This document shows, piece after piece, positions 1 to 64,000 of a stretch of 64,000 nucleotides of DNA. The position numbers and the translations under genes are program-made. The stretch lies in NCBI RefSeq assembly GCF_000620505.1, contig NZ_JIBC01000007.1:310001-374000 (forward strand). The letters are read 5' to 3'. Below the pieces are notes generated by a model that made no database searches, was not told the DNA's origin, and saw only the letters and a list, made by a program, of their open reading frames with translations. Numbering within the stretch: the stretch's first letter is position 1; the number at the start of each line of letters is the position of its first letter. The stretch is from Sulfitobacter sp. 20_GPM-1509m (lineage in GTDB: Bacteria > Pseudomonadota > Alphaproteobacteria > Rhodobacterales > Rhodobacteraceae).

Positions 1-685
1 TGTCGGCTTTGGTGCGGTTTTCGTCCGCGTGCACGCCGGTGACCAGATACACGGTCTGTTCGGCAATCGACGTCACGTGATCGCCCATGCGCTCGACGTT
101 CTTTGCGATGAAATGCAGGTGCATACAGGCGGTGATGTTGCGCGGATCTTCCATCATGAAGGTCAGGAATTCGCGGAACAGAGCGTTGTACATCTGGTCG
201 ACTTCCATATCGCGGTCGATCACGTCCTGCGCCAGTTCCGCGTCGCGGTTCACATAGGCGTCCAGCGCGTCCTTGAGCATCCGCTCGACCTCGCGCGCCA
301 TGCGGCGCAGGGCACCCGCGCTGTCACTGACCGGCGACAATTGCGCCAGAACGCCGGTGCGCTTGGCCATGTTTTTCGCATAGTCGCCAATACGTTCCAG
401 GTTGGCGCTGATCTTGATCACGCTCAGGATCAACCGCAGGTCCACGGCAATCGGCGCGCGCAAGGCGATGACGCGGGCCGCCTCTTCGTTGATGGTTTCC
501 TCGAGCGCGTCGATCTTCTTGTCGGCCTTACGGACCGCCTCGGCGCGTTCTTCGTCGCGGGTCTCAAGGCTGATCGCAGCCTCCAAAATCGCTTCTTCTA
601 CCAGTCCGCCCATTTTCATGATCTGCGCCTGAATGGTCTCCAGGTCGCGGTCAAAGACGGATGCAATGTGTTGATCTGACGACAT
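1..685 (-). CDS. phoU: Phosphate transport regulator PhoU (3' end cut by window)
   Basis: PhoU is a cytoplasmic helical protein that links the Pst transporter to the PhoR kinase and shuts down Pho signalling when phosphate is plentiful. The reading frame begins MSSDQHIASVF at 685 and runs leftward without a stop to base 1, giving about 228 codons against a usual length near 235, so only the last few residues are missing. Two PhoU helical repeats are visible, each with the family's metal-site pattern: ERIGDYAKNMAK in the first and ERMGDHVTSIAE in the second. It is the next gene after pstB on the same strand with a 12-base gap, the standard pstSCAB-phoU order. phoB would be expected just outside the window. 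Confidence 0.93.
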   Translation of the reverse strand, partial: MSSDQHIASVFDRDLETIQAQIMKMGGLVEEAILEAAISLETRDEERAEAVRKADKKIDALEETINEEAARVIALRAPIAVDLRLILSVIKISANLERIGDYAKNMAKRTGVLAQLSPVSDSAGALRRMAREVERMLKDALDAYVNRDAELAQDVIDRDMEVDQMYNALFREFLTFMMEDPRNITACMHLHFIAKNVERMGDHVTSIAEQTVYLVTGVHADENRTKAD

Positions 686-697
686 TATTATTGCTCC

Positions 698-1492
698 TTA
701 GCCGATCCGGCCAGTGATATAGCTTTCGGTGCGCGGGTCGGTCGGGTTGGTAAAGATTGTGCCCGTCTCGCCGTATTCGACAAGGTTGCCAAGGTGGAAG
801 AACGCGGTTTTCTGGCTGACGCGCGCGGCTTGCTGCATCGAGTGGGTGACGATCACCACCGAATAGTTCTGGCGCAATTCGTCAATCAATTCCTCGACTT
901 GTGCGGTGGCAATCGGGTCCAGCGCCGAACAGGGTTCGTCCATCAGCAGCACTTCGGGTTCGGTCGCCACGGCGCGTGCGATGCACAGACGCTGTTGCTG
1001 ACCACCCGAAAGGCCGGTGCCGGGTGCGTCCAGACGATCCTTGACCTCGTTCCAGATGGCCCCGCGCCGCAGGGCACGTTCAACGATGTCGTCCAGGTCG
1101 GCCTTGTTCTTGGCCAGACCGTGAATGCGCGGACCGTAAGCCACGTTGTCATAGATCGACTTGGGGAACGGGTTCGGCTTTTGGAACACCATGCCCACCT
1201 TGGCCCGCAACTGCACCGGATCAACGCGCTTGTCATAGATGTCTTCGCCGTCGATCATGATGTCGCCCTGTACGCGGCACACATCAATTGTGTCGTTCAT
1301 CCGGTTGATACAACGCAAGAAAGTCGACTTGCCGCAGCCCGAAGGCCCGATGAAGGCCGTGACAGTTTTGTCTTCAATGTCGACGTTCACGTCCTTGATG
1401 GCATGGGTGTCGCCATAATAGACCTGCACGTTGCGCGCACTGATTTTCAGTTTCTGGGTATCCACGGTTCTCTCCGCCATTAGGTCTTTCAT
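698..1492 (-). CDS. pstB: Phosphate ABC transporter ATP-binding protein PstB
   Basis: This is the ATPase of the high-affinity phosphate importer; it binds the cytoplasmic face of PstC-PstA and powers uptake. The 264-residue protein has a Walker A motif (GPSGCGKS), the ABC signature LSGGQQQR and Walker B VLLMDEP, followed by the switch histidine in VTHSM. PstB-specific wording such as CINRMND after Walker A supports phosphate specificity. The start at 1492 has a purine-rich AAGGAAAG stretch upstream; an in-frame ATG at 1480 (MAERTV) is an alternative. It follows pstA by 18 bases and precedes phoU. Confidence 0.96.
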
Positions 1493-1510
1493 TGGTCCAT
1501 CTTTCCTTTC

Positions 1511-2854
1511 TTACCAACGCCGCTCGAAGCGTCGCCGCAGGATGACCGCGATTGTGTTCATGGCCAGAAGGAAGACCAGCAGGATGATGATACCACCCCA
1601 CGCGCGTTCGTAAAACGCCGGGTCCGCCCGTTTGGCCCATTCATAGATTTGCGCAGGCATGGCCGAGTTCGGCGCCAGCAGGCCGCTGGCAATGCCGTCG
1701 GGTGGGTTCGATGCGATAAAGCCCACCATGCCGATCAGCAACAGCGGTGCGGTTTCCCCCAACGCCTGTGCCAGGCCGATGATCGTGCCGGTCAGGATCC
1801 CGGGTGCAGCCAAGGGCAGCACGTGGTGGAACACCGACTGCATTTTCGACGCGCCAACCCCCAAAGCCGCATCGCGGATCGACGGCGGCACCGCCTTGAG
1901 CGAGGCGCGGGTCGAGATGATGATCGTGGGGAGCGTCATCAGCGTCAGCACCAGACCACCCACCAGCGGGGCTGATGTGGGCAGGTGCATGTAGTTGATG
2001 AACACGGCCAGCCCCAGAATACCAAAGACGATCGAAGGCACAGCAGCCAGATTCGAGATGTTGACTTCGATGATATCCGTGATCCAGTTCTTGGGCGCGA
2101 ATTCTTCCAGATAGATGCTGGCCGCGACCCCGATGGGCAGCGCCAGAACCAACACCACCAGCATCATGAAGAATGATCCCAACATCGCCACGCCCATGCC
2201 GGCTGCCTCGGGACGGGCATCAGAGGCATCGGCACCGGTGATAAAGGACAGGTTGAATTTCTTCTTCAGGATGCCCTGCTCAATCAGTTTGTCTACGAAA
2301 TCAAGCTGCTCGGCACTGATGCTCTTGTCGTTCGCGATGCTCTCGCGGCTCACACGCCCCTTCATGTAGCCATCGACGCGGCTGGAGGCGAGAAAGTTGA
2401 ACGAAACCTGCTGACCGACCTTGTCGGGGTTTGCCAGCACATAGTCACGCAATTGCGCAGGTGCGCCCTTGGACAGGATACCAGCCATATCCGCGGCCGA
2501 AATCTGCCCTTCCATGCCGGTCTTTTCCACCATGTCCGTCATCGCCGCTTTCAGCAGCGGCGCGTAACCGAAGGTCGAAACCTTTTTCATCTCTTCGATG
2601 TTTCGGTTCCCGGATTTGTCCAGCTTGTCCTCAACCAGCGCGACATCAAGGGTGACAAAGGTCTGGGTGAAAGCGCCGGTGCCGCGGCTGACGATGTTGA
2701 ACAACAGGATCACCAGCATCAGCAGGCCCACGGCAATCGCAAGGATTCCGTAGAACTTGAACCGGGTCTCGGCGGCGTTGCGTTTGCGGGTGCGTGCGTC
2801 GGCCTGCAGCAGCGTGCCGTGAACGTGCGGGGTGTCGGATGTCATGTCAGTCAT
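1511..2854 (-). CDS. pstA: Phosphate ABC transporter permease PstA
   Basis: PstA is one of the two inner-membrane permeases of the phosphate importer. It has 447 residues, about 150 more than the E. coli protein. One membrane segment (about residues 34-55) is followed by a long soluble, charged stretch (about 60-210) that should be periplasmic; the canonical BPD_transp_1 permease core with six further membrane segments then fills the C-terminal half. The EAA-type loop is seen around SIRDAALGVGAS. The start codon overlaps the pstC stop by one base (TGATG), which indicates translational coupling. The enlarged N-terminal insert parallels that of PstC. Confidence 0.94.
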   Translation of the reverse strand: MTDMTSDTPHVHGTLLQADARTRKRNAAETRFKFYGILAIAVGLLMLVILLFNIVSRGTGAFTQTFVTLDVALVEDKLDKSGNRNIEEMKKVSTFGYAPLLKAAMTDMVEKTGMEGQISAADMAGILSKGAPAQLRDYVLANPDKVGQQVSFNFLASSRVDGYMKGRVSRESIANDKSISAEQLDFVDKLIEQGILKKKFNLSFITGADASDARPEAAGMGVAMLGSFFMMLVVLVLALPIGVAASIYLEEFAPKNWITDIIEVNISNLAAVPSIVFGILGLAVFINYMHLPTSAPLVGGLVLTLMTLPTIIISTRASLKAVPPSIRDAALGVGASKMQSVFHHVLPLAAPGILTGTIIGLAQALGETAPLLLIGMVGFIASNPPDGIASGLLAPNSAMPAQIYEWAKRADPAFYERAWGGIIILLVFLLAMNTIAVILRRRFERRW

Positions 2855-4365
2855 CAGTCATACTGCTCGCGGTATTTGCGCACGATATAAAGCGCGATCA
2901 CATTCAGCCCCAGGGTCAGGACAAACAGCGTCAGACCCAGGGCAAAGGCCACCAGCGTTTCGGGGCTGGCAAAGTTGGTGTCACCCGTCAGCTGGCTGAC
3001 GATACGGGTGGTGATGGTGGTCATCGCCTCGAGCGGGTTGGCCGAAATCTTGGCAATCGCCCCTGCCCCCAGCACCACGATCATGGTCTCGCCGATGGCG
3101 CGGCTTGCGGCCAGCAGGATGGCCCCCACGATGCCCGGCAAGGCGGCGGGGATCACCACCTGGCGGATGGTTTCGGAATGTGTGGCGCCCAGCCCAAGCG
3201 AGCCGTCGCGCATGGCCTGCGGCACCGCGTTGATGATGTCGTCGGACAGCGAGCTGACAAAGGGGATCAGCATGATGCCCATGACCAGACCGGCGGTCAG
3301 CACAGAGGTTGCACCGCTCATCCACTCGACACCCAACAGGCCCTGTTCGCCGCGCCCAAAGATGTTGACCAGCGCGGGGCCGACCGTCAGCAGGGCAAAC
3401 AGACCGTAAACAATCGTGGGGATACCGGCGAGGATTTCCAGCAACGGCTTGGCCGCGCTGCGCACCTTGGGGCCTGCGTATTCGCTGAGATAGATGGCCG
3501 AGAACAGCCCTATGGGCACAGCCACCAGAAGGGCGATGATCGAGATATAGAGCGTGCCCCACAAGAGCGGCAGGATTGACAGGTCGCTGTCACCGCGAAA
3601 GTTCGGGGCCCAGGTGCTGCCGAAGAAAAAGTCGGTCCACGAATGCAGGCGGAAGAAGTTGATCGATTCAAACAGCATCGACAACACGATGCCCACCGTG
3701 GTCAGGATCGCGATGCTGGCCGACAGGATGAGCAGTGCCAGAATCCCCTTTTCCACCACGTTGCGTGCGCGGAAATCAGCGGTGGCCAGACGCAGCGACA
3801 CCACAAACGCCAGCAGCGCGATCGCCGAGACCAGAACCGTCATCCAGAAACGGCCCGTTGAGGATTGCGTGCGGTACATCTGGGCGGCGTCCAGAACCGG
3901 TTGTTCGACAGCCGACCCCAGCGCCACGCCTTCGGCGGCCAAGGTGGCGCGCAGATCGGTGGTGTTGGCATCCAATGTGGCGGCGCTCTCGGCATCCATC
4001 ACACCACGTTCGACTATCACGTCGAGGCCGTCAGCCAGCCTGCGCACATCGCTCATCACCAGCCCGCGTGACGACCCTTCGGCAATTGCACTGTCGGGGA
4101 TCGTCTTGAACACGGCACTGTCGATCATCATCGGCTGCGCCAAAAGCCAAATGACCAGCACGCCCAACGCGGGCACTGCGGTCAGCATCGCGGCATTCCA
4201 GCCGTAATAGTTTGGCAGCGAGTGAAGGTTGCGGCGATCGCCACCACCAGAGGCCATCGCGCGGCTGCGGGCCATATAGAACCCCAAGGCAGACAGCCCC
4301 AGCACCACAATGACCATCAAGCCGGCGGCGCTTCCACCGATGAGGCCGTTAAAAAGTTCGGACAT
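2854..4365 (-). CDS. pstC: Phosphate ABC transporter permease PstC
   Basis: This is the second permease of the phosphate importer. It has 503 residues, much longer than the roughly 320 of E. coli PstC. The first segment near residues 13-32 and a second near 60-76 lead into a soluble stretch to about residue 155; the permease core with the EAA loop (AMRDGSLGLGATHSE) lies in the C-terminal half. It lies 129 bases downstream of pstS, with a strong terminator hairpin between them, so it is probably expressed at a lower level than the binding protein. It is coupled to pstA by a one-base overlap. Confidence 0.95.
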   Translation of the reverse strand: MSELFNGLIGGSAAGLMVIVVLGLSALGFYMARSRAMASGGGDRRNLHSLPNYYGWNAAMLTAVPALGVLVIWLLAQPMMIDSAVFKTIPDSAIAEGSSRGLVMSDVRRLADGLDVIVERGVMDAESAATLDANTTDLRATLAAEGVALGSAVEQPVLDAAQMYRTQSSTGRFWMTVLVSAIALLAFVVSLRLATADFRARNVVEKGILALLILSASIAILTTVGIVLSMLFESINFFRLHSWTDFFFGSTWAPNFRGDSDLSILPLLWGTLYISIIALLVAVPIGLFSAIYLSEYAGPKVRSAAKPLLEILAGIPTIVYGLFALLTVGPALVNIFGRGEQGLLGVEWMSGATSVLTAGLVMGIMLIPFVSSLSDDIINAVPQAMRDGSLGLGATHSETIRQVVIPAALPGIVGAILLAASRAIGETMIVVLGAGAIAKISANPLEAMTTITTRIVSQLTGDTNFASPETLVAFALGLTLFVLTLGLNVIALYIVRKYREQYD

Positions 4366-4444
4366 TCTCTATCCCCCGGCGGGTGAGCTTTGGCGCACCC
4401 AAGTCGTCATTTGCCTTGAAGCGTCTCAAGACCGGATTTGTAAA

Positions 4445-4473
4445 AAAGGCGGCGCGGTTTCTGCGCCGCCTTT
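4445..4473 (-). terminator. Intrinsic terminator after pstS, before pstC
   Basis: An 11-bp perfect stem (4445-4455 paired with 4463-4473, 7-base loop) lies 21 bases past the pstS stop. On the minus strand it ends in a run of six T (complement of 4442-4447). Because pstC starts downstream at 4365 with no clear separate promoter, the hairpin probably acts as an attenuator that leaves pstS mRNA in excess over pstCAB. Confidence 0.85.
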
Positions 4474-4494
4474 CGAGGTCATCAGACCCAAAGC

Positions 4495-5535
4495 TTAGGA
4501 CGCGCCGCCCATGACGACTTCGTCAGCTACAACCGCCTGGGTTTTCGCCAGTTCGGGATCAGCCACCAGACCGTAGTCCGCCAGCGGGCCATCGGGGCCT
4601 GCGATCTCATCGGACACGAAGAACTCGGCATATTCTTTCAGGCCGGGGATCACGCCGATGTGCGCTTTCTTGACGTAGAAGAACAGCGGACGCGACACGG
4701 GGTATTCGCCGGTCGAGATGCTTTCGGTCGAAGGTGTCACACCCGACATGGTTGCCACTTGCAGCTTGTCGGTGTTGTTTTCGTAGAAGGCCAGACCGAA
4801 CACGCCGATGCCGTCCGCGTTGCTTTCGATACGGGCCAGTGTTTCGGTGTAGTCGCCGTCGATGTCGACCGACTTGCCGTCTGTGCGCAGAGCGATACAG
4901 GCTTTTTCAGCAGCTTTCTTGTCGTCGCCGTTGGCGGCCTTGAACGCTTCGAAATCGCCGGAGTCTTCGCAACCGGCGAGGATCACTTTTTCTTCGAACA
5001 CTTCACGTGTGCCGTGCTTGGTGCCGGGCACAAATGCCTGGATCGGCTGGGCCGGGAACGCGGGGTTCACTTGATCCCATGTTGTGTAGGGGTTGGCAAC
5101 AACTTCGCCGTCCACGACCACTTTGTCGGACAGGGCTTTGTACCAGTCTGTGGGTGTGAATTCGAACGAGTTGCCGTTGATGTCGCTTGCAAACACGATG
5201 CCGTCATAACCGATCTGAACTTCGATGATGTCGGTCACGCCGTTGGCGGCACAGGCTTCAACTTCGCTGTCCTTGATTTTGCGCGAGGCGTTTGCCACGT
5301 CGATGGTGTTTTCGCCAACGCCTTCGCAGAAGCGTTTCAGGCCAGCCGACGAGCCACCCGATTCCACGACGGGTGTCGGGAAGTCAAAGTTTTCGCCAAA
5401 AGCTTCGGCCACGATCGAGGCATAGGGCAGAACCGTCGAGGAACCGGCCACTTGAACCTGATCACGGGCAGCGGCAGCACCGGCTGCAACGGCCGCGATG
5501 GCGAATGTGGAAGTTGCAAGTTTTACAAAGGACAT
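4495..5535 (-). CDS. pstS: Phosphate-binding periplasmic protein PstS
   Basis: PstS captures phosphate in the periplasm and delivers it to PstCA. I chose the ATG at 5535 (MSFVKLATSTF) because AGGAG lies eight bases upstream and a Sec signal peptide follows at once (residues 1 to about 23, ending near AAAAR); the frame is open to 5580 but that extension is not signal-like. The mature protein, in a 346-residue precursor, has the phosphate-loop sequences GSSTVLPY near its N-terminus and SGGSSAGLKRFC after it, as in the long PstS type of alphaproteobacteria. The gene lies about 90 bases downstream of three Pho-box repeats. Confidence 0.95.
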   Translation of the reverse strand: MSFVKLATSTFAIAAVAAGAAAARDQVQVAGSSTVLPYASIVAEAFGENFDFPTPVVESGGSSAGLKRFCEGVGENTIDVANASRKIKDSEVEACAANGVTDIIEVQIGYDGIVFASDINGNSFEFTPTDWYKALSDKVVVDGEVVANPYTTWDQVNPAFPAQPIQAFVPGTKHGTREVFEEKVILAGCEDSGDFEAFKAANGDDKKAAEKACIALRTDGKSVDIDGDYTETLARIESNADGIGVFGLAFYENNTDKLQVATMSGVTPSTESISTGEYPVSRPLFFYVKKAHIGVIPGLKEYAEFFVSDEIAGPDGPLADYGLVADPELAKTQAVVADEVVMGGAS

Positions 5536-5851
5536 TTCAGTCTCCTGTTTGCGTGTTTCATAGTCTTGGAGCACCCCCATTGGCGTCCTTGCCGCCGACC
5601 TAGAGCGTTGACGCTATGCTTTTGTGACAGTTGCGTAACAGTTTTATGACAACCGACGGGAATCGCGGATTTTCAGAGGGTTTTTCTAACGGATTTGGAT
5701 TTCGAGCTTTTATGCGGTCCACAATCAAAGGCACGCAAAGCGATGGCGCCGGGTCAAACTGCGCCCGTCGGCTTTCTGATAAATTTTCTGTATTTCACAC
5801 CACACGGGTAAGCCAAAACAGCATCCCCAACGATCGCGCATCTGCCGCCGT
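5536..5851. other. Gene-free stretch between pstS and phoR
   Basis: This 316-base gap contains the pstS ribosome binding site, the pstS leader and the Pho box described separately. From about 5653 to 5851 I see no convincing gene, hairpin terminator for phoR, or further operator; short open frames there have no ribosome binding site or recognisable sequence. Confidence 0.6.
5624..5652 (-). promoter_or_regulatory. Pho box (PhoB site) upstream of pstS
   Basis: On the minus strand three 7-base direct repeats TTGTCAT, CTGTTAC and CTGTCAC are spaced by exactly four AT-rich or mixed bases, the 11-bp periodicity of PhoB sites. They occupy 5646-5652, 5635-5641 and 5624-5630. A weak -10 like CATAGC follows at 5613-5618. 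The site is about 90 bases ahead of the pstS start codon and after the phoR stop, so pstS has its own phosphate-controlled promoter. Confidence 0.88.
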
Positions 5852-6934
5852 TCAGGAGTGTTCCTGTGCGACGCCACCACCCTCGGACGCCAACAAGGGC
5901 AGCGCCACCTGAACCGTCGTGCCCTGCCCCAGAACACTGTCGATCCGCAACCGGCCACGGTGGCGGCTGACGATATGCTTGACGATAGCAAGGCCCAAGC
6001 CCGTTCCGCCCAGTTCGCGGCTGCGGTGGTTGTCGGCGCGGTAGAACCGTTCGGTCAAGCGCGGCAAGTGAACCGGATCGATCCCCGGCCCGTCGTCCTC
6101 GACCACAATCGTCGCACCCGGTCCACGCAGCGGGCGCAGATAGTCATGCACCTCAAGCCGCAAGGTGACCTTGCCACCCTTGCCGCCGTATTTGATCGCG
6201 TTCTCAATCAGGTTGCTGACCACCTGCACCAACTGGTCACGGTCGGCGGCCACGGCCACCGGATCATTGCCCAGCTCTGCCACCAGCGTGACCCCTGATT
6301 CTTCGGCCAGCGGCGTCATCAGCGGCATCACCGATGACAGACATTCGCGCAGGTTGACCTGCGTCGTGGGCCGCACCCGTTCGTCGCCTTCGACCCGGCT
6401 CAGCGACAACAGATCACCCACCAGCCGGTTCATCCGCTCGGCCTGATCCTGCATGATCCCCAGAAACCGCGCCTGTGCGGCCGGATCGTTGCGCGCAGGA
6501 CCACGCAGGGTTTCGATAAACCCCATAAGCGCCGTCAGCGGTGTGCGCAGTTCGTGGCTGACGTTGGCGACAAAATCACGGCGCATCTGGCCTGCGGCCT
6601 GAACCTGCGTCACATCCTCGAAGGACAGCAGCACCATCGGCGCTTCCTTGTCCATCATGACCTGCGCCACATGCACCGAAAACGTGCTGTGCTGCGACCC
6701 GTCGTTGGTCAGATAGGGCGCCGTGCGGGTCTTGCCCTGTCGCAAACAGGCCTCGACCGCGTCCAGCAGCGCGGGCTGGCGCAGCATGGTGACATAGGGG
6801 CGGCCTTCGATCCGCTGACCAATCAGATTGCGCGCGGCGGCGTTGGCGCCGACGATCACCTCGGACTGGTTCACCACCAGCCCCGGCATCGGCAGCGCCT
6901 CCAGCATGGCGCGGATCGCATGGTCTTGGGGCAT
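5852..6934 (-). CDS. phoR: Phosphate regulon sensor histidine kinase PhoR (no membrane segment)
   Basis: This is the sensor kinase that phosphorylates PhoB when phosphate is scarce. The 360 residues comprise a PAS-like region (about 8-112), a dimerisation and phosphoacceptor domain with H127 in NVSHELRTPL, and an HATPase_c domain with the N box (NLIENAIKYGG), G1 (DDGPGID), F (ERFYRAD) and G2 (GGTGLGLAIVKH) motifs. E. coli PhoR begins with membrane helices; none is visible here, and the ATG lies only five bases after the stop of the upstream PLP-enzyme gene, so no missing N-terminus is hidden. It must be recruited by PhoU or Pst or work as a soluble kinase. Its position just upstream of pstS supports the PhoR assignment. 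Confidence 0.88.
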   Translation of the reverse strand: MPQDHAIRAMLEALPMPGLVVNQSEVIVGANAAARNLIGQRIEGRPYVTMLRQPALLDAVEACLRQGKTRTAPYLTNDGSQHSTFSVHVAQVMMDKEAPMVLLSFEDVTQVQAAGQMRRDFVANVSHELRTPLTALMGFIETLRGPARNDPAAQARFLGIMQDQAERMNRLVGDLLSLSRVEGDERVRPTTQVNLRECLSSVMPLMTPLAEESGVTLVAELGNDPVAVAADRDQLVQVVSNLIENAIKYGGKGGKVTLRLEVHDYLRPLRGPGATIVVEDDGPGIDPVHLPRLTERFYRADNHRSRELGGTGLGLAIVKHIVSRHRGRLRIDSVLGQGTTVQVALPLLASEGGGVAQEHS

Positions 6935-6939
6935 CTGCC

Positions 6940-8127
6940 TCAGACCTGCACTGCGGCGGCGACAGCGCGTTCAAAGATCGCCACCAGCGCGTCGGGATCT
7001 TCCAGCCCCACGGACACACGAAAGAAACCTTCGGACATCCCAAGGGACGCGCGCCGCTCGGCGGTCAACGCGCGGTGCGAGGACGAGGCCGGATGCGACA
7101 GCGTGGTGCCCACATCGCCAAGCGTCGGCGCAAAGCTGAGACCCTCGGCGGCGGTGGTGAACGCATTGGCGGCCTCGCGGCCCCCGTCCATCTCGAAGCT
7201 GACCATATTGCACCAGCGCCCTTGCAGCAGGTCGGTGGCGCGGGCGTGGTCCGGGTGGTCCTGACGTGCGGGATAGATCACGCGTTTGACGCCGCTGAAC
7301 GTGCCCAAGGCATCGGCCAGTTTCATCGCCGTGGACTGGCACCGCTCGAACCGCAAATCAAAGCTGAGCATGCCACGTTCGGCCAGCCAGCAATCAAACG
7401 GGCTGGGCGTCATACCCGCGGTCACGGTAAAGACCCGCAGCCGCGTGTTGATCGCCGCATCGCGTGCCGCGACATAGCCCAGCATCACGTCGGAATGGCC
7501 CGCCAGCAGCTTGGTCACCGAATGGATCACAATGTCGGCGCCATGCTCAAACGGCTGATAGGCGCGCGGTGTGGTGAACGTATTGTCGACCACCAGCAGC
7601 ACACCCGCTTCTTTGGCCAACCTGGCCAGACCTTTCATATCGGCCACGCGCAGCGTCGGGTTCGACACCACCTCGACCAGGATCATCCGGGTTTCGGGGC
7701 GCAGGGCGGCGCGCACAGCGTCAACGTCACCGGGATCGGCCAGCGTGGTTTCGATGCCCAGACGCGGCAGGTCCTCGGCCATCATGCGCAGCGACCGGCC
7801 ATAAAGCTGGTTGCCGCCGATCACGTGATCACCCGATTTCAGCAATCCCAGCAGCACGGCCGAGACCGCAGCCATCCCGCTGGAGGTCACAACGCCAGGA
7901 TTTGGCGCGTTCTCCATACGGTCCAGCAGGCCTGCAACGACATCCGCGTTGGGGTGACCCTCGCGGCTGTAGGTATAGCCGTGCAATTCACCTTCGTACT
8001 GGCGGTCCAGCATGTCGGGCGTGTCGCTGGCATAGACCACCGACGGCGACAGCGGCGTGACCACCGGGCGCGAGGCGCTCCCGGGCAAGGGAACGGGACG
8101 GATCAGCGACCCTTTTTCGTTGCGCAT
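6940..8127 (-). CDS. PLP-dependent trans-sulfuration-family enzyme (cystathionine gamma-synthase-like)
   Basis: The 395-residue protein belongs to the Cys/Met metabolism PLP enzymes, fold type I. The cofactor-binding lysine is K206 in HSVTKLLAGHSD, and the family signatures YSREGHPN, SSGMAAVSA and DNTFTTPRAYQP are clear. The family includes cystathionine gamma-synthase, cystathionine beta- and gamma-lyases, O-acetylhomoserine sulfhydrylase and methionine gamma-lyase; sequence alone does not separate them. It sits one base after the carbonic anhydrase-like gene and five bases ahead of phoR, so it is probably co-transcribed with both. Confidence 0.88.
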   Translation of the reverse strand: MRNEKGSLIRPVPLPGSASRPVVTPLSPSVVYASDTPDMLDRQYEGELHGYTYSREGHPNADVVAGLLDRMENAPNPGVVTSSGMAAVSAVLLGLLKSGDHVIGGNQLYGRSLRMMAEDLPRLGIETTLADPGDVDAVRAALRPETRMILVEVVSNPTLRVADMKGLARLAKEAGVLLVVDNTFTTPRAYQPFEHGADIVIHSVTKLLAGHSDVMLGYVAARDAAINTRLRVFTVTAGMTPSPFDCWLAERGMLSFDLRFERCQSTAMKLADALGTFSGVKRVIYPARQDHPDHARATDLLQGRWCNMVSFEMDGGREAANAFTTAAEGLSFAPTLGDVGTTLSHPASSSHRALTAERRASLGMSEGFFRVSVGLEDPDALVAIFERAVAAAVQV

Positions 8128-8128
8128 T

Positions 8129-8653
8129 TTAGCCGACCTTTGTCATGCCGTCACGGAAACGGCGCATGTTGTCCTGATAATGCAGCGCGCTGGCCTCAAG
8201 CCCCTTGATCGCCGCGGCGTCCAGTTCGCGCACCACTTTGCCCGGTGCCCCCATGACCAGCGATCCGTCGGGAATAACCTTGCCTTCGGTGATCAGCGCG
8301 CCTGCGCCGATCAGGCAGTTGTTGCCGATCTTGGCACCGTTCAGGATGGTCGCACCCATGCCGATCAGGCTGTTGTTGCCGATGGTGCAGCCATGCAGCA
8401 TGACCTTGTGCCCGATGGTGCAGTTTTCGCCGATGGTCAGCGGATAGCCACGATCAATGTGCATCACGCAGTTTTCCTGCACGTTGGTGCCCTTGCCGAT
8501 GCGGATTTCCTCGTGGTCGGCGCGGATGGTGACCCCGAACCAGACGCTGCTGCCCTCTTCCATCACGACCTTGCCGATCAGGTTGGCATCATGCGCCACC
8601 CATGTGTCGGGGTGTATGTCGGGGCGATCTGCGCCCAAGGCGAAAATGGTCAT
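8129..8653 (-). CDS. Gamma-class carbonic anhydrase-like hexapeptide protein
   Basis: This 174-residue protein is built of left-handed beta-helix hexapeptide repeats (for example IGKGTNV, IGENCTI, IGNNSLI) and keeps the metal-binding histidines H65, H82 and H87 in the pattern MHIDRG and GHKVMLHGC. That places it with the gamma-carbonic anhydrase/YrdA/PaaY family, which binds zinc or iron as a trimer; not all members hydrate CO2. Its start overlaps the gmk stop by four bases, indicating an operon. Confidence 0.87.
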
Positions 8654-9309
8654 ATTTGCTCCTGAAACTCGGATTGAAGTTTGCGCACGTGCTCTGTCAG
8701 GTTCGGCTGCTGGCTGCGCCGCATCCGGGCGACCTCGATGATCTTTTTAAGGCTGTCCTCGGTTTCGTCCAGATCATCATTGACAAGAACGTAATCATAT
8801 CCGTCCCAATGGCTGATCTCGTCCCAGCACTTTTTCATGCGCTGGTCGATGACCTCTTTGCTGTCCTGTCCGCGCGCTTCCAGACGGCGGCGCAGTTCGT
8901 GGATGCTGGGGGGCAGCAGAAAGACCGACAACGTGTGCATGCCCAGCACCGAATTGCGGATCTGCTGCGCGCCTTGCCAGTCGATGTCGAAGAGCACGTC
9001 GTTGCCATGTTCGATGGCGACACGCACAGGGGCCGTGGGCGAGCCATAGAAATTGCCAAAGACGTGGGCATGCTCCAGCATCTCGTCGTTGTTCACCATC
9101 GTCTTGAAGGCGTCTTCGGTCACGAAATGGTAGTCGAACTTGTCCACTTCGCCCACGCGCGGCGGACGGGTGGTGGCCGAGACGGAGAAACTGATCGTGG
9201 TGTCCCAGGCCCGCAGACGCTTGGCCAGCGTGCTTTTGCCAGCCCCCGAGGGCGACGACAGGATCATCAACAGGCCCCGGCGGTCGTTCTTGCGGCGTTC
9301 GATTGTCAT
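8650..9309 (-). CDS. gmk: Guanylate kinase
   Basis: Guanylate kinase phosphorylates GMP to GDP with ATP, an essential step of guanine nucleotide synthesis. The 219 residues carry the P-loop SGAGKST (about 21-27), the GMP-binding segment [18 protein letters not shown] and the lid region with [10 protein letters not shown]. The N-terminus is about 10 residues longer and basic ([12 protein letters not shown]). It follows yicC by six bases, the common alphaproteobacterial pairing. Confidence 0.95.
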
Positions 9310-9315
9310 TGGCGG

Positions 9316-10230
9316 TTACTCCACATTCTGCACTTGTTCACGCATCTGGTCGATCAGCGCCTTCAGCGCCAGCCCCACGCGCGTCAGTTCGGTATTCTGC
9401 GCCTTCGAGCACAGGGTATTGGCCTCGCGGTTGAACTCCTGCATCAGGAAATCCAGTTTCCGACCGACAGGGCCTGCCGCGTCAATCAGATCACGCGCGG
9501 CTGCGACATGGGCACCCAGCCGGTCGATTTCCTCGGTGATGTCGGATTTGACCGCAAGCAACGCCAGCTCCTGCGCGATTCGCGCGGCATCCAGACCGTC
9601 GGCGTTTTCCACGATGCGCGCGAGATTGCGGCGCAGGTTTTCGGCCACCTCGTCCTTGCGGGCCTCGGCTACGCGGGCGGCCTCGGCGGTCAGCGAGGCG
9701 ACCTCGTCCAGTTGCGCGCGCAACACGCGGGCCAGCGCCCTGCCCTCGCTGGCCCGCATCTGCACGAAATCCCGCACCAACGCAGCCACGTCAGCCTCGA
9801 TCGCTGCCTTCAGCGGTCCGGTGTCCTGATCGGCGCTGGACTGGTCCAGCACGCCGCGCATCACCGCAATGTCGGTGGCCTTGGAAGGCGCAAGCGACAG
9901 GCCAAGGTCCATGGCTTGCGCCTCGATTTCGGTCAGGGCGGTCAGCACGGCGGCCAATTGCGCATTGTTGACCTGCACCATGCCGCCCGCATCCTCGCGG
10001 GTGACACGCACGTTCAGCGTGATGTTGCCCCGCGCCACATGGGCCGCCACCTGAGCGCGCAAGGCGACCTCGAGCCCCTCGACCCAATCGGGCACACGCA
10101 GGCGGATATCCAGCCCCTTGCCATTGACGCTGCGCAACTCGCAGCCCCAACGATAGGCACCGCTTTCCCCCGCAGAGGTGGCAAAGGCAGTCATCGAGTG
10201 AAGGGCGGGGTTTGGGGCTGATTTGGTCAT
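9316..10230 (-). CDS. yicC: YicC family endoribonuclease-like protein
   Basis: YicC proteins are cytoplasmic, and the E. coli member has been linked to RNA (RyhB) degradation. I chose the ATG at 10230 (MTKSAPNPALHS) because it leads directly into the family's N-terminal signature MTAFA; the frame is open to 10320 but that extension is not family-like. The 304-residue protein has the YicC-like N-terminal domain with ELRSVNGKGLDIRLRVP and a C-terminal DUF1732 domain with GRKLDFLMQEFNREANTLCSKA. It is first in the run with gmk and is divergent from the PAS gene at 10438. Confidence 0.92.
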   Translation of the reverse strand: MTKSAPNPALHSMTAFATSAGESGAYRWGCELRSVNGKGLDIRLRVPDWVEGLEVALRAQVAAHVARGNITLNVRVTREDAGGMVQVNNAQLAAVLTALTEIEAQAMDLGLSLAPSKATDIAVMRGVLDQSSADQDTGPLKAAIEADVAALVRDFVQMRASEGRALARVLRAQLDEVASLTAEAARVAEARKDEVAENLRRNLARIVENADGLDAARIAQELALLAVKSDITEEIDRLGAHVAAARDLIDAAGPVGRKLDFLMQEFNREANTLCSKAQNTELTRVGLALKALIDQMREQVQNVE

Positions 10231-10329
10231 GACATTGCAATACGGCCAATGGGGTGCAGTGGGCAACCCACAGCGGCGGTTCCCGTACAGGCAGAAATCC
10301 GCGAACAGGTTACACGGCACCGGGTGCTG

Positions 10330-10344
10330 TTAACCAACTCTTAA
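10330..10344. promoter_or_regulatory. CtrA-like binding site (TTAA-N7-TTAA)
   Basis: The sequence TTAACCAACTCTTAA matches the full CtrA consensus TTAA-N7-TTAA exactly. It lies in the divergent gap between yicC (start 10230) and the PAS-domain gene (start 10438), about 95 bases from either start codon. In Rhodobacteraceae CtrA mainly controls motility and gene-transfer-agent functions; which neighbour it affects cannot be told from sequence. Confidence 0.5.
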
Positions 10345-10437
10345 GATTTTAGGCCGATGAACGAAGCGTTCGGTTATTAATGGTTTGGTAACAAAGTGGC
10401 AGACCTGTCTGCTTAATAAGGTTAAGGTAGGCATGTA

Positions 10438-11139
10438 ATGGATTTCTTCGAACGCAACCCGCAGAACGTGGTGGCTATGACAGACTTTCAGGCAGATTCC
10501 GGCTTTTCCGCCCTGTCACAGGTCGAAGGCTATTGGGATGCGCTGCGCCGCTCGCGTTTGATGCCAAAACGGTCAGAAATCGACCCGCGCGGGATCGAAT
10601 CCGCGCTGGAATACACCTTTATCCTCGAACGCATCGCCCCCGGCATGGCGCGCCTGCGCATCGCGGGCAGCCATCTGGGCGACCTTATGGGCATGGAAGT
10701 GCGCGGGATGCCGCTGACCTCGCTGATTTCGCCAGACGGGCGGCGGCAGGTTTGCGACGCATTGGAAGAAGTGTTCCAGCGCCCGGCCGTTTGCGAGGTG
10801 CATCTCAACGCGCCCGCAGGATTTGACAAACCGGCACTGGAAGCCCGCATGGTGCTGTTGCCGTTGAAAAGCGATCTGGGGGATGTCAGCCGCGCTTTGG
10901 GCTGTTTCGTGGCGCGCGGCACCATCGGACGCAAGCCGCGCCGGTTCGACGTCACTTCGGTGACCAGCCGCGCAATCACCGCAGCCGCGACAACATCATT
11001 GCCGACCGAACCCACGCCAAGGCAAGACACGACACGCCAGTCCGGCATGGCGGAAGCCCCCAAGCCCTTTGTCAAAGGCCGCCGGTCCGGCGATGTGCCC
11101 TATCTGCGGCTGATCAAGACCGACACCAAGACAGACTGA
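10438..11139 (+). CDS. PAS_5-type PAS domain protein
   Basis: The 233-residue soluble protein has a single PAS-like domain (about residues 25-165) of the DUF1388/PAS_5 kind found in many copies in Rhodobacterales and Rhizobiales; recognisable parts are YWDALRRSRLMPKRSEIDPRGIE and the sensor strand region FILERIAPGMARLRIAGSHLGDLMG. There is no kinase, cyclase or DNA-binding domain. The C-terminal 65 residues are low in complexity, rich in Thr, Pro and Lys, and look disordered. It is monocistronic, with a CtrA-like site upstream. Function is unknown. Confidence 0.8.
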   Translation: MDFFERNPQNVVAMTDFQADSGFSALSQVEGYWDALRRSRLMPKRSEIDPRGIESALEYTFILERIAPGMARLRIAGSHLGDLMGMEVRGMPLTSLISPDGRRQVCDALEEVFQRPAVCEVHLNAPAGFDKPALEARMVLLPLKSDLGDVSRALGCFVARGTIGRKPRRFDVTSVTSRAITAAATTSLPTEPTPRQDTTRQSGMAEAPKPFVKGRRSGDVPYLRLIKTDTKTD

Positions 11140-11164
11140 CCCAAGGTTCTCCCGGCGGGAAAGC

Positions 11165-11194
11165 CGCAAGGATTCCCCGCAGGAAATCCTTGCG
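11165..11194. terminator. Hairpin between convergent genes
   Basis: A perfect 10-bp stem (11165-11174 with 11185-11194, 10-base loop) lies between the convergent PAS gene (stop 11139) and DAHP synthase (stop 11203). T-runs are poor on both sides, so it may be a weak bidirectional terminator or a 3' end stabiliser. Confidence 0.5.
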
Positions 11195-11202
11195 TTATGT
11201 CA

Positions 11203-12576
11203 TCAACCGACGTGTTGCTGGCTGATTTGTGTGTTGCGCCGTGCAGTCAGTTCCTCGGCCACGAGGAATGCCAGTTCCAGCGACTGGCTGGCGTTCAGGC
11301 GCGGGTCACATGCGGTATGATAGCGATCTGACAGGTCTTCGTCGCTGACGGCCCTTACACCACCGGTGCACTCGGTCACGTCTTGCCCGGTCATCTCGAA
11401 ATGCACGCCACCCGGGACTGTGCCCTCGGCCTGGTGCACCCCAAAGAACTCGCGCACTTCGCGCAGGACACTTTCGAACGGACGTGTCTTGTAGCCCGAG
11501 GACGACTTGATCGTGTTGCCGTGCATCGCGTCACAGGTCCACAGCACATTCGCGCCCTCTTCCTGCACCGCCTTGATCAGACGCGGCAGGTGATCGCCCA
11601 CGCTGCCCGCGCCAAAGCGTGCGATCAGCGTCAGACGGCCCGCCTCGTTTTCGGGGTTCAGCTTGGACATCAAGACCTTGAGGTCATCCGCCGTGGTCGT
11701 CGGGCCGCATTTCAGACCAATCGGGTTCTGCACGCCACGTGCGTATTCCACATGCGCGCCATCCGGCTGACGTGTGCGGTCACCGATCCAGATCATGTGC
11801 CCCGACCCTGCGAGCCATTTGCCCGTGGTGGTGTCCACCCGCGTCAGCGCTTCTTCATACTCCAGCAACAGGCTTTCGTGGCTGGTGTAGAATTCAACCG
11901 TCGAAAACTCATGCGTGGTTTTCGAGTTGATGCCAGCAGCCCCCATGAAGTCGATGGTGTCCTGGATCCGGTTGGCGATCTCGGCGTATTTGGCCGCGTC
12001 CTCGGTATCGGTAAAGCCCAGCGTCCAGGAATGGACCCGGTTCATATCGGCAAAACCCCCGGTCGAAAAAGCCCGCAACAGGTTCAGCGTCGCTGCCGCC
12101 TGCGTGTAGGCTTGCAACATCTTTGCCGGATCGGGAATGCGCGCTTCGGGCGTGAACTCCAGACCGTTAATGATGTCGCCGCGGTAGCTGGGCAGCTCGA
12201 CGCCATCGATGACCTCGGTGGGCGCGCTGCGCGGTTTGGCGAACTGGCCTGCCATGCGGCCGACCTTGATCACCGGAACCTTGGCGCCGAATGTCAGCAC
12301 CATCGCCATTTGCAGCATCACCTTGAATGTGTCGCGAATGCTGTCGGCGCTGAACTGGTCAAAGGCCTCGGCGCAATCGCCGCCCTGCAACAGGAACGCC
12401 TCGCCCCGGCTTGCCGCACCCAAATGCGCCTTGAGCCTGCGCGCTTCGCCCGCAAAGACAAGCGGCGGATACTTCGACAGCTGGGCGGTGACCGCCTCCA
12501 GTGCAGCTGTGTCTGTATAGTCAGGCATCTGGATCCGTGGCTTGTTGCGCCAATCCGATTTCGACCATTCGCTCAT
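11203..12576 (-). CDS. Class II 3-deoxy-7-phosphoheptulonate (DAHP) synthase
   Basis: This enzyme condenses phosphoenolpyruvate and erythrose 4-phosphate to DAHP, the first step of the shikimate pathway. The 457-residue length and motifs such as [48 protein letters not shown] and CDAMHGNT are diagnostic of the class II (plant/Mycobacterium) type rather than the AroFGH type. [18 protein letters not shown] contains expected metal-binding residues. It appears to be monocistronic. Confidence 0.95.
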
Positions 12577-12790
12577 AGTGTCTCTCCGTGTTCAGGCTGT
12601 CATCCAGCCACCCTAGTGGAGGGCTTATACAAAAGCGTGCCATAACTGGCCATACGTCAATTGCGACCTCTTGACGTCGCAGCCCATGCGTGGGCAGAGT
12701 CCCCGCCATGGCCTGCAAAGGCCCGGTGAATAAGATGTCTGGGAGCAGGTATCGGGTCTTCGTCGAAACTGTATTTATAAGGACGCCGCG

Positions 12791-13795
12791 ATGTCGCAGA
12801 CGCGCTCAGCCACCAACCGGTCTGTTTCCCCCGACAAACCCCGTCGTTATGTCTTTGTCCTTTTGAACAATTTCACATTGCTGTGCTTTTCGGCTGCCGT
12901 GGAAAGCCTGCGCATTGCCAACCGCATGGCGGGCCGCGACCTGTACGAATGGCGTATCATTGGTGAAGGCGGCGAAACGGCTGTCTGCTCGGCGGGCACT
13001 GCGTTCAAGCTGGACGGCGATCTGGAAGAGCTGACTCGCGATGACACGGTCATGGTCTGTGGCGGTATCGACGTTCAGGACGCCACCAGCAAACGTCTGC
13101 TGGGCTGGCTGCGCCGCGAGGCCCGCAAGGGGCTGCAAATGGGCGGGCTGTGCACAGCCGCCTATTCGCTGGCGCGTGCCGGCCTGCTGGATGGCAAAAA
13201 GGCGACGATCCACTGGGAAAACCAGGACAGCTTTGCCGAGGAATTCGAAGAGGTGAACCTGACAAAATCCGTCTTTGTCGTGGATGGTCAACGGATCACC
13301 ACGGCGGGCGGCACGTCGTCAATCGACCTGATGCTGAAGCTGATTGCCGATGACCACGGCGAGGATATGGCCAATGCGGTGGCCGACCAACTGATCTATT
13401 CGTCGATCCGCACCGATCAGGACACCCAGCGTCTGTCCGTGCCGACCCGAATCGGCGTGCGCCATCCGAAGCTGTCCCAGGTTATCCAGATCATGGAAAC
13501 CAACGTCGAAGAGCCGATCAGCCCGTCGATTCTGGCCAAGGATGTGGGCATGTCCACCCGCCAGCTCGAACGCTTGTTCCGCCGCTATCTCAGCCGCTCG
13601 CCCAAGCGGTATTACATGGAATTGCGCCTGCAAAAGGCACGCAACCTTCTGATGCAAACGGATATGAGCGTGATCAACGTGGCGCTGGCCTGCGGCTTTG
13701 CCTCGCCCTCGCATTTCTCGAAATGCTACCGTGCGCATTATGACACCACGCCCTACCGCGAGCGGGGATCGCACGCGGCAAGGCTTAGCATCTGA
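12791..13795 (+). CDS. GlxA-family AraC-type transcriptional regulator
   Basis: The 334 residues join an N-terminal DJ-1/PfpI class I amidotransferase-like domain (about 20-190, with the nucleophile-elbow cysteine in GGLCTAAYSLARAG) to a C-terminal AraC double helix-turn-helix (about 230-325, ending CGFASPSHFSKCYRAHYDTTPYRER). Such regulators control amine catabolism, for example GbdR for glycine betaine and CdhR for carnitine. No target gene can be assigned: the flanking genes are DAHP synthase and a convergent sugar dehydrogenase. The start has AAGGA upstream. Confidence 0.88.
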   Translation: MSQTRSATNRSVSPDKPRRYVFVLLNNFTLLCFSAAVESLRIANRMAGRDLYEWRIIGEGGETAVCSAGTAFKLDGDLEELTRDDTVMVCGGIDVQDATSKRLLGWLRREARKGLQMGGLCTAAYSLARAGLLDGKKATIHWENQDSFAEEFEEVNLTKSVFVVDGQRITTAGGTSSIDLMLKLIADDHGEDMANAVADQLIYSSIRTDQDTQRLSVPTRIGVRHPKLSQVIQIMETNVEEPISPSILAKDVGMSTRQLERLFRRYLSRSPKRYYMELRLQKARNLLMQTDMSVINVALACGFASPSHFSKCYRAHYDTTPYRERGSHAARLSI

Positions 13796-14911
13796 TCAAA
13801 GCGCCATCCGGTAGAGGGTGCCGTCTATGACAGACAGGAACCAGATGCTGCCGTCCGGGGCTGTCTGGATGTCACGCACGCGGGCCGTTTCAGGCGCCTT
13901 GATCTGCTCGACCTCTTGCGCGGTGTCGCCGTCGATCTGCAAGCGGCTGATATAGTTGAACTTCAGCGCGCCCACGAACAGATTGCCCTGCCAGTCGGGA
14001 AACATGTCGCCGTCGTAAAACATCGCCCCTGACGGCGCGATGGACGGGTCCCAGTAATGCGCAGGTTGCTGCATGCCGTCCTTTTCGGTTCCTTCACCGA
14101 TTTTGGTCCCGTTGTAATTGCGGCCATAGCTGATGACCGGCCAGCCATAGTTGGCCCCCTTGACCGTCAGGTTCACTTCGTCGCCGCCCTTGGCACCGTG
14201 TTCGACCACCCACAGGCGGCCATCGGCATCCAGCGCTGCCCCCTGCACATTGCGGTGACCGAATGACCAGATGTCAGGCAACGCATCCGCCTGCCCCGCA
14301 AATGGATTGTCCGACGGCACCGACCCGTCGCGCATCACGCGCACCACCTTGCCGTTGTGCTGGTTCAGATCCTGCGCCAGCGGTCCCTGGCCACGGTCGC
14401 CCATGGTGACAAACAGCGCGCCATCCGCACCCTCGACCACGCGGCTGCCGAAATGCCTGCCGCCCTGGTTGCCCGGCTTCATCTCGAACAACACCTGTAC
14501 ATCGTTCAGCGACGACCCGTCCGTCGACAGCACCCCCGAGGCCAGCGCCGTCCCTGCACCGCCGCCATCCTGTGGCTTGGCGTAGGTCAGCAGCACCGTA
14601 CGGCTGTCGGCAAAGTCACGCGGCAGCGTAACATCCAGCAATCCGCCCTGCCCGCTGTCGGCGACCTCGGGCACGCCTGTCACTGCAACGCGCGACCCGT
14701 CAGGTTTCACATGCCACAGCGTCCCGGCCCGCTCGGTGATCAGAAGCCCGCCCTCTGGCAGGAAGTCAAAGGCCCAGGGCGTATCCAGATCCTGTACCTG
14801 CGCGGAAAAGGTAACCGGCCCTGCCGAAGTCTCCTGTGCCTGAGCCTGTGGCACCCCTGAAACCGCACCAAATCCCCATATGGCACATAGAATCGTGAAC
14901 AGTCGCTTCAT
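13796..14911 (-). CDS. PQQ-dependent sugar dehydrogenase (YliI-like, secreted)
   Basis: This is a periplasmic six-bladed beta-propeller of the soluble glucose/aldose sugar dehydrogenase family (GSDH), which uses PQQ to oxidise aldoses. The 371-residue precursor has a Sec signal peptide ending in AQAQE near residue 26. Family features include LDTPWAFDFLPEGGLLITERAG, GDRGQGPLAQDLNQHNGKVVRV, SFGHRNVQGAALD and EHGAKGGDEVN with the catalytic-region residues. An excellent AAGGAGG lies upstream. It is monocistronic, convergent with the AraC regulator and divergent from the branched-chain amino-acid transporter. Confidence 0.9.
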   Translation of the reverse strand: MKRLFTILCAIWGFGAVSGVPQAQAQETSAGPVTFSAQVQDLDTPWAFDFLPEGGLLITERAGTLWHVKPDGSRVAVTGVPEVADSGQGGLLDVTLPRDFADSRTVLLTYAKPQDGGGAGTALASGVLSTDGSSLNDVQVLFEMKPGNQGGRHFGSRVVEGADGALFVTMGDRGQGPLAQDLNQHNGKVVRVMRDGSVPSDNPFAGQADALPDIWSFGHRNVQGAALDADGRLWVVEHGAKGGDEVNLTVKGANYGWPVISYGRNYNGTKIGEGTEKDGMQQPAHYWDPSIAPSGAMFYDGDMFPDWQGNLFVGALKFNYISRLQIDGDTAQEVEQIKAPETARVRDIQTAPDGSIWFLSVIDGTLYRMAL

Positions 14912-15105
14912 TGCATCCTCCTTGGCGCGCAGACCGGCACCGATACGGGCACCGAAATATTATTCCGAAAAATACAGATAGGTCGAAAATCCTGACTTTC
15001 CAAAGGAGTTGGCCAAGAACAAGCGCGCCTTAAATCCCTTTTCTTTTCAGAACGACGTGCTTAGGCTCTGGCCAGAACGCAAAGTTCCAATAAGGGAGTT
15101 ACCAC

Positions 15106-16302
15106 ATGAAAAAGTTTCTGATGGCCACCGCGGCCACCGCATTGATGACCAGTACGGCCTTTGCCGATGCCCACGCCAAAGAAGTGAAAATCGGCGTGAT
15201 CCTGGGCTTTACCGGCCCTCTGGAATCGATCACCCCCGCGATGGGTGCCGGTGCAGAACTGGCGATGGCCGAAGTCACGGACAGCGGCGCGCTGCTGGAT
15301 GGTGCCAAAGTCGTCTCGATCCGCGGTGACAGCACATGCATCGACGCCGGCGCTGCCACCTCGGCTGCCGAGCGTCTGATCACGTCGGACAAGGTCTCGG
15401 CCATCATGGGTGCAGACTGTTCGGGCGTGACCGGTGCGATTCTGCAGAACGCGGCACGTCCCAACGGCATCGTCATGATCTCGCCGTCGGCCACATCGCC
15501 CGGCCTGTCGACCGCCGAAGATGACGGCCTGTTCTTCCGCACCGCTCCGTCGGACGCGCGTCAGGGTGTGATCATGACCGAGATCCTGCAGGACCGCGGC
15601 GTCAAGGAGGTCGCGCTGACCTATACCAACAACGACTATGGCAAGGGTCTGGCGGATGCCTTCCAGGCGGCGTTTGAAGAAGCTGGCGGCACAGTCACCA
15701 TCGCGACCGCGCACGAAGACGGCAAAGCTGACTATTCGGCAGAGGTCGGCGCGCTGGCCTCGGCTGGCGGTGAAGCGCTTGTTGTCGCCGGATACGTTGA
15801 CCAGGGCGGCTCGGGCATTGTCCGCTCGTCCATCGACTCGGGTGCGTTTGACACGTTCTATTTCCCCGACGGCATGGTTGGTGAAAAGCTGAACGAAAAC
15901 TTCGGTGCGGAACTGAATGGCTCGTACGGCGCCTACCCCGGCACCGACAGCGAAGGCGCTGCCAAGTTCCTGGAACTGGCCACAGCGGCCGGATTTGACG
16001 GCACCGGCGCATTCGCACCCGAAAGCTATGACGCAGCGGCGCTGATCATGCTGGCGATGCAAGCGGCAAACTCGATGGACTCGGCTGACTTCAAAGACAA
16101 AGTCATGGACGTTGCCAACGCACCGGGCGAGAAAATCTATCCCGGCGAGCTGGCCAAGGCGCTTGAGCTGATCAAAGAAGGCAAGGATGTCGACTATGAA
16201 GGCGCATCCGCCGTTGAACTGATCGGACCCGGTGAATCGGCTGGCAACTACCAGGAAATCGAATTCGCTGACGGCAAGTATTCCACGATCAAATACCGCT
16301 GA
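15106..16302 (+). CDS. Branched-chain amino-acid ABC transporter substrate-binding protein
   Basis: This is the periplasmic type I binding protein of the liv-like importer that follows. The 398-residue precursor has a signal peptide (1-20, ending TAFA) and then KIGVILGFTGPLE, the family's opening strand and ligand loop. Mid-domain features such as GADCSGVTGAILQNAA and SPSATSPGLST correspond to the hinge ligand-binding Ser/Thr region. An AAGGGAG ribosome site precedes it. A strong hairpin after the gene separates it from livG, which fits the usual excess of binding protein over membrane parts. The exact amino acid or amide bound cannot be read from sequence. Confidence 0.92.
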   Translation: MKKFLMATAATALMTSTAFADAHAKEVKIGVILGFTGPLESITPAMGAGAELAMAEVTDSGALLDGAKVVSIRGDSTCIDAGAATSAAERLITSDKVSAIMGADCSGVTGAILQNAARPNGIVMISPSATSPGLSTAEDDGLFFRTAPSDARQGVIMTEILQDRGVKEVALTYTNNDYGKGLADAFQAAFEEAGGTVTIATAHEDGKADYSAEVGALASAGGEALVVAGYVDQGGSGIVRSSIDSGAFDTFYFPDGMVGEKLNENFGAELNGSYGAYPGTDSEGAAKFLELATAAGFDGTGAFAPESYDAAALIMLAMQAANSMDSADFKDKVMDVANAPGEKIYPGELAKALELIKEGKDVDYEGASAVELIGPGESAGNYQEIEFADGKYSTIKYR

Positions 16303-16319
16303 TCCGCAATTGAAAGATC

Positions 16320-16351
16320 GAAACGGCCCGGAGACCTCTTCGGGCCGTTTC
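16320..16351 (+). terminator. Hairpin after the liv binding-protein gene
   Basis: An 11-bp perfect GC-rich stem (16320-16330 with 16341-16351, 10-base loop) begins 17 bases after the binding-protein stop. It lacks a proper T-run, so it is more likely an mRNA stabiliser or partial attenuator ahead of livG than a full terminator. Confidence 0.7.
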
Positions 16352-16409
16352 CAGTATGAAGCAGACCCCGTTTAATGAGGGTCGCATACACACAGGGGAT
16401 GGAAAGCCA

Positions 16410-17192
16410 ATGATCGTCGTCGTCGACATTCACAAACATTTCGGCGGATTTCACGCCGTAGACGGGGCCAGCCTGTCGATCAAACCGGGTTCAATCACCG
16501 GGTTGATTGGTCCGAATGGCGCCGGAAAGACCACTCTTTTCAACGTGATCGCAGGGGTTCTTAAACCAACCTCGGGTCGTGTCACCATGAACGGCGAGGA
16601 CATCACCGGCCTGCCGCCGCACACGCTGTTCCACAAGGGGCTGCTGCGCACGTTCCAGATTGCCCATGAATTCTCGTCGATGACCTGCCGCGAGAACCTG
16701 ATGATGGTGCCCGGCAACCAGTCGGGCGAAACCCTGTGGAACACCTGGTTTGGCCGCAAACGCATCGCCGATGAGGAACGCGCCCTGCGCGCCAAGGCGG
16801 ACGAGGTTCTGGAGTTTCTGACGGTCGAGCATCTGGCCGATCACAAGGCAGGCCAGATCTCGGGCGGACAGAAAAAGCTGTTGGAGCTGGGGCGCACCAT
16901 GATGGTCGACGCCAAGATCGTGTTTCTGGACGAGGTTGGTGCCGGCGTGAACCGCACGCTGCTGAACACCATTGGCGACGCGATCCTGCGCCTGAACCAA
17001 GAGCGCAACTATACATTCGTCGTGATCGAACACGACATGGATTTCATCGGCAAGATTTGCGACCCGGTCATCTGCATGGCCGAGGGCAAAGTTCTGGCCG
17101 AGGGTACGCTGGACGAGATCAAGGCCAATGAGCACGTGATCGAGGCCTATCTGGGCACCGGCCTGAAAAACAAAGAGCAGGTGGGCGCATGA
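16410..17192 (+). CDS. livG: Branched-chain amino-acid ABC transporter ATPase LivG
   Basis: This is one of the two ATPases of the importer. I prefer the ATG at 16410 (MIVVVDIHKHFGG) with a purine-rich AGGGGATGGAAAG upstream; an ATG at 16356 is in frame but abuts the hairpin and adds 18 unlikely residues. The 260 residues carry Walker A GPNGAGKT, signature ISGGQKKLLELGR, and Walker B KIVFLDEVGAG. In that motif the usual LDEP is changed to LDEV, but the catalytic Glu remains. The C-terminal sequence with IEAYLG is typical of LivG. The stop overlaps the livF start by four bases. Confidence 0.93.
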   Translation: MIVVVDIHKHFGGFHAVDGASLSIKPGSITGLIGPNGAGKTTLFNVIAGVLKPTSGRVTMNGEDITGLPPHTLFHKGLLRTFQIAHEFSSMTCRENLMMVPGNQSGETLWNTWFGRKRIADEERALRAKADEVLEFLTVEHLADHKAGQISGGQKKLLELGRTMMVDAKIVFLDEVGAGVNRTLLNTIGDAILRLNQERNYTFVVIEHDMDFIGKICDPVICMAEGKVLAEGTLDEIKANEHVIEAYLGTGLKNKEQVGA

Positions 17193-18013
17193 GTGGCAAT
17201 CCCTATACCGACGGACGCGGCAACAAGGACGCGTCGATCGCCAACCCCAAGGGCGGCGGAACCATGTCCGCCCACCCCGGCACCGGTGCTGCGATGAACA
17301 CCCGTAATGCCTTCCTGATCGGTGACAGCATGACGGGCGGCTATGGCAACGGCCCCGACATTCTGCACGATTGCACCGTGGCCGTGGACGCAGGCGAGAT
17401 TGCCGTGATCGTCGGCCCCAATGGTGCGGGCAAATCCACCGCGATGAAGGCGGTGTTCGGGATGCTGGACGTGCGCCAAGGCTCGGTCCGGCTGGACGGC
17501 GAGGATATTACCGACCTAAGCCCGCAGGACCGCGTGGCCAAGGGCATGGGGTTTGTTCCGCAAACCTCGAACATCTTCACCTCGATGACGGTTGAAGAGA
17601 ACCTTGAGATGGGCGCATTTATCCGCCGCGACGATTTCCGCGATACGATGGCGCAGGTTTATGACCTGTTCCCCATCCTCAAGGAAAAGCGCCGTCAGGC
17701 GGCGGGCGAACTGTCGGGCGGTCAACGCCAGCAGGTCGCCGTGGGCCGCGCGCTGATGACGCGCCCCAAGGTTCTGATGCTGGACGAACCCACGGCGGGC
17801 GTCAGCCCCATCGTCATGGACGAGCTGTTCGACCGCATCATCGAGGTTGCCCGCACCGGCATCCCGATCCTGATGGTCGAACAGAACGCGCGTCAGGCGC
17901 TTGAGATTGCCGACAAGGGCTATGTTCTGGTGCAGGGCGGCAATGCGTTCACCGGCACCGGCAAGGAACTGCTGGCCGATCCCGAAGTCCGCAAATCGTT
18001 CTTGGGGGGCTGA
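17189..18013 (+). CDS. livF: Branched-chain amino-acid ABC transporter ATPase LivF
   Basis: This is the second ATPase. It has 274 residues, about 35 more than usual at the N-terminus, a polar Gly-rich extension (SGNPYTDGRGNKDASIANPKG) before the ABC domain. Walker A is GPNGAGKS, the signature LSGGQRQQVAVGRAL and Walker B VLMLDEPTAG. ATGs within the extension at 17264 (MSAHPG) and 17294 (MNTRNA) are possible real starts; the four-base overlap with livG favours 17189. Confidence 0.93.
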   Translation: MSGNPYTDGRGNKDASIANPKGGGTMSAHPGTGAAMNTRNAFLIGDSMTGGYGNGPDILHDCTVAVDAGEIAVIVGPNGAGKSTAMKAVFGMLDVRQGSVRLDGEDITDLSPQDRVAKGMGFVPQTSNIFTSMTVEENLEMGAFIRRDDFRDTMAQVYDLFPILKEKRRQAAGELSGGQRQQVAVGRALMTRPKVLMLDEPTAGVSPIVMDELFDRIIEVARTGIPILMVEQNARQALEIADKGYVLVQGGNAFTGTGKELLADPEVRKSFLGG

Positions 18014-18017
18014 GGAT

Positions 18018-18086
18018 ATGCATCACGCTTCAACACCCCGCATCCACAGCCCGCTGGGCACCAACCCGACCGGAGGCTGTGCATAA
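18018..18086 (+). CDS. Possible 22-residue leader peptide before livH
   Basis: A short open frame (MHHASTPRIHS to TGGCA) starts five bases after the livF stop, with GGGGGG eight bases upstream, and its TAA overlaps the livH ATG by one base (TAATG). The arrangement would couple translation of livH to livF across what would otherwise be a 72-base gap. No homologue is recognised, and it may be a chance frame. Confidence 0.3.
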   Translation: MHHASTPRIHSPLGTNPTGGCA

Positions 18087-19096
18087 TGGATCTTCTCAAC
18101 GCCTTTGTGGCGCTTTCCAACTTTGTTCTGATCCCTGCGATTGCCTATGGCAGCCAGCTTGCGCTGGGGGCGCTGGGGGTCACGCTGATCTATGGCATCC
18201 TGCGGTTTTCCAACTTTGCCCACGGCGATACGATGGCCTTCGGCACCATGGTGACGATCCTGTTCACCTGGCTGTTCCAAAGCTGGGGCATTTCTCTGGG
18301 GCCGTTGCCCACGGCGCTGCTGGCCCTGCCCTTTGGCATTCTGGGCTGTATGGCGCTGCTGCTGTTCACGGACCGTGTGGTCTATAAATTCTACCGCGAG
18401 CAAAAGGCCAAGCCGGTGATCCTTGTGATCGTGTCGCTGGGCGTGATGTTCATCATGAACGGTCTGGTGCGCTTTATCATCGGGCCGGACGACCAGCGTT
18501 TTGCCGATGGCGAACGGTTCATCGTCTCGGTGCGCACGTTCAAGGAGATGACCGGGCTTGAGGAAGGGCTGGCGATCAAGACCACCCAAGGGATCACGGT
18601 GATCACGGCCGTGATCGTGGTCGCGGCGCTGTTCTGGTTCCTGAACCGCACACGCACCGGCAAATCCATGCGCGCCTATTCCGACAACGAGGATCTGGCG
18701 CTGTTGTCGGGGATCAACCCCGAGCGTGTGGTGATGATCACATGGATGATCGTGGCAGCCCTCGCGACCGTGGCGGGCGTCCTGTACGGGCTGGACAAAT
18801 CGTTCAAGCCGTTCACCTATTTCCAGCTGCTGCTGCCGATCTTTGCCAGCGCCATCGTTGGCGGTCTGGGCAGTCCGCTGGGAGCCATCGCGGGCGGGTT
18901 CACCATCGCCTTTTCCGAAGTCATGGTGACCTATGCGTGGAAAAAGGTTGCAGGCTATGCCCTGCCCGAAAGCCTGGCCCCCGACGGGTTGGCCCAGCTT
19001 CTGAGCACCGACTATAAATTCGCCGTCAGCTTCGTGATCCTGCTGATCGTGTTGTTGTTCCGGCCCACCGGATTGTTTGCGGGGAAATCGGTATGA
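18086..19096 (+). CDS. livH: Branched-chain amino-acid ABC transporter permease LivH
   Basis: LivH is one of the two inner-membrane permeases. The 336 residues contain about eight hydrophobic segments, the family's opening IYGILRFSNFAHGD, and the ATPase-contact motif SGINPERVVMITW. GGLGSPLGAIAGG near the C-terminus is the conserved final loop. A GGAGG lies ten bases upstream of the start. Its stop overlaps livM by four bases. Confidence 0.93.
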   Translation: MDLLNAFVALSNFVLIPAIAYGSQLALGALGVTLIYGILRFSNFAHGDTMAFGTMVTILFTWLFQSWGISLGPLPTALLALPFGILGCMALLLFTDRVVYKFYREQKAKPVILVIVSLGVMFIMNGLVRFIIGPDDQRFADGERFIVSVRTFKEMTGLEEGLAIKTTQGITVITAVIVVAALFWFLNRTRTGKSMRAYSDNEDLALLSGINPERVVMITWMIVAALATVAGVLYGLDKSFKPFTYFQLLLPIFASAIVGGLGSPLGAIAGGFTIAFSEVMVTYAWKKVAGYALPESLAPDGLAQLLSTDYKFAVSFVILLIVLLFRPTGLFAGKSV

Positions 19097-20418
19097 ACGA
19101 GACAGTCAAAAACACCGCGCTGTTCGCGCTGGTTGCCGTGTTGATCATCGGCACCGGTTTTCTGCAAAGCTGGAACTCGGCGTTGTTCATCCTGAACTTT
19201 GGCCTGATCAGCGCGATCATGGCCTTGGGCGTCAACCTGCAATGGGGGTTCGCGGGGCTGTTTAACGTGGGCATCATGGGCTTTGTCGCCCTGGGCGGTC
19301 TGGCGACGGTTCTGGTGTCCATGCCCCCCACCACAGACGCATGGGCTGCAGGCGGTGGCGGTGTCATCGTCGCCCTGCTGATGGGGGCCGCGACGATTGT
19401 GGTGACCGCATTGGTCATCAAACGGATGCCCGCAGGCTGGCTGCGCACGGTTATCGTTCTGGCCCTGCTGATCGGCGGTTTCTTTGTCTACCGTTGGCTG
19501 TTCGATCCCGCCGTTGCGCGGATCGAGGCGGTCAATCCGGCATCCACCGGTTATCTGGGCGGGATCAATCCCGGCGGTGCTGCATGGGGCTGGATGACGC
19601 TGGTGGCATGGCCCGTTGGTGGGCTGCTGGCGGCAGGCGTGGCGTGGATCATCGGCAAGACGGCTCTGGGTCTGCGCAGCGATTATCTGGCCATCGCCAC
19701 GCTGGGCATCGCCGAGATCATCATTGCCGTGATGAAAAACGAGGACTGGCTGAGCCGTGGCGTGAAAAACGTGATCGGCCTGCCCCGCCCGGCCCCCTAC
19801 GAGATCGAGCTGCAAAGCGATCCTGCGTTTCTGGAACGGGCTGCAAGTCTGGGGATGGACCCCGTCACCGCGTCAACGATCTGGGTCAAGCTGGTCTATG
19901 CGGGTCTGTTCGCCGTGGTTCTGGTGATCCTGTTCGTGCTGGCACAGCGCGCGCTGCACAGCCCGTGGGGCCGCATGATGCGCGCCATCCGCGACAACGA
20001 AAACGCATCCGAAGCGATGGGCAAGGACGTGACTGCACGGCATTTGCAGGTGTTCATCCTGGGCAGTGCGATCTGTGGCATTGCCGGTGCGATGATGACC
20101 ACGCTGGACGGTCAGCTGACACCGGGCACCTATCAACCGCTGCGCTTTACCTTCCTGATCTGGGTGATGGTGATTGTCGGCGGATCGGGCAACAACCTGG
20201 GCGCGGTTTTGGGTGGTTTCCTGATCTGGTTCCTGTGGGTTCAGGTCGAGCCGATGGGGCTGTTGCTGATGCAGGCCATCACCTCGGGCATGACCGACGG
20301 ATCGCCGCTTAAGGTTCACCTGATCGAAAGCGCCGCGCACATGCGGTTGCTGACGATGGGTCTGGTCCTGTTGCTGGTGCTGCGCTTCAGCCCGCGCGGC
20401 TTGATCCCCGAGCGGTAA
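19093..20418 (+). CDS. livM: Branched-chain amino-acid ABC transporter permease LivM
   Basis: LivM is the partner permease. It has 441 residues, on the long side for the family because of an extra hydrophobic and polar insert (about 85-180) between the N-terminal segments and the conserved core. The core starts ALGLRSDYLAIATLGIAEII and includes the ATPase-contact loop GKDVTARHLQVFILGSAICGIAGA and IVGGSGNNLGAVLGG. It is the last gene of the operon, followed by a terminator at 20442. Confidence 0.93.
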   Translation: MNETVKNTALFALVAVLIIGTGFLQSWNSALFILNFGLISAIMALGVNLQWGFAGLFNVGIMGFVALGGLATVLVSMPPTTDAWAAGGGGVIVALLMGAATIVVTALVIKRMPAGWLRTVIVLALLIGGFFVYRWLFDPAVARIEAVNPASTGYLGGINPGGAAWGWMTLVAWPVGGLLAAGVAWIIGKTALGLRSDYLAIATLGIAEIIIAVMKNEDWLSRGVKNVIGLPRPAPYEIELQSDPAFLERAASLGMDPVTASTIWVKLVYAGLFAVVLVILFVLAQRALHSPWGRMMRAIRDNENASEAMGKDVTARHLQVFILGSAICGIAGAMMTTLDGQLTPGTYQPLRFTFLIWVMVIVGGSGNNLGAVLGGFLIWFLWVQVEPMGLLLMQAITSGMTDGSPLKVHLIESAAHMRLLTMGLVLLLVLRFSPRGLIPER

Positions 20419-20441
20419 GACGACGCCACCCTTTTAGACCA

Positions 20442-20474
20442 AAGAAGGCCCGTGCATCCCGCGCGGGCCTTCTT
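20442..20474 (+). terminator. Intrinsic terminator of the liv operon
   Basis: An 11-bp stem (20442-20452 with 20464-20474, 11-base loop) ends in a T-rich CTTCTTGCTTTG tract 23 bases past the livM stop. Confidence 0.8.
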
Positions 20475-20595
20475 GCTTTGCAGCAGACCACAAAGGCCGC
20501 GCGGATTGATTTTGCGAGCTGGCGTCTGGTGGCATCTGGTCATCACCCGACTTAGTTGGCACAGACCTGTGGCATACCAAAGACAGGCACGCCGC

Positions 20596-21486
20596 ATGAC
20601 GCCCACCCAAACACCTCCGCGCGACAATCTGATCGGCAGCCTGTTCATGATCGGCGCGATGGCCGCCTTTGCCGTCGAAGACAGCTTTGTCAAAGCTGCG
20701 GCCCTGACCCTGCCTGTGGGGCAGATCCTGATCCTCTTTGGCCTTGGCGGCGCGCTGTGTTTTGCCCTGTCAGCCCGCGCAAGCGGTGCCGCGTTGTTTC
20801 CGCGTGCCGCGCTTTCACGGGTGATGCAAATCCGCAGCCTGTTCGAAATAACGGGCCGCCTGTTCTACGTCCTTGCCATCGCACTGACACCGCTGTCCTC
20901 GGCAACCGTGATCCTTCAGGCGACGCCGCTGCTGGTGGTGGCAGGTGCGGCGCTGGTCTTTGGCGAACAGGTCGGCTGGCGGCGCTGGAGCGCGATTGTC
21001 ATCGGGCTGATCGGGGTGATCGTCATCGTGCAACCGGGCAGCGACGCATTCTCGGCACTGTCGATCTTTGCCATCATCGGCATGATCGGTTTCGCAGGCC
21101 GCGATCTGGCCAGCCGTGCGGCACCAAAGTCTCTGGGGACGGCGATCCTGGGGTTCTACGGGTTCCTGGCCCTGATCGTCGCGGGCGTGGCCTTTTCCCT
21201 GTGGGAGGCCAAGCCGTTCCTGTGGCCCACACCTGTTGCGTCCCTCTGGCTTGTGGGAGCCATCCTTGCGGGCGTCGGTGCCTATGCAATGCTGATGCGC
21301 GCGATGCGCGTGGGCGATGTCTCTGCCGTAACGCCCTTTCGCTACACGCGTCTGTTGTTCGGGATCGGACTGGGCGTTTTTGTCTTTGGCGAAACACCGA
21401 CGACCGCCACCTTTGTCGGTGCCGGTCTGATTGTGGTGTCGGGCGCCTTTATCATGTGGCGCGGCAAAAGGATCACCGCCCCTTGA
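20596..21486 (+). CDS. DMT-superfamily (EamA) transporter
   Basis: This is a predicted inner-membrane drug/metabolite transporter of 296 residues, ten hydrophobic segments in two EamA repeats (about 12-140 and 150-290). I placed the start at the ATG in MTPTQTPP (20596); the frame is open upstream to 20452 but that part contains the liv terminator. The motif AATLILQAT-like stretch [24 protein letters not shown] and its second copy [21 protein letters not shown] mark the repeat ends. Substrate is unknown. It overlaps the convergent YjgR gene by 14 bases at the 3' end. Confidence 0.85.
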
Positions 21487-23017
21487 ACAAGCCACCCAGA
21501 ATACCGCGCACGATGCGTCGGCCCGTGGTGCCGGTCAGCTCTTTCACCACCATCTTGGTCATCTGATCGCCAAAGCTGGTGGTGCTGCGGGTCGAGCGTG
21601 AGGTGGACCGCGTCACCCGCGTGCCGGAATAGCGCCGTCCGGCATTGAAATCGCGCGCTGCGGGTTCTTCTGCCGCTTCTGCCTGCTCTTCGGCCTTGGC
21701 AGCTTCGGCTGCGGCCTTGGCGGCGCGGTCCCTGAGAATTTCAAAGGCCGAGGTGCGGTCCAGCGGGCTGTCATATTTCCCGGCCATTTCCGAGGCTGCC
21801 ATGACGCCGGCGCGTTCCTCGGCGGTGATCGGTCCCAACTGCGAAGACGGCGGACGGATCAGAGTCCGCTCGACAATCCCCGGCACACCTTTTTTCTGCA
21901 ACATCGACGTCACCGCCTCGCCCACGCCGACCTCGCGGATCGCGGTTTCGGTGTCAAAGGCGGGATTCTCGCGGTAGGTCTCTGCCGCCATGCGCAATTC
22001 CTTGCGGTCCTTGGCGGTGAAGGCACGCAGCGCGTGCTGCACGCGGTTGCCAAGCTGTCCCAGAATATCCTCGGGCACGTCTGCCGGGTTCTGGGTGATG
22101 AAATAGACGCCCACGCCTTTGGACCGGATCAGCCGCGCCACCTGTTCGACCTTGTTGATCAGCGCCTTGGGCGCGTCGTCGAACAACAGGTGTGCCTCGT
22201 CAAAGAAGAACACCAGCTTGGGCTTGTCCGGGTCGCCCACCTCGGGCAACTCCTCGAACAGTTCGCTCAGCAGCCACAACAGGAAGGTCGCGTAAAGCTT
22301 GGGCGAGGCCATCAGCTGATCCGCGGCCAGGATGTTCACCATCCCGCGCCCGTCCGCATCGCAGCGCATCAGGTCGGAAAGCGCCAGAGCCGGTTCTCCA
22401 AAAAGCTTGGCCCCGCCCTGATTTTCCAACACCAGCAACCGACGCTGGATCGCACCCACCGACGCAGAGGACACATTCCCATAGCGCAGCGAAAGATCCT
22501 TGGCGTTTTCGCCGATCCAGACAAGCAGCGCCTGCAAATCCTTCAGGTCCAGCAGCGGCAGTCCCTCTTCGTCCGCCAGGCGGAAGGCGATGTTCAAAAT
22601 CCCCTCCTGCGCCTCGCTTAGTTCCAGCAGCTGGCTCAGCAACAGCGGTCCCATTTCCGACACGGTGGTGCGCACAGGATGGCCCTGTTGGCCGAACATA
22701 TCCCAGAAGGTCACCGGAAAGGCGGCATAGGCATAATCGGTAAACCCGATCTTGGCCGCGCGTTCGGTGAAAGGTTCGTGCAGCTTGGCCGCAGCGCTGC
22801 CCGCCTTGGCAAGACCCGAAAGATCGCCCTTCACGTCGGCCATGAACACCGGCACTCCGGCGGCAGAGAACCCTTCGGCCAGAATCTGCAATGTCACTGT
22901 CTTGCCGGTGCCGGTTGCTCCCGCAATCAAACCGTGCCGGTTGGCGTATTTCAGGCTCAGCCCCTGCTGAACCCCATACTCCGGCCCGCCACCCCCTACA
23001 AAAACTGCGTCTTCCAT
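21473..23017 (-). CDS. yjgR: HerA-like ATPase, YjgR/DUF853 family
   Basis: The 514-residue protein is a RecA-fold ATPase of the DUF853 family, related to HerA/FtsK-type pumps; the cellular role is not established. Walker A is GATGTGKT (residues 33-40) and Walker [14 protein letters not shown]; an arginine-finger-like motif occurs at [10 protein letters not shown]. The C-terminal 90 residues are Ala/Glu-rich coiled-coil-like and then Arg/Ser/Thr-rich, low-complexity and basic. I chose [11 protein letters not shown] at 23017; the frame is open to an ATG at 23074, but those 19 residues are not typical. It is monocistronic and convergent with the DMT gene. Confidence 0.87.
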
Positions 23018-23161
23018 CTGCCCGTCCCGTTCCTCGCTGGCCTTGCATTGCGCAAAACCTGTTCTGCCGACCATACAAACTTAACCTTTCAGGGCCATAG
23101 TGATTTTCATTCAACACCGACTTGTCCTTCTGGTGTGGAATGACTTCCTCCCTGTCTGACT

Positions 23162-23189
23162 GGCCGTGCCTTCGGGTGCGGCCTTTTTT
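23162..23189 (+). terminator. Orphan intrinsic terminator with UUCG loop
   Basis: A 9-bp stem with two G-U pairs (23162-23170 with 23175-23183), a TTCG tetraloop and a run of six T (23184-23189) form a textbook terminator. No annotated plus-strand gene lies upstream until the convergent DMT gene at 21486, so an unlisted short transcript probably ends here. A weak promoter match TTGCGC-N18-CATACA at 23048-23077 could start it. Confidence 0.75.
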
Positions 23190-23273
23190 CGCTTAAATTC
23201 CGGGCGGCTTTCGGCTTAGCACGGAAATTTTTCTTGTGATTTCCGCATTCTCGACCTGCCCTCAGATTTCCAG

Positions 23274-23302
23274 TTGACCGTTTATGTGTCATTGCCTAAT
23301 CT
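23274..23302 (+). promoter_or_regulatory. Sigma-70-type promoter for a candidate small RNA
   Basis: TTGACC (23274-23279) and TAATCT (23297-23302) are separated by exactly 17 bases. Predicted transcription would start near 23309, just before two hairpins and a terminator. Confidence 0.6.
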
Positions 23303-23308
23303 CCCTTT

Positions 23309-23380
23309 AAAATAAGTCGGCCAGTCCGACGGGGAGATATCATTTGAAAAGAGGGTCCATTCGGGTCCTCTTTTCTTTTT
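23309..23380 (+). ncRNA. Candidate small RNA of about 72 nt
   Basis: The unit starts downstream of a good promoter, contains a perfect 5-bp hairpin (GTCGG/CCGAC, 23316-23320 with 23326-23330), then a purine-rich single-stranded segment GGGGAGATATCATTTG, and ends in a 12-bp terminator stem (23347-23358 with 23363-23374) followed by CTTTTT. It has no ATG and no usable open frame. I do not recognise the family. It could instead be the attenuated leader of the IalB-like gene at 23507, 127 bases further on. Confidence 0.5.
23347..23380 (+). terminator. Intrinsic terminator of the candidate small RNA
   Basis: A 12-bp stem including two G-U pairs with a 4-base loop (23359-23362) runs into a T-rich tail to 23380 on the plus strand. 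The minus-strand side is not T-rich, so it faces right only. Confidence 0.8.
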
Positions 23381-23506
23381 GTGCCTGCTGACGTTGAAAA
23401 ACGGCATAAAACTGCCGGATCGCCCCAGATTTCAATGCACTGGCCCCTGACAGTGCGGCGCTTGCGTGCTAACTGAATCGCAAAGCAACCAAGTCTGGAA
23501 GTTAAG

Positions 23507-24187
23507 ATGTCATATTCGATCAAAACACTGATGCTGACGGCCGCGCTGGCACTGACCGCGCCCCATGCTGTTCTGGCACAAGAAACGACCACAACGCCCG
23601 AGACGACAACACCCGAAACAACTGCGCCCCAGACGACTGCGGCCGATGAAAAACCGGTCGAAACACAATCCGGCACCGCAGCCGAGATTGAATCGCAACT
23701 GAGCATGGGCAACGACCCCGACGCCGATCCGGAACTGGGCAAGCCCTATACAGCCGAAACAGTCGGTGCGTTTGAAATTCGCTGCATCAAGACCGAAGAA
23801 GACAAAGACCCCTGCCAGATGTACCAGCTGCTGGATGACGGTCAGGGTTCGCCCGTTGCCGAATTCTCGCTGTTCCGCCTGCCCGAAGGCGGCAAGGCCG
23901 TGGCCGGCGCGACCATCATCGTGCCGTTGGAAACCTCCCTGCCCGCACAGCTGAAAGTCGCAGTCGATGGTGGCAACGCGCGCACATACCCTTACGCGTT
24001 CTGTAACCCGGTCGGATGCTATGCCCGCATCGGTCTGGTGGCCGAAGATGTGGCCGCATTCAAACGCGGCGCCAATGCCACGCTTACGATCGTGCCCGCA
24101 CTGGCGCCCGATCAGAAGGTCGAACTGACAATGTCGCTGAAAGGCTTCACCGACAGCTTCGGCAAATCCTCGGTGATTGAGCAATAA
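23507..24187 (+). CDS. Invasion-associated locus B (IalB)-like periplasmic protein
   Basis: The 226-residue precursor has a Sec signal peptide (1-24, cut after AVLA-Q), then a 20-residue Thr/Pro/Glu repeat linker (TTTPETTTPETTAP), and an IalB domain from about residue 75. Two cysteine pairs, CIKTEEDKDPC and CNPVGC, fit the family's disulfides. IalB-type proteins occur in most alphaproteobacteria, not only Bartonella, and their molecular role outside invasion is unknown. The domain keeps the pattern FCNPVGCYARIGL. It is monocistronic and ends at a bidirectional terminator shared with the fatty-acid synthesis genes. Confidence 0.87.
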   Translation: MSYSIKTLMLTAALALTAPHAVLAQETTTTPETTTPETTAPQTTAADEKPVETQSGTAAEIESQLSMGNDPDADPELGKPYTAETVGAFEIRCIKTEEDKDPCQMYQLLDDGQGSPVAEFSLFRLPEGGKAVAGATIIVPLETSLPAQLKVAVDGGNARTYPYAFCNPVGCYARIGLVAEDVAAFKRGANATLTIVPALAPDQKVELTMSLKGFTDSFGKSSVIEQ

Positions 24188-24207
24188 CGCAAGCCGTCAC
24201 GGTTTAA

Positions 24208-24242
24208 AAAAGGCCGCGTCCCACATCGGGGCGCGGCCTTTT
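24208..24242. terminator. Bidirectional intrinsic terminator
   Basis: An 11-bp perfect stem (24208-24218 with 24232-24242) lies between convergent genes. On the minus strand it is followed by a run of six T, and on the plus strand by TTTTCC, so it can end both the IalB-like gene and the ketoacyl-ACP synthase operon. Confidence 0.85.
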
Positions 24243-24261
24243 CCGTGGGCGGTTGGCACGA

Positions 24262-25473
24262 TCAGGCGAATTTGCGCAAGGCCAGCACCGCATTCATGCC
24301 GCCAAAGGCAAAAGCGTTGGACAACACCACATCAACCGACGCGTCACGTGCCTCATTGGGCACCACGTCCAGCGCGCATTCGGGGTCGGGTTCTTCATAG
24401 CCGATGGTGGGCGCGATCACCCCGTCGCGCAGGGCCATGATGCACGCCAAAAGCTCGACCGCACCTGTGCCGCCGATCAGGTGGCCGTGCATGGATTTGG
24501 TCGACGAAATCATCAGCTTGTCCGCATGCGGGCCGAACACATCCGCCACGGCCGCGCATTCGGTCTTGTCGTTGGCAGCCGTACCGGTGCCATGGGCATT
24601 GATATAGCCGACATCGCCCGCGTTCACCTGTGCATCGGCCAAGGCGCCCGCCATGGCGCGCGCCGCACCGTTCTTGGACGGCATGACGATGTCACTGGCG
24701 TCCGACGACATGGCAAAGCCTGCCACTTCGCACAGGATCTCGGCCCCGCGCTTGCGTGCATGTTCCATTTCCTCGAACACGAAAACACCCGCACCCTCGC
24801 CCTGAACCATCCCGTTGCGGTTGGCGGAAAACGGACGGCAGGCATCACGAGACATCACCCGCAAGCCTTCCCAGGCCTTGACCCCGCCAAAGCACAGCAT
24901 CGATTCAGAACCGCCGGTGATCATCGCGGGCGCCATGCCCGAGCGCACCATCTGGAACGCCTGCGCCATCGCGTGATTGGACGAGGCACAGGCCGTCGAT
25001 ACGGTGAAAGACGGCCCCTTGAGGTTATATTCCATGCTGACGTGGCTGGCCGCGGCGTTGTTCATCAGCTTGGGCACCACAAAGGGGTGAACGCGGTTCT
25101 TGCCCTCTTCGTAAACGCTGCGGTAATTCGCGTCCCAGGTGCTGACGCCGCCACCCGCCGTGCCCAGAACCACGCCGGATTTTGCCGACAGTTCGCCGCT
25201 GAAGGTCAGACCAGACTGAGTGATCGCCTCGTTGGCGGCGGCCAGCGTAAATTGCGTGAACCGGTCATACAGGCTCATCTGCTGACGGTTGTACAATCCT
25301 TCAGCCTCGAATCCGCGCACCTGACCGCCGATGCGGATGGCCAGCCGGTCCACGTCCTGAAATTCAAGCGGCCCGATTCCGCAGCGCCCTTCGCGCATGG
25401 CCTCGAGCGTGTCGGCCACGTTGTGTCCCAGCGCGTTGACGGTGCCTGCGCCGGTAATCACCACCCGTTTCAT
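24262..25473 (-). CDS. Beta-ketoacyl-ACP synthase (FabF/KAS II type)
   Basis: This condensing enzyme extends acyl-ACP with malonyl-ACP. The 403 residues carry the Cys-His-His triad: C162 in STACASS, H294 in NAHGTGT and H331 in MHGHLIGGTG, plus the conserved Lys in STKSM. It sits directly after an acyl carrier protein gene (four-base overlap) and LpxD, away from the core fab genes, so it may be a specialised KAS supplying particular acyl chains rather than the housekeeping FabF. Confidence 0.9.
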   Translation of the reverse strand: MKRVVITGAGTVNALGHNVADTLEAMREGRCGIGPLEFQDVDRLAIRIGGQVRGFEAEGLYNRQQMSLYDRFTQFTLAAANEAITQSGLTFSGELSAKSGVVLGTAGGGVSTWDANYRSVYEEGKNRVHPFVVPKLMNNAAASHVSMEYNLKGPSFTVSTACASSNHAMAQAFQMVRSGMAPAMITGGSESMLCFGGVKAWEGLRVMSRDACRPFSANRNGMVQGEGAGVFVFEEMEHARKRGAEILCEVAGFAMSSDASDIVMPSKNGAARAMAGALADAQVNAGDVGYINAHGTGTAANDKTECAAVADVFGPHADKLMISSTKSMHGHLIGGTGAVELLACIMALRDGVIAPTIGYEEPDPECALDVVPNEARDASVDVVLSNAFAFGGMNAVLALRKFA

Positions 25474-25736
25474 ACGGTGTCCTTTTGCTCCGCCATCAGC
25501 TTTTCGATGCCGGCAACAATTGACGCCACCGTAGAGATGTCGAAATCGCTTTCGCTGGGATCGTTGGCGTTGAAGGGTACGGAAATGTCGAACTCTTCCT
25601 CGATGGCAAAAATGCTCTCGACCAGCCCCAGGCTGTCGATGCCAAGGCTTTCCAGCGTGCTGTCCATCGTCACATCGGACGGCTCCAGCACAGCCTGTTC
25701 AGCGATAATTGCGATAACCTTGTCCTTGACGCTCAT
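25470..25736 (-). CDS. Acyl carrier protein (specialised)
   Basis: This 88-residue carrier has the phosphopantetheine serine at S35 in GIDSLGLVE; the residue after DSL is Gly, not the Asp, Thr or Ala common in housekeeping AcpP. The acidic helix II (IFAIEEEFD) is conserved. I chose the ATG at 25736 (MSVKDKV), with GGGGGA upstream; the frame is open to 25760. It lies between lpxD and the ketoacyl synthase with tight spacing. Confidence 0.9.
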   Translation of the reverse strand: MSVKDKVIAIIAEQAVLEPSDVTMDSTLESLGIDSLGLVESIFAIEEEFDISVPFNANDPSESDFDISTVASIVAGIEKLMAEQKDTV

Positions 25737-25775
25737 TAGGTCGTCCCCCACTTGGTCCACGGTTCGCGCAAAGAC

Positions 25776-26867
25776 TTAGTCACTGTTGTCCGACTTGAAA
25801 ACTGTTTTCTGCAAGGCAGCGACATCGCGGAACAGCCGTGGCAGTCGGCGCAGGGCCTTGTAGGTTTCCAATTGCGTTTCCATCCTCGTCGCAGGATAGC
25901 CCAGCATGACGCGGCCCGCTGGCACCGACGACAAAACCTTGGTGCCACCGCCGCAAATGACACGGTCACCGATGGTCAGATTGTCACCCACGCCGGTCAT
26001 CCCGCCCAGCACCACGTTGTTGCCCACAACGGTCGATCCGGCCACGCCCACGCCTGCGCACAACAGCGTGTCGTTGCCGATGACACAGTTGTGGCCAACC
26101 TGCACCTGGTTGTCGATCTTGGTGCCGTTGCCGATGCGGGTCGCGCGGATGGTGCCGTTGTCAATGGTCGAGTTCGCGCCCAGTTCCACGTCATCCCCGA
26201 TGATCACGGCCCCCAGCGAATGGATACGTGCATAGGCCTGCGGCTTGGCGTCATTGTCCGCCCCAAGCGAGGCACGCGCCTGCTCGGCCCCCGACACCTC
26301 GGGCGTGACAAAGGAAAACCCGTCAGGGCCTACACGCCCGCCCGGCTGCGCGACAAAGCGGTCTCCGATCTGGCAATAGGCCCCGACGCTGACCTGTTCG
26401 CGCAGGTATGCCTCGGCCCCCAGCACGGCCTGTGTGCCGATGAAACATTGCGGCCCTATAACCGAGCCTGCACCGATGCGCGCGCCTGCCATCACCACAC
26501 ACAGCGGGCCGATGCTGACATCCTCGGCAATCTCGGCGGTGGGATCAATCACGGCCGAAGGGTGAATACCTGTGCCGAACCCTTGCCCGCGGTCCATCAT
26601 CCGTGTCAGCCCCGCCATGGCAAAACGGGGCCGCGCGGGCACAATCGCCGCCTCGAGCCCCAGCGCCTGCCAGTCGGCCCCCTGCCACAGCACGGCGGCT
26701 CGTGCAGCCCCTTTGGACAGGTTTTCGGCATATTTGGCCGAGGTCGCCATCGCCAGTTGATCGGCGGTGGCCAGCGCAGGTTCGTTCACGCCTGCGATCA
26801 AAAGGTCAACGGCGCCAAAGGCCTCCGCCCCCAGCGCCGTTGCAATCTCTTTCACCGTATAAGACAT
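25776..26867 (-). CDS. lpxD: UDP-3-O-(3-hydroxyacyl)glucosamine N-acyltransferase LpxD
   Basis: LpxD transfers a 3-hydroxyacyl chain from ACP to UDP-3-O-acyl-glucosamine in lipid A synthesis. The 363 residues comprise an N-terminal uridine-binding domain (about 1-100) and a left-handed beta-helix of hexapeptide repeats. The catalytic histidine is H259 in QVGHNCVIGND, and the family sequence VGVAGSTVVG follows. It is not next to bamA-fabZ-lpxA as is typical, but heads a cluster with a dedicated ACP and ketoacyl synthase, so a second LpxD elsewhere in the genome is possible. Confidence 0.92.
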   Translation of the reverse strand: MSYTVKEIATALGAEAFGAVDLLIAGVNEPALATADQLAMATSAKYAENLSKGAARAAVLWQGADWQALGLEAAIVPARPRFAMAGLTRMMDRGQGFGTGIHPSAVIDPTAEIAEDVSIGPLCVVMAGARIGAGSVIGPQCFIGTQAVLGAEAYLREQVSVGAYCQIGDRFVAQPGGRVGPDGFSFVTPEVSGAEQARASLGADNDAKPQAYARIHSLGAVIIGDDVELGANSTIDNGTIRATRIGNGTKIDNQVQVGHNCVIGNDTLLCAGVGVAGSTVVGNNVVLGGMTGVGDNLTIGDRVICGGGTKVLSSVPAGRVMLGYPATRMETQLETYKALRRLPRLFRDVAALQKTVFKSDNSD

Positions 26868-26913
26868 ATGCGTACCCCTTTGCGGGGATCACTGTCCCCT
26901 GTTGGGGTCCGAA

Positions 26914-28515
26914 TTACCCCTGAACCGCGCGCAAGGCCACCCCTGCCTGCGACAGGGCATCCCAGATCTTGGCGTCACGACCATAGACATCGCGGCGGTA
27001 CTGGGTGTGCCCCTTGGGCGTGGTGAAGGCCGTGCGATAGATCAGGTGCACGGGCACCGGCTCTTTCAGCATAACGGTCTGTTCGGTGCCTGTTGCCAGC
27101 TTCGACTGGAAGAACCCCTTGGGGTCGCTCGTTTGCTTGGCCAGCAGCGTATAGGCAAAATCGAACGGATCGGCGAGGCGCACACAGCCGTGGCTGAACG
27201 CGCGGGATTCGCGGTTGAACAGGTTCTTGGACGGCGTGTCGTGCAGGTAGATGTTGTACTGGTTCGGAAACATGAATTTCACCAGACCCAGTGCGTTGCC
27301 CTTGCTGGGCGGCTGGCGCATGGAAAAGGGGAAGGTCCGCGCCGTGTACTGGCTGAAATTCACAGCCCCACGGTTGACCTTGCGGCCCCTGCTGTCGGTG
27401 ATCTCGATGTGGCTGACCGCATTGGGGTTGCGTTGCAGTGCGGGCAGATATTCCTTGGTCACGATCGAGCGCGGGACATACCAGCTGGGATTGATGACCA
27501 TGAATTCCATCACGTCCGAGAACTCGGGCGTCGGGCGGTCAGAGTTGTTGGCACCAACCACGGACCGGGTTTCAAAGGTCACTTTGCCGTTGTCGTACAC
27601 TTTGGCAGTGAAATCAGGGATGTTCACCAGAATATGGCGACGGCCCCGTTCCTGGTTGACCCAACGCTCGCGCTCCATTGCGACGATGATCGACTGCAGG
27701 CGCTCTTGCACGGACCGGTTCATCTCGACGATTGTGGCCTGCCCGGCGACGCCATCGGCTGCCAGACCATGCGCCAGCTGGAATTGCTGAACGGCGGCGG
27801 TCATTTTCGCATCATATGTCTGCGAGGCCGTACGGTCTAGAAAGCCCATCGACATCAGACGGTTGCGCATGATGACCACGGCATTACCGGACTGACCTGG
27901 CTCCAGTGCCGAAGACGGCACCTTCTGGCCCCAACCACCACTGGCCAGCAAACGCTCCATGCGCAGCTTTTCTTTCATCAACGCAGTGTATTCCTGAGTT
28001 TTCGGCGGCAGCGCCTTCAGGAATCCCGAGGGAGAGGATTTGACGAAATTCACGAGATAGGAGGTGCGGTCGCGGTACGGCACCTGACGGACGATGCGGC
28101 TGTCGATACGGGACGGCACCAGCACACCGGTTTGCACGTCACGGGCGTATTGCAGGAACACACGGCTGATCTCGACCTCGACCAGACCCAGATCGCGGGG
28201 CGACCTTGCGGCTTTCATCTTGGCCAGCAGTCCGTCGGGATCATAGCGCGACACCGGCAAACCATGATCTCCCGCATTGTTCAGCGCCTTGATCAACTCA
28301 CCCCGACGCTTGCGTTCGCGGCCTGTGTTGCCTGTCCAGATACTCTTGTATCCATTGGCCTGATAGAAGGCGGCGATATCCTTGTCGCGCGCAGCACCTT
28401 CGGCCACGGCCTGCTTGAACGCGGTGACTTGCGCGTGTGCGGGCACGCTCCACAGTGTGATGATGGCGGCCAATGCAGCGAAGACCGCCAAGAACCTGTT
28501 GCCTGTAAGCGTCAT
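26914..28515 (-). CDS. L,D-transpeptidase of the YcbB/LdtD type
   Basis: This periplasmic enzyme forms 3-3 peptidoglycan cross-links. I chose the ATG at 28515 (MTLTGNRFLAV) with GGGGGAAAT upstream and a clean signal peptide cut near AHAQ (residue 29); the frame is open to 28659 without signal-like sequence. The 533 residues contain an N-terminal scaffold region, a peptidoglycan-binding helical domain (GNAVVIMRNRLMSMGFL to DGVAGQATIVEMN) and a YkuD catalytic domain with the nucleophile C444 in SHGCVRLADP. It is divergent from the YcbK-type gene, as in E. coli. Confidence 0.92.
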   Translation of the reverse strand: MTLTGNRFLAVFAALAAIITLWSVPAHAQVTAFKQAVAEGAARDKDIAAFYQANGYKSIWTGNTGRERKRRGELIKALNNAGDHGLPVSRYDPDGLLAKMKAARSPRDLGLVEVEISRVFLQYARDVQTGVLVPSRIDSRIVRQVPYRDRTSYLVNFVKSSPSGFLKALPPKTQEYTALMKEKLRMERLLASGGWGQKVPSSALEPGQSGNAVVIMRNRLMSMGFLDRTASQTYDAKMTAAVQQFQLAHGLAADGVAGQATIVEMNRSVQERLQSIIVAMERERWVNQERGRRHILVNIPDFTAKVYDNGKVTFETRSVVGANNSDRPTPEFSDVMEFMVINPSWYVPRSIVTKEYLPALQRNPNAVSHIEITDSRGRKVNRGAVNFSQYTARTFPFSMRQPPSKGNALGLVKFMFPNQYNIYLHDTPSKNLFNRESRAFSHGCVRLADPFDFAYTLLAKQTSDPKGFFQSKLATGTEQTVMLKEPVPVHLIYRTAFTTPKGHTQYRRDVYGRDAKIWDALSQAGVALRAVQG

Positions 28516-28831
28516 ATTTCCCCCATTTGGTATGGTGTCGGACTGTTGAAGACGGTTTTCATACGACAAACATAGGGCTGTCCACTCACATTTACGCGGG
28601 AAAATGGATAAGTTTCTCCCCTGCGACCGGCTTGCATCGCTCATGGGCCAAAAAAGCACATATGCCCAAATATGCGCAAAAATTCGCCTAAAACTCTTGA
28701 TAGATGGAACCGGTGGGATTCAGCACTTGGTTAACGATTCTCGCTATGTAATACAGATCGCACATCTGGGGATGAGATGAAATTGGCGGTGTAACATCAC
28801 GGTCAGGCAGAACTACGGGACGCGCAGAATC
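28516..28831. other. Divergent promoter region, L,D-transpeptidase / YcbK-type
   Basis: This 316-base gap separates the two divergent cell-wall genes. It is AT-richer than its surroundings. A plausible plus-strand promoter TTGGTT-N16-TAATAC occupies 28727-28754. I see no RNA gene or terminator. Confidence 0.5.
28727..28754 (+). promoter_or_regulatory. Candidate promoter of the YcbK-type gene
   Basis: TTGGTT (28727-28732) and TAATAC (28749-28754) are 16 bases apart and 78 bases upstream of the start codon at 28832. Confidence 0.4.
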
Positions 28832-29401
28832 ATGAATGACAATCGCTCTACGGGTATGACCCGCCGCGCTCTTTTGGGCGCATTTGCGGCAACCACAGTT
28901 GTTGCGGCACCCACTTTCGCCAATGCAGCCGGCTTCTTGCGCGGCGCTGGCGACATCCGACGGATCAAGATGTATTCGGGCCGCACTGGCGAACGTCTGG
29001 ATATGATCTACTGGATCGAAGGCGAATATATCAGTGACGCCTTCAAGGAACTGAACCACTTCATGCGCGACTGGCGCACCAACGACGTGGTCAAGATGGA
29101 CCTGCGCACCGTGGATATCATGGCCGCAGCCCACAACCTGATGGACGTCAACGAACCCTACATGCTTCTTTCGGGCTACCGTTCGCCCAAGACAAACGCC
29201 ATGCTGCGCTCGCGCAGCGGCGGTGTGGCGAAAAACTCGCTGCACATGAAAGGTCAGGCCGCTGACCTGCGTCTGGCGTCGCGTTCGGTCAACCAGATGG
29301 CCAAGGCGGCAGCGGCCTGCCACGGCGGCGGTGTCGGACGTTATTCCGGTTCGAACTTTGTTCACATGGATTGTGGTGCCGTGCGCACTTGGGGCGGCTG
29401 A
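28832..29401 (+). CDS. YcbK/DUF882 family M15 metallopeptidase, Tat-exported
   Basis: The 189-residue protein starts with a twin-arginine-type signal (MTRRALLGAFAA, RR at 11-12, cut near ANAA at 33). The mature part is a peptidase M15A_3-like zinc fold with predicted ligands H138 and D145 in SLHMKGQAADL and H178 in NFVHMDCG, plus GYRSPKTNAML. Relatives are D,D- or L,D-carboxypeptidases or endopeptidases acting on peptidoglycan; E. coli MepK (YcbK) cleaves 3-3 cross-links. That activity would directly oppose the divergently encoded L,D-transpeptidase. Confidence 0.9.
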   Translation: MNDNRSTGMTRRALLGAFAATTVVAAPTFANAAGFLRGAGDIRRIKMYSGRTGERLDMIYWIEGEYISDAFKELNHFMRDWRTNDVVKMDLRTVDIMAAAHNLMDVNEPYMLLSGYRSPKTNAMLRSRSGGVAKNSLHMKGQAADLRLASRSVNQMAKAAAACHGGGVGRYSGSNFVHMDCGAVRTWGG

Positions 29402-29426
29402 ACAGCCACCCGAATGCGACGTTGCG

Positions 29427-29455
29427 AAAAAGGGCGCCGGGTTGGCGCCCTTTTT
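29427..29455 (+). terminator. Intrinsic terminator after YcbK-type gene
   Basis: A 12-bp perfect stem (29427-29438 with 29444-29455, loop 29439-29443) has T5 in its right arm, 26 bases past the stop. The mirrored A5 means it may also act on minus-strand transcription. Confidence 0.85.
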
Positions 29456-29605
29456 GCTGCGCGGGTGCGGGACTGCAAAAACTCGGGGGATGAGAGGCAG
29501 TGTCGCGCAGGTACAAAAAGAACGCCGCATCTCGGATAAGGTTCCAGCGATGCAACATCTTTTTCGCGCGGGCTTTCGCGCCGCGTTGCCCCCTGCCCGT
29601 TCACC

Positions 29606-31267
29606 TCACACCAGGGCCAGTGACCGCGCCCTCTCTTTGCCTTTCGCGGCCCCGATCCGGTCAATGCGCGGCACCGCCGACAGCAGCACCTGCGTATAAG
29701 GATGCTGTGGATCGTTCAGCACACGGTCCGTCGGACCGGTCTCGACAATCCGCCCGTTCAGCATCACCGCAATACGGTGGCTGACCCGTTCGACAACGGC
29801 AATATCGTGGCTGATGAACAGCATCGACACACCGTCGCGCTGCTGGATGTCCGCCATCAGATCGGTGATCCGCCGCGCATTGGACACATCCAGCGCCGAC
29901 ACCGCCTCGTCCGCGACGATGATCTGCGGGCGCACCGACAGGGCGCGGGCGATACAGATGCGCTGCCGCTGGCCACCCGAGAACTGGTGCGGATAAAGAT
30001 CAACCGCATCCCGCGGCAGTGCAACCCGCTCCAACAGCTCGATTGCCATCGCCCTGCGGTCCGCAGCGGCGACCATACCGTGCAAAAACGCAGGCTCGGT
30101 CACCACATCACGGATCGACATGCGCGGATTGAGCGAGGCGTAAGGGTCCTGGAACACCATCTGGATATGTGCCCGATGCGGTTTCAACGCCGCGCGTGAC
30201 AGCCCGTCGATGCGGGTGTCCAACAGGGTGATCTGCCCCGCCGAAGGCTCCACCAGCCGCATGATCGACCGCGCGAGCGTGGATTTCCCGCAACCGGATT
30301 CGCCCACCAGCCCCAGCGTTTCGCCGCGTCCCAGCGTGATTGACACATCACGCACCGCCGGTTTGGCGCCACCCATTGAAAACAGGCCACCGCCATAGGT
30401 GGTGGTCAACCCGCGCACCTGCAACACCGGCTCGGGATCGGTCAGTGGCTTCGGTGCGCCCTCGCCCAGACGCGGCGAGGCTGCCATCAGTTCCTTGGTA
30501 TAATCAGCGCGCGGATTGGCGAAGAGATCCGCGGTATGGCCTTCCTCGACCTTTACCCCGTCCTTCATCACGACCACGCGGTCGGCAATCTGCGAGACCA
30601 CGCCAAGGTCATGGGTGATGAACAGCACCGCCATCCCCATCTCGCGCTGCAACGATGCGATCAGACGCAGGATTTCGGCCTGCGTGGTCACATCCAGTGC
30701 GGTCGTGGGTTCATCGGCAATCAGCACCTCGGGCTCACAGCTCAGCGCCATGGCGATCATCACACGCTGGCGCAGCCCCCCGGACAGTTCGTGCGGGTAC
30801 TGGTCCAATCGCTGTGCGGGATCGGGCACCTTTACCCGGTCCAACGCCGCCCGCGCGGCTTCGCGCGCCGCAGCGCCGCGCAGACCCCGGTGCAGGGTCA
30901 GCGTTTCGCAGATCTGCGCGCCGATGGTCATCACCGGATTAAGCGAGGTCATCGGCTCCTGAAACACCATCGCCACACGGTCCCCCCGCAGGGCGCGCAG
31001 CTCAGAGGCGGACAACGTGGTGATATCGGTCACACTGTCCCCGCCCAGCCGGATGCTGCCCCCCGCGATCCGCCCGCCTTCACGCTCGATCAACCGCAGG
31101 ATCGACAGCGCCGTCGCACTCTTGCCCGAGCCGCTTTCACCGACCAGCGCGAGCGTCTCGCCACGGTGGATGTCAAAGGACAGGCCGTGCACGGCCTCAA
31201 CGTCACCAAAAGCCACGCGCAAATCGCGCACTGACAGGACGGGGGAATTGGGGGGCATCAGCGTCAT
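29606..31267 (-). CDS. Peptide-type ABC transporter ATPase, two fused ABC domains (YejF-like)
   Basis: The 553 residues are two oligopeptide/nickel-type ATPase domains in tandem, equivalent to DppD plus DppF. The first (about 10-260) has Walker A GESGSGKS, signature LSGGLRQR and Walker [14 protein letters not shown]; the second (about 285-540) has GESGCGKS, FSGGQRQRICIARAL and IIVADEAVSALD. The second Walker B has DEA where DEP is usual. Each domain ends with the peptide-ATPase sequence (ADYTKELMAA, HPYTQVLLSA). It is last in the operon and starts inside the stop of the metallophosphoesterase gene (four-base overlap). Confidence 0.93.
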   Translation of the reverse strand: MTLMPPNSPVLSVRDLRVAFGDVEAVHGLSFDIHRGETLALVGESGSGKSATALSILRLIEREGGRIAGGSIRLGGDSVTDITTLSASELRALRGDRVAMVFQEPMTSLNPVMTIGAQICETLTLHRGLRGAAAREAARAALDRVKVPDPAQRLDQYPHELSGGLRQRVMIAMALSCEPEVLIADEPTTALDVTTQAEILRLIASLQREMGMAVLFITHDLGVVSQIADRVVVMKDGVKVEEGHTADLFANPRADYTKELMAASPRLGEGAPKPLTDPEPVLQVRGLTTTYGGGLFSMGGAKPAVRDVSITLGRGETLGLVGESGCGKSTLARSIMRLVEPSAGQITLLDTRIDGLSRAALKPHRAHIQMVFQDPYASLNPRMSIRDVVTEPAFLHGMVAAADRRAMAIELLERVALPRDAVDLYPHQFSGGQRQRICIARALSVRPQIIVADEAVSALDVSNARRITDLMADIQQRDGVSMLFISHDIAVVERVSHRIAVMLNGRIVETGPTDRVLNDPQHPYTQVLLSAVPRIDRIGAAKGKERARSLALV

Positions 31268-32109
31268 TCCGCAGCCAGCTTTGACAGGAAGGGTTGCAAA
31301 GGCGCGGTCCAGCGCTGGTTCGACGGGGTCAGCCGCGCCTCGTACGGATCATCACCAAAGACCTGCCAGTGAACTGTCTCGCCCAGCTCCAGCATCCCCC
31401 ACGCGCGGGCGGGTTCACCGGCGGTGGTAAAACTTTCGGTCAGGCTTTGCTGGGTAATGTGCGGCGTGCCATCAACAGTGGTGACAGTGTTCCAGTGCAC
31501 ATGCCCCGCGATGCAGACCAACGGCACACGTGCCTGTGCCAGCACCTCGCGCACGCGGTCGGCTTGCGGGTAGGTGGACAGGCTTTCGTTGCGCTGGAAA
31601 TAATAGTTGCCGATCTGGCTGTGCCCCGAGCACGGCACATGGCTGGCGATCAGCGTCGGCTTGGTCGCGCGTTGCAGCGTGTGGGACAGCCACAGCAGAT
31701 CCGCCTCGGGCAGGTCAAAACCGATGCGCGGGGCCGTGCGGTGAATTTTGGCATCCGCCCGCCACAGGACCAGTTGCCAGTCGCCCAGGTCGATCACCTG
31801 GTTGTGCAGATCGACGCCAAGGATCTCTTCGTTCTCGGCCACGGTCAGGTGATCGCGGTCATGGTTGCCACAGATGTGGTAAACCGGTGCGTTCAAACGG
31901 GCGAACACATCGGCCACTTCGCCTTCCAGCCGCAGGTCGGTCTGGGTGTCGATGTCGGAAATCCGGTCGCCCAGATCCAGAACCAGATCGGGTTTCTCGG
32001 CATTGGCCCAGTCGGCAAACTGGCCCATCAGGTCCAGCGCGGTATCGCCGCGTTTCGTATGCGACGGCGCGCCGTGGTGGATGTCGGTGACGATGGCAAT
32101 GCGTGTCAT
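31264..32109 (-). CDS. Calcineurin-like metallophosphoesterase
   Basis: The 281-residue cytoplasmic protein has all the dimetal motifs of the family: D9-I-H11, GD (47-48), GNHD (81-84), SHVPCSGHS and GHVH. It resembles class III cyclic-nucleotide/phosphodiester hydrolases (CpdA/GpdQ group). I chose the ATG at 32109 (MTRIAIV), because AGGAG sits eight bases upstream and overlaps the alternative GTG at 32118. Its place inside a solute-transporter operon suggests it hydrolyses the imported compound or its product; the substrate is unknown. Confidence 0.87.
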   Translation of the reverse strand: MTRIAIVTDIHHGAPSHTKRGDTALDLMGQFADWANAEKPDLVLDLGDRISDIDTQTDLRLEGEVADVFARLNAPVYHICGNHDRDHLTVAENEEILGVDLHNQVIDLGDWQLVLWRADAKIHRTAPRIGFDLPEADLLWLSHTLQRATKPTLIASHVPCSGHSQIGNYYFQRNESLSTYPQADRVREVLAQARVPLVCIAGHVHWNTVTTVDGTPHITQQSLTESFTTAGEPARAWGMLELGETVHWQVFGDDPYEARLTPSNQRWTAPLQPFLSKLAAE

Positions 32110-32133
32110 GCAAGGCACTCCTGTAAGGGTGGC

Positions 32134-32158
32134 GGGCCGGGCGACAGACGCCCGGCCC
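32134..32158 (-). other. Very stable intergenic hairpin after the binding-protein gene
   Basis: A perfect 10-bp all-G/C stem (32134-32143 with 32149-32158, loop ACAGA) lies between the binding-protein stop (32167) and the metallophosphoesterase start. There is no T-run, so it probably protects the binding-protein mRNA 3' end rather than ending transcription. Confidence 0.7.
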
Positions 32159-32166
32159 GGATTGGC

Positions 32167-33720
32167 TTAGCTGCCGGCCAGCGTGATGCTGCCCGCGCGG
32201 AAATCCAGAACGTAAGGGATATGGCCCGGCATCGGTGCCCAGTTGATCGCGGTTTTCATGCCCCAGCTTTCAAACGGACGGTACAGCGGCAGAACGGCGG
32301 GATCTTCCTTGACCCGTTCCATCAGTTCGGCATAGGCCGCCTTGCGCACAGCAACATCGGTCGAATAGCGAAAGCGGTCCCATGTCTCGGCATAGGCTTC
32401 GTCGGTGTTGAACCGGCCCTCGCTTTGCGACGGGCCATCAGGTGCCCACATCACGCCGAATGAGCCAAAGGGGTCCGCGAAATACATCGGGTTCGACCAG
32501 TTGCGCGCCATCAGGTCCGGCGAATTGCCGGTCCATTTGTCGCCAACAACGATCTTGCCGTTGATGCCGACAGCGGCCCACATCTCCATGATGGCCTGTG
32601 CGGCCAGCACGCCGTTGGTGTAATAGCTGGGCGCGGTGTCATAGGTGATCTCAAAGCCGTCGTATCCGGCCTCTTGCAACAACGCCTTGGCACGCTCGGG
32701 GTCATACTCGAATGTCACCAGATCGGGTTGGTGCAGTTCGCCCATTTCGGCCATCGTATGTGTGGACGGCACAATCGCCTTGCCCAGCCACAACGCTTCG
32801 TTCAGCGCGTCGCGGTCGATGGCCAGGCTCATCGCCTGACGGATGCGCGGGTCTTTCAGCTTGGGGTGGTTCTGGTTCATGATCATCACATGAAACAGCG
32901 CCGTGGCCGACCCTGCGGTTTTCAGCGCCGGGTCATTGTCGATCAGCGACAGCTGGTCGGGGGCGATGTTGGTGATAATGTCCGCCTCGCCTGTTTTCAG
33001 CGCGGTCACGCGGCTGGCGGTTTCCGAGATCTGCACCACGTTCACACGCTCCAGCGGCGCCTTTTCACCCCAGAAATCGTCAAAACGGGTCCAGACCAGT
33101 TTTTCCCCCGGCTGGAAGCTTTCGATCTTGTAGGGGCCGGTGCCGACGGGGGCCAGCGCGAAGGCTTCGAAATCGCTGTCTTCGGCCACGTCTGGGTCAC
33201 CGGTCAGCGCCTTGGTATAGGCTTCGGGGATGATCATGACCTGTTGCAGCGAGATCAACGTTTCCCACAGCGGCTCCTCGCGGTTGGCGTGGATGCGGAT
33301 GGTGTTCTCGTCCACCTTCTCGGCCTCGGGGAAGTTGGCCAAACGGTCCTTGGCGCGCACCACATAGGGCGGGAACGTGGCCTGCATCATCCGGTTCAGC
33401 GAAAAGATCACGTCGTCGGCGGTCATCGGGTCGCCGTTGTGAAATTTGACCCCTTCGCGCAGCTTCAGCTCCATCACGGTGGGGCTGATCAGCTCCCATG
33501 ATGTGGCCAGCGCGGGCACCCATTCAGGCTCCAGCTTGGTGTGGTCGCGGTCGATCAGCGTGTCGAAGCTGTTGTAATAGAACTGCGATCCCACGTTCGA
33601 ATGGTCGCGGCCGGGATCAAGGTACGGGGCCATATTCGCGGCACCCACGGTGATTTCCTGTGCGGTGGCAGCCAGCGGCAGCACGGCAAGGGCGGTGGTC
33701 AGCATCAATCGGAACATCAT
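32167..33720 (-). CDS. Peptide-type ABC transporter substrate-binding protein
   Basis: This is an SBP_bac_5 (family 5) periplasmic binding protein; the family binds peptides, nickel, or other organic solutes. The 517-residue precursor starts MMFRLMLTTALAVL with a signal peptide ending ATAQE (about 21). GGAG lies three and six bases before the two adjacent ATGs, so 33717 is equally possible. Typical sequence includes LATSWELISPTVMELKLREGVKFHNGDPMTADDV and DPRIRQAMSLAIDRDAL. It follows the two permeases. Confidence 0.92.
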   Translation of the reverse strand: MMFRLMLTTALAVLPLAATAQEITVGAANMAPYLDPGRDHSNVGSQFYYNSFDTLIDRDHTKLEPEWVPALATSWELISPTVMELKLREGVKFHNGDPMTADDVIFSLNRMMQATFPPYVVRAKDRLANFPEAEKVDENTIRIHANREEPLWETLISLQQVMIIPEAYTKALTGDPDVAEDSDFEAFALAPVGTGPYKIESFQPGEKLVWTRFDDFWGEKAPLERVNVVQISETASRVTALKTGEADIITNIAPDQLSLIDNDPALKTAGSATALFHVMIMNQNHPKLKDPRIRQAMSLAIDRDALNEALWLGKAIVPSTHTMAEMGELHQPDLVTFEYDPERAKALLQEAGYDGFEITYDTAPSYYTNGVLAAQAIMEMWAAVGINGKIVVGDKWTGNSPDLMARNWSNPMYFADPFGSFGVMWAPDGPSQSEGRFNTDEAYAETWDRFRYSTDVAVRKAAYAELMERVKEDPAVLPLYRPFESWGMKTAINWAPMPGHIPYVLDFRAGSITLAGS

Positions 33721-33781
33721 GTTCTCCAGGGTTCGGTTGCAATCTGAATTCGGCCGCTTGGTGCGCGGCTCTTTGGGGTTG

Positions 33782-34654
33782 TTATCGGTCGCGCAGACGG
33801 ACATCGGCGCGGTCGCGCAGCCAGTCGCCCATGATCTGCACGGAAAAGGTCAGCGCCACGATCAGCGCGGCAGGCACCAGTACGATCCACGGCGCGGTCG
33901 GCATATAGTCGCGGCCCAGCCCCACCATCGACCCAAGCGACGGCTGCGGCGGCTGCACGCCAAGACCCAGAAAGCTGAGCGTGCTTTCAAGGATCACAAT
34001 ATTGGACAGCGCCAGCGTGAACTGCACCACCAGCGGCGAGATCAGGTTGGGCAGCACATGGCGGCAAGCGATGTAGACCGGCCCTGCCCCAGCGGTCCAC
34101 GCCGCCTCGATGAACGGCAGCGCCGACAGGCGGCGCACCTCGGCGCGCACGATGCGGGCGTATTGTTCCCATCCGGCGATGCCCAGAACCAGCACCAGCA
34201 CGGTCAGGTTTGATCCCAGCAACGACAGGATCAGCAGCGCCACCAGCGTAAAGGGAATGGCGATCTGCATGTCGACCAGCGCCATGATACCGTCCTCGAC
34301 CCAGCCGCGGCGCAGTCCGGCCACCAGCCCCAGCGTGCCGCCGATCAGCAACCCGATCAGCGCACCGGCAAAGGCCAGCGCCAGCGTCAGCCGCATCCCG
34401 TACAGGCTGCGTGACAGCACATCGCGGCCCAACTCGTCGGTGCCCGCGTAATGGCCCGCAGCGAACCGCTCGAACCCCAGCGGCGGGCGCAGACGGCTCA
34501 GCAGGCTTTGGTCCAGCGGGGCAAAGGGCACAATCCACGGCGCAAGCAACGCCAGCGCGAACAGGAGGATGGCAATGCCGATGGCAATCTTCTGGATAAA
34601 ATCGGTGCTGCCTTTGCGGCGCGGGGCGATGGCGGGATCTGCAAGCGTTGTCAT
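33782..34654 (-). CDS. Peptide-type ABC transporter permease (DppC type)
   Basis: The 290-residue inner-membrane protein has an N-terminal segment (about 22-43), the DppC feature HYAGTDELGRDVLSRSLYGMR and five further segments with the ATPase-contact EAA loop (FIEAAWTAGAGPVYIACRHVLPN). It lies 12 bases downstream of the DppB-type gene. Confidence 0.93.
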   Translation of the reverse strand: MTTLADPAIAPRRKGSTDFIQKIAIGIAILLFALALLAPWIVPFAPLDQSLLSRLRPPLGFERFAAGHYAGTDELGRDVLSRSLYGMRLTLALAFAGALIGLLIGGTLGLVAGLRRGWVEDGIMALVDMQIAIPFTLVALLILSLLGSNLTVLVLVLGIAGWEQYARIVRAEVRRLSALPFIEAAWTAGAGPVYIACRHVLPNLISPLVVQFTLALSNIVILESTLSFLGLGVQPPQPSLGSMVGLGRDYMPTAPWIVLVPAALIVALTFSVQIMGDWLRDRADVRLRDR

Positions 34655-34666
34655 GATACGGGCTCC

Positions 34667-35593
34667 TTAACTGCGGGCCAGTCGGATGCGCGGGTCAGCC
34701 AGCGCATAGGACACGTCCGTGATGGCGTTGATGGCGACGACGGCGACGGCCACGGTGATCACCCCGAATTGCAAGACGGGGTAATCCCGCACCAATGCGG
34801 CGTTCACCAAAAGCTGTCCGATGCCCGGCCAGGAAAAGATGCTCTCGACCACGACGCTGCCCGCCGCCGCCAGCCCCGCCACTTGCAGGCCGATCACCGA
34901 AATGACGGTGACACCCGCATTACCCAGCCCGTGCCGCAAGACGACGCGCGCTTCGCTCAGGCCCTTGGCCCGCGCGGTGCGGATAAAATCCTGACCCAGC
35001 ACGTCCAGCATGGCGTTGCGGGTAAACCGTGTCAGTGCCGCGATCAGCACGCCCGACATGGCAATCGTCGGCATGATGAAATGCGCAAAGCTGCCGTTTC
35101 CCACCACCGGCAACCAGTTCAGCCAGTAGGAAAAGACCAGCACCATCACGATGGCCAGAATGAACGACGGCACCGCATAGCCGGCAAAGGCCACCATCAT
35201 CACAGCAGATCCGATCCAGCTTTTGCGGAAGATCGCGCCCAGAATTCCAAGCGGGATGGCCACGAGCAAGGTGAACGCGACCGAGGCCAGCAACAGCTGT
35301 CCCGAAGCCCACAGCCGGTCGCCCACAACTTCGGTCACCGGGCGGCGGTCGACGAAACTCAGCCCGAATTCGCCCGACACTGCCCCGCGCATAAAGGCCA
35401 GGTATTGCTGCCACAGTGAGCCATCCAGCTGGAAATACCGGATCAGCTCGGCGCGTCCCTCTTCGGTCAGCCCGTCGCCCAGGAATGTGTTGATCGGGTT
35501 GCCGGACAGGCGGGTGGCAATGAATGTGATGGTGGCGATGGCGAACAAGGTCACCACCGATTTCACCGCGACACGGATCAGATAGGGGATCAT
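34667..35593 (-). CDS. Peptide-type ABC transporter permease (DppB type)
   Basis: The 308-residue permease has six hydrophobic segments and the DppB opening IRVAVKSVVTLFAIATITFIATRLSGNPIN. The EAA loop is DFIRTARAKGLSEARVVLRHGLGN. Its start overlaps the stop of the HAD gene by four bases, which ties the hydrolase firmly to the transporter operon. Confidence 0.93.
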   Translation of the reverse strand: MIPYLIRVAVKSVVTLFAIATITFIATRLSGNPINTFLGDGLTEEGRAELIRYFQLDGSLWQQYLAFMRGAVSGEFGLSFVDRRPVTEVVGDRLWASGQLLLASVAFTLLVAIPLGILGAIFRKSWIGSAVMMVAFAGYAVPSFILAIVMVLVFSYWLNWLPVVGNGSFAHFIMPTIAMSGVLIAALTRFTRNAMLDVLGQDFIRTARAKGLSEARVVLRHGLGNAGVTVISVIGLQVAGLAAAGSVVVESIFSWPGIGQLLVNAALVRDYPVLQFGVITVAVAVVAINAITDVSYALADPRIRLARS

Positions 35594-36345
35594 CGGATGA
35601 TGCTCCTTTGAATGTGAATAAAGGGCATGTTCAGCGCCGCAGCGGCGCGCCCGTCCGTCAGGGCATTGTCACCGACAAAGACCGCGTCCCGTGCCTGCAA
35701 CCCGCTGCGGCTCAGCGCCATGGTCAGCATCATCGGATCGGGCTTGCCCAGGCTGCGCCAGCGCAGATCAGGATGAATCGCGTGCAAGGCTGCCAGCAAT
35801 GCGCCGGTCTCGGCGACCGGCTGGTTGTCGTGACCGGGGTGCGACAGATCCTCGTTTGACACCCACAAGGGCGCGCCCTCCCCGACTTGCGTCAGGATCG
35901 GCCCCATGCTGTCCACCGTCACACCCGCATCGCGGCACAGCACCACCGCTTGCGGCATGTCCGCCGCGGGGTCGATCCCCAGTTCGGTCGCACGGGCCAT
36001 CATGGCGGCGCTGGCAAACAGACGGACCCGGCGCAGTCCTTCGACGCAGGCCAGATGTTCCAGCAAGACCTCGCCTGCCAAAAGGATGCGCGTGGCAGGC
36101 ACCGCGATCCCCAGACCCGCCAGCCGCTGCGACATCTGCTTTGCCGTGCACTCCGAGGCATTCGACACGACCCACAGCCGCGCCCCACAGTCCGCCACAA
36201 AATCCGCCGTATCGGCAAAGGGGAGTCCTTCGGCAATCAGGCAACCGTCCAGATCGCACAGCACAAGCCGGGCGTTCGCAACAGCAGCAGCGTCCAGCCG
36301 GCCGTGCCGGTGTGTCAGGGGATATAATGTCGTCGCAGCGTCCAA
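35590..36345 (-). CDS. HAD-superfamily hydrolase (subfamily IIA, NagD/PGP-like)
   Basis: The 251-residue cytoplasmic protein has the HAD motifs: nucleophile D31 and D33 in CDLDGCL, the Ser of motif II in VVSNAS, Lys in GKPDP and the acidic motif IV GDNALTDGRAA. The cap is of the C2A kind, as in NagD, phosphoglycolate and glycerol-phosphate phosphatases. The start is TTG at 36345, with AGGAG eight bases upstream. It is the first gene of the ABC transporter operon and probably dephosphorylates an intermediate of the imported substrate. Confidence 0.85.
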   Translation of the reverse strand: MDAATTLYPLTHRHGRLDAAAVANARLVLCDLDGCLIAEGLPFADTADFVADCGARLWVVSNASECTAKQMSQRLAGLGIAVPATRILLAGEVLLEHLACVEGLRRVRLFASAAMMARATELGIDPAADMPQAVVLCRDAGVTVDSMGPILTQVGEGAPLWVSNEDLSHPGHDNQPVAETGALLAALHAIHPDLRWRSLGKPDPMMLTMALSRSGLQARDAVFVGDNALTDGRAAAALNMPFIHIQRSIIR

Positions 36346-36479
36346 AGGATCGTCTCCTGTCAGGTGCGGGGCCGTTGCCTCGCGTCTGCGGCGACCTTTG
36401 ACGGGGTTGTGTGATGTTCCTGTAACAAAACAAACCTAGGCTATGGTTTAAGCAAAGCCCCAGTTTGGAATCACTGAAA

Positions 36480-37367
36480 ATGAGCCTGAGTACCGCCCGC
36501 CTGAATGCCATTCGCGCCGTGGCCGAAGGCGGATCATATGCCGCTGCCGCGCGCCGTCTGGGGGTTACGCAGCCGAACATTTCCGGCCAAGTGCGTGCCC
36601 TGGAAGCAGAATTCGGCGTGCGCCTGTTCTTGCGGACCTCAGGGCAGCTGCACCCGACCGCGCTCTGCCTGAAACTGTGCGATCTGGGCGAACGCGCTGC
36701 CGAAGCGCAGGACGAGGCGGAGCGGCTGTTGCGCAGCCGGTCCTCCCTGCGTGAGGGGCGCATTGCCATCGGGTTGGGCAACGCCATGCCGGGCATGGCG
36801 GTGATCGCCGCCTTTCACCGCGCCTTTCCGGGGGTGACGCTGGATGTGGAAACCGGATCGCACCAGAAAATCGCCCGCGCTGTGCTGACCCATGAATGTG
36901 ACATCGGCGTGCTGCCGGATGTCTCTGCCGATCCCCGCTTTCGCCGTGAACATCTGGCCTCGTCCGAGGTGATCGCCATCGCGCCCGCCGATCATCCGCT
37001 GGCGCAGGCGTCCGAAGTGACCGCCGCCGATCTGTCGCGCGTGCCGCTGATCTTTCGCGCCAGCGGGTCGTCCACGCAGCGGACGGTGGAACGGATGTTC
37101 GCCCGCGCCAACCTGACCCCGCAGCCCTTCCTGACGTTGGACGCCCGCGACGGGTTGTACGAAGCTGTCGTAAACGGGTTGGGCGTGGGGTTCATGTGGC
37201 GCGCCAGCACCGGTCGCACCGACGGTGTGGCGCGGCTGCCCATCGTCGAGATGCGCGGCCTTGCCACCCACGAAACGGTGTTCAGCCTGAAGGAAACCCA
37301 GAATCAGATCGTCGAAGCGTTCTATGGCGTCGCCAAGTCATTTGAGGCGGCGACGCCCATCCGTTAG
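36480..37367 (+). CDS. LysR-family transcriptional regulator
   Basis: The 295 residues comprise an N-terminal winged helix (about 1-62, with YAAAARRLGVTQPNISGQVRALE) and a periplasmic-binding-protein-like effector domain (about 85-290). I used the ATG at 36480; a TTG at 36465 is also in frame. It is divergent from the HAD-transporter operon across a 134-base gap, so it probably controls it. It converges with tex with only six bases between stops. Confidence 0.9.
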   Translation: MSLSTARLNAIRAVAEGGSYAAAARRLGVTQPNISGQVRALEAEFGVRLFLRTSGQLHPTALCLKLCDLGERAAEAQDEAERLLRSRSSLREGRIAIGLGNAMPGMAVIAAFHRAFPGVTLDVETGSHQKIARAVLTHECDIGVLPDVSADPRFRREHLASSEVIAIAPADHPLAQASEVTAADLSRVPLIFRASGSSTQRTVERMFARANLTPQPFLTLDARDGLYEAVVNGLGVGFMWRASTGRTDGVARLPIVEMRGLATHETVFSLKETQNQIVEAFYGVAKSFEAATPIR

Positions 37368-37373
37368 GGCCCT

Positions 37374-39701
<2,328 letters not shown>

Positions 39702-39926
39702 GTCGGGGAATCCTCTGAGTGTCGGACGCCTGTGATAGCGCCGCACGTCCCCGCCGCCAAGCCACGCTGGCGGTTTTGCGCTGTGACTCGGATGGATTAA
39801 CGCGGTGGCAAGTGACGGATCAAAAAGGTCTCGGCGTTATGTTCGTCCTCAAAGGACCGCGCCAGCAAGGCTCCATTGCCGCCAGACACCGTCCGGCCGA
39901 CAGTCAAAGCCAGAAATCCTGCGACG

Positions 39927-41600
39927 CTACCCACCCAAATCGACAGGCCCATGTTCGGCATAGGCATCTCCGGGGCCGGGATTGGAAGGATGCGAATGAC
40001 CGCCCAGATGGGTCATCACGCCCCAGACCGCATTCAGGGCCGTTTGTACCGCCCCTTCGACCCATGCGGGCGTCCAGCTGATGCCGTCGCCCGCCAGAAA
40101 CAGGCCACGCTGTTCGGGTGACATCCGGGATTGCTCGAAATGCCCGTACATGCGGTAGTTATAGCGGTAATGCCCCGGCAACGCGCCCTTGAACGCGCCC
40201 AGGAAATTCTCGTCGCTTTCCCAGCTGACCGTGATGGGGTTGCCGATGATATGCTGGGTGATGTCCACCTTGGGATAGATCTTGCGCAGCGCGTCCAGCG
40301 CCAGGTCGACCCGCTTTTCAACGGGCAGCGGCTCCATCTTCAGCGCATCCGACATCCACGAATAGGTCAGGCACATCACCGCAGGCGCGTTGGGGCCATC
40401 TTCAAACAGATAGGTGCCACGGGTCATGCGGTCGGTCAGCGTCACGCTCATCACCTCGCGGCCCGTCTCCGGGTCGCGGTCGCGCCAGAACGGGCGGTCT
40501 ACCATCACAAAGGTTTTCGACGACTGCATATAACGGGTGCGGTCCAGCGCCATCCACATATCCTGCGCCAGCAGCCGTTCCTCGAAATCCATCGACGTGG
40601 TCATCAGCCAGCTTTGGCAGGTGCTGATCAGCGCGTCGAATGTCTCGACACGGCCCCAGCGGTCGGTCACTTCGAACGGGCCATCGTCGCCCTGCTTGCG
40701 CACTTTCACCACCCCCGGCCGGGTCGATCCGCCGTGCAGTTTCTCCAGCGTCATCCCTTCGGGCCAGTGCACCATCTTGTCGGGGCTGCGGGTCCACAGG
40801 CCGCGCGGCACCTGTTCGACGCCGCCGACCATATAGTGTTGATCGTCATCCAGCCCCAGCAAGTTCACCCGCAGGATTTCCAACATTGAATTCGGAAAAT
40901 CACTGTCCCATCCGCCGGTGCCGAAACCGACCTGGCCAAAGACCTCGCGGTGCCGGAACGACAGTTTTTTGAACGCGTCGGACGAGGCGATAAAGTCGTA
41001 AAAACTGCGGTCGTCCCAGGCCCGTGCAATGGGGTTCCACAGTTCCTTGACCAACGCGGCATCGCGGGCCTTGATCGCCGCTTGCAAGGCGCCGAACTGG
41101 GCGTGATCCTCCAGCGCCTGCTGATAGGCGGCCCCGACCTCGCGGAACAGCGGCGGCAGGTCGTCGATGGTTTCGGCATAAAGCGTCTCGCCCGCCAGGT
41201 CGATGACAGTTGATCCTGCGGCCTTGGTCAGCGGGTTCGGAAAGGGCCGCGTCTCAATCCCCAGCATATCGACATAGTGATAAAAGGCGGTGGACGAGAG
41301 CGGGAAGCGCATACCGCCAAGCTCTGCGATGGCATTGGTGGTGCCCTCAAAGCTTTGGCTGCGCAGCCGTCCGCCGAATTGGCCGGATTCAAAGACGACG
41401 GGGCGCAGGCCCAGCTTCATCAGCTCATAGGCACAGATCACCCCGGAGATACCCGCGCCGATAATACCCACCGTGCGCCCGTGGCTTTCGGCGGGCACCT
41501 CGCCCAAGCCTGCGGGATTGGTGATCCAGTCGTCAAAGGCGAAGGTAAAGTCGGGGCCAAAGGCGGTGACATAGGGTTTGGGTCTGGGGTCAGATGTCAT
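39927..41600 (-). CDS. davB: Flavin amino-acid 2-monooxygenase, DavB-like (lysine 2-monooxygenase)
   Basis: DavB oxidatively decarboxylates L-lysine with O2 to 5-aminovaleramide; the related IaaM converts Trp to indole-3-acetamide. The 557 residues (start MTSDPRPKPY at 41600) carry the FAD-binding GAGISG (48-53), followed by ELMKLGLRPVVFESG, and a C-terminal FAD segment FLAGDGISWTPAWVEGAVQTAL. As far as I can recall the Pseudomonas DavB sequence, this one is very close throughout, including GPDFTFAFDDW, AELGGMRFP and YMQSSKTFVMVDRPFW. Its start lies 11 bases inside the davA-like gene. Lysine as substrate is by homology; Trp or another amino acid is possible. Confidence 0.82.
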   Translation of the reverse strand: MTSDPRPKPYVTAFGPDFTFAFDDWITNPAGLGEVPAESHGRTVGIIGAGISGVICAYELMKLGLRPVVFESGQFGGRLRSQSFEGTTNAIAELGGMRFPLSSTAFYHYVDMLGIETRPFPNPLTKAAGSTVIDLAGETLYAETIDDLPPLFREVGAAYQQALEDHAQFGALQAAIKARDAALVKELWNPIARAWDDRSFYDFIASSDAFKKLSFRHREVFGQVGFGTGGWDSDFPNSMLEILRVNLLGLDDDQHYMVGGVEQVPRGLWTRSPDKMVHWPEGMTLEKLHGGSTRPGVVKVRKQGDDGPFEVTDRWGRVETFDALISTCQSWLMTTSMDFEERLLAQDMWMALDRTRYMQSSKTFVMVDRPFWRDRDPETGREVMSVTLTDRMTRGTYLFEDGPNAPAVMCLTYSWMSDALKMEPLPVEKRVDLALDALRKIYPKVDITQHIIGNPITVSWESDENFLGAFKGALPGHYRYNYRMYGHFEQSRMSPEQRGLFLAGDGISWTPAWVEGAVQTALNAVWGVMTHLGGHSHPSNPGPGDAYAEHGPVDLGG

Positions 41601-42405
41601 CGCGTGTCGTTCCAGTTTCGGTGTAAATCTCGGGGCGGCGGTCGTGCAGATAGCGCACGGCTTGGCGGGTGCGCGCAATCTCGGCCCGGTCAAGATCGGC
41701 AACGATCAGCCCCGGGCCCCGACCCGCCCGCGCAATGTCGCGGCCATCGGGCGCACAGACGCAGGACAATCCGCAATAGTCGAAATCACCTTCGCTGCCG
41801 CAATAATTGGCATAGACCATAAAGATCCCGTTTTCCTCGGCCCGTGCGGGGACCAGCCGCGTGGCGACACTGTCATAGGGGATCATGTTGGCGGTGGGTG
41901 TCAGCACCAGATCTGCCCCGTCCAGCGCATAGGCGCGGGACAATTCGGGAAACTCGATGTCATAGCAAATCGCCAGCGCAACCTGCCAGCCGTTCCACGA
42001 CACCACCCGCGCGCGGGCATGCCCCGCCTGAAACTGCGCACGGTCCACATCACCGTAAAGATGGGTCTTGCGGTAGTGTGCGATGCGCGCCCCCGCCGCG
42101 TCGATCAGTTGCACGGCGTTGAAGGGCGCACCGCCCTGTGGGTCAGCCTGCGGATAGCCATACAGGATCGCCAGCCCGTGACGCCGCGCGATATCGGCCA
42201 CCTGTGCGGCGTTGGGTCCATCGGCAGGTTGCGCCAGTTCCAGAACGCGGGCTGCACCGATGTTATAGCCGGTCAGATACATCTCGGGCGTGACCAGCAG
42301 ATCGCAACCTGCGGCCTTGGCCTGTGCTGCATATCCGTCCAGTTGTTCAAGACAATGCGCCACACCCGACGACGCCGGAGCAATCTGCATACATGCTATT
42401 TTCAC
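41590..42405 (-). CDS. davA: Nitrilase-superfamily amidase, DavA-like (5-aminovaleramidase)
   Basis: DavA hydrolyses 5-aminovaleramide to 5-aminovalerate and ammonia. I place the start at GTG 42405 (VKIACMQIAP), because AGGAGG lies five bases upstream; the frame is open to 42444. In this 271-residue form the catalytic triad is E41 (VTPEMYLTGYN), K113 (YRKTHLYG) and C147 (AICYDIEFPE). The sequence follows Pseudomonas DavA closely in TPEMYLTGYNIG, THLYGDVDR, TANMIPYD and YANYCGSE. Overlap with davB and the pairing of monooxygenase and amidase support the two-step pathway. Confidence 0.82.
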   Translation of the reverse strand: MKIACMQIAPASSGVAHCLEQLDGYAAQAKAAGCDLLVTPEMYLTGYNIGAARVLELAQPADGPNAAQVADIARRHGLAILYGYPQADPQGGAPFNAVQLIDAAGARIAHYRKTHLYGDVDRAQFQAGHARARVVSWNGWQVALAICYDIEFPELSRAYALDGADLVLTPTANMIPYDSVATRLVPARAEENGIFMVYANYCGSEGDFDYCGLSCVCAPDGRDIARAGRGPGLIVADLDRAEIARTRQAVRYLHDRRPEIYTETGTTRDDI

Positions 42406-42450
42406 CCAGGCCTCCTGTGTCCGCCCTGCCCTTTGCTCCGCCAAGTGTTG

Positions 42451-43956
42451 CTACATTTGGGCGTCCGCATCCAGCGGCCAAATGGGACGGCGCACGTTGA
42501 CGTAGGGGCGTCGGCTCATTTGCGGCGTGGACAGCGCGCCGCTGTCGCACACAATCACCTTGCCCGCGATCGGCTCGAACGCGGCGCGAAAGTGCTGCAT
42601 GGATTTCACTGCAACGACCGATTTCTGCTCGGGCTGAATGCCGAATGTCTTGAACTGTTGCAGGTCCAGCATCTGATCCCGTTCCGTCGTCACCAGAATG
42701 TCGATGCCGTCCACCCGCAGAACCGCCGTGGGGCCAAAGCTGCGGCGCAACCCACCCAGCATCGGCCCGTCGCCGGTCAGCCACCCGTCCGAGATGTGCA
42801 TGATCTGGCCGCTCAACGTCAGCGGCCCGCCGCCAAAGGCCGGATCGTTCTTGCCGCCAAGTTCCAGCGTTACCGCGTCGCCGACAGCCCCCGCGCACAG
42901 TGCGGCGGCAGCGTCCGGGTCGATCATCGGGGCAAAGGTCGCGTTTTTCAGCCCGGCGTCCAGCATGGCAGCCAGCAGATTGGTCGCATCGCCGTAAGCA
43001 CCCGATCCGGGGTTGTCGGCATAATCCGCGATCACCAGCGGCCCCTTGGCCGTGTCGAACGATGTGGCGACCGCACAGGCATCTTCGACGCTTAGGAAAT
43101 CGTTGGCGATGCTGTTGCGCGCCTCCCAGATTTCCGCCGCGATCTGCTGGGAAATGGTGTGGGCACGTGCCTCGGCTCCATCGGTCTTGGTGTCATAGGT
43201 GACCAGAACCGTGGGGCCCATGTCGTGAATATCCGCATCGCTGAAGCCTGCGTTGATCGACACGCAGTGAATGCCTGCTTCGGTCTCGTGGTCCAGTGCG
43301 CGCGCATAGAGCGGCACGATCGGCCCCACGTCGGTGCGCCCGCCGTTGGGATCATCCAGCATCGGACAGGCCACGCGGCAGGTTTTCGGGTGGCTTTTGC
43401 CCGCCATCGCGGCCTCAAGAATACGGCCCGCTTGTTGCCCGCGTTCACGCAGATCGATGTGGGGGTAGGTCTTGTAGGACACGATGATATCGGCCAGTTC
43501 CGCCATCTGCGGGGTCACGTTGCAATGCAGGTCCAGCGTGGTGGCGATGGGCATGTCCGGTCCCACGATGTCGCGCAGACGTTGCAACAATTCGCCCTCG
43601 CCGTCCTCGCAGAATTCGGTGACCATGGCCCCGTGCATGGCCAGCAGGATGCCGTCCAATGTGTCCTTGTGCTGTTCAACGGCCGCGCAAATCTTGCCTG
43701 CCACATGCTCGAATGCGTGCCGCGACACCTTGGACCCCGGCACGGCATAGGCGGAAATCACATGGGTCAGGTCCCAACCCGCTTCGTCGGCCACATCGGT
43801 AAACCCGGACAGGCCGGTGTTGCCGTCGGACAGACGCGCCAACGCCTCGTCACCTTCCATCAGCGCATCGACCTCAAAGTTATGCAGCTCGGTCAGGCCC
43901 TTTTTGAACGTGTTGCTTTCATGAAGAAATTCGGCAGTGAGGACATGGTGCGTCAT
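42451..43956 (-). CDS. M81 family metallohydrolase (MlrC-like)
   Basis: The 501 residues form the two M81/MlrC domains. Putative metal-site residues are in EFLHESNTF near the N-terminus, AMHGAM, DLHCNVTPQM and YKTYPHIDLRERG. The founding member, MlrC, cleaves a linear tetrapeptide containing unusual and D-residues during microcystin breakdown; most family members have no known substrate. It starts three bases after the last transporter ATPase gene and precedes davA, so it should act on the imported material, either as a peptidase or as an N-acyl amino acid deacylase. Confidence 0.88.
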   Translation of the reverse strand: MTHHVLTAEFLHESNTFKKGLTELHNFEVDALMEGDEALARLSDGNTGLSGFTDVADEAGWDLTHVISAYAVPGSKVSRHAFEHVAGKICAAVEQHKDTLDGILLAMHGAMVTEFCEDGEGELLQRLRDIVGPDMPIATTLDLHCNVTPQMAELADIIVSYKTYPHIDLRERGQQAGRILEAAMAGKSHPKTCRVACPMLDDPNGGRTDVGPIVPLYARALDHETEAGIHCVSINAGFSDADIHDMGPTVLVTYDTKTDGAEARAHTISQQIAAEIWEARNSIANDFLSVEDACAVATSFDTAKGPLVIADYADNPGSGAYGDATNLLAAMLDAGLKNATFAPMIDPDAAAALCAGAVGDAVTLELGGKNDPAFGGGPLTLSGQIMHISDGWLTGDGPMLGGLRRSFGPTAVLRVDGIDILVTTERDQMLDLQQFKTFGIQPEQKSVVAVKSMQHFRAAFEPIAGKVIVCDSGALSTPQMSRRPYVNVRRPIWPLDADAQM

Positions 43957-43959
43957 GGG

Positions 43960-44910
43960 TTATCCTTGGATTGGGTGAAAACAGGCGACAGGGTGTGGTC
44001 CGCGGCTCAGCACGGGAACCGTCTCGCGGCATTTGGCGGTGACATTTGGACAGCGCCCGGCAAAAGCGCAGCCGCGCGGCAGGTCGAAACCGCTGGGGAT
44101 CTCGCCGGTCAGTTCGGTGGCCTCCTGACGGGTGTCTGGATCGGGGGCAAAGGTGCTGGCCATCAGCGCGCGGGTGTAAGGATGGCGTGGGGCAGCATTG
44201 GGATCGGGCAATTCCTCAACCACTGCGCCCAGATACATCACCACGATGCGATTGCAGAAATAGCGGACCAGCCCAAGGTCGTGGCTGATGAACAGGTAAG
44301 TCAGGTCCAGATCGCGCTGCAGTTGCTGGATCAACGACACGATCTGCGCCTGAATGGATACGTCCAGCGACGCCGTAGGCTCGTCCAGCACGATAAAGTC
44401 CGGGTTCAACGCCAGGGCGCGCGCAATGCCGACCCGCTGACGTTGCCCGCCGGACAACTGGTGGGGATAGCTTTGTGCCATTGAGTTGGGCAGGCCGACC
44501 TTTTCCAAAAGCTCGGCAATGCGCCCCTCCGGCACACGCGCGCCTTGCACCACAAAAGGTTCTGCCAGCGCATCCGCCACCCGATACCGCGGATCAAGAG
44601 AGGAATATGGATCTTGGAACACCATCGCCATACGCTGGCGCATCTTGCGCAGGTCACGACGGCTTAGCTGCGTCAGGTCGGCCCCTTCAAAGCAGACAGC
44701 ACCTTTGGTCGGCTCAATCAGCCGCAACACCAGACGGGCCAGCGTGGACTTGCCACACCCGCTTTCGCCAACCACGCCGACGATATCGCCACGTGCAATC
44801 GACAGCGACACATCACGGACCGCCAACATGCTGCGCGGTTTTTTCAGGAACCCGCCGGGGGTATCGAACCGCTTGGACAGGGACTGGATTTTGACAAGAG
44901 GTTCAGACAT
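43960..44910 (-). CDS. Oligopeptide ABC transporter ATPase (DppF/OppF type)
   Basis: The 316 residues have Walker A GESGCGKS, signature LSGGQRQRVGIARAL and Walker B FIVLDEPTASLD, then the oligopeptide-family C-terminal region with a Cys-rich segment CAFAGRCPNVTAKCRE that can bind an iron-sulfur centre in relatives. It overlaps the upstream ATPase gene by eight bases and is three bases from the M81 gene. Confidence 0.93.
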   Translation of the reverse strand: MSEPLVKIQSLSKRFDTPGGFLKKPRSMLAVRDVSLSIARGDIVGVVGESGCGKSTLARLVLRLIEPTKGAVCFEGADLTQLSRRDLRKMRQRMAMVFQDPYSSLDPRYRVADALAEPFVVQGARVPEGRIAELLEKVGLPNSMAQSYPHQLSGGQRQRVGIARALALNPDFIVLDEPTASLDVSIQAQIVSLIQQLQRDLDLTYLFISHDLGLVRYFCNRIVVMYLGAVVEELPDPNAAPRHPYTRALMASTFAPDPDTRQEATELTGEIPSGFDLPRGCAFAGRCPNVTAKCRETVPVLSRGPHPVACFHPIQG

Positions 44911-45868
44911 CCAGCGCTCCGTTCAAAGGGTAATGGCAAGCGACCGTGCCCGCGTCGGACAGGCCGCGCTGAACAGGAACCTTGGTGTCGCAACCTGCAC
45001 CCGCGCGCGGGCAGCGGGGGTGAAACCGGCAACCTGCAGGATAGGCCGTGGCCGATGCCACGTTGCCGGGAATGCCTGTCAGCGATCCGGGTGCCATGCC
45101 CTCGCGGGGGATACAGTCGATCAGGGCGGCTGAATAGGGATGCTGCGGGCTGGCAAACAGCGCATGCACCGGCTTTTGCTCGGCCAGCCGGCCCGCATAG
45201 AGCACCGCCACCTTGTCACAGGCCTGTGCCACAACGCCCATGTCGTGCGTGATCAGCACCAGCGCCAGACCGCGTTCACGCACCAGACGCGTCAGCAGAT
45301 GGATGATCTGCGCCTGAACCGTGACATCCAGCGCCGTCGTCGGCTCGTCCGCGACGATCAGGTCGGGATTGCCCGCCAATGCCATCGCGATGACGATACG
45401 TTGCTTCATGCCACCAGACAGCTGGTGCGGATAGGCCGAACAGATGGTGTCAGCCTGCGGGATGCGCAGTTGGGTCAGCAGTTCGATGGTGCGCGCCCGC
45501 GCCTCCTTGCGGTCCAGACCCAGATGCGTGCGGGACACGAAATCAACCTGTGGGCCAATCCGCTGAACGGGATCCAGCGCCGTCATCGGGTTTTGCGTGA
45601 TGAACGCGATCCGCCGCCCGCGCAGCGCGCGCAGCTTGCGCTTTGGCAGCGTGGCAAGGTCGGTGCCGTCAAATTCCAGCGATCCTGCGGTGACGCGCCC
45701 GCCGATCAGCGGCAGCAAGCCGGTCAGCGCAAGTGCCGTCAGCGATTTGCCCGATCCGCTTTCGCCAACCAGCCCCATGATCTCGCCCTTGGCCAGGTCA
45801 AAGCTGACGCTTTCCAGCAGGGTCAGGGTGCCGATGCCCACCGACAGGTTTTTGACACTCAGCAACAT
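44903..45868 (-). CDS. Oligopeptide ABC transporter ATPase (DppD/OppD type)
   Basis: The 321 residues start [13 protein letters not shown] at 45868, where the ATG overlaps the permease stop by one base; the frame stays open upstream to 46543, but that part is only the shadow of the permease gene. Walker A is GESGSGKS, signature LSGGMKQR, Walker [13 protein letters not shown], and the C-terminal [14 protein letters not shown] is the expected cysteine motif. Confidence 0.93.
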
Positions 45869-46734
45869 CAGCTTTCCCGCACGCGCGCGCGCACGTCCAG
45901 CGCATGGATCAGCGCATCGCCGAACAGGTTGATCGCAAAGACGGTCACGGCCACGGCCACCCCCGGAATGATGATGATCCACGGCGCCTTGAACATCTGC
46001 GCCGTGCCCGACGACATCAGCCCGCCCCAACTGGGTGTCGGAGGCTGCGCGCCAAGGCCGAAGAACCCCAGCGTCGCCTCGAGGATGATCGCGTCCCCCG
46101 TGGCCAGCATCGCGGCGACAATCACCGGTGCCAGCGTGTTGGGCAAAAGGTGGCGCATCAGGATATGCCCGTGGCTTGCGCCCAAGGACCGCGACGCCTC
46201 GACAAAGGTTTCCGATTTGATCGCCATGATCTGCGAGCGCGTCAGCCGGGTGAACAGTGCCAGATAGGCCACTCCGATGGCGACCATCGCACCGGTGACA
46301 CCGGGGCCGATGATGGCCACCAGTATGAGCGCCACCAGAATTTCGGGGAACGACCACGTCAGATCGATCACCGCCGTCACCGCGCGGTCGAACCGGCCTC
46401 CGAAATAGCCAGACGCAGCCCCCAGGCACATGCCGCAGAAAACCGAGATACCAATCGCAATCGTTGACACGCTCAACGAGGTCCGCGCGCCGTACATGAT
46501 GCGCGTCAGCATATCGCGGCCGAACTCGTCGGTGCCCAGCCAATGCGCCGCATCCGGTGCTCGGAACGCATTGGGCAGGTCCTGAATGTCGTATTCATAA
46601 GGTGTCAGGTACGGCGCAAAGACCGCAACGAACACCACCAGTATCAGCCAGGTGCCTGCGATCACGCCCTTGGGTCGGCACATGACGCGACCCAATGTGG
46701 TGTCGGACAGTTTCAACGCGACCACCCCCATCAC
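45868..46734 (-). CDS. Oligopeptide ABC transporter permease (DppC type)
   Basis: The 288-residue inner-membrane protein has the features AHWLGTDEFGRDMLTRIMYGARTS and an EAA loop (FVEASRSLGASHGHILMRHLLPN) with six hydrophobic segments. It overlaps the DppB-type gene by four bases. Confidence 0.93.
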   Translation of the reverse strand: MMGVVALKLSDTTLGRVMCRPKGVIAGTWLILVVFVAVFAPYLTPYEYDIQDLPNAFRAPDAAHWLGTDEFGRDMLTRIMYGARTSLSVSTIAIGISVFCGMCLGAASGYFGGRFDRAVTAVIDLTWSFPEILVALILVAIIGPGVTGAMVAIGVAYLALFTRLTRSQIMAIKSETFVEASRSLGASHGHILMRHLLPNTLAPVIVAAMLATGDAIILEATLGFFGLGAQPPTPSWGGLMSSGTAQMFKAPWIIIIPGVAVAVTVFAINLFGDALIHALDVRARVRES

Positions 46735-47654
46735 AATGCCGCCCTGACGCGCGGGTCCATGGCCGCCTGAATAAGGTCGCCCGCCAAGGTGCCCAGCATC
46801 ACCGCCATAGCCAGGATCAGCAGACAGGCCTGAACCACGGGATAATCATGCTGGTTCAGCGATTTGATCAGCAGGGTGCCCAATCCGGGACGGGCAAAGA
46901 CCACCTCGACCGTGACCGCGCCGCCCAGGATCCAACCGATGCGCAGCGACAGAATAGTGACCACAGGAATAAGCGCGTGCCGCAGCACATGGCGCAATTG
47001 AATGCGTGCGGGGCGCATCCCCTTGGCGTGCAAAAGCATCAGGAAATCGCGCTGGCCCGCCTCGACCATCGCCACGCGGGTCACCCGGGCAACCAACGCG
47101 GTGCCGCCCAGACCCACAGTCAGAACCGGCAAAACCATCGCCGACCAGTCGCGCGCGCCTGACACCGGGAACATGCCCAGCCAGACGGAAAACACGAGGA
47201 TCAGCAAAAGCCCCAGCCAGAACCCCGGAACGGTGGAGCCAAGCAGCACAACCGTCATGATCAGCTGGTCGGGCCAACGGTCACGGTTCAGCGCCGCGAT
47301 CGTGCCCAGAACAATCCCGAAAAAGGTCGAGAACGCCAGTGCACACAATCCCAGCGCCAGCGAGTGCGGCAAGGCTTGGGCGATCAGGTCTGCCACCGGC
47401 CTGCGGGCGACGATGGCTGTGCCCAGATCACCTTGAAGCACACCGCTGAGCCAGATCCAGTATTGCACCGCCAGCGGCTTGTCCAAGCCATAGCGCGCGG
47501 TCATGATCTCGCGCTGTTCCGGTCCTGCGCCGATCTTCAGAAGGTTGTCGATCGGATCGCCTGGTATCAGGTGGATGATCGAAAAGATCACCATCGACAC
47601 CGCAAGGGAAACGGGGATCAGAACCAGCACCCGCCTGATAAAATAGCCCAGCAT
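46731..47654 (-). CDS. Oligopeptide ABC transporter permease (DppB type)
   Basis: The 307-residue permease opens MLGYFIRRVLVLIPVSLAVS with IIHLIPGDPI, the DppB signature, and has the EAA loop DFLMLLHAKGMRPARIQLRHVLRH. It begins 20 bases after the binding-protein stop. Confidence 0.93.
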   Translation of the reverse strand: MLGYFIRRVLVLIPVSLAVSMVIFSIIHLIPGDPIDNLLKIGAGPEQREIMTARYGLDKPLAVQYWIWLSGVLQGDLGTAIVARRPVADLIAQALPHSLALGLCALAFSTFFGIVLGTIAALNRDRWPDQLIMTVVLLGSTVPGFWLGLLLILVFSVWLGMFPVSGARDWSAMVLPVLTVGLGGTALVARVTRVAMVEAGQRDFLMLLHAKGMRPARIQLRHVLRHALIPVVTILSLRIGWILGGAVTVEVVFARPGLGTLLIKSLNQHDYPVVQACLLILAMAVMLGTLAGDLIQAAMDPRVRAAL

Positions 47655-47674
47655 GTCTGATCCCCGCCTGACGC

Positions 47675-49243
47675 TTATTCGACCGGAGCCATGTCCATCA
47701 GCACGGTCGACCCGATGCCCGGCGCATCAAACACTTCGGGCATGGAAATCCGCGACGTGTTGTACCCAACGCTGACAACGGGCTGGTAGATCGGGGCGAA
47801 TGGAAACTGCGAAAGGACGTATTCGTGATAGGCGGTAAAGTTCGCGATCCGCTCGTCCGAGCTTTTTGATCCGGTCATGGCCGCAGCGCGCAGCTCTTCG
47901 GCCTTGGGGTCGTTGAACATCGAGATGTTCGGATAGCCCAGACGGTCACCCCCAAAGAACCAGTCCACGATATCGGCGTTGTCCCAGACATAGGAGCGCA
48001 CCGCGACCTGCTGTTCGCCGGATTTGTACTGGTCGCGGATCATGGCGCTGTCAAAGGTGGCGATCTCGGCGCTGATGCCCACGGCTTTCAGTTGCGCCTG
48101 CACCACTTCTGACAGACGGCGGAACACGCTGTCGCTTTGTGTCCACAAGGACACCTCGAGCGGCTGGCCGTCCTTCATGCGCACGCCATCCGCGCCCATG
48201 GTCCAACCGGCTTCGTCCAGAAGGGCGTTGGCCTTGTCAGGGTTGAACGAGATCCGGTAGTCATCGGCCACTTTCGCTTCGGGCAGTGCCGATATCAGGA
48301 AGGTGTCCGCCACCTGCCCGATGCCGCCATAGATGTTGTCCAGAATTTCCTGCTGGTTGATCGCAAGGGCCGCGGCCTCGCGCACCTTGATGTCGGTGAA
48401 GGGTTCCTTGACCACGTTCATGACCATGTAAACCAGCTCGCGCCCCGGAACACTGACCAGCTTCAGGTCGCTTTGCTTTTCAACCTCGGGAACAAAATCG
48501 GCAGGGACCGACAGCAGCATATCGACACCGCCGGTTTTCAGCTCGAGGAAGGCGGTCGAGGCTTCGGCGATCTCGCGGAATGTCAGGTGTTCGAACTTGG
48601 CAGGACCTGTGTTCTTGGCCACGGGCGAGCCCCAGGTGTAATCGTCGTTGCGCACCAGAACGGTTTGCTGGCCGATGTCGAAGCTTTCCAGCTTGTAGGG
48701 CCCTGTGCCGATGGTTTCGGTCACACCAAAATTCTCGCCCATGGCGACAAAGGATTTGGGTTCGGGCACGCCCATGATGGCAAGGTTGTACAGCAGGTTC
48801 GGTTCGGGATGTTTCATCACGAACTTCACTGTGTATTCGTCCACAACCTGAATGCTGTCGATGGCCGCAGTGTAATAGGCGTTGTCGGTGCCGTCATACA
48901 GCGGCAGCCAGTCCGCTATGGTCTGCGCATTGAAGGGCACACCGTTGTGGAAGGTCACACCTTGTTTCAGGTGGAACACCCACGACATGCCGTCCTCGGC
49001 CTCTTCCCAGCTTTCGGCCAGATGCGGATGATAGCTGCGCGCCGCGTCCACCTCGACCAGCCGGTCGAAGATCAGAAAGCTGGCAGCGTTCGTCAGAATG
49101 GCCGTGACAGGGTTATAGCTGGTCAGGCCGACCGTGTTGGACGGCAAAACAATCGTGGCCTCCTGCGCAAAGACAGCCGGGGCCGTTGCAATGATCGCAG
49201 CGACAGACACGCTTGCGGCCAGCAGATGTTTGGTGAACTTCAT
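47675..49243 (-). CDS. Oligopeptide-type ABC transporter substrate-binding protein
   Basis: This is a family 5 periplasmic binding protein for the importer encoded downstream. The 522-residue precursor has a signal peptide (1-26, ending AVFAQ), then LAESWEEAEDGMSWVFHLKQGVTFHNGVPFNAQT and IKVREAAALAINQQEIL, which are typical of the family. GGAAGG lies upstream. It follows the RpiR gene by 36 bases on the same strand and so is probably co-transcribed with it. Confidence 0.92.
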   Translation of the reverse strand: MKFTKHLLAASVSVAAIIATAPAVFAQEATIVLPSNTVGLTSYNPVTAILTNAASFLIFDRLVEVDAARSYHPHLAESWEEAEDGMSWVFHLKQGVTFHNGVPFNAQTIADWLPLYDGTDNAYYTAAIDSIQVVDEYTVKFVMKHPEPNLLYNLAIMGVPEPKSFVAMGENFGVTETIGTGPYKLESFDIGQQTVLVRNDDYTWGSPVAKNTGPAKFEHLTFREIAEASTAFLELKTGGVDMLLSVPADFVPEVEKQSDLKLVSVPGRELVYMVMNVVKEPFTDIKVREAAALAINQQEILDNIYGGIGQVADTFLISALPEAKVADDYRISFNPDKANALLDEAGWTMGADGVRMKDGQPLEVSLWTQSDSVFRRLSEVVQAQLKAVGISAEIATFDSAMIRDQYKSGEQQVAVRSYVWDNADIVDWFFGGDRLGYPNISMFNDPKAEELRAAAMTGSKSSDERIANFTAYHEYVLSQFPFAPIYQPVVSVGYNTSRISMPEVFDAPGIGSTVLMDMAPVE

Positions 49244-49279
49244 GGTAATTGTACCTTCCCTATGTTGGCGCTTTTTTGA

Positions 49280-50179
49280 TTATTTTTTGCTTGTGTCGGA
49301 CCGCGCGCCGAGGTGTCCGACAAAGGTGTTGTAGCCTGCAGAAATCGCGGCCATCCGCTCTTCGACATCTGCGCCCAGTTCGTTGAACACACCGTTCACC
49401 GTCAGGCTGATCAGGCTGGAAATGGGCGCCGTGTTGTCCCAGAACAGGTTCAGTTCGGTCGGCACGGCAAAGGTTTCATCCGCCAGCCCCGCATCCCACG
49501 TGCAATAAGGATCGGTGATCAGCGACACTTTCACACCGCGCTCCTTGGCGGCGCGGGCCAGCTTTTCGGCCATGCGGGAATATTTGCGGCCGTCGATGAC
49601 AACCAGACAGGACTGCGCAGGATCGCCCTGCAACAACTCGGAGAACGTGCCGCCCTCCTGATCGGCCAACCAGACACCGGGGCGCAGGTATTGCAATCCA
49701 TTGGCCAGATACTGGGCCTGACCGCGCTCGGCCTGAAACCCCGCGACAAAGACCTGCGGCGTGTGCGCCAGCCGCTTGACCATGGTTTCAAAAGGCTTGC
49801 TGCCCGCCATTTCGTAGACCGCGACAAGGGCCGCAATCTCAAGCTCCAGCGCGCGGCTCAGTTCGGCGCCACCGCTGCGGGAGCGTGCATGAAAATCCTT
49901 CAGCCGGTCGCCGATCAACCACGCACTGTCGCCCAGGTCAGCCTGAAGCCGTGATTTCAGCTCTTTGAAACTGTCCAGCCCGATGCTGCGGCAATACCGC
50001 CCGACACTGGCCTCAGACACGCCGATCTTGGTCGCGAGGGTTGAGGCCGTCTCGAAGGGAAGCGTTTTGATGTTGGTCATCATGTAGCTTGCAATGGCTT
50101 TTTCGCCCTTGGTCCCACCCTCGACGCTGTCGGCCAGCAATTGCTGAACGCTGACCGAAATATTGTCTGGATGCGCCAT
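49280..50179 (-). CDS. RpiR/MurR-family transcriptional regulator
   Basis: The 299 residues join an N-terminal RpiR helix-turn-helix (about 10-85, with ASTLATKIGVSEASVGRYCRSIGLDSFKELKSRL) and a SIS sugar-isomerase-like domain (about 125-265). SIS domains usually sense phosphorylated sugars, although members next to amino-acid and peptide genes are common. It is the first gene of a ten-kilobase operon and is divergent from the racemase gene, so it probably controls both directions. A GAAAGCTTTC palindrome sits in the gap. Confidence 0.9.
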   Translation of the reverse strand: MAHPDNISVSVQQLLADSVEGGTKGEKAIASYMMTNIKTLPFETASTLATKIGVSEASVGRYCRSIGLDSFKELKSRLQADLGDSAWLIGDRLKDFHARSRSGGAELSRALELEIAALVAVYEMAGSKPFETMVKRLAHTPQVFVAGFQAERGQAQYLANGLQYLRPGVWLADQEGGTFSELLQGDPAQSCLVVIDGRKYSRMAEKLARAAKERGVKVSLITDPYCTWDAGLADETFAVPTELNLFWDNTAPISSLISLTVNGVFNELGADVEERMAAISAGYNTFVGHLGARSDTSKK

Positions 50180-50223
50180 GGCGCCCTCCCCCTTGAAGCC
50201 ATCTGTTGTGACTCGAAATGACA

Positions 50224-50233
50224 GAAAGCTTTC
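50224..50233. promoter_or_regulatory. Perfect palindrome in the RpiR divergent region
   Basis: GAAAGCTTTC is a perfect 10-base palindrome, flanked by TGAC on the left (50219-50222) and GTCA on the right (50239-50242). It lies between the divergent starts at 50179 and 50306 and is a reasonable operator candidate for the RpiR protein. Confidence 0.4.
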
Positions 50234-50305
50234 ATAATGTCAATCTTGCAATATTTGTATCTCTGGATTACACGTGACCCAACCTCGCCAAACCAAGGGT
50301 TCGAC

Positions 50306-51442
50306 ATGACGGACATTTCCAGACAGACCCGCGCACCGCTGACCATAGACAGGGCCGAACTGCGGCTGGTCCGGATGCCGTTGTTGCAGCCTTTCGTGAT
50401 CTCGACCGGCACGATGCATGACCGCATTTTCCCGCTGCTGACGCTCTGTTCAGGCGATCACGAGGGGTATGCCGAAGGGGTCATGGATCCCCTGCCCGAC
50501 TATCTTGGCGAAACGCTGCCCGCTGCGATGGCGCTGCTGAAGGAACTGTTCCTGCCGATGATCGTCGGAAAATCCTTTGAGAATCCGGCGGCACTGGACG
50601 CGCTTCTGGCCCCGTGGCGCGGCCACCAGATGACAAAGGCAACCGTCGAGATGGCATTCTGGGACCTGTGGGCCAAGTCACTGGACCTGCCACTGCAAAC
50701 CCTTCTGGGCGGAACCGGGAATGCGATAGACGCAGGCGTTTCGCTGGGGATCGGGTCCATCGACGACACTGTCGCGCGCGTGGCCGATCATCATCGACAG
50801 GGTTACAAACGGATCAAGCTCAAGATCAAGCCCGGGCACGACATCGCGCTGGTCCGTGCGGTGCGCGCGGCCTTTCCCGACATCCGGCTGAGTGTGGACG
50901 CCAATGCCTGCTACACGCTGGCCGACGCGGGTTTGCTGCAAAAGCTGGACGATCTGGCGCTGGATTACATCGAACAACCGCTGGCTTGGGACGACATTCA
51001 GGACCACGCAGTTTTGCAGAAACGGATGACAACGCCGATCTGTCTGGACGAATGCATCAACTCGGTCCGCGCCTGCCGTCAGGCGCTTCAGGCTGATGCG
51101 GCGCGGGTGATCAACATCAAGGTGGCGCGGTCGGGCGGATATCACACGGCGCTGAAAATGCACGATCTGGCGGCGGCCTTTGACGTGCCTGTCTGGTGCG
51201 GCGGCATGCTGGAATCAGGCATCGGGCGCGCGCACAACATCCACCTGTCGACCTTGCCGAACTTTACCAAACCCGGCGATGTGTCCAGCGCCAGCCGCTA
51301 TTTTGCGCGCGACATCATCAACGAACCGCTCGAGGCAACCGACGGGCGCATGGCGGTGCCCCAAGGCGCGGGCATCGGCGTGACGCTGGATGAAAGTTTT
51401 CTGTCAGAGATGACCATTTCCACCGAAAGCTTTTCCGCATGA
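50306..51442 (+). CDS. N-succinylamino-acid racemase / OSBS-type enolase
   Basis: This 378-residue enzyme belongs to the muconate-lactonising subgroup of the enolase superfamily and to the MenC/NSAR branch. The KxK motif (K171, K173) and K272 are the two catalytic lysines; D198 (SVDAN), E223 (IEQPL) and D248 (LDEC) bind Mg. The C-terminal GGMLESGIGRAHNIHLS and LPNFTKPGDVS are diagnostic of the NSAR/OSBS branch. With no men genes nearby and a succinyltransferase-like GNAT gene overlapping its end, NSAR function is favoured over menaquinone synthesis. Start 50306 has AAGGG seven bases upstream; an ATG at 50237 is in frame but unlikely. Confidence 0.83.
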   Translation: MTDISRQTRAPLTIDRAELRLVRMPLLQPFVISTGTMHDRIFPLLTLCSGDHEGYAEGVMDPLPDYLGETLPAAMALLKELFLPMIVGKSFENPAALDALLAPWRGHQMTKATVEMAFWDLWAKSLDLPLQTLLGGTGNAIDAGVSLGIGSIDDTVARVADHHRQGYKRIKLKIKPGHDIALVRAVRAAFPDIRLSVDANACYTLADAGLLQKLDDLALDYIEQPLAWDDIQDHAVLQKRMTTPICLDECINSVRACRQALQADAARVINIKVARSGGYHTALKMHDLAAAFDVPVWCGGMLESGIGRAHNIHLSTLPNFTKPGDVSSASRYFARDIINEPLEATDGRMAVPQGAGIGVTLDESFLSEMTISTESFSA

Positions 51443-52155
51443 CACCGCCGGTGATCCGCGAATTGTCCGGCGTGGCAGAGTTCACCGCGGCCGAAGCCCT
51501 GCAGCGCGCGGTCTGGGGTCAGGATGATCTGGTCGATCCCTATGATCTGATGATGGTCATCCAGCACGAAGGCGGCCTTGCCGCCGGCGCCTTTTCGGGC
51601 GACGAACTTGTCGGCTATGTCTTCGGCTTTCCCACACGCGATCCGCACATCCAGCATTCGCACCGGCTTGCGGTGCTGCCAGCGATGCAGGGCATGGGAT
51701 TGGGCGCGCGTCTGAAATGGTTTCAGCGCGACTGGTGTCTGGCACGCGGCATCACCCATGTGCGCTGGACCTTCGACCCGCTGCGCGCGGCCAATGCGGC
51801 ACTGAACGTGGGCAAGCTGGGCGTGATCGTCGACACCTATATGGCCGACTATTACGGCAAAATGGTGGGTATCAACGCGGGCACCCCCTCTGATCGGTTG
51901 ATGGCAGACTGGTTTCTCGACACCGCGCATGTGGCCGACCGCGCGGCACGGATTGCGCAGGTCCATCCTGATGCCGCACGGCGCGTGACCATTCCAGCGG
52001 ATTTCGCAGCCCTGCTTGCCTCGAACCCGGACAAGGCGTTGGCCGAAAGGTTGCGCGTGAGAGAACAGATTGGCCGCGCCTTGGAAGAGGGTCTTGTTAT
52101 CAACGGGTTTGTAGCGGATCAGTCGTGCTATGTTTTTACGAAACGTGCAGCATAA
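51439..52155 (+). CDS. GNAT-family N-acyltransferase (NSAR-associated, COG3375-like)
   Basis: The 238-residue GNAT protein has the acyl-CoA-binding segment RLAVLPAMQGMGLGARLKWFQRDWCLARGI (about 70-100), followed by VRWTFDPLRAANAALNVGKLGV, a pattern of the group found beside N-succinylamino-acid racemases. In the Geobacillus pathway such a protein succinylates D-amino acids before racemisation. It overlaps the racemase gene by four bases, so the two proteins are co-translated. Confidence 0.8.
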   Translation: MTPPVIRELSGVAEFTAAEALQRAVWGQDDLVDPYDLMMVIQHEGGLAAGAFSGDELVGYVFGFPTRDPHIQHSHRLAVLPAMQGMGLGARLKWFQRDWCLARGITHVRWTFDPLRAANAALNVGKLGVIVDTYMADYYGKMVGINAGTPSDRLMADWFLDTAHVADRAARIAQVHPDAARRVTIPADFAALLASNPDKALAERLRVREQIGRALEEGLVINGFVADQSCYVFTKRAA

Positions 52156-52498
52156 CGATGCCCTGCACACATGGCCGGGGCTTGGACGGGCCTGCCAAAA
52201 CCATCCGCAACAAATAGCCTGAAGAACGTCCAAGGTGCCAACGCACCCCTATTCGCCCGACCTATCGCAATAGCGCCGCAAAAAAGGGACGCATCGGTCC
52301 TGGAATATGTCAACCGCGCGACATCTGTAACCGGCCAAGAACCCCGCCGTTTCCTGCGCCGTTCGAAAGTGCGACTTTTTGTCTGGAATGGCCAAAACGG
52401 CTTAAGAATCGTGGGTTCTTGAGGTTGGTAACCTTGTGGCTGCGCGAATTTAATTCATAATCGCCAGACTGAATTTTTCGTAGCGAGTAGGAGTTCAT
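52156..52498. other. Gene-free stretch upstream of the mrp operon
   Basis: This 343-base gap contains no convincing gene. A weak hairpin with a T-run (about 52366-52380) may end the GNAT transcript. A second hairpin with an 8-bp stem occupies 52401-52408 and 52416-52423, and a promoter-like pair follows at 52434-52461. Confidence 0.5.
52434..52461 (+). promoter_or_regulatory. Candidate promoter of the mrp operon
   Basis: TTGTGG (52434-52439) and CATAAT (52456-52461) are 16 bases apart and about 40 bases upstream of the mrpA start codon. Confidence 0.4.
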
Positions 52499-55381
52499 TT
52501 GTCTCTATTCTTTATCGTCGCTTTGCCATTCCTGGGTGCGCTGCTTCCTGGATTGATGAACTCTGCCGGACGTTCGGCCACGGCGGGCGTCACGTTCACC
52601 GTGACGCTGGCAGCCTTTGTGGGCCTTCTGACCAACCTGCCTGCCGTGCTTGCGGGCAATGTGGTGATGGCGCGGGTCGACTGGATGCCGCTGCTGGGGC
52701 TTAACTTTTCGTTGATGCTGGACGGGCTGGGCTTTTTCTTTGCCTTGCTGATCCTTGGCATCGGCCTGTTGATCATCGCCTATGCGCGCCACTATCTCAG
52801 CCGCGACGACAATATGGGGCAATTCTTCACCTATCTGCTGCTGTTCCAAGGCGCGATGGTGGGCATTGTCATGAGCGACAACATCCTGCTTTTGCTTGTT
52901 TTCTGGGAACTAACATCGCTGTCGTCCTTCCTGTTGATCGGATATTGGAAACACCTGCCCGAAGGGCGTCAGGGCGCGCGCATGGCGTTGACGGTCACCG
53001 GCATGGGTGGCCTTGCAATGATCGGTGGCATGTTGATGCTGGGCCAGATCGTCGGCAGCTATGACCTGAGCGTGATCTTGCAGAACCGCGAGTTGATTCA
53101 GGCAGATCCGCTGTACGTGCCTGCGCTGGTGTTGATTCTGCTGGGCGCGTTCACCAAGTCGGCGCAGTTCCCGTTCCACTTCTGGTTGCCGCACGCGATG
53201 GCGGCGCCGACGCCTGTGTCTGCCTATCTGCACTCGGCCACGATGGTAAAGGCGGGCATCTTCCTGATGGCGCGCATGTGGCCGGTGCTGTCGGGCACGC
53301 CTGAGTGGTTCATGATCGTCACCACGGCAGGTTTGATCACGATGGTTCTGGGCGCGGTGATTGCGCTGTTCAAACATGACCTGAAGGCGCTGCTGGCGTT
53401 TTCGACGGTCAGCCATCTGGGCCTGATCACCATGCTGTTGGGCACAGGCACCGCATTCGGTGCGATGGCCGCGGTGTTCCATATTCTGAACCACGCGACG
53501 TTCAAGGCGGCGTTGTTCATGTCTGCGGGCATTATCGATCACGAGGCGCACACGCGCGACATTCGCCGTTTGGGCGGATTGCGCAGGTTGATGCCCATAA
53601 CCTTTGTCATTGCCAGTCTGGCGGCACTTTCGATGGCCGGGATTCCGTTGCTGAACGGGTTCCTCTCCAAGGAAATGATGCTGGAAGAAGCGTATCACAC
53701 TGTCCTGTTCGGCTCGCCCCTGCTGGTGCCGGTGCTGGCGACGGTCGGATCGTTGTTCTCTGCCGCCTATTGCTTCCGGTTGATCGGGCACGTGTTCTTT
53801 GGCCCCGTGCGCGACGACTATCCGGCCAAGCCGCATGACCCCAACACCGGCCTTTGGCTGCCGCCTGCCTTGCTGGTTGTTCTGGTCGTGGCGATTGGCG
53901 TGGCACCGTTCCTGGCCGAACCCTTTGTGAAACTGGTGACGGCATCGGTTCTGGGCGACGCGGCCGCGGTGCCGACGGCGTATTTCAAGATCTGGCACGG
54001 GCTTGTGCCTGCGCTGTACATGTCGCTGATCGCCATTGCGGGCGGCTTGCTGATGCTGGCGCTGTTCAAACCGGCCCTGTTCGTCTGGGACAAGGCACCG
54101 CGCCCCGAGGCCAAAGTCATCTTTGAGGCTATCGTCGAGGCGGTCGCGAAGCTGGCGCGTGCGGTGATTCACGCGACGCACAACGGTGCGTTTTCGCGCT
54201 ATGCGGCAATTGCCTTGGTGGTCATGGTCGCTGTCGGGTATCACGCATGGTCCACCGGCACGGTCGGCCCCGACACACGCACGGTGCAATATGCACCGCC
54301 CGTGTTCATCGCGGCCTGGCTGATGCTGGCGACGGCCACTGCGGGACTGGTCATATTGCACCGCAACCGGCTGCTGTCGCTGATCCTGATCGGCATCGTG
54401 GGCCTGATGGTGTCCATCGGCTTTGTGTTCTTCAGCGCGCCCGATCTGGCGATGACCCAATTCACCGTCGAAGTCGTCACTATCATCCTGTTGTTGCTGG
54501 CCCTGAACTTCCTGCCCAAGACCACCCCCGTGGAAAGCACAGTATTGCGCCGCGTGCGTGACACAGGTGTGGCGGTGCTGGGGGGGCTGGCGACGTTCGC
54601 GCTGTCCTTCCACTATTTGCTGCGCGACGCGGTCAGCACGCCAATCTCGGAATTCCACCTTGCCAATTCCTATAAGGGCGGCGGCGGTACGAATGTCGTG
54701 AACGTCATTCTTGTCGATTTCCGTGGCTTTGACACCTATGGCGAGATCATCGTGTTGGGCATCGCTGCTCTGCTGATCTATGCGATGACCGAAACGCTTC
54801 TGGACGGTCCGGTGCGGGCGCGATTGTTGAACCGCAAACCCGATCAGGCACGGTCGGGCAACAAGCATCCGATGATGATGGTCGTGCTGACGCGGGTCAT
54901 CATGCCGGTTGTTCTTATGGTCGGTTTCTACATCTTCTTGCGCGGTCACAATGAACCGGGCGGTGGGTTTATCGCGGGCCTGATCGTGTCCATTGGCGTC
55001 GTGATGCAGTATATGGCCAGCGGCTTTGGCTGGGCGTCGGCGCGGTTGCGGTACCCCTATCACGGGGTGATCGGAGCGGGCGTTCTGATTGCGGGGCTGA
55101 CCGGCATCGGATCATGGTTCTTTGGCAAACCTTTCCTGACCTCTGATTTCACCTATGTCCGCATTCCACCGTTCGAAAAATTCGAACTGGCCACTGCTGC
55201 ACTGTTCGATCTGGGTGTGTTTCTGGCTGTTGTCGGCGCTGTGATGCTGTCACTGGAAAGCTTCTCGCGTCTGGCACGGCTGGCCGGATACCACGACAGC
55301 GACGAACCGATGGACATCGATCCCTTGCGCGACGACACCATAGCCGCGGGTCACGCCGCCGCCGAAAAGAAGGGAGTGTAA
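52499..55381 (+). CDS. mrpA: Na+/H+ (cation/proton) antiporter subunit A fused to B (MrpAB)
   Basis: This is the largest subunit of the Mrp antiporter, related to NuoL/NuoM of complex I. The 960 residues begin with a TTG codon, with TAGGAG upstream. The N-terminal two thirds is the proton-pumping module with the conserved Glu in VFWELTSLSSFLLIGYW, Lys in LLGAFTKSAQFPFHFWLPHAMAAPTPVSAYLHSATMVKAG-like segments, and many membrane helices. The C-terminal part, from about residue 795, is an MrpB domain (VLTRVIMPVVLMVGFYIFLRGHNEPGGGF), so A and B are fused as in group 2 (Pha-type) systems. Confidence 0.95.
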   Translation: MSLFFIVALPFLGALLPGLMNSAGRSATAGVTFTVTLAAFVGLLTNLPAVLAGNVVMARVDWMPLLGLNFSLMLDGLGFFFALLILGIGLLIIAYARHYLSRDDNMGQFFTYLLLFQGAMVGIVMSDNILLLLVFWELTSLSSFLLIGYWKHLPEGRQGARMALTVTGMGGLAMIGGMLMLGQIVGSYDLSVILQNRELIQADPLYVPALVLILLGAFTKSAQFPFHFWLPHAMAAPTPVSAYLHSATMVKAGIFLMARMWPVLSGTPEWFMIVTTAGLITMVLGAVIALFKHDLKALLAFSTVSHLGLITMLLGTGTAFGAMAAVFHILNHATFKAALFMSAGIIDHEAHTRDIRRLGGLRRLMPITFVIASLAALSMAGIPLLNGFLSKEMMLEEAYHTVLFGSPLLVPVLATVGSLFSAAYCFRLIGHVFFGPVRDDYPAKPHDPNTGLWLPPALLVVLVVAIGVAPFLAEPFVKLVTASVLGDAAAVPTAYFKIWHGLVPALYMSLIAIAGGLLMLALFKPALFVWDKAPRPEAKVIFEAIVEAVAKLARAVIHATHNGAFSRYAAIALVVMVAVGYHAWSTGTVGPDTRTVQYAPPVFIAAWLMLATATAGLVILHRNRLLSLILIGIVGLMVSIGFVFFSAPDLAMTQFTVEVVTIILLLLALNFLPKTTPVESTVLRRVRDTGVAVLGGLATFALSFHYLLRDAVSTPISEFHLANSYKGGGGTNVVNVILVDFRGFDTYGEIIVLGIAALLIYAMTETLLDGPVRARLLNRKPDQARSGNKHPMMMVVLTRVIMPVVLMVGFYIFLRGHNEPGGGFIAGLIVSIGVVMQYMASGFGWASARLRYPYHGVIGAGVLIAGLTGIGSWFFGKPFLTSDFTYVRIPPFEKFELATAALFDLGVFLAVVGAVMLSLESFSRLARLAGYHDSDEPMDIDPLRDDTIAAGHAAAEKKGV

Positions 55382-55382
55382 C

Positions 55383-55739
55383 ATGGAGTTTCTTGTTGCA
55401 TCCGCCATTGGCATCCTCACCGCCGGAGGCATCTACCTGACTTTGCGGTTGCGGACCTTTCCCGTGATTCTGGGGGTGTCGCTGCTGACCTATGCGGTGA
55501 ACGTGTTCCTGTTTGCCTCGGGCCGATTGACCGTGGGGGCGCCGCCGATCCTGCAAGACGGGGTCAGCACCTATACTGACCCGCTGCCGCAGGCCCTGGT
55601 GCTGACGGCGATTGTTATTTCATTCGGCATGACGGCTGTTGTCGTGATGATCGGCCTTGGCGCGTTTCTGGGGTCGGATGACGATCATGTGGACGACCAA
55701 CCCCAAACCGATGAAGACCGTTCGGAGGGCGCATCATGA
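55383..55739 (+). CDS. mrpC: Mrp antiporter subunit C (NuoK-like)
   Basis: The 118-residue subunit has three membrane segments and resembles NuoK, with GIYLTLRLRTFPVILGVSLLTYAVNVFLFASG and DPLPQALVLTAIVISFG, the latter typical of MrpC. The last 20 residues are acidic. It starts one base after mrpA and overlaps mrpD by four bases. Confidence 0.95.
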   Translation: MEFLVASAIGILTAGGIYLTLRLRTFPVILGVSLLTYAVNVFLFASGRLTVGAPPILQDGVSTYTDPLPQALVLTAIVISFGMTAVVVMIGLGAFLGSDDDHVDDQPQTDEDRSEGAS

Positions 55740-57280
55740 ACCATTGGATCGCTGCACCCATTATCCTGCCCGCCCTTGTCGCACCCTTCATCGTGCTGGC
55801 GGCACGCTACCACATCGGCATCCAGCGGGTGCTGTCCGTGGCGGGCGTTCTTGGGCTGATCGCCGTTGCCTTCGGCCTGGCGCTTCAGGCTTTTGACGGC
55901 ACCATCACACTCTATCAGATGAGCGACTGGTCCGCCCCCTTTGGCATTGTGCTGGTCGCTGACCGCCTGTCGACCATGATGGTTCTGCTGACGGCGGTCC
56001 TGGCGCTGTTTGTGCTGCTTTATGCCATCGGATCGGGCTGGGACAATCGCGGCTGGCACTTTCACGCACTGTACCAGTTCCAGCTGATGGGCATCATGGG
56101 CGCGTTCCTGACGGGCGACCTGTTCAACCTGTTCGTGTTTTTCGAGGTTCTGCTGATCGCATCCTACGGGCTGATGATCCACGCGGGCGGCAATGCGCGA
56201 CTGAAAGCAGGTGTGCAATATGTGCTGTTCAACCTCATCGGCTCGACCCTGTTCCTGTTCGCCTTGGGGTCGATCTATGCCGAGACAGGCACGCTGAACA
56301 TGGCCGATCTGGCAAACCGCGTGGCGCAAATCGGCCCCGAGGCGACGGTCGGCATTCGGGTCGCTGCCGTGCTGCTGTTGCTGGTCTTTGCGATCAAGGC
56401 GGCGGTGGTGCCGTTGCACTTCTGGCTGCCATCCAGCTATGCCGAAGCGCCTGCCCCCGTGGCCGCGCTGTTCGCGATCATGACCAAGGTGGGCGCCTAT
56501 GCGATCATCCGCGTCTATACGATGATCTTTCCGCCTGATCTGGCGGCGACGGCGGGATTGCATGGCTATTGGCTGATGCCCGCGGCACTGGTGTCGCTGG
56601 CCATCGGGATGACCGGCGTGCTTGCGGCCAAACGTCTGGACCGGCTTGTGGCGTTTTCGGTGATCGGGTCGATGGGTATGGTGATGGTGTCGATTGCGCT
56701 GTTCACCCCCGCCGGTATCGCGGCGGCGTTGTACTATATCGTGCATTCGACGCTGGCCGGTGCCGCGCTGTTCCTGATCGCTGACCTTGTCCGCACGGGG
56801 CGGGGCAGTCTGACGCTGACACCGCAGCCTGTTCTTGCGGGCAATGCGCTGACAGCCGCGATGTTCTTTGTCGGGGCCATTGCGATGGCCGGACTGCCGC
56901 CGCTGTCGGGTTTTCTGGGCAAGCTGCTGGTGCTGAATGCCAGCTATGACAGCCCCCAGATGGTCTGGATCTGGGCGGTCGTGCTTGGCTCGAGCCTGAT
57001 CAGCATCGTCGGGTTCTCGCGCGCAGGCAGCATTCTGTTCTGGAAGGCCCATTCCGTCACACCCGAAGAAGATGCCGAAGCGCTGGCCCGACCGCATGCC
57101 CTGTCTTATGTGGCGGTTGGCGGGCTGGTGACGCTGCTGATCGCGCATACTGTCTTTGCAGGGCCCGTGCACAGCTACACCACCACGATGGCCGCACAGC
57201 TGTTCGCGCCGCAGCCGTATATCTCGACGGTGGTGGACACACCCGGCAAGTTGAGCATCCCCAAAACGGGAGACCACTGA
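55736..57280 (+). CDS. mrpD: Mrp antiporter subunit D
   Basis: The 514-residue subunit is NuoN/NuoM-like with about 14 membrane helices. Conserved charged residues are seen in LFVFFEVLLIASYGLM (helix Glu) and FAIKAAVVPLHFWLPSSYAEAPAPVAALFAIMTKVGAYA (Lys and His region). It is followed one base later by mrpE. Confidence 0.95.
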   Translation: MNHWIAAPIILPALVAPFIVLAARYHIGIQRVLSVAGVLGLIAVAFGLALQAFDGTITLYQMSDWSAPFGIVLVADRLSTMMVLLTAVLALFVLLYAIGSGWDNRGWHFHALYQFQLMGIMGAFLTGDLFNLFVFFEVLLIASYGLMIHAGGNARLKAGVQYVLFNLIGSTLFLFALGSIYAETGTLNMADLANRVAQIGPEATVGIRVAAVLLLLVFAIKAAVVPLHFWLPSSYAEAPAPVAALFAIMTKVGAYAIIRVYTMIFPPDLAATAGLHGYWLMPAALVSLAIGMTGVLAAKRLDRLVAFSVIGSMGMVMVSIALFTPAGIAAALYYIVHSTLAGAALFLIADLVRTGRGSLTLTPQPVLAGNALTAAMFFVGAIAMAGLPPLSGFLGKLLVLNASYDSPQMVWIWAVVLGSSLISIVGFSRAGSILFWKAHSVTPEEDAEALARPHALSYVAVGGLVTLLIAHTVFAGPVHSYTTTMAAQLFAPQPYISTVVDTPGKLSIPKTGDH

Positions 57281-57281
57281 T

Positions 57282-57782
57282 ATGACCCGCTTCTATAACT
57301 GGCTTTTGCCGCACCCGCTTTTGACGCTGCTGCTGGCGGTTGTCTGGACCCTGCTGCAAAATGACGTTTCCGCAGGAATGGTGGTGTTCGGCGTTATCCT
57401 GGGGATCATAATCCCGCGAATGACCTCGATCTGGTGGCCAGACCTGCCCAAGGGTTTTCACATCGGCAAGATGTTCAGCTATTGCCTGATCGTGATGTGG
57501 GACATTCTGGTGGCCAACATCCAGGTCGCATGGATCGTTCTTTCGGTTCCCAACGCCAAGCTCAAGCCTGCGTGGATTGCGGTCCCGCTGAAACTGCGCC
57601 AACCCGAGGCGATTACCCTGCTTGCAGGGACGATCACCCTGACCCCCGGAACCGTATCCTGCGACCTGTCCAACGAAGGCCACAGCCTGCTGGTACATGT
57701 GCTGCACACCGATGACCCCGACGCCGTTCTGGAAGACATCAAAACCCGCTACGAACGCCGGCTGGAGGAGATTTTTGTATGA
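57282..57782 (+). CDS. mrpE: Mrp antiporter subunit E
   Basis: The 166-residue subunit has two or three membrane segments at the N-terminus and the soluble MrpE domain with LTPGTVSCDLSNEGHSLLVHVLHTDDP. It overlaps mrpF by four bases. Confidence 0.94.
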   Translation: MTRFYNWLLPHPLLTLLLAVVWTLLQNDVSAGMVVFGVILGIIIPRMTSIWWPDLPKGFHIGKMFSYCLIVMWDILVANIQVAWIVLSVPNAKLKPAWIAVPLKLRQPEAITLLAGTITLTPGTVSCDLSNEGHSLLVHVLHTDDPDAVLEDIKTRYERRLEEIFV

Positions 57783-58066
57783 TTGCTGCTGCTGATTTAC
57801 TGAATATTGCGCTGATGGTCACCTTTGTGACACTGGCCTTGGGGCAGATCCTGTCAATGGTGCGGCTGGTGATCGGCCCGACCCCGGCGGACCGTATTCT
57901 GGCGCTCGACACGATGGTTATCAACGCATTGGGATTGGTCGTTTTGCTGGGCATCTATCAAGGTGTGCAGATTTACTTTGAGGTCGCGTTGCTGATTGCG
58001 ATGCTGGGTTTTGTCTCGACCGTGGCACTTGCACGGTTCATTTTGCGGGGGGACATCATCGAATGA
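57779..58066 (+). CDS. mrpF: Mrp antiporter subunit F
   Basis: The 95-residue subunit has three membrane segments and the MrpF core RLVIGPTPADRILALDTM. It overlaps mrpG by four bases. Confidence 0.94.
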   Translation: MIAAADLLNIALMVTFVTLALGQILSMVRLVIGPTPADRILALDTMVINALGLVVLLGIYQGVQIYFEVALLIAMLGFVSTVALARFILRGDIIE

Positions 58067-58452
58067 GCTTCGAGATTATCGGTACATATGCAGTGGCGCT
58101 GCTCCTGCTGATCGGGGCGGGATTTGTTATCGTCGGTGTCATCGGTCTGCTGAAGTTCAATGACCCGATGACGCGTCTGCACGCCCCGACAAAAGTGGGT
58201 ACAGTCGGCATTGGCGCATTGCTTTTGGCGTCGATGCTCTATTCCTTCGTGCAGGGTGAAGGATCCCTGCACGAGATGCTGATCATGGCGTTCCTGTTCG
58301 TGACCGCCCCGATTTCTGCGCATTTCATCGCAAAGGTGAGCATTCACATGCGGACATGCGAAACTCCGCCGGCCCCGCCGCAAGATACGACATGGTCGAC
58401 ACTGGACGTCGCGGAAGAAGACCGCGAGATCGCGCCGCAAGAGCAAGGCTGA
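58063..58452 (+). CDS. mrpG: Mrp antiporter subunit G
   Basis: The 129-residue subunit has three membrane segments and the MrpG pattern GVIGLLKFNDPMTRLHAPTKVGTVG, with PISAHFIAKV in the last helix. The C-terminal 30 residues are acidic and soluble. It is the last gene of the operon. Confidence 0.94.
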   Translation: MSFEIIGTYAVALLLLIGAGFVIVGVIGLLKFNDPMTRLHAPTKVGTVGIGALLLASMLYSFVQGEGSLHEMLIMAFLFVTAPISAHFIAKVSIHMRTCETPPAPPQDTTWSTLDVAEEDREIAPQEQG

Positions 58453-58492
58453 CCGGCTGCAGCGCGTAGACCCAGTACACGGGCCTGTAGCA

Positions 58493-58511
58493 GCAGGCGA
58501 TCTTCGCCTGC
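58493..58511. other. Short hairpin downstream of mrpG
   Basis: An 8-bp perfect stem (58493-58500 with 58504-58511) with a 3-base loop lies 40 bases after the mrpG stop. There is no T-run. It may mark the mRNA 3' end. I see nothing else between mrpG and the tRNA gene. Confidence 0.4.
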
Positions 58512-58681
58512 CATCTGTTGTGTTCCGCGCCAGCCTTTCTGGTGTCGCGCACGATACGCGACCAGCAAATCAAATCGGCATGCTGTCCGGGTGAAAACCA
58601 AGAACGAGAACGGGTAACCGCGTTCGAAAACTTCCCAAACCAGCGGAAGAAACCGATGAAACCAACGTTAAAAGGTGAAGA

Positions 58682-58758
<77 letters not shown>

Positions 58759-58829
58759 ACTAGGGGGCGGTATAGCTTTGAGGGTGCGGGGCTGCAATTG
58801 TTAAATCGCCCCGATGGTGCAGTTGTTTG

Positions 58830-58879
58830 CCCGGGACGCCCAAGGGGGCCAGCCCCCCGCCCTGCGGGCGTCCCCCGGG
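58830..58879. repeat. Nested palindromic (REP-like) element
   Basis: An outer imperfect stem pairs CCCGGGACGCCC (58830-58841) with 58866-58879, which has two extra C. Inside it GGGGGC (58844-58849) pairs with GCCCCC (58852-58857). The element lies 27 bases past the sufS stop. Similar GC palindromes recur between genes in Rhodobacteraceae; this is the only copy in the window. It may also serve as the suf operon terminator. Confidence 0.6.
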
Positions 58880-58906
58880 ATATTTATCGCCAAAAGAAGT
58901 TTACGG

Positions 58907-60133
58907 TCAGGCGAAGAGGTCGTGGGCCAGTTCCAAGGCATCGACCAGCGCGTCGACCTCTTGGGTGGTGTTGTACATGCCAAAGGACGCGCGGCAGGTA
59001 GCGGTCAGGCCAAGGTGTTCCATCAGCGGCCCCGCGCAATGGTGGCCCGCGCGCACGGCAACGCCCTTTTTGTCGAGAATCGTCGACACGTCATGGGCAT
59101 GGGCTGCGCCATCCAGGGTAAAGCTGAAGATCGCGCCCTTGTCCGGTGTGGTGCCCTGCACTTGCAGCCAGTTCAGACCGCCAAGACGCTGCACCGCGTA
59201 ATCGCGCAAGGTCGCCTCGTGGTCGGCAATCGCCTGCATTCCGTGACCCATCATGTAATCCAGCGCAACGCCAAGGCCGATCATCTGAACGATGCCCGGC
59301 GTGCCGGCCTCGAACTTCATCGGCGGATCGTTGTAGGTCACCGTATCCTTGGTCACCTCGCGGATCATGTCGCCGCCGCCCATGAAAGGCTGCATCTCCC
59401 GCATCCGGTCTGGGTGCACATAGATCGCGCCCGAGCTGGAGGGACCATACAGCTTGTGACCGGTGATTGCGTAGAAATCGACGCCCAGGTCCTGCACGTC
59501 CACCGGCATGTGTACGGCGGCCTGGCTGCCGTCGACCAGCACCGGCACGCCCTTGGCATGGGCACCGGCACAGATCGTTTTGACGTCCACATGGGTGCCC
59601 AGAACGTTGGACATATGCGTGACGGCGACCAGTTTTGTCTTGGGGCCGATGGCGTCAATCACCGCCTGCGGGTCCAGCGCACCGGTGCTGTCCACATCGA
59701 CCCATTTCAGCACCACGCCCTGCCGTTCGCGCAGGAAATGCCAGGGCACGATGTTCGCGTGATGCTCCATGACGCTCAGCACGATCTCGTCGCCCGCCTG
59801 CAGGCGCGGCATGGCCCAACTGTAGGCAACCATGTTGATCCCCGCGGTGGTGCCCGAGTTGAAGATGATGTTATCTTCGGAGCCCGCATTCAGGAACCGC
59901 GCGATGGTGCCGCGCACTGCCTCGTATTTGTCGGTGGCCAGGTTCGACAGGTAATGCAGCCCGCGGTGCACGTTGGCATATTCGTGGGAATAGGCCTGGG
60001 TGATCGCGTCGATCACCACCTGCGGCTTTTGCGCCGACGCGCCGTTGTCGAGATAAACCAGCGGCTTGCCGTTCACCTCACGCGACAGGATCGGAAAGTC
60101 GGCCCGAATTTTTGCAACATCATACATTGGCAT
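58907..60133 (-). CDS. sufS: Cysteine desulfurase SufS
   Basis: SufS takes sulfur from cysteine as a persulfide for Fe-S cluster assembly. The 408 residues have the PLP-binding K227 in ITGHKLYGPSSSG and the catalytic C366 in RAGHHCAGPLM, the SufS (group II) pattern, plus RGLHYLSNLATDKYE. The start is either ATG 60133 or ATG 60127 (MYDVAKIRADFP); both overlap the upstream YIP1 gene by 8-14 bases. It is the last gene of the suf operon in view. Confidence 0.95.
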   Translation of the reverse strand: MPMYDVAKIRADFPILSREVNGKPLVYLDNGASAQKPQVVIDAITQAYSHEYANVHRGLHYLSNLATDKYEAVRGTIARFLNAGSEDNIIFNSGTTAGINMVAYSWAMPRLQAGDEIVLSVMEHHANIVPWHFLRERQGVVLKWVDVDSTGALDPQAVIDAIGPKTKLVAVTHMSNVLGTHVDVKTICAGAHAKGVPVLVDGSQAAVHMPVDVQDLGVDFYAITGHKLYGPSSSGAIYVHPDRMREMQPFMGGGDMIREVTKDTVTYNDPPMKFEAGTPGIVQMIGLGVALDYMMGHGMQAIADHEATLRDYAVQRLGGLNWLQVQGTTPDKGAIFSFTLDGAAHAHDVSTILDKKGVAVRAGHHCAGPLMEHLGLTATCRASFGMYNTTQEVDALVDALELAHDLFA

Positions 60134-60716
60134 CCAGCCCCCAAACGCCCAGCCCCGTCACGGCCAGCAAAACAATTATCCCGAAGGCAAGACCGATCAT
60201 CAGGGCGACCATCAGCCCAAAGGCCTTCCACGCGGACGAAAAGGACAAGGCCTGTGCAATGAAATTGGCCATGACCCACAGTCCTATGAACATGACCACC
60301 ATTGCGAACATGCCGGCCAATGCGGGCGAGATCAGCGCAAGCACGACCACCGCGGCCTGTGCCGCCGCGCGCAGGGCTTGCAACCATGTCAGCACGATGG
60401 CGACGTCTTCCAGCTCACCCTGCCCGCCGACTGCCCGACCGGCCCACAGCAGCGCGTGAACCGTCACCACCATTCCGCCTGCCAGCAGGATGAACAGCAT
60501 CAGCGGGTTCATCATGATCGACGGCAACGGAACCGGCGACGGGAACAGCAGCTCGGCCACACCGGCAAGAATCGCGTTACAGCAACTGACCAACGCCAGC
60601 GCCGTCCAGATCACGCCGCGAGGCAGTTGCCAGTTGATCAGCTGTGCCGCCGCCGCGCGCGGGTTGCGCAAGGTGAGCACCGCCAGCCCGCCCCAATCGG
60701 TATTTCCCAAGGTCAT
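60120..60716 (-). CDS. YIP1-family-like membrane protein in the suf operon
   Basis: The 198-residue protein (start MTLGNTDWGG at 60716; the frame is open to 60986 but that part is the shadow of the next gene) has five hydrophobic segments from about residue 38 on and an N-terminal soluble stretch with TLRNPRAAAAQLINWQLPRGV, the typical opening of YIP1-domain proteins. Function is unknown. It overlaps sufS and the next gene by four bases, so it is translated with the suf genes. Confidence 0.75.
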   Translation of the reverse strand: MTLGNTDWGGLAVLTLRNPRAAAAQLINWQLPRGVIWTALALVSCCNAILAGVAELLFPSPVPLPSIMMNPLMLFILLAGGMVVTVHALLWAGRAVGGQGELEDVAIVLTWLQALRAAAQAAVVVLALISPALAGMFAMVVMFIGLWVMANFIAQALSFSSAWKAFGLMVALMIGLAFGIIVLLAVTGLGVWGLDANV

Positions 60717-61198
60717 GCCTGTGCCCTTTCCTGAGCAAGCGAACCGCCGATCCAGAACCAGCCAAACACCGTCAGCCAGACCACACCCACCGAAGTCAGC
60801 GCCGGACCGACACCGATAAAGCCCGCGACCAGACCGTGCAGCAGGATCAGCGGGCTGGAAGCCAGAACCGCCCAGAACAGCGCCAGCCGCGCGCCATATC
60901 CGGTGCCGCGCCCGCCCAGCACGCGGCCCAGAAGCCGCGCGAGGAAGGCCAGCACATAGAGCACCAGCGGCATGATGAAGATCCACGCCAGCAGCGTGCC
61001 CCCCATCAGCATCTGGAAATCCTGCCCCGTCAGATGCGCCTCGCGCGACAGACGCGGCAGTTGCGCGACAAAGACGATCAGACAGCCTGCCATCACATAG
61101 ACCAGCGCACGATCCTCACGCGGCCCCTGCGCCAGCAGCCTGCGGATCACCGCAGCCGGCCCGCGGTAAGTGGCCACGATGTCGGTTGTGACCGCCAT
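60713..61198 (-). CDS. Second YIP1-like membrane protein in the suf operon
   Basis: The 161-residue protein has four hydrophobic segments and the N-terminal pattern TYRGPAAVIRRLLAQGPREDRALVYVMAGC, similar to the bacterial YIP1 group. It overlaps sufD by one base and the following YIP1 gene by four. Such pairs recur in Rhodobacteraceae suf operons as far as I know, but no role in cluster assembly is established. Confidence 0.72.
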   Translation of the reverse strand: MAVTTDIVATYRGPAAVIRRLLAQGPREDRALVYVMAGCLIVFVAQLPRLSREAHLTGQDFQMLMGGTLLAWIFIMPLVLYVLAFLARLLGRVLGGRGTGYGARLALFWAVLASSPLILLHGLVAGFIGVGPALTSVGVVWLTVFGWFWIGGSLAQERAQA

Positions 61199-62481
61199 CA
61201 GCTGCGGTGACGCTCGAGCCAGCCCGACATGCGGGTCTCGATGTCGGCGCGCAGATCTTCGTTCTCGATCTCCTGCACGGCTTCGGCAAGAAATGCCAAG
61301 GTCAGCAGGTTGGTGGCGGCCTCTTCCGGCACACCGCGCGAACGCAGATAAAACAACGCCTCTTCGTCGATCGCGCCCGAGGTCGAACCGTGCGAGCAGG
61401 CCACGTCATCGGCATAGATCTCAAGCTCGGGCTTGGCCAGGAACTGGCTGTCGCCGTCCAGCAGCAGCGACTGGCTGATCTGGTAGCCGTCGGTTTTCTG
61501 GGCGCCGGCCTTGACCAGGATCTTGCCCTGGAACACGCCGGTGGCGCCATTGCGCAGCACCTTTTTGAACACCTGACGGCTTTCGCAGTTCACCGCGTCA
61601 TGGGTCACGAACACCGTGTCGTCATGGTGGAAATCACCGTCACCGACACAGGCACCGGCCACATGCGCCACCGCGTCGTCGCCGGTCAGTTCCAGCACAC
61701 ATTCATTGCGGGTCAGCTTGCCATTGGCGGTCAGGGTGAAGGATTTGAACGTGCTTTCGGTGCCCAGTCGCGCAAACACATGGGTTGCGGCCACGCGCTG
61801 GTGATCGCGCCCCTGGGTGCGGACGTGGTGGAAGGCCGCCGTATCGGCCACGTCCACTTCCATCACCGTGCCCAGACGCGCCGCCGCCGGACCGCTTTCC
61901 AGCAGGGTCAGCGATGCGCCCTGCTCCAGCTTGATCACGTGGTGCAGCATCACGTCGGCATTGTCGCTCGTGCGGTTATAGATCACGTTCACCGGCTTGG
62001 ACGGGTTGCCCGTCACGCGGATCAGCAAACCGTCAGTGGCATAGGCCGTGACCAGCGCCGCAAGAGGCCGCGCCACGGGGGTTTGCCCTGCGGTCTCCAA
62101 CGTACCGTGCAGCGATTGTGCCCAGTGGATGTCGGCGGAGGTATCCGCCAGACGGCTGATCTCGACCCCTTCAAGCGCCAGATCGTCCGAGGCATCGGCG
62201 TCGAACACGCCGTCCACGAACACCGCGCGCAGGCACGGCTGGCCGTCCATCAACGGCGCTTCGTCGTTGTTCACGACCTCGGCTGTGGCGGCTGTCGCCT
62301 GCACCAGCGCATCGGGGCGCGTGAATTTCCAATACTCGTCACGACGGCCCGGCATGCCCATGGCCCGAAGGCGCGCCTGCGCATCGGCGCGCGACGCCGC
62401 CGACCAACCGGCCTGCGGCAGGGTCAGCGTGTCGATCCGCGCCTCGGTCTCGGCAGTGTTGATCTGTTTCTTGACCGCCAT
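61198..62481 (-). CDS. sufD: Fe-S cluster assembly protein SufD
   Basis: SufD is a scaffold component with SufB and SufC. The 427 residues have a helical N-terminal domain (RREYWKFTRPDAL) and the right-handed beta-helix core with VTHDAVNCESRQVFKKVLRNGATGVFQGKILVKAGAQKTDGYQ. The C-terminal region CSHGSTSGAIDEEALFYLRSRGV contains the conserved Cys-x-His. It overlaps sufC by one base. Confidence 0.95.
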   Translation of the reverse strand: MAVKKQINTAETEARIDTLTLPQAGWSAASRADAQARLRAMGMPGRRDEYWKFTRPDALVQATAATAEVVNNDEAPLMDGQPCLRAVFVDGVFDADASDDLALEGVEISRLADTSADIHWAQSLHGTLETAGQTPVARPLAALVTAYATDGLLIRVTGNPSKPVNVIYNRTSDNADVMLHHVIKLEQGASLTLLESGPAAARLGTVMEVDVADTAAFHHVRTQGRDHQRVAATHVFARLGTESTFKSFTLTANGKLTRNECVLELTGDDAVAHVAGACVGDGDFHHDDTVFVTHDAVNCESRQVFKKVLRNGATGVFQGKILVKAGAQKTDGYQISQSLLLDGDSQFLAKPELEIYADDVACSHGSTSGAIDEEALFYLRSRGVPEEAATNLLTLAFLAEAVQEIENEDLRADIETRMSGWLERHRS

Positions 62482-63236
62482 TACACCACCTCGGACAGGA
62501 TATCTGCGTAGCCGTTGTTCTCGACTTCCAGTGCCAGCTCGGGGCCGCCTGTTTTAATGATCCGACCGTCGGCCATGATGTGCACCACGTCGGGTTTGAT
62601 GTGGTCCAGCAGGCGCTGGTAGTGGGTGATCACAAGGAACCCGCGCCCTTCGTCACGCAGGGCGTTCACGCCTTCGGACACCAGTTTCATCGCATCCACG
62701 TCCAGACCGGAATCCGTTTCGTCCAAGATGCACATCTTGGGTTCCAGCATCGCCATCTGCAGGATTTCGTTGCGCTTTTTCTCGCCGCCCGAGAAACCGA
62801 CGTTGACGGGGCGTTTCAGCATGTCGGCGTCGATCTTCAGCGTCTTCGCCTTTTCGCGGATCACTTTCAGGAACTCGGCCGCGCTCATTTCCTCTTCGCC
62901 GCGTGCCTTGCGCTGTGCGTTCACAGCGGTGCGCAGGAAGGTCATGTTGCCGACGCCGGGGATTTCGACAGGATACTGGAAGGCCAGGAAAAGACCGGCG
63001 GCGGCGCGTTCTTCGGGTTCGATATCCAACAGGTCAACGTCGCCCAGATGCGCGGTGCCTTCGGTGACTTCGTATCCGGGACGACCCGCCAGAACATAGG
63101 ACAGCGTGGATTTTCCCGAGCCGTTCGGGCCCATGATCGCATGAACCTTGCCCGGCTCGACCTCAAGGTTCACACCTTTCAGGATCTGTTTGTCTTCTTC
63201 TTCAAGTTGCACGTGCAAGTTATTGATTTTCAACAT
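62481..63236 (-). CDS. sufC: Fe-S assembly ATPase SufC
   Basis: SufC is the ABC-type ATPase of the SufBCD scaffold. The 251 residues (start MLKINNLHVQ, 63236; MKKETD at 63254 is an alternative) have Walker A GPNGSGKST, signature SGGEKKRNEI and Walker B CILDETDSGLDVD, where ETDSGLD is diagnostic of SufC. It overlaps sufD by one base. Confidence 0.95.
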   Translation of the reverse strand: MLKINNLHVQLEEEDKQILKGVNLEVEPGKVHAIMGPNGSGKSTLSYVLAGRPGYEVTEGTAHLGDVDLLDIEPEERAAAGLFLAFQYPVEIPGVGNMTFLRTAVNAQRKARGEEEMSAAEFLKVIREKAKTLKIDADMLKRPVNVGFSGGEKKRNEILQMAMLEPKMCILDETDSGLDVDAMKLVSEGVNALRDEGRGFLVITHYQRLLDHIKPDVVHIMADGRIIKTGGPELALEVENNGYADILSEVV

Positions 63237-63263
63237 ATCAGTCTCTTTCTTCATCTCGGGGCG

Positions 63264-64000
63264 TCAGGCTGACGCCATATGCGGTGCGGCACGCAACGGT
63301 GCCGGGAATGTGGTTTTCAATGCGGCGCGGGCGCGGGCGATGCCCTGCGCATAGGCCTGCGGTGGCTGGGCAGAGGCGCGGTCAAAGCCTGCAATATCAC
63401 CCATGACGACGGGCGCAATCAGGCTGCGGCCCACGCCGGCGGCATAGTCGTGGTATTTCAGATGGCCCTGCCCTGTGGGCGCGACCCAGGTGTTCGGCAC
63501 GCCGTAGGCATCGGCCACGATCAACCCGTGCAGCGACGAGGCAAAGACATGCGCGCAAGAGGCAATCTGGCGGCACACGTCGCTGGCATCGCCACGCGGG
63601 TCGATCAGGAGATAGCGCGGATCATCGGACAGCAGCCCTGCCAGGGCCGCATCATCCACCAACGTGTGATGTGGCACGATCCCGATGCGGTCGCTGCGTT
63701 CGGGCACATCTGTGATCACTTCGGAAATCAGCAGACCGGGATCGCCAAAGCTGTCGGTCTCTATCTGCAACAGCGCGGCCGAGATCGGCCCGCGCACCGC
63801 AGCAATCTGCACATGCGGCAGGAAATCGCGGTTCACCGGCGCCAGCATACCGCTGCCCCAGATCCACGGCTTCACGCCGTCTGCCCGCGCCTCCTGATGC
63901 GCGCGGCGTGCCACCTGGATGATCGAGCCGATGGCAAACAGATCCGCCTTGCCCGCAGCCACATGGGTCACGGGGCGGCCCGACACATGGGCCACCACCA
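63264..64000 (-). CDS. Polysaccharide pyruvyl transferase-like protein (5' end outside window)
   Basis: The 245 codons in view resemble the C-terminal two thirds of CsaB/WcaK-type pyruvyl transferases: IWGSGM, AAVRGPISAALLQIETDSFGDPGLL and ASSLHGLIVADAYGVPNTWV, with HxGL-like catalytic-region residues. The usual N-terminal NFGD motif is missing, so the gene almost certainly starts beyond 64000; a GTG at 63998 is in frame but is probably internal. It ends 28 bases before the sufC start and is on the same strand, so it seems to lie within the suf operon. Confidence 0.75.
   Translation of the reverse strand, partial: VVAHVSGRPVTHVAAGKADLFAIGSIIQVARRAHQEARADGVKPWIWGSGMLAPVNRDFLPHVQIAAVRGPISAALLQIETDSFGDPGLLISEVITDVPERSDRIGIVPHHTLVDDAALAGLLSDDPRYLLIDPRGDASDVCRQIASCAHVFASSLHGLIVADAYGVPNTWVAPTGQGHLKYHDYAAGVGRSLIAPVVMGDIAGFDRASAQPPQAYAQGIARARAALKTTFPAPLRAAPHMASA

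What the first reader, a model, noticed from the sequence alone, without database searches (positions are those of the whole stretch)
39927..52155. Possible complete D-amino-acid salvage and degradation system around an RpiR regulator
A divergent locus combines an oligopeptide importer, an RpiR regulator, a M81 hydrolase, DavA/DavB-like enzymes, an NSAR-type racemase and a GNAT acyltransferase. Known pieces are the Geobacillus-type D-to-L conversion (succinylation by GNAT, NSAR racemisation, desuccinylation) and the Pseudomonas DavBA route (L-lysine to 5-aminovaleramide to 5-aminovalerate). Joined, they could take D-lysine or D-residue peptides (for example from peptidoglycan) to 5-aminovalerate. 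I know of no description of such a joined system.
Basis: partly seen in the sequence, partly recalled or inferred. Interest (0 to 1): 0.8.

Follow-up and report, generated by a model that had tools for sequence, protein, structure and literature searches.

The report
D-peptide salvage cassette around RpiR
This is a gene set by which marine bacteria probably take up peptides with mirror-image amino acids, cut them and flip the freed amino acids to the usual form, with two lysine-degrading enzymes added in one genus; most of the set recurs in related bacteria, where the enzyme that deals with the mirror-image amino acid is sometimes exchanged for quite different ones.

Summary
The genes and family calls hold: DavB-like flavoenzyme, CN-hydrolase, M81, five Opp genes, RpiR, and divergent NSAR and GNAT. 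In a family sample the two other genomes with both have them apart. A smaller unit is conserved: GNAT-NSAR facing RpiR-Opp-M81, in 36 of 80 named NSAR loci (one rearranged). DavBA is a local addition.

New here: NSAR-linked M81s fall on one side of one tree branch (41 rows, SH-aLRT 99). Beside them lie M81s of the same RpiR-Opp-M81 operon with a D-arginine-dehydrogenase-like gene in the NSAR-GNAT slot (7 loci) or a D-ornithine/D-lysine-decarboxylase-like gene behind M81 (4 loci, one genus). Neither partner needs desuccinylation, so M81 is more likely the hydrolase of imported D-residue peptides than the desuccinylase. Characterised relatives of these partners and of DavB favour cationic amino acids, which softly suggests D-Lys, D-Arg or D-Orn. 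All functions are inferred; no desuccinylase is in the cluster, and the importer's substrate is unresolved.

The parts
39927..41600 (-). DavB-like L-lysine 2-monooxygenase / L-amino acid oxidase (ORF opens at 41702; likely ATG at 41600)
   Evidence: 891 bits, E 3e-267 to 3we0 L-AAO/MOG; start codons
41590..42405 (-). DavA-like carbon-nitrogen hydrolase (ORF opens at 42444; likely GTG at 42405 behind AGGAGG)
   Evidence: PF00795 165 bits; PEMY, RKTHLYG and ICYDIEFPE motifs found, their roles as catalytic Glu/Lys/Cys recalled; start
42451..43956 (-). M81 (MlrC-like) zinc hydrolase; proposed D-residue peptide hydrolase
   Evidence: PF07364, PF07171; the five residues that align with the MlrC zinc site (alignment, residues named in a passage of PMC12474180) are E13, H108, D142, H144, H166, invariant in 63 of 63 aligned rows
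43960..44910 (-). Opp/Dpp ATPase (OppF-like)
   Evidence: models below curated cut-off
44903..45868 (-). Opp/Dpp ATPase (OppD-like)
   Evidence: models below curated cut-off
45868..46734 (-). Opp/Dpp permease C
46731..47654 (-). Opp/Dpp permease B
47675..49243 (-). Substrate-binding protein of the peptide/nickel type, SBP_bac_5
   Evidence: PF00496 280 bits; best NCBIfam model NikA 198 bits, cut-off 393
49280..50179 (-). RpiR-type regulator
   Evidence: PF01418 42 bits; no SIS domain detected
50218..50251 (.). Conserved block in the divergent promoter, possibly RpiR operator plus -35 elements
   Evidence: Consensus TGaCAG.aa..Tt.Ca..c.GTCAATcTTGCAAg from 43 of 56 intergenic regions, 13 dropped; position
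50306..51442 (+). N-succinylamino acid racemase (NSAR), annotated as menC elsewhere (ORF opens at 50237)
   Evidence: 428 bits to 2ggg; K-x-x-R motif
51439..52155 (+). GNAT acyltransferase, proposed D-amino acid N-succinyltransferase
   Evidence: PF00583; 44% to the GNAT that lies 0.9 kb from NSAR on D. radiodurans MP1

Best explanation
An RpiR-controlled salvage cassette for peptides with D-residues, probably D-cationic ones. The Opp-type ABC importer brings in the peptide; the M81 zinc enzyme hydrolyses it in the cytoplasm and frees the D-amino acid; GNAT succinylates the alpha-amino group; NSAR inverts the C-alpha; a desuccinylase encoded elsewhere (perhaps M20) releases the L-amino acid. 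In this genus a DavB-like monooxygenase and a DavA-like amidase were added to the end of the operon, which would take L-lysine to 5-aminovaleramide and 5-aminovalerate. Shown: gene content, synteny, tree position, conserved active-site residues. Inferred: every catalytic step, the peptide substrate, the cationic preference and the regulation.
For: (1) Synteny: GNAT, NSAR, RpiR, Opp and M81 in 36 of 80 named NSAR loci, and in 35 of the 62 with at least 8.3 kb on the Opp side (one of these, L094, has Opp with a second RpiR apart from M81). (2) NSAR 428 bits to the Deinococcus enzyme; Arg at the K-x-x-R place in 89 of 90 close NSAR rows (some genes fetched twice; the other row did not match the pattern); no menD over cut-off in the genome. 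(3) NSAR and GNAT lie with RpiR and M20 in Deinococcus ficus and Priestia, and with ABC permeases, an SBP, beta-lactamase-fold hydrolases and a D-aminoacylase in two other Deinococcus. (4) M81 tracks NSAR: the six M81 at 656 bits or more among 295 family genomes lie in six of the nine genomes with a close NSAR; Fisher p 3e-9 without the window genome. (5) Partner exchange beside the same RpiR-Opp-M81 operon: a DauA-like gene faces RpiR in 7 loci (the L127 copy has DauA as its only PDB match at E 1e-20, best E 1e-80); a DokD-like gene follows M81 in 4 loci of one genus, each genome having another, stronger lysA. (6) Cationic bias: PaDADH has its highest kcat/Km with D-Arg and D-Lys (PMC10655190, passages); two other NSAR-GNAT loci have a binding protein whose best model is lysine/arginine/ornithine, 246 and 237 bits against cut-off 256; DavB here.
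Against: No assay. The importer is peptide-type by family only: the best NCBIfam model of its binding protein is the nickel protein NikA, below cut-off (198 of 393 bits). 26 of the 62 well-covered NSAR loci lack M81 and this Opp, so neither is needed for every NSAR-GNAT pair. Gemmobacter fulvus carries RpiR-Opp-M81 on a plasmid with no D-amino acid enzyme in the stretch shown, and several M81 of the neighbouring set stand without Opp or beside unrelated genes. On the tree the DauA label needs 4 changes, so that pairing is not one simple clade. NCBIfam gives the DauA-like proteins no model over cut-off (best ThiO, 53-79 bits). The two DokD-like copies tested score as well on the lysA model as on DokD (lysA 294-300 bits over all four, cut-off 297.9; DokD 264 and 286, cut-off 700), and all four come from one genus. 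PaDADH oxidises most D-amino acids. The place that I take for Cys254 of 3we0 (number recalled) is Leu in the window enzyme; if, as I recall, change there favours oxidase, the product could be a keto acid. A GNAT homologue in Microbacterium has no NSAR in the stretch shown.
Confidence: 0.6

Rival explanations
1. M81 is the desuccinylase of the pathway (in place of the M20 enzyme of Geobacillus-type clusters), and the importer brings in free or acylated amino acids.
For: M20 sits with GNAT and NSAR in Deinococcus ficus and Priestia, and M81 occupies a hydrolase slot here; M81 is next to RpiR with no Opp between in L092 and L094, so it is tied to NSAR and not only to the importer.
Against: The same operon with M81 occurs with a DauA-like or DokD-like gene instead of NSAR-GNAT (the eight family genomes of that M81 tier had no NSAR at E 1e-60), where nothing has to be desuccinylated. 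NSAR-GNAT with an amino acid importer has no M81 in the stretches shown. The window genome has M20 homologues elsewhere (34% and 33%).
Confidence: 0.2
2. Same cassette, but aimed at peptidoglycan stem peptides (D-Ala, D-Glu, meso-DAP) rather than at D-cationic residues; the decarboxylase-like partner would act on meso-DAP.
For: The ATPases' best models are dipeptide and murein-tripeptide types, below cut-off; the decarboxylase-like partner borders on the lysA model; a Rhodobacteraceae strain grows on peptidoglycan and several D-amino acids (PMC11747546, passages).
Against: PaDADH does not act on D-Glu or D-Asp and is best on D-Arg/D-Lys (PMC10655190, passages); PDB ranks DokD above DAP decarboxylases for the copy tested, 210 against 170 bits; none of the cluster's genes matched a murein-recycling enzyme.
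Confidence: 0.3
3. DavBA next to the cassette is chance co-location after rearrangement and handles an unrelated L-substrate.
For: DavB with or without the CN-hydrolase stands apart from NSAR in other genomes and on plasmid pTHAF37_b; outside the genus it is not beside NSAR in the samples searched; the cluster is plasmid-borne in strain SMR1.
Against: It lies in the same direction, about 11 bases of overlap inside the pair and a 45-base gap to M81; both genes stay with the cassette in 3 of 3 congeners that have it, the two others at 78-98% protein identity to the window.
Confidence: 0.25
4. The enolase-superfamily protein is an o-succinylbenzoate synthase for menaquinone, as public annotation (menC) says.
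For: TIGR01928 308 bits, over its cut-off; plasmid records annotate it menC.
Against: No menD over cut-off in the genome; NSAR-type K-x-x-R motif; genome context.
Confidence: 0.02

Closest known systems
Geobacillus-type D-to-L amino acid conversion (GNAT succinyltransferase, NSAR, M20 desuccinylase; recalled, Sakai and co-workers 2006)
   Same: NSAR of the same subfamily; a GNAT homologue beside it; GNAT and NSAR lie with M20 and RpiR in Priestia and D. ficus
   Different: No M20 in the cluster; an Opp-type importer and M81 under a divergent RpiR instead. The Geobacillus cluster itself was not fetched
Pseudomonas DavBA (L-lysine to 5-aminovalerate)
   Same: Flavoenzyme 891 bits to the Pseudomonas L-AAO/MOG; adjacent CN-hydrolase
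   Different: Sits at the end of a D-peptide operon; CsiD not found; Leu at the presumed Cys254 place
MlrC microcystinase (peptidase family M81)
   Same: Same domains and the five zinc-site residues; [quoted passage not shown]
   Different: 180 bits only; tied to RpiR-Opp and D-amino acid enzymes; MlrA, MlrB and MlrD were not searched for here
DauA / DokD D-cationic amino acid catabolism
   Same: Likely homologues stand beside the same RpiR-Opp-M81 operon in related lineages
   Different: Not in the window; there NSAR-GNAT takes that place

Membership tests
NSAR (NSAR/OSBS subfamily, enolase superfamily) | Sequence kinship to characterised NSARs | tested here: met
   428 bits to 2ggg, 273 bits to 1sja
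NSAR (NSAR/OSBS subfamily, enolase superfamily) | Catalytic Lys pair, metal ligands and NSAR-type Arg (R266; numbers and roles recalled) | tested here: met
   KLKIKPG, SVDAN, YIEQPL, CLDEC, INIKVAR found; Arg in 89 of 90 close NSAR rows, some genes twice
NSAR (NSAR/OSBS subfamily, enolase superfamily) | Racemisation of N-succinylamino acids | not testable with these tools
   needs assay
Geobacillus-type D-to-L pathway | GNAT beside NSAR | tested here: met
   adjacent here and found next to NSAR in 76 of 80 loci
Geobacillus-type D-to-L pathway | Desuccinylase (M20) in the cluster | tested here: not met
   none among the cluster's genes; M20 homologues elsewhere at 34% and 33%
DavBA pathway | DavB-type flavoenzyme with an adjacent CN-hydrolase | tested here: met
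DavBA pathway | Monooxygenase rather than oxidase on L-Lys | tested here: inconclusive
   Leu at the presumed Cys254 place; Leu also in L026 and L028, which have a neighbouring CN-hydrolase
Peptidase family M81 | DUF1485 + MlrC_C domains and five zinc-site residues | tested here: met
MlrC (microcystin degradation) | Curated MlrC model cut-off | tested here: not met
   206 bits against cut-off 999
RpiR family | HTH_6 plus SIS effector domain (recalled) | tested here: inconclusive
   HTH_6 found, no SIS match at E 0.001
DauA (partner in related loci, not in the window) | Closest solved structure is DauA | tested here: met
   L127 copy only, 275 bits; no NCBIfam model over cut-off for four copies
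DokD (partner in related loci, not in the window) | Curated DokD model cut-off | tested here: not met
   286 and 264 bits against cut-off 700; DokD is still the best PDB match of the L142 copy

The most novel reading that the evidence does not exclude
RpiR-Opp-M81 is a general uptake-and-hydrolysis cassette for peptides holding D-cationic residues (D-Lys, D-Arg, D-Orn). It gives one clade of the 'microcystinase' family M81 a physiological role, and lineages attach chemically different D-amino acid enzymes to it (NSAR+GNAT, DauA-like, DokD-like). Natural substrates could include D-Lys cyanopeptides such as anabaenopeptins.
Probability: 0.3. Interest if true: 0.75.

Novelty: new variant of a known kind. 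Interest (0 to 1): 0.58.

Why it matters
M81 proteins are common (115 of 295 family genomes have one at E <= 1e-20), yet the only activity that I met in the held library is microcystin breakdown. Linking one M81 clade to D-amino acid enzymes of three unrelated kinds would give that clade a testable substrate class. It would also give NSAR-GNAT, annotated menC in the records seen, a physiological role in Rhodobacterales and Rhizobiales, and point to genes for the turnover of D-residue peptides in the sea.

Tried and rejected
Menaquinone role for the racemase: rejected. M81 as desuccinylase: kept as a rival, lowered by the partner exchange. A general NSAR-DavBA system: rejected beyond the genus; co-occurrence in the family is weak (Fisher p 0.049 without the window genome). 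CsiD route: not found. GNAT against solved structures: no hit at E 0.1. Cys254 literature: the paper was not held. Searches for print on NSAR with M81, RpiR or Opp; no listed title or opening abstract lines joined them; most subscription journals are not held. PMC8142540 (passages) gave NSAR chemistry and kinetics only. RpiR motif: 13 of 56 intergenic regions did not fit the anchor and were dropped before the consensus; a stricter pattern was found in the promoter region of L127, L146, L148 and L176, but not in L124, L128, L131 or L140-L143; the one L129 match lies outside its promoter, so a shared operator across partner types is only partly supported. My neighbourhood script dropped overlapping hits and so hid the CN-hydrolase; one search corrected this. 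The M81 tree was a quick search with long-branch warnings, mostly among outgroup rows; one row (L136) was labelled NSAR by me because its genome's NSAR is on another contig. Structure prediction was not used.
Full report
WHAT IS THERE. The minus operon runs RpiR, SBP, two permeases, two ATPases, M81, CN-hydrolase, flavoenzyme; NSAR and GNAT face it. The racemase is closest to Deinococcus N-acylamino acid racemase and carries the K-x-x-R motif (its NSAR meaning recalled). The genome shows no menD over cut-off, so the public name menC is probably wrong. The flavoenzyme is closest to the Pseudomonas L-amino acid oxidase/monooxygenase. The importer is of the peptide/nickel family; its binding protein's best curated model is NikA, below cut-off, so its substrate is not settled by sequence.

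HOW FAR THE SET IS CONSERVED. In a sample of 295 genomes of 295 genera of the family, NSAR (E <= 1e-60) is in 11 (nine at 61% or more) and DavB in 12; both are in 3 (window genome, G034, G121) and adjacent only in the window genome. In G034 they lie 2.67 Mb apart on one contig; in G121 they are on different contigs. Fisher p for co-occurrence without the window genome is 0.049. In the genus, DavB and NSAR are both in 3 of 6 genomes, adjacent in all three with the CN-hydrolase, and both absent from the other 3. So DavBA looks like a genus-level addition.

A scan of named genomes gave 149 relatives of the racemase, of which the best 80 were kept. GNAT lies next to NSAR in 76 of 80, RpiR is in 61 of 80 loci, and 36 of 80 hold Opp, M81, RpiR and GNAT together, of which L094 is rearranged. 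Of the 62 loci with at least 8.3 kb on the Opp side, 35 have all, 26 lack both M81 and this Opp, and one has Opp without M81. Of 37 loci with M81, 34 have at least 1.8 kb beyond it; of all 80, only Pseudosulfitobacter pseudonitzschiae (L032) shows the CN-hydrolase and flavoenzyme. Other arrangements: RpiR with an amino acid importer, NSAR and GNAT but no M81 (L105, L107, L109-L111; Sulfitobacter plasmids); M81 next to RpiR with no Opp between (L092, L094); and an unlike Opp with NSAR and no GNAT hit (L096, L098, L100, L104).

DEEPER RELATIVES. GNAT homologues lie next to NSAR or within 1 kb of it in four Deinococcus records and in Priestia (28% there). Deinococcus ficus has RpiR, NSAR, SBP, GNAT, M20; Priestia has RpiR, M20, GNAT, NSAR; two other Deinococcus have NSAR, GNAT, permeases and SBP followed by beta-lactamase-fold hydrolases and an annotated D-aminoacylase, one of them with RpiR in view. 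D. radiodurans MP1 has NSAR, SBP and GNAT but neither RpiR nor a hydrolase next to them in the stretch shown, and a Microbacterium GNAT has no NSAR in view. So RpiR and a hydrolase recur with NSAR-GNAT, not always, and the kind of hydrolase changes.

THE PARTNER EXCHANGE. M81 searched in the same 295 genomes gave six hits at 656 bits or more, all in genomes with a close NSAR, then eight at 527-568 bits in genomes without NSAR. Five of those eight have the same RpiR-Opp-M81 order with a divergent FAD gene in the NSAR-GNAT slot, one of them cut by a contig end; the L127 copy matches D-arginine dehydrogenase DauA at E 1e-80 and no other solved structure at E <= 1e-20, though no NCBIfam model names it over cut-off. 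The other three have Opp-M81 without RpiR (L125) or M81 alone (L126, L130). A class sample of 385 genomes (36 of the 49 listed places outside the window genome taken as loci) added two more families with the DauA-like arrangement and four genomes of one genus with RpiR-Opp-M81 followed directly by a decarboxylase-like gene. The L142 copy is closest to D-ornithine/D-lysine decarboxylase in the PDB (210 bits; next DAP decarboxylase 170), though the lysA model scores it as high; each of the four genomes has another, stronger lysA (464-468 bits). In a tree of 95 M81 rows the 41 NSAR-linked rows are one side of one branch (SH-aLRT 99); the neighbouring set of 18 (97) holds 7 DauA-linked rows (4 changes of label), 4 decarboxylase-linked rows (one branch, 100), and 7 rows with neither. 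The five residues that align with the MlrC zinc site (PMC12474180, passages; alignment) are invariant in 63 of 63 rows.

MECHANISM. Since two of the three partner types need no desuccinylation, M81 most simply hydrolyses the imported compound and sets the D-amino acid free; NSAR-GNAT, the DauA-like or the decarboxylase-like enzyme then deals with it. PaDADH has its highest kcat/Km with D-Arg and D-Lys (PMC10655190, passages), DokD acts on D-Orn and D-Lys and slightly on D-Arg (PMC13294871, passages), and DavB follows on L-Lys. One related M81 (L145) lies next to a DgcN-like and an ornithine-racemase-like gene (158 and 327 bits, cut-offs 480), and one operon (L125) has an ornithine cyclodeaminase 2.3 kb before its SBP gene. 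These point to D-cationic residues, softly. D-Lys is conserved in cyanobacterial anabaenopeptins (PMC8402340, passages); this is only a possible source. A Rhodobacteraceae strain grows on D-Lys and other D-amino acids and on peptidoglycan (PMC11747546, passages); whether it has this cassette was not checked.

RESULTS AGAINST. A plasmid of Gemmobacter fulvus holds RpiR-Opp-M81 with no D-amino acid enzyme in the stretch shown. Some related M81 stand without Opp (L126, L130, L144, L145, L147, L149). The promoter motif is shared only in part between partner types. The desuccinylase is not in the cluster; M20 homologues lie elsewhere. The NikA-type scores of the binding protein leave the importer's substrate open.

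REGULATION. A block at 50218-50251 between RpiR and NSAR is conserved (consensus from 43 of 56 intergenic regions, 13 dropped) and may hold the RpiR operator and both -35 elements (inference).

JUDGEMENT. The pieces are known; I found no description of the conserved NSAR-GNAT / RpiR-Opp-M81 unit, of the partner exchange or of this role for an M81 clade in the held library (listings and opening abstract lines seen). New variant of a known kind.

Noticed in passing
window contig G000:C5; L115: In P. pseudonitzschiae SMR1 the whole cluster lies on the 428-kb plasmid pSMR1-1; the window contig is of similar size (419,631 bases).
   Followed up: partly
52499-57782: The next plus-strand genes match a monovalent cation/H+ antiporter (Mnh) operon on another Pseudosulfitobacter plasmid.
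   Followed up: no
G000:C12:96776, C2:539062, C5:300160: Three further M81 paralogues (32-36%) in the same genome; the C12 one has an Opp-type importer next to it and the C2 one has Opp-type ATPase hits about 7 kb away.
   Followed up: no
L145:6259-8675: A related M81 next to a DgcN-like and an ornithine-racemase-like gene, both below model cut-off.
   Followed up: partly
39927-41600: The presumed place of Cys254 of the Pseudomonas L-AAO/MOG is Leu in the window and in several relatives, Cys in L020-L022, Gln in L023-L024.
   Followed up: partly
49280-50179: RpiR-type regulator with HTH_6 but no SIS effector domain detected.
   Followed up: no
L094:3156-9900: Two RpiR copies, one before Opp genes and one beside M81-NSAR-GNAT, as if the operon had been split.
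   Followed up: no
L118:6115-6992: On D. radiodurans MP1 the binding protein between NSAR and GNAT is annotated as two overlapping CDS.
   Followed up: no
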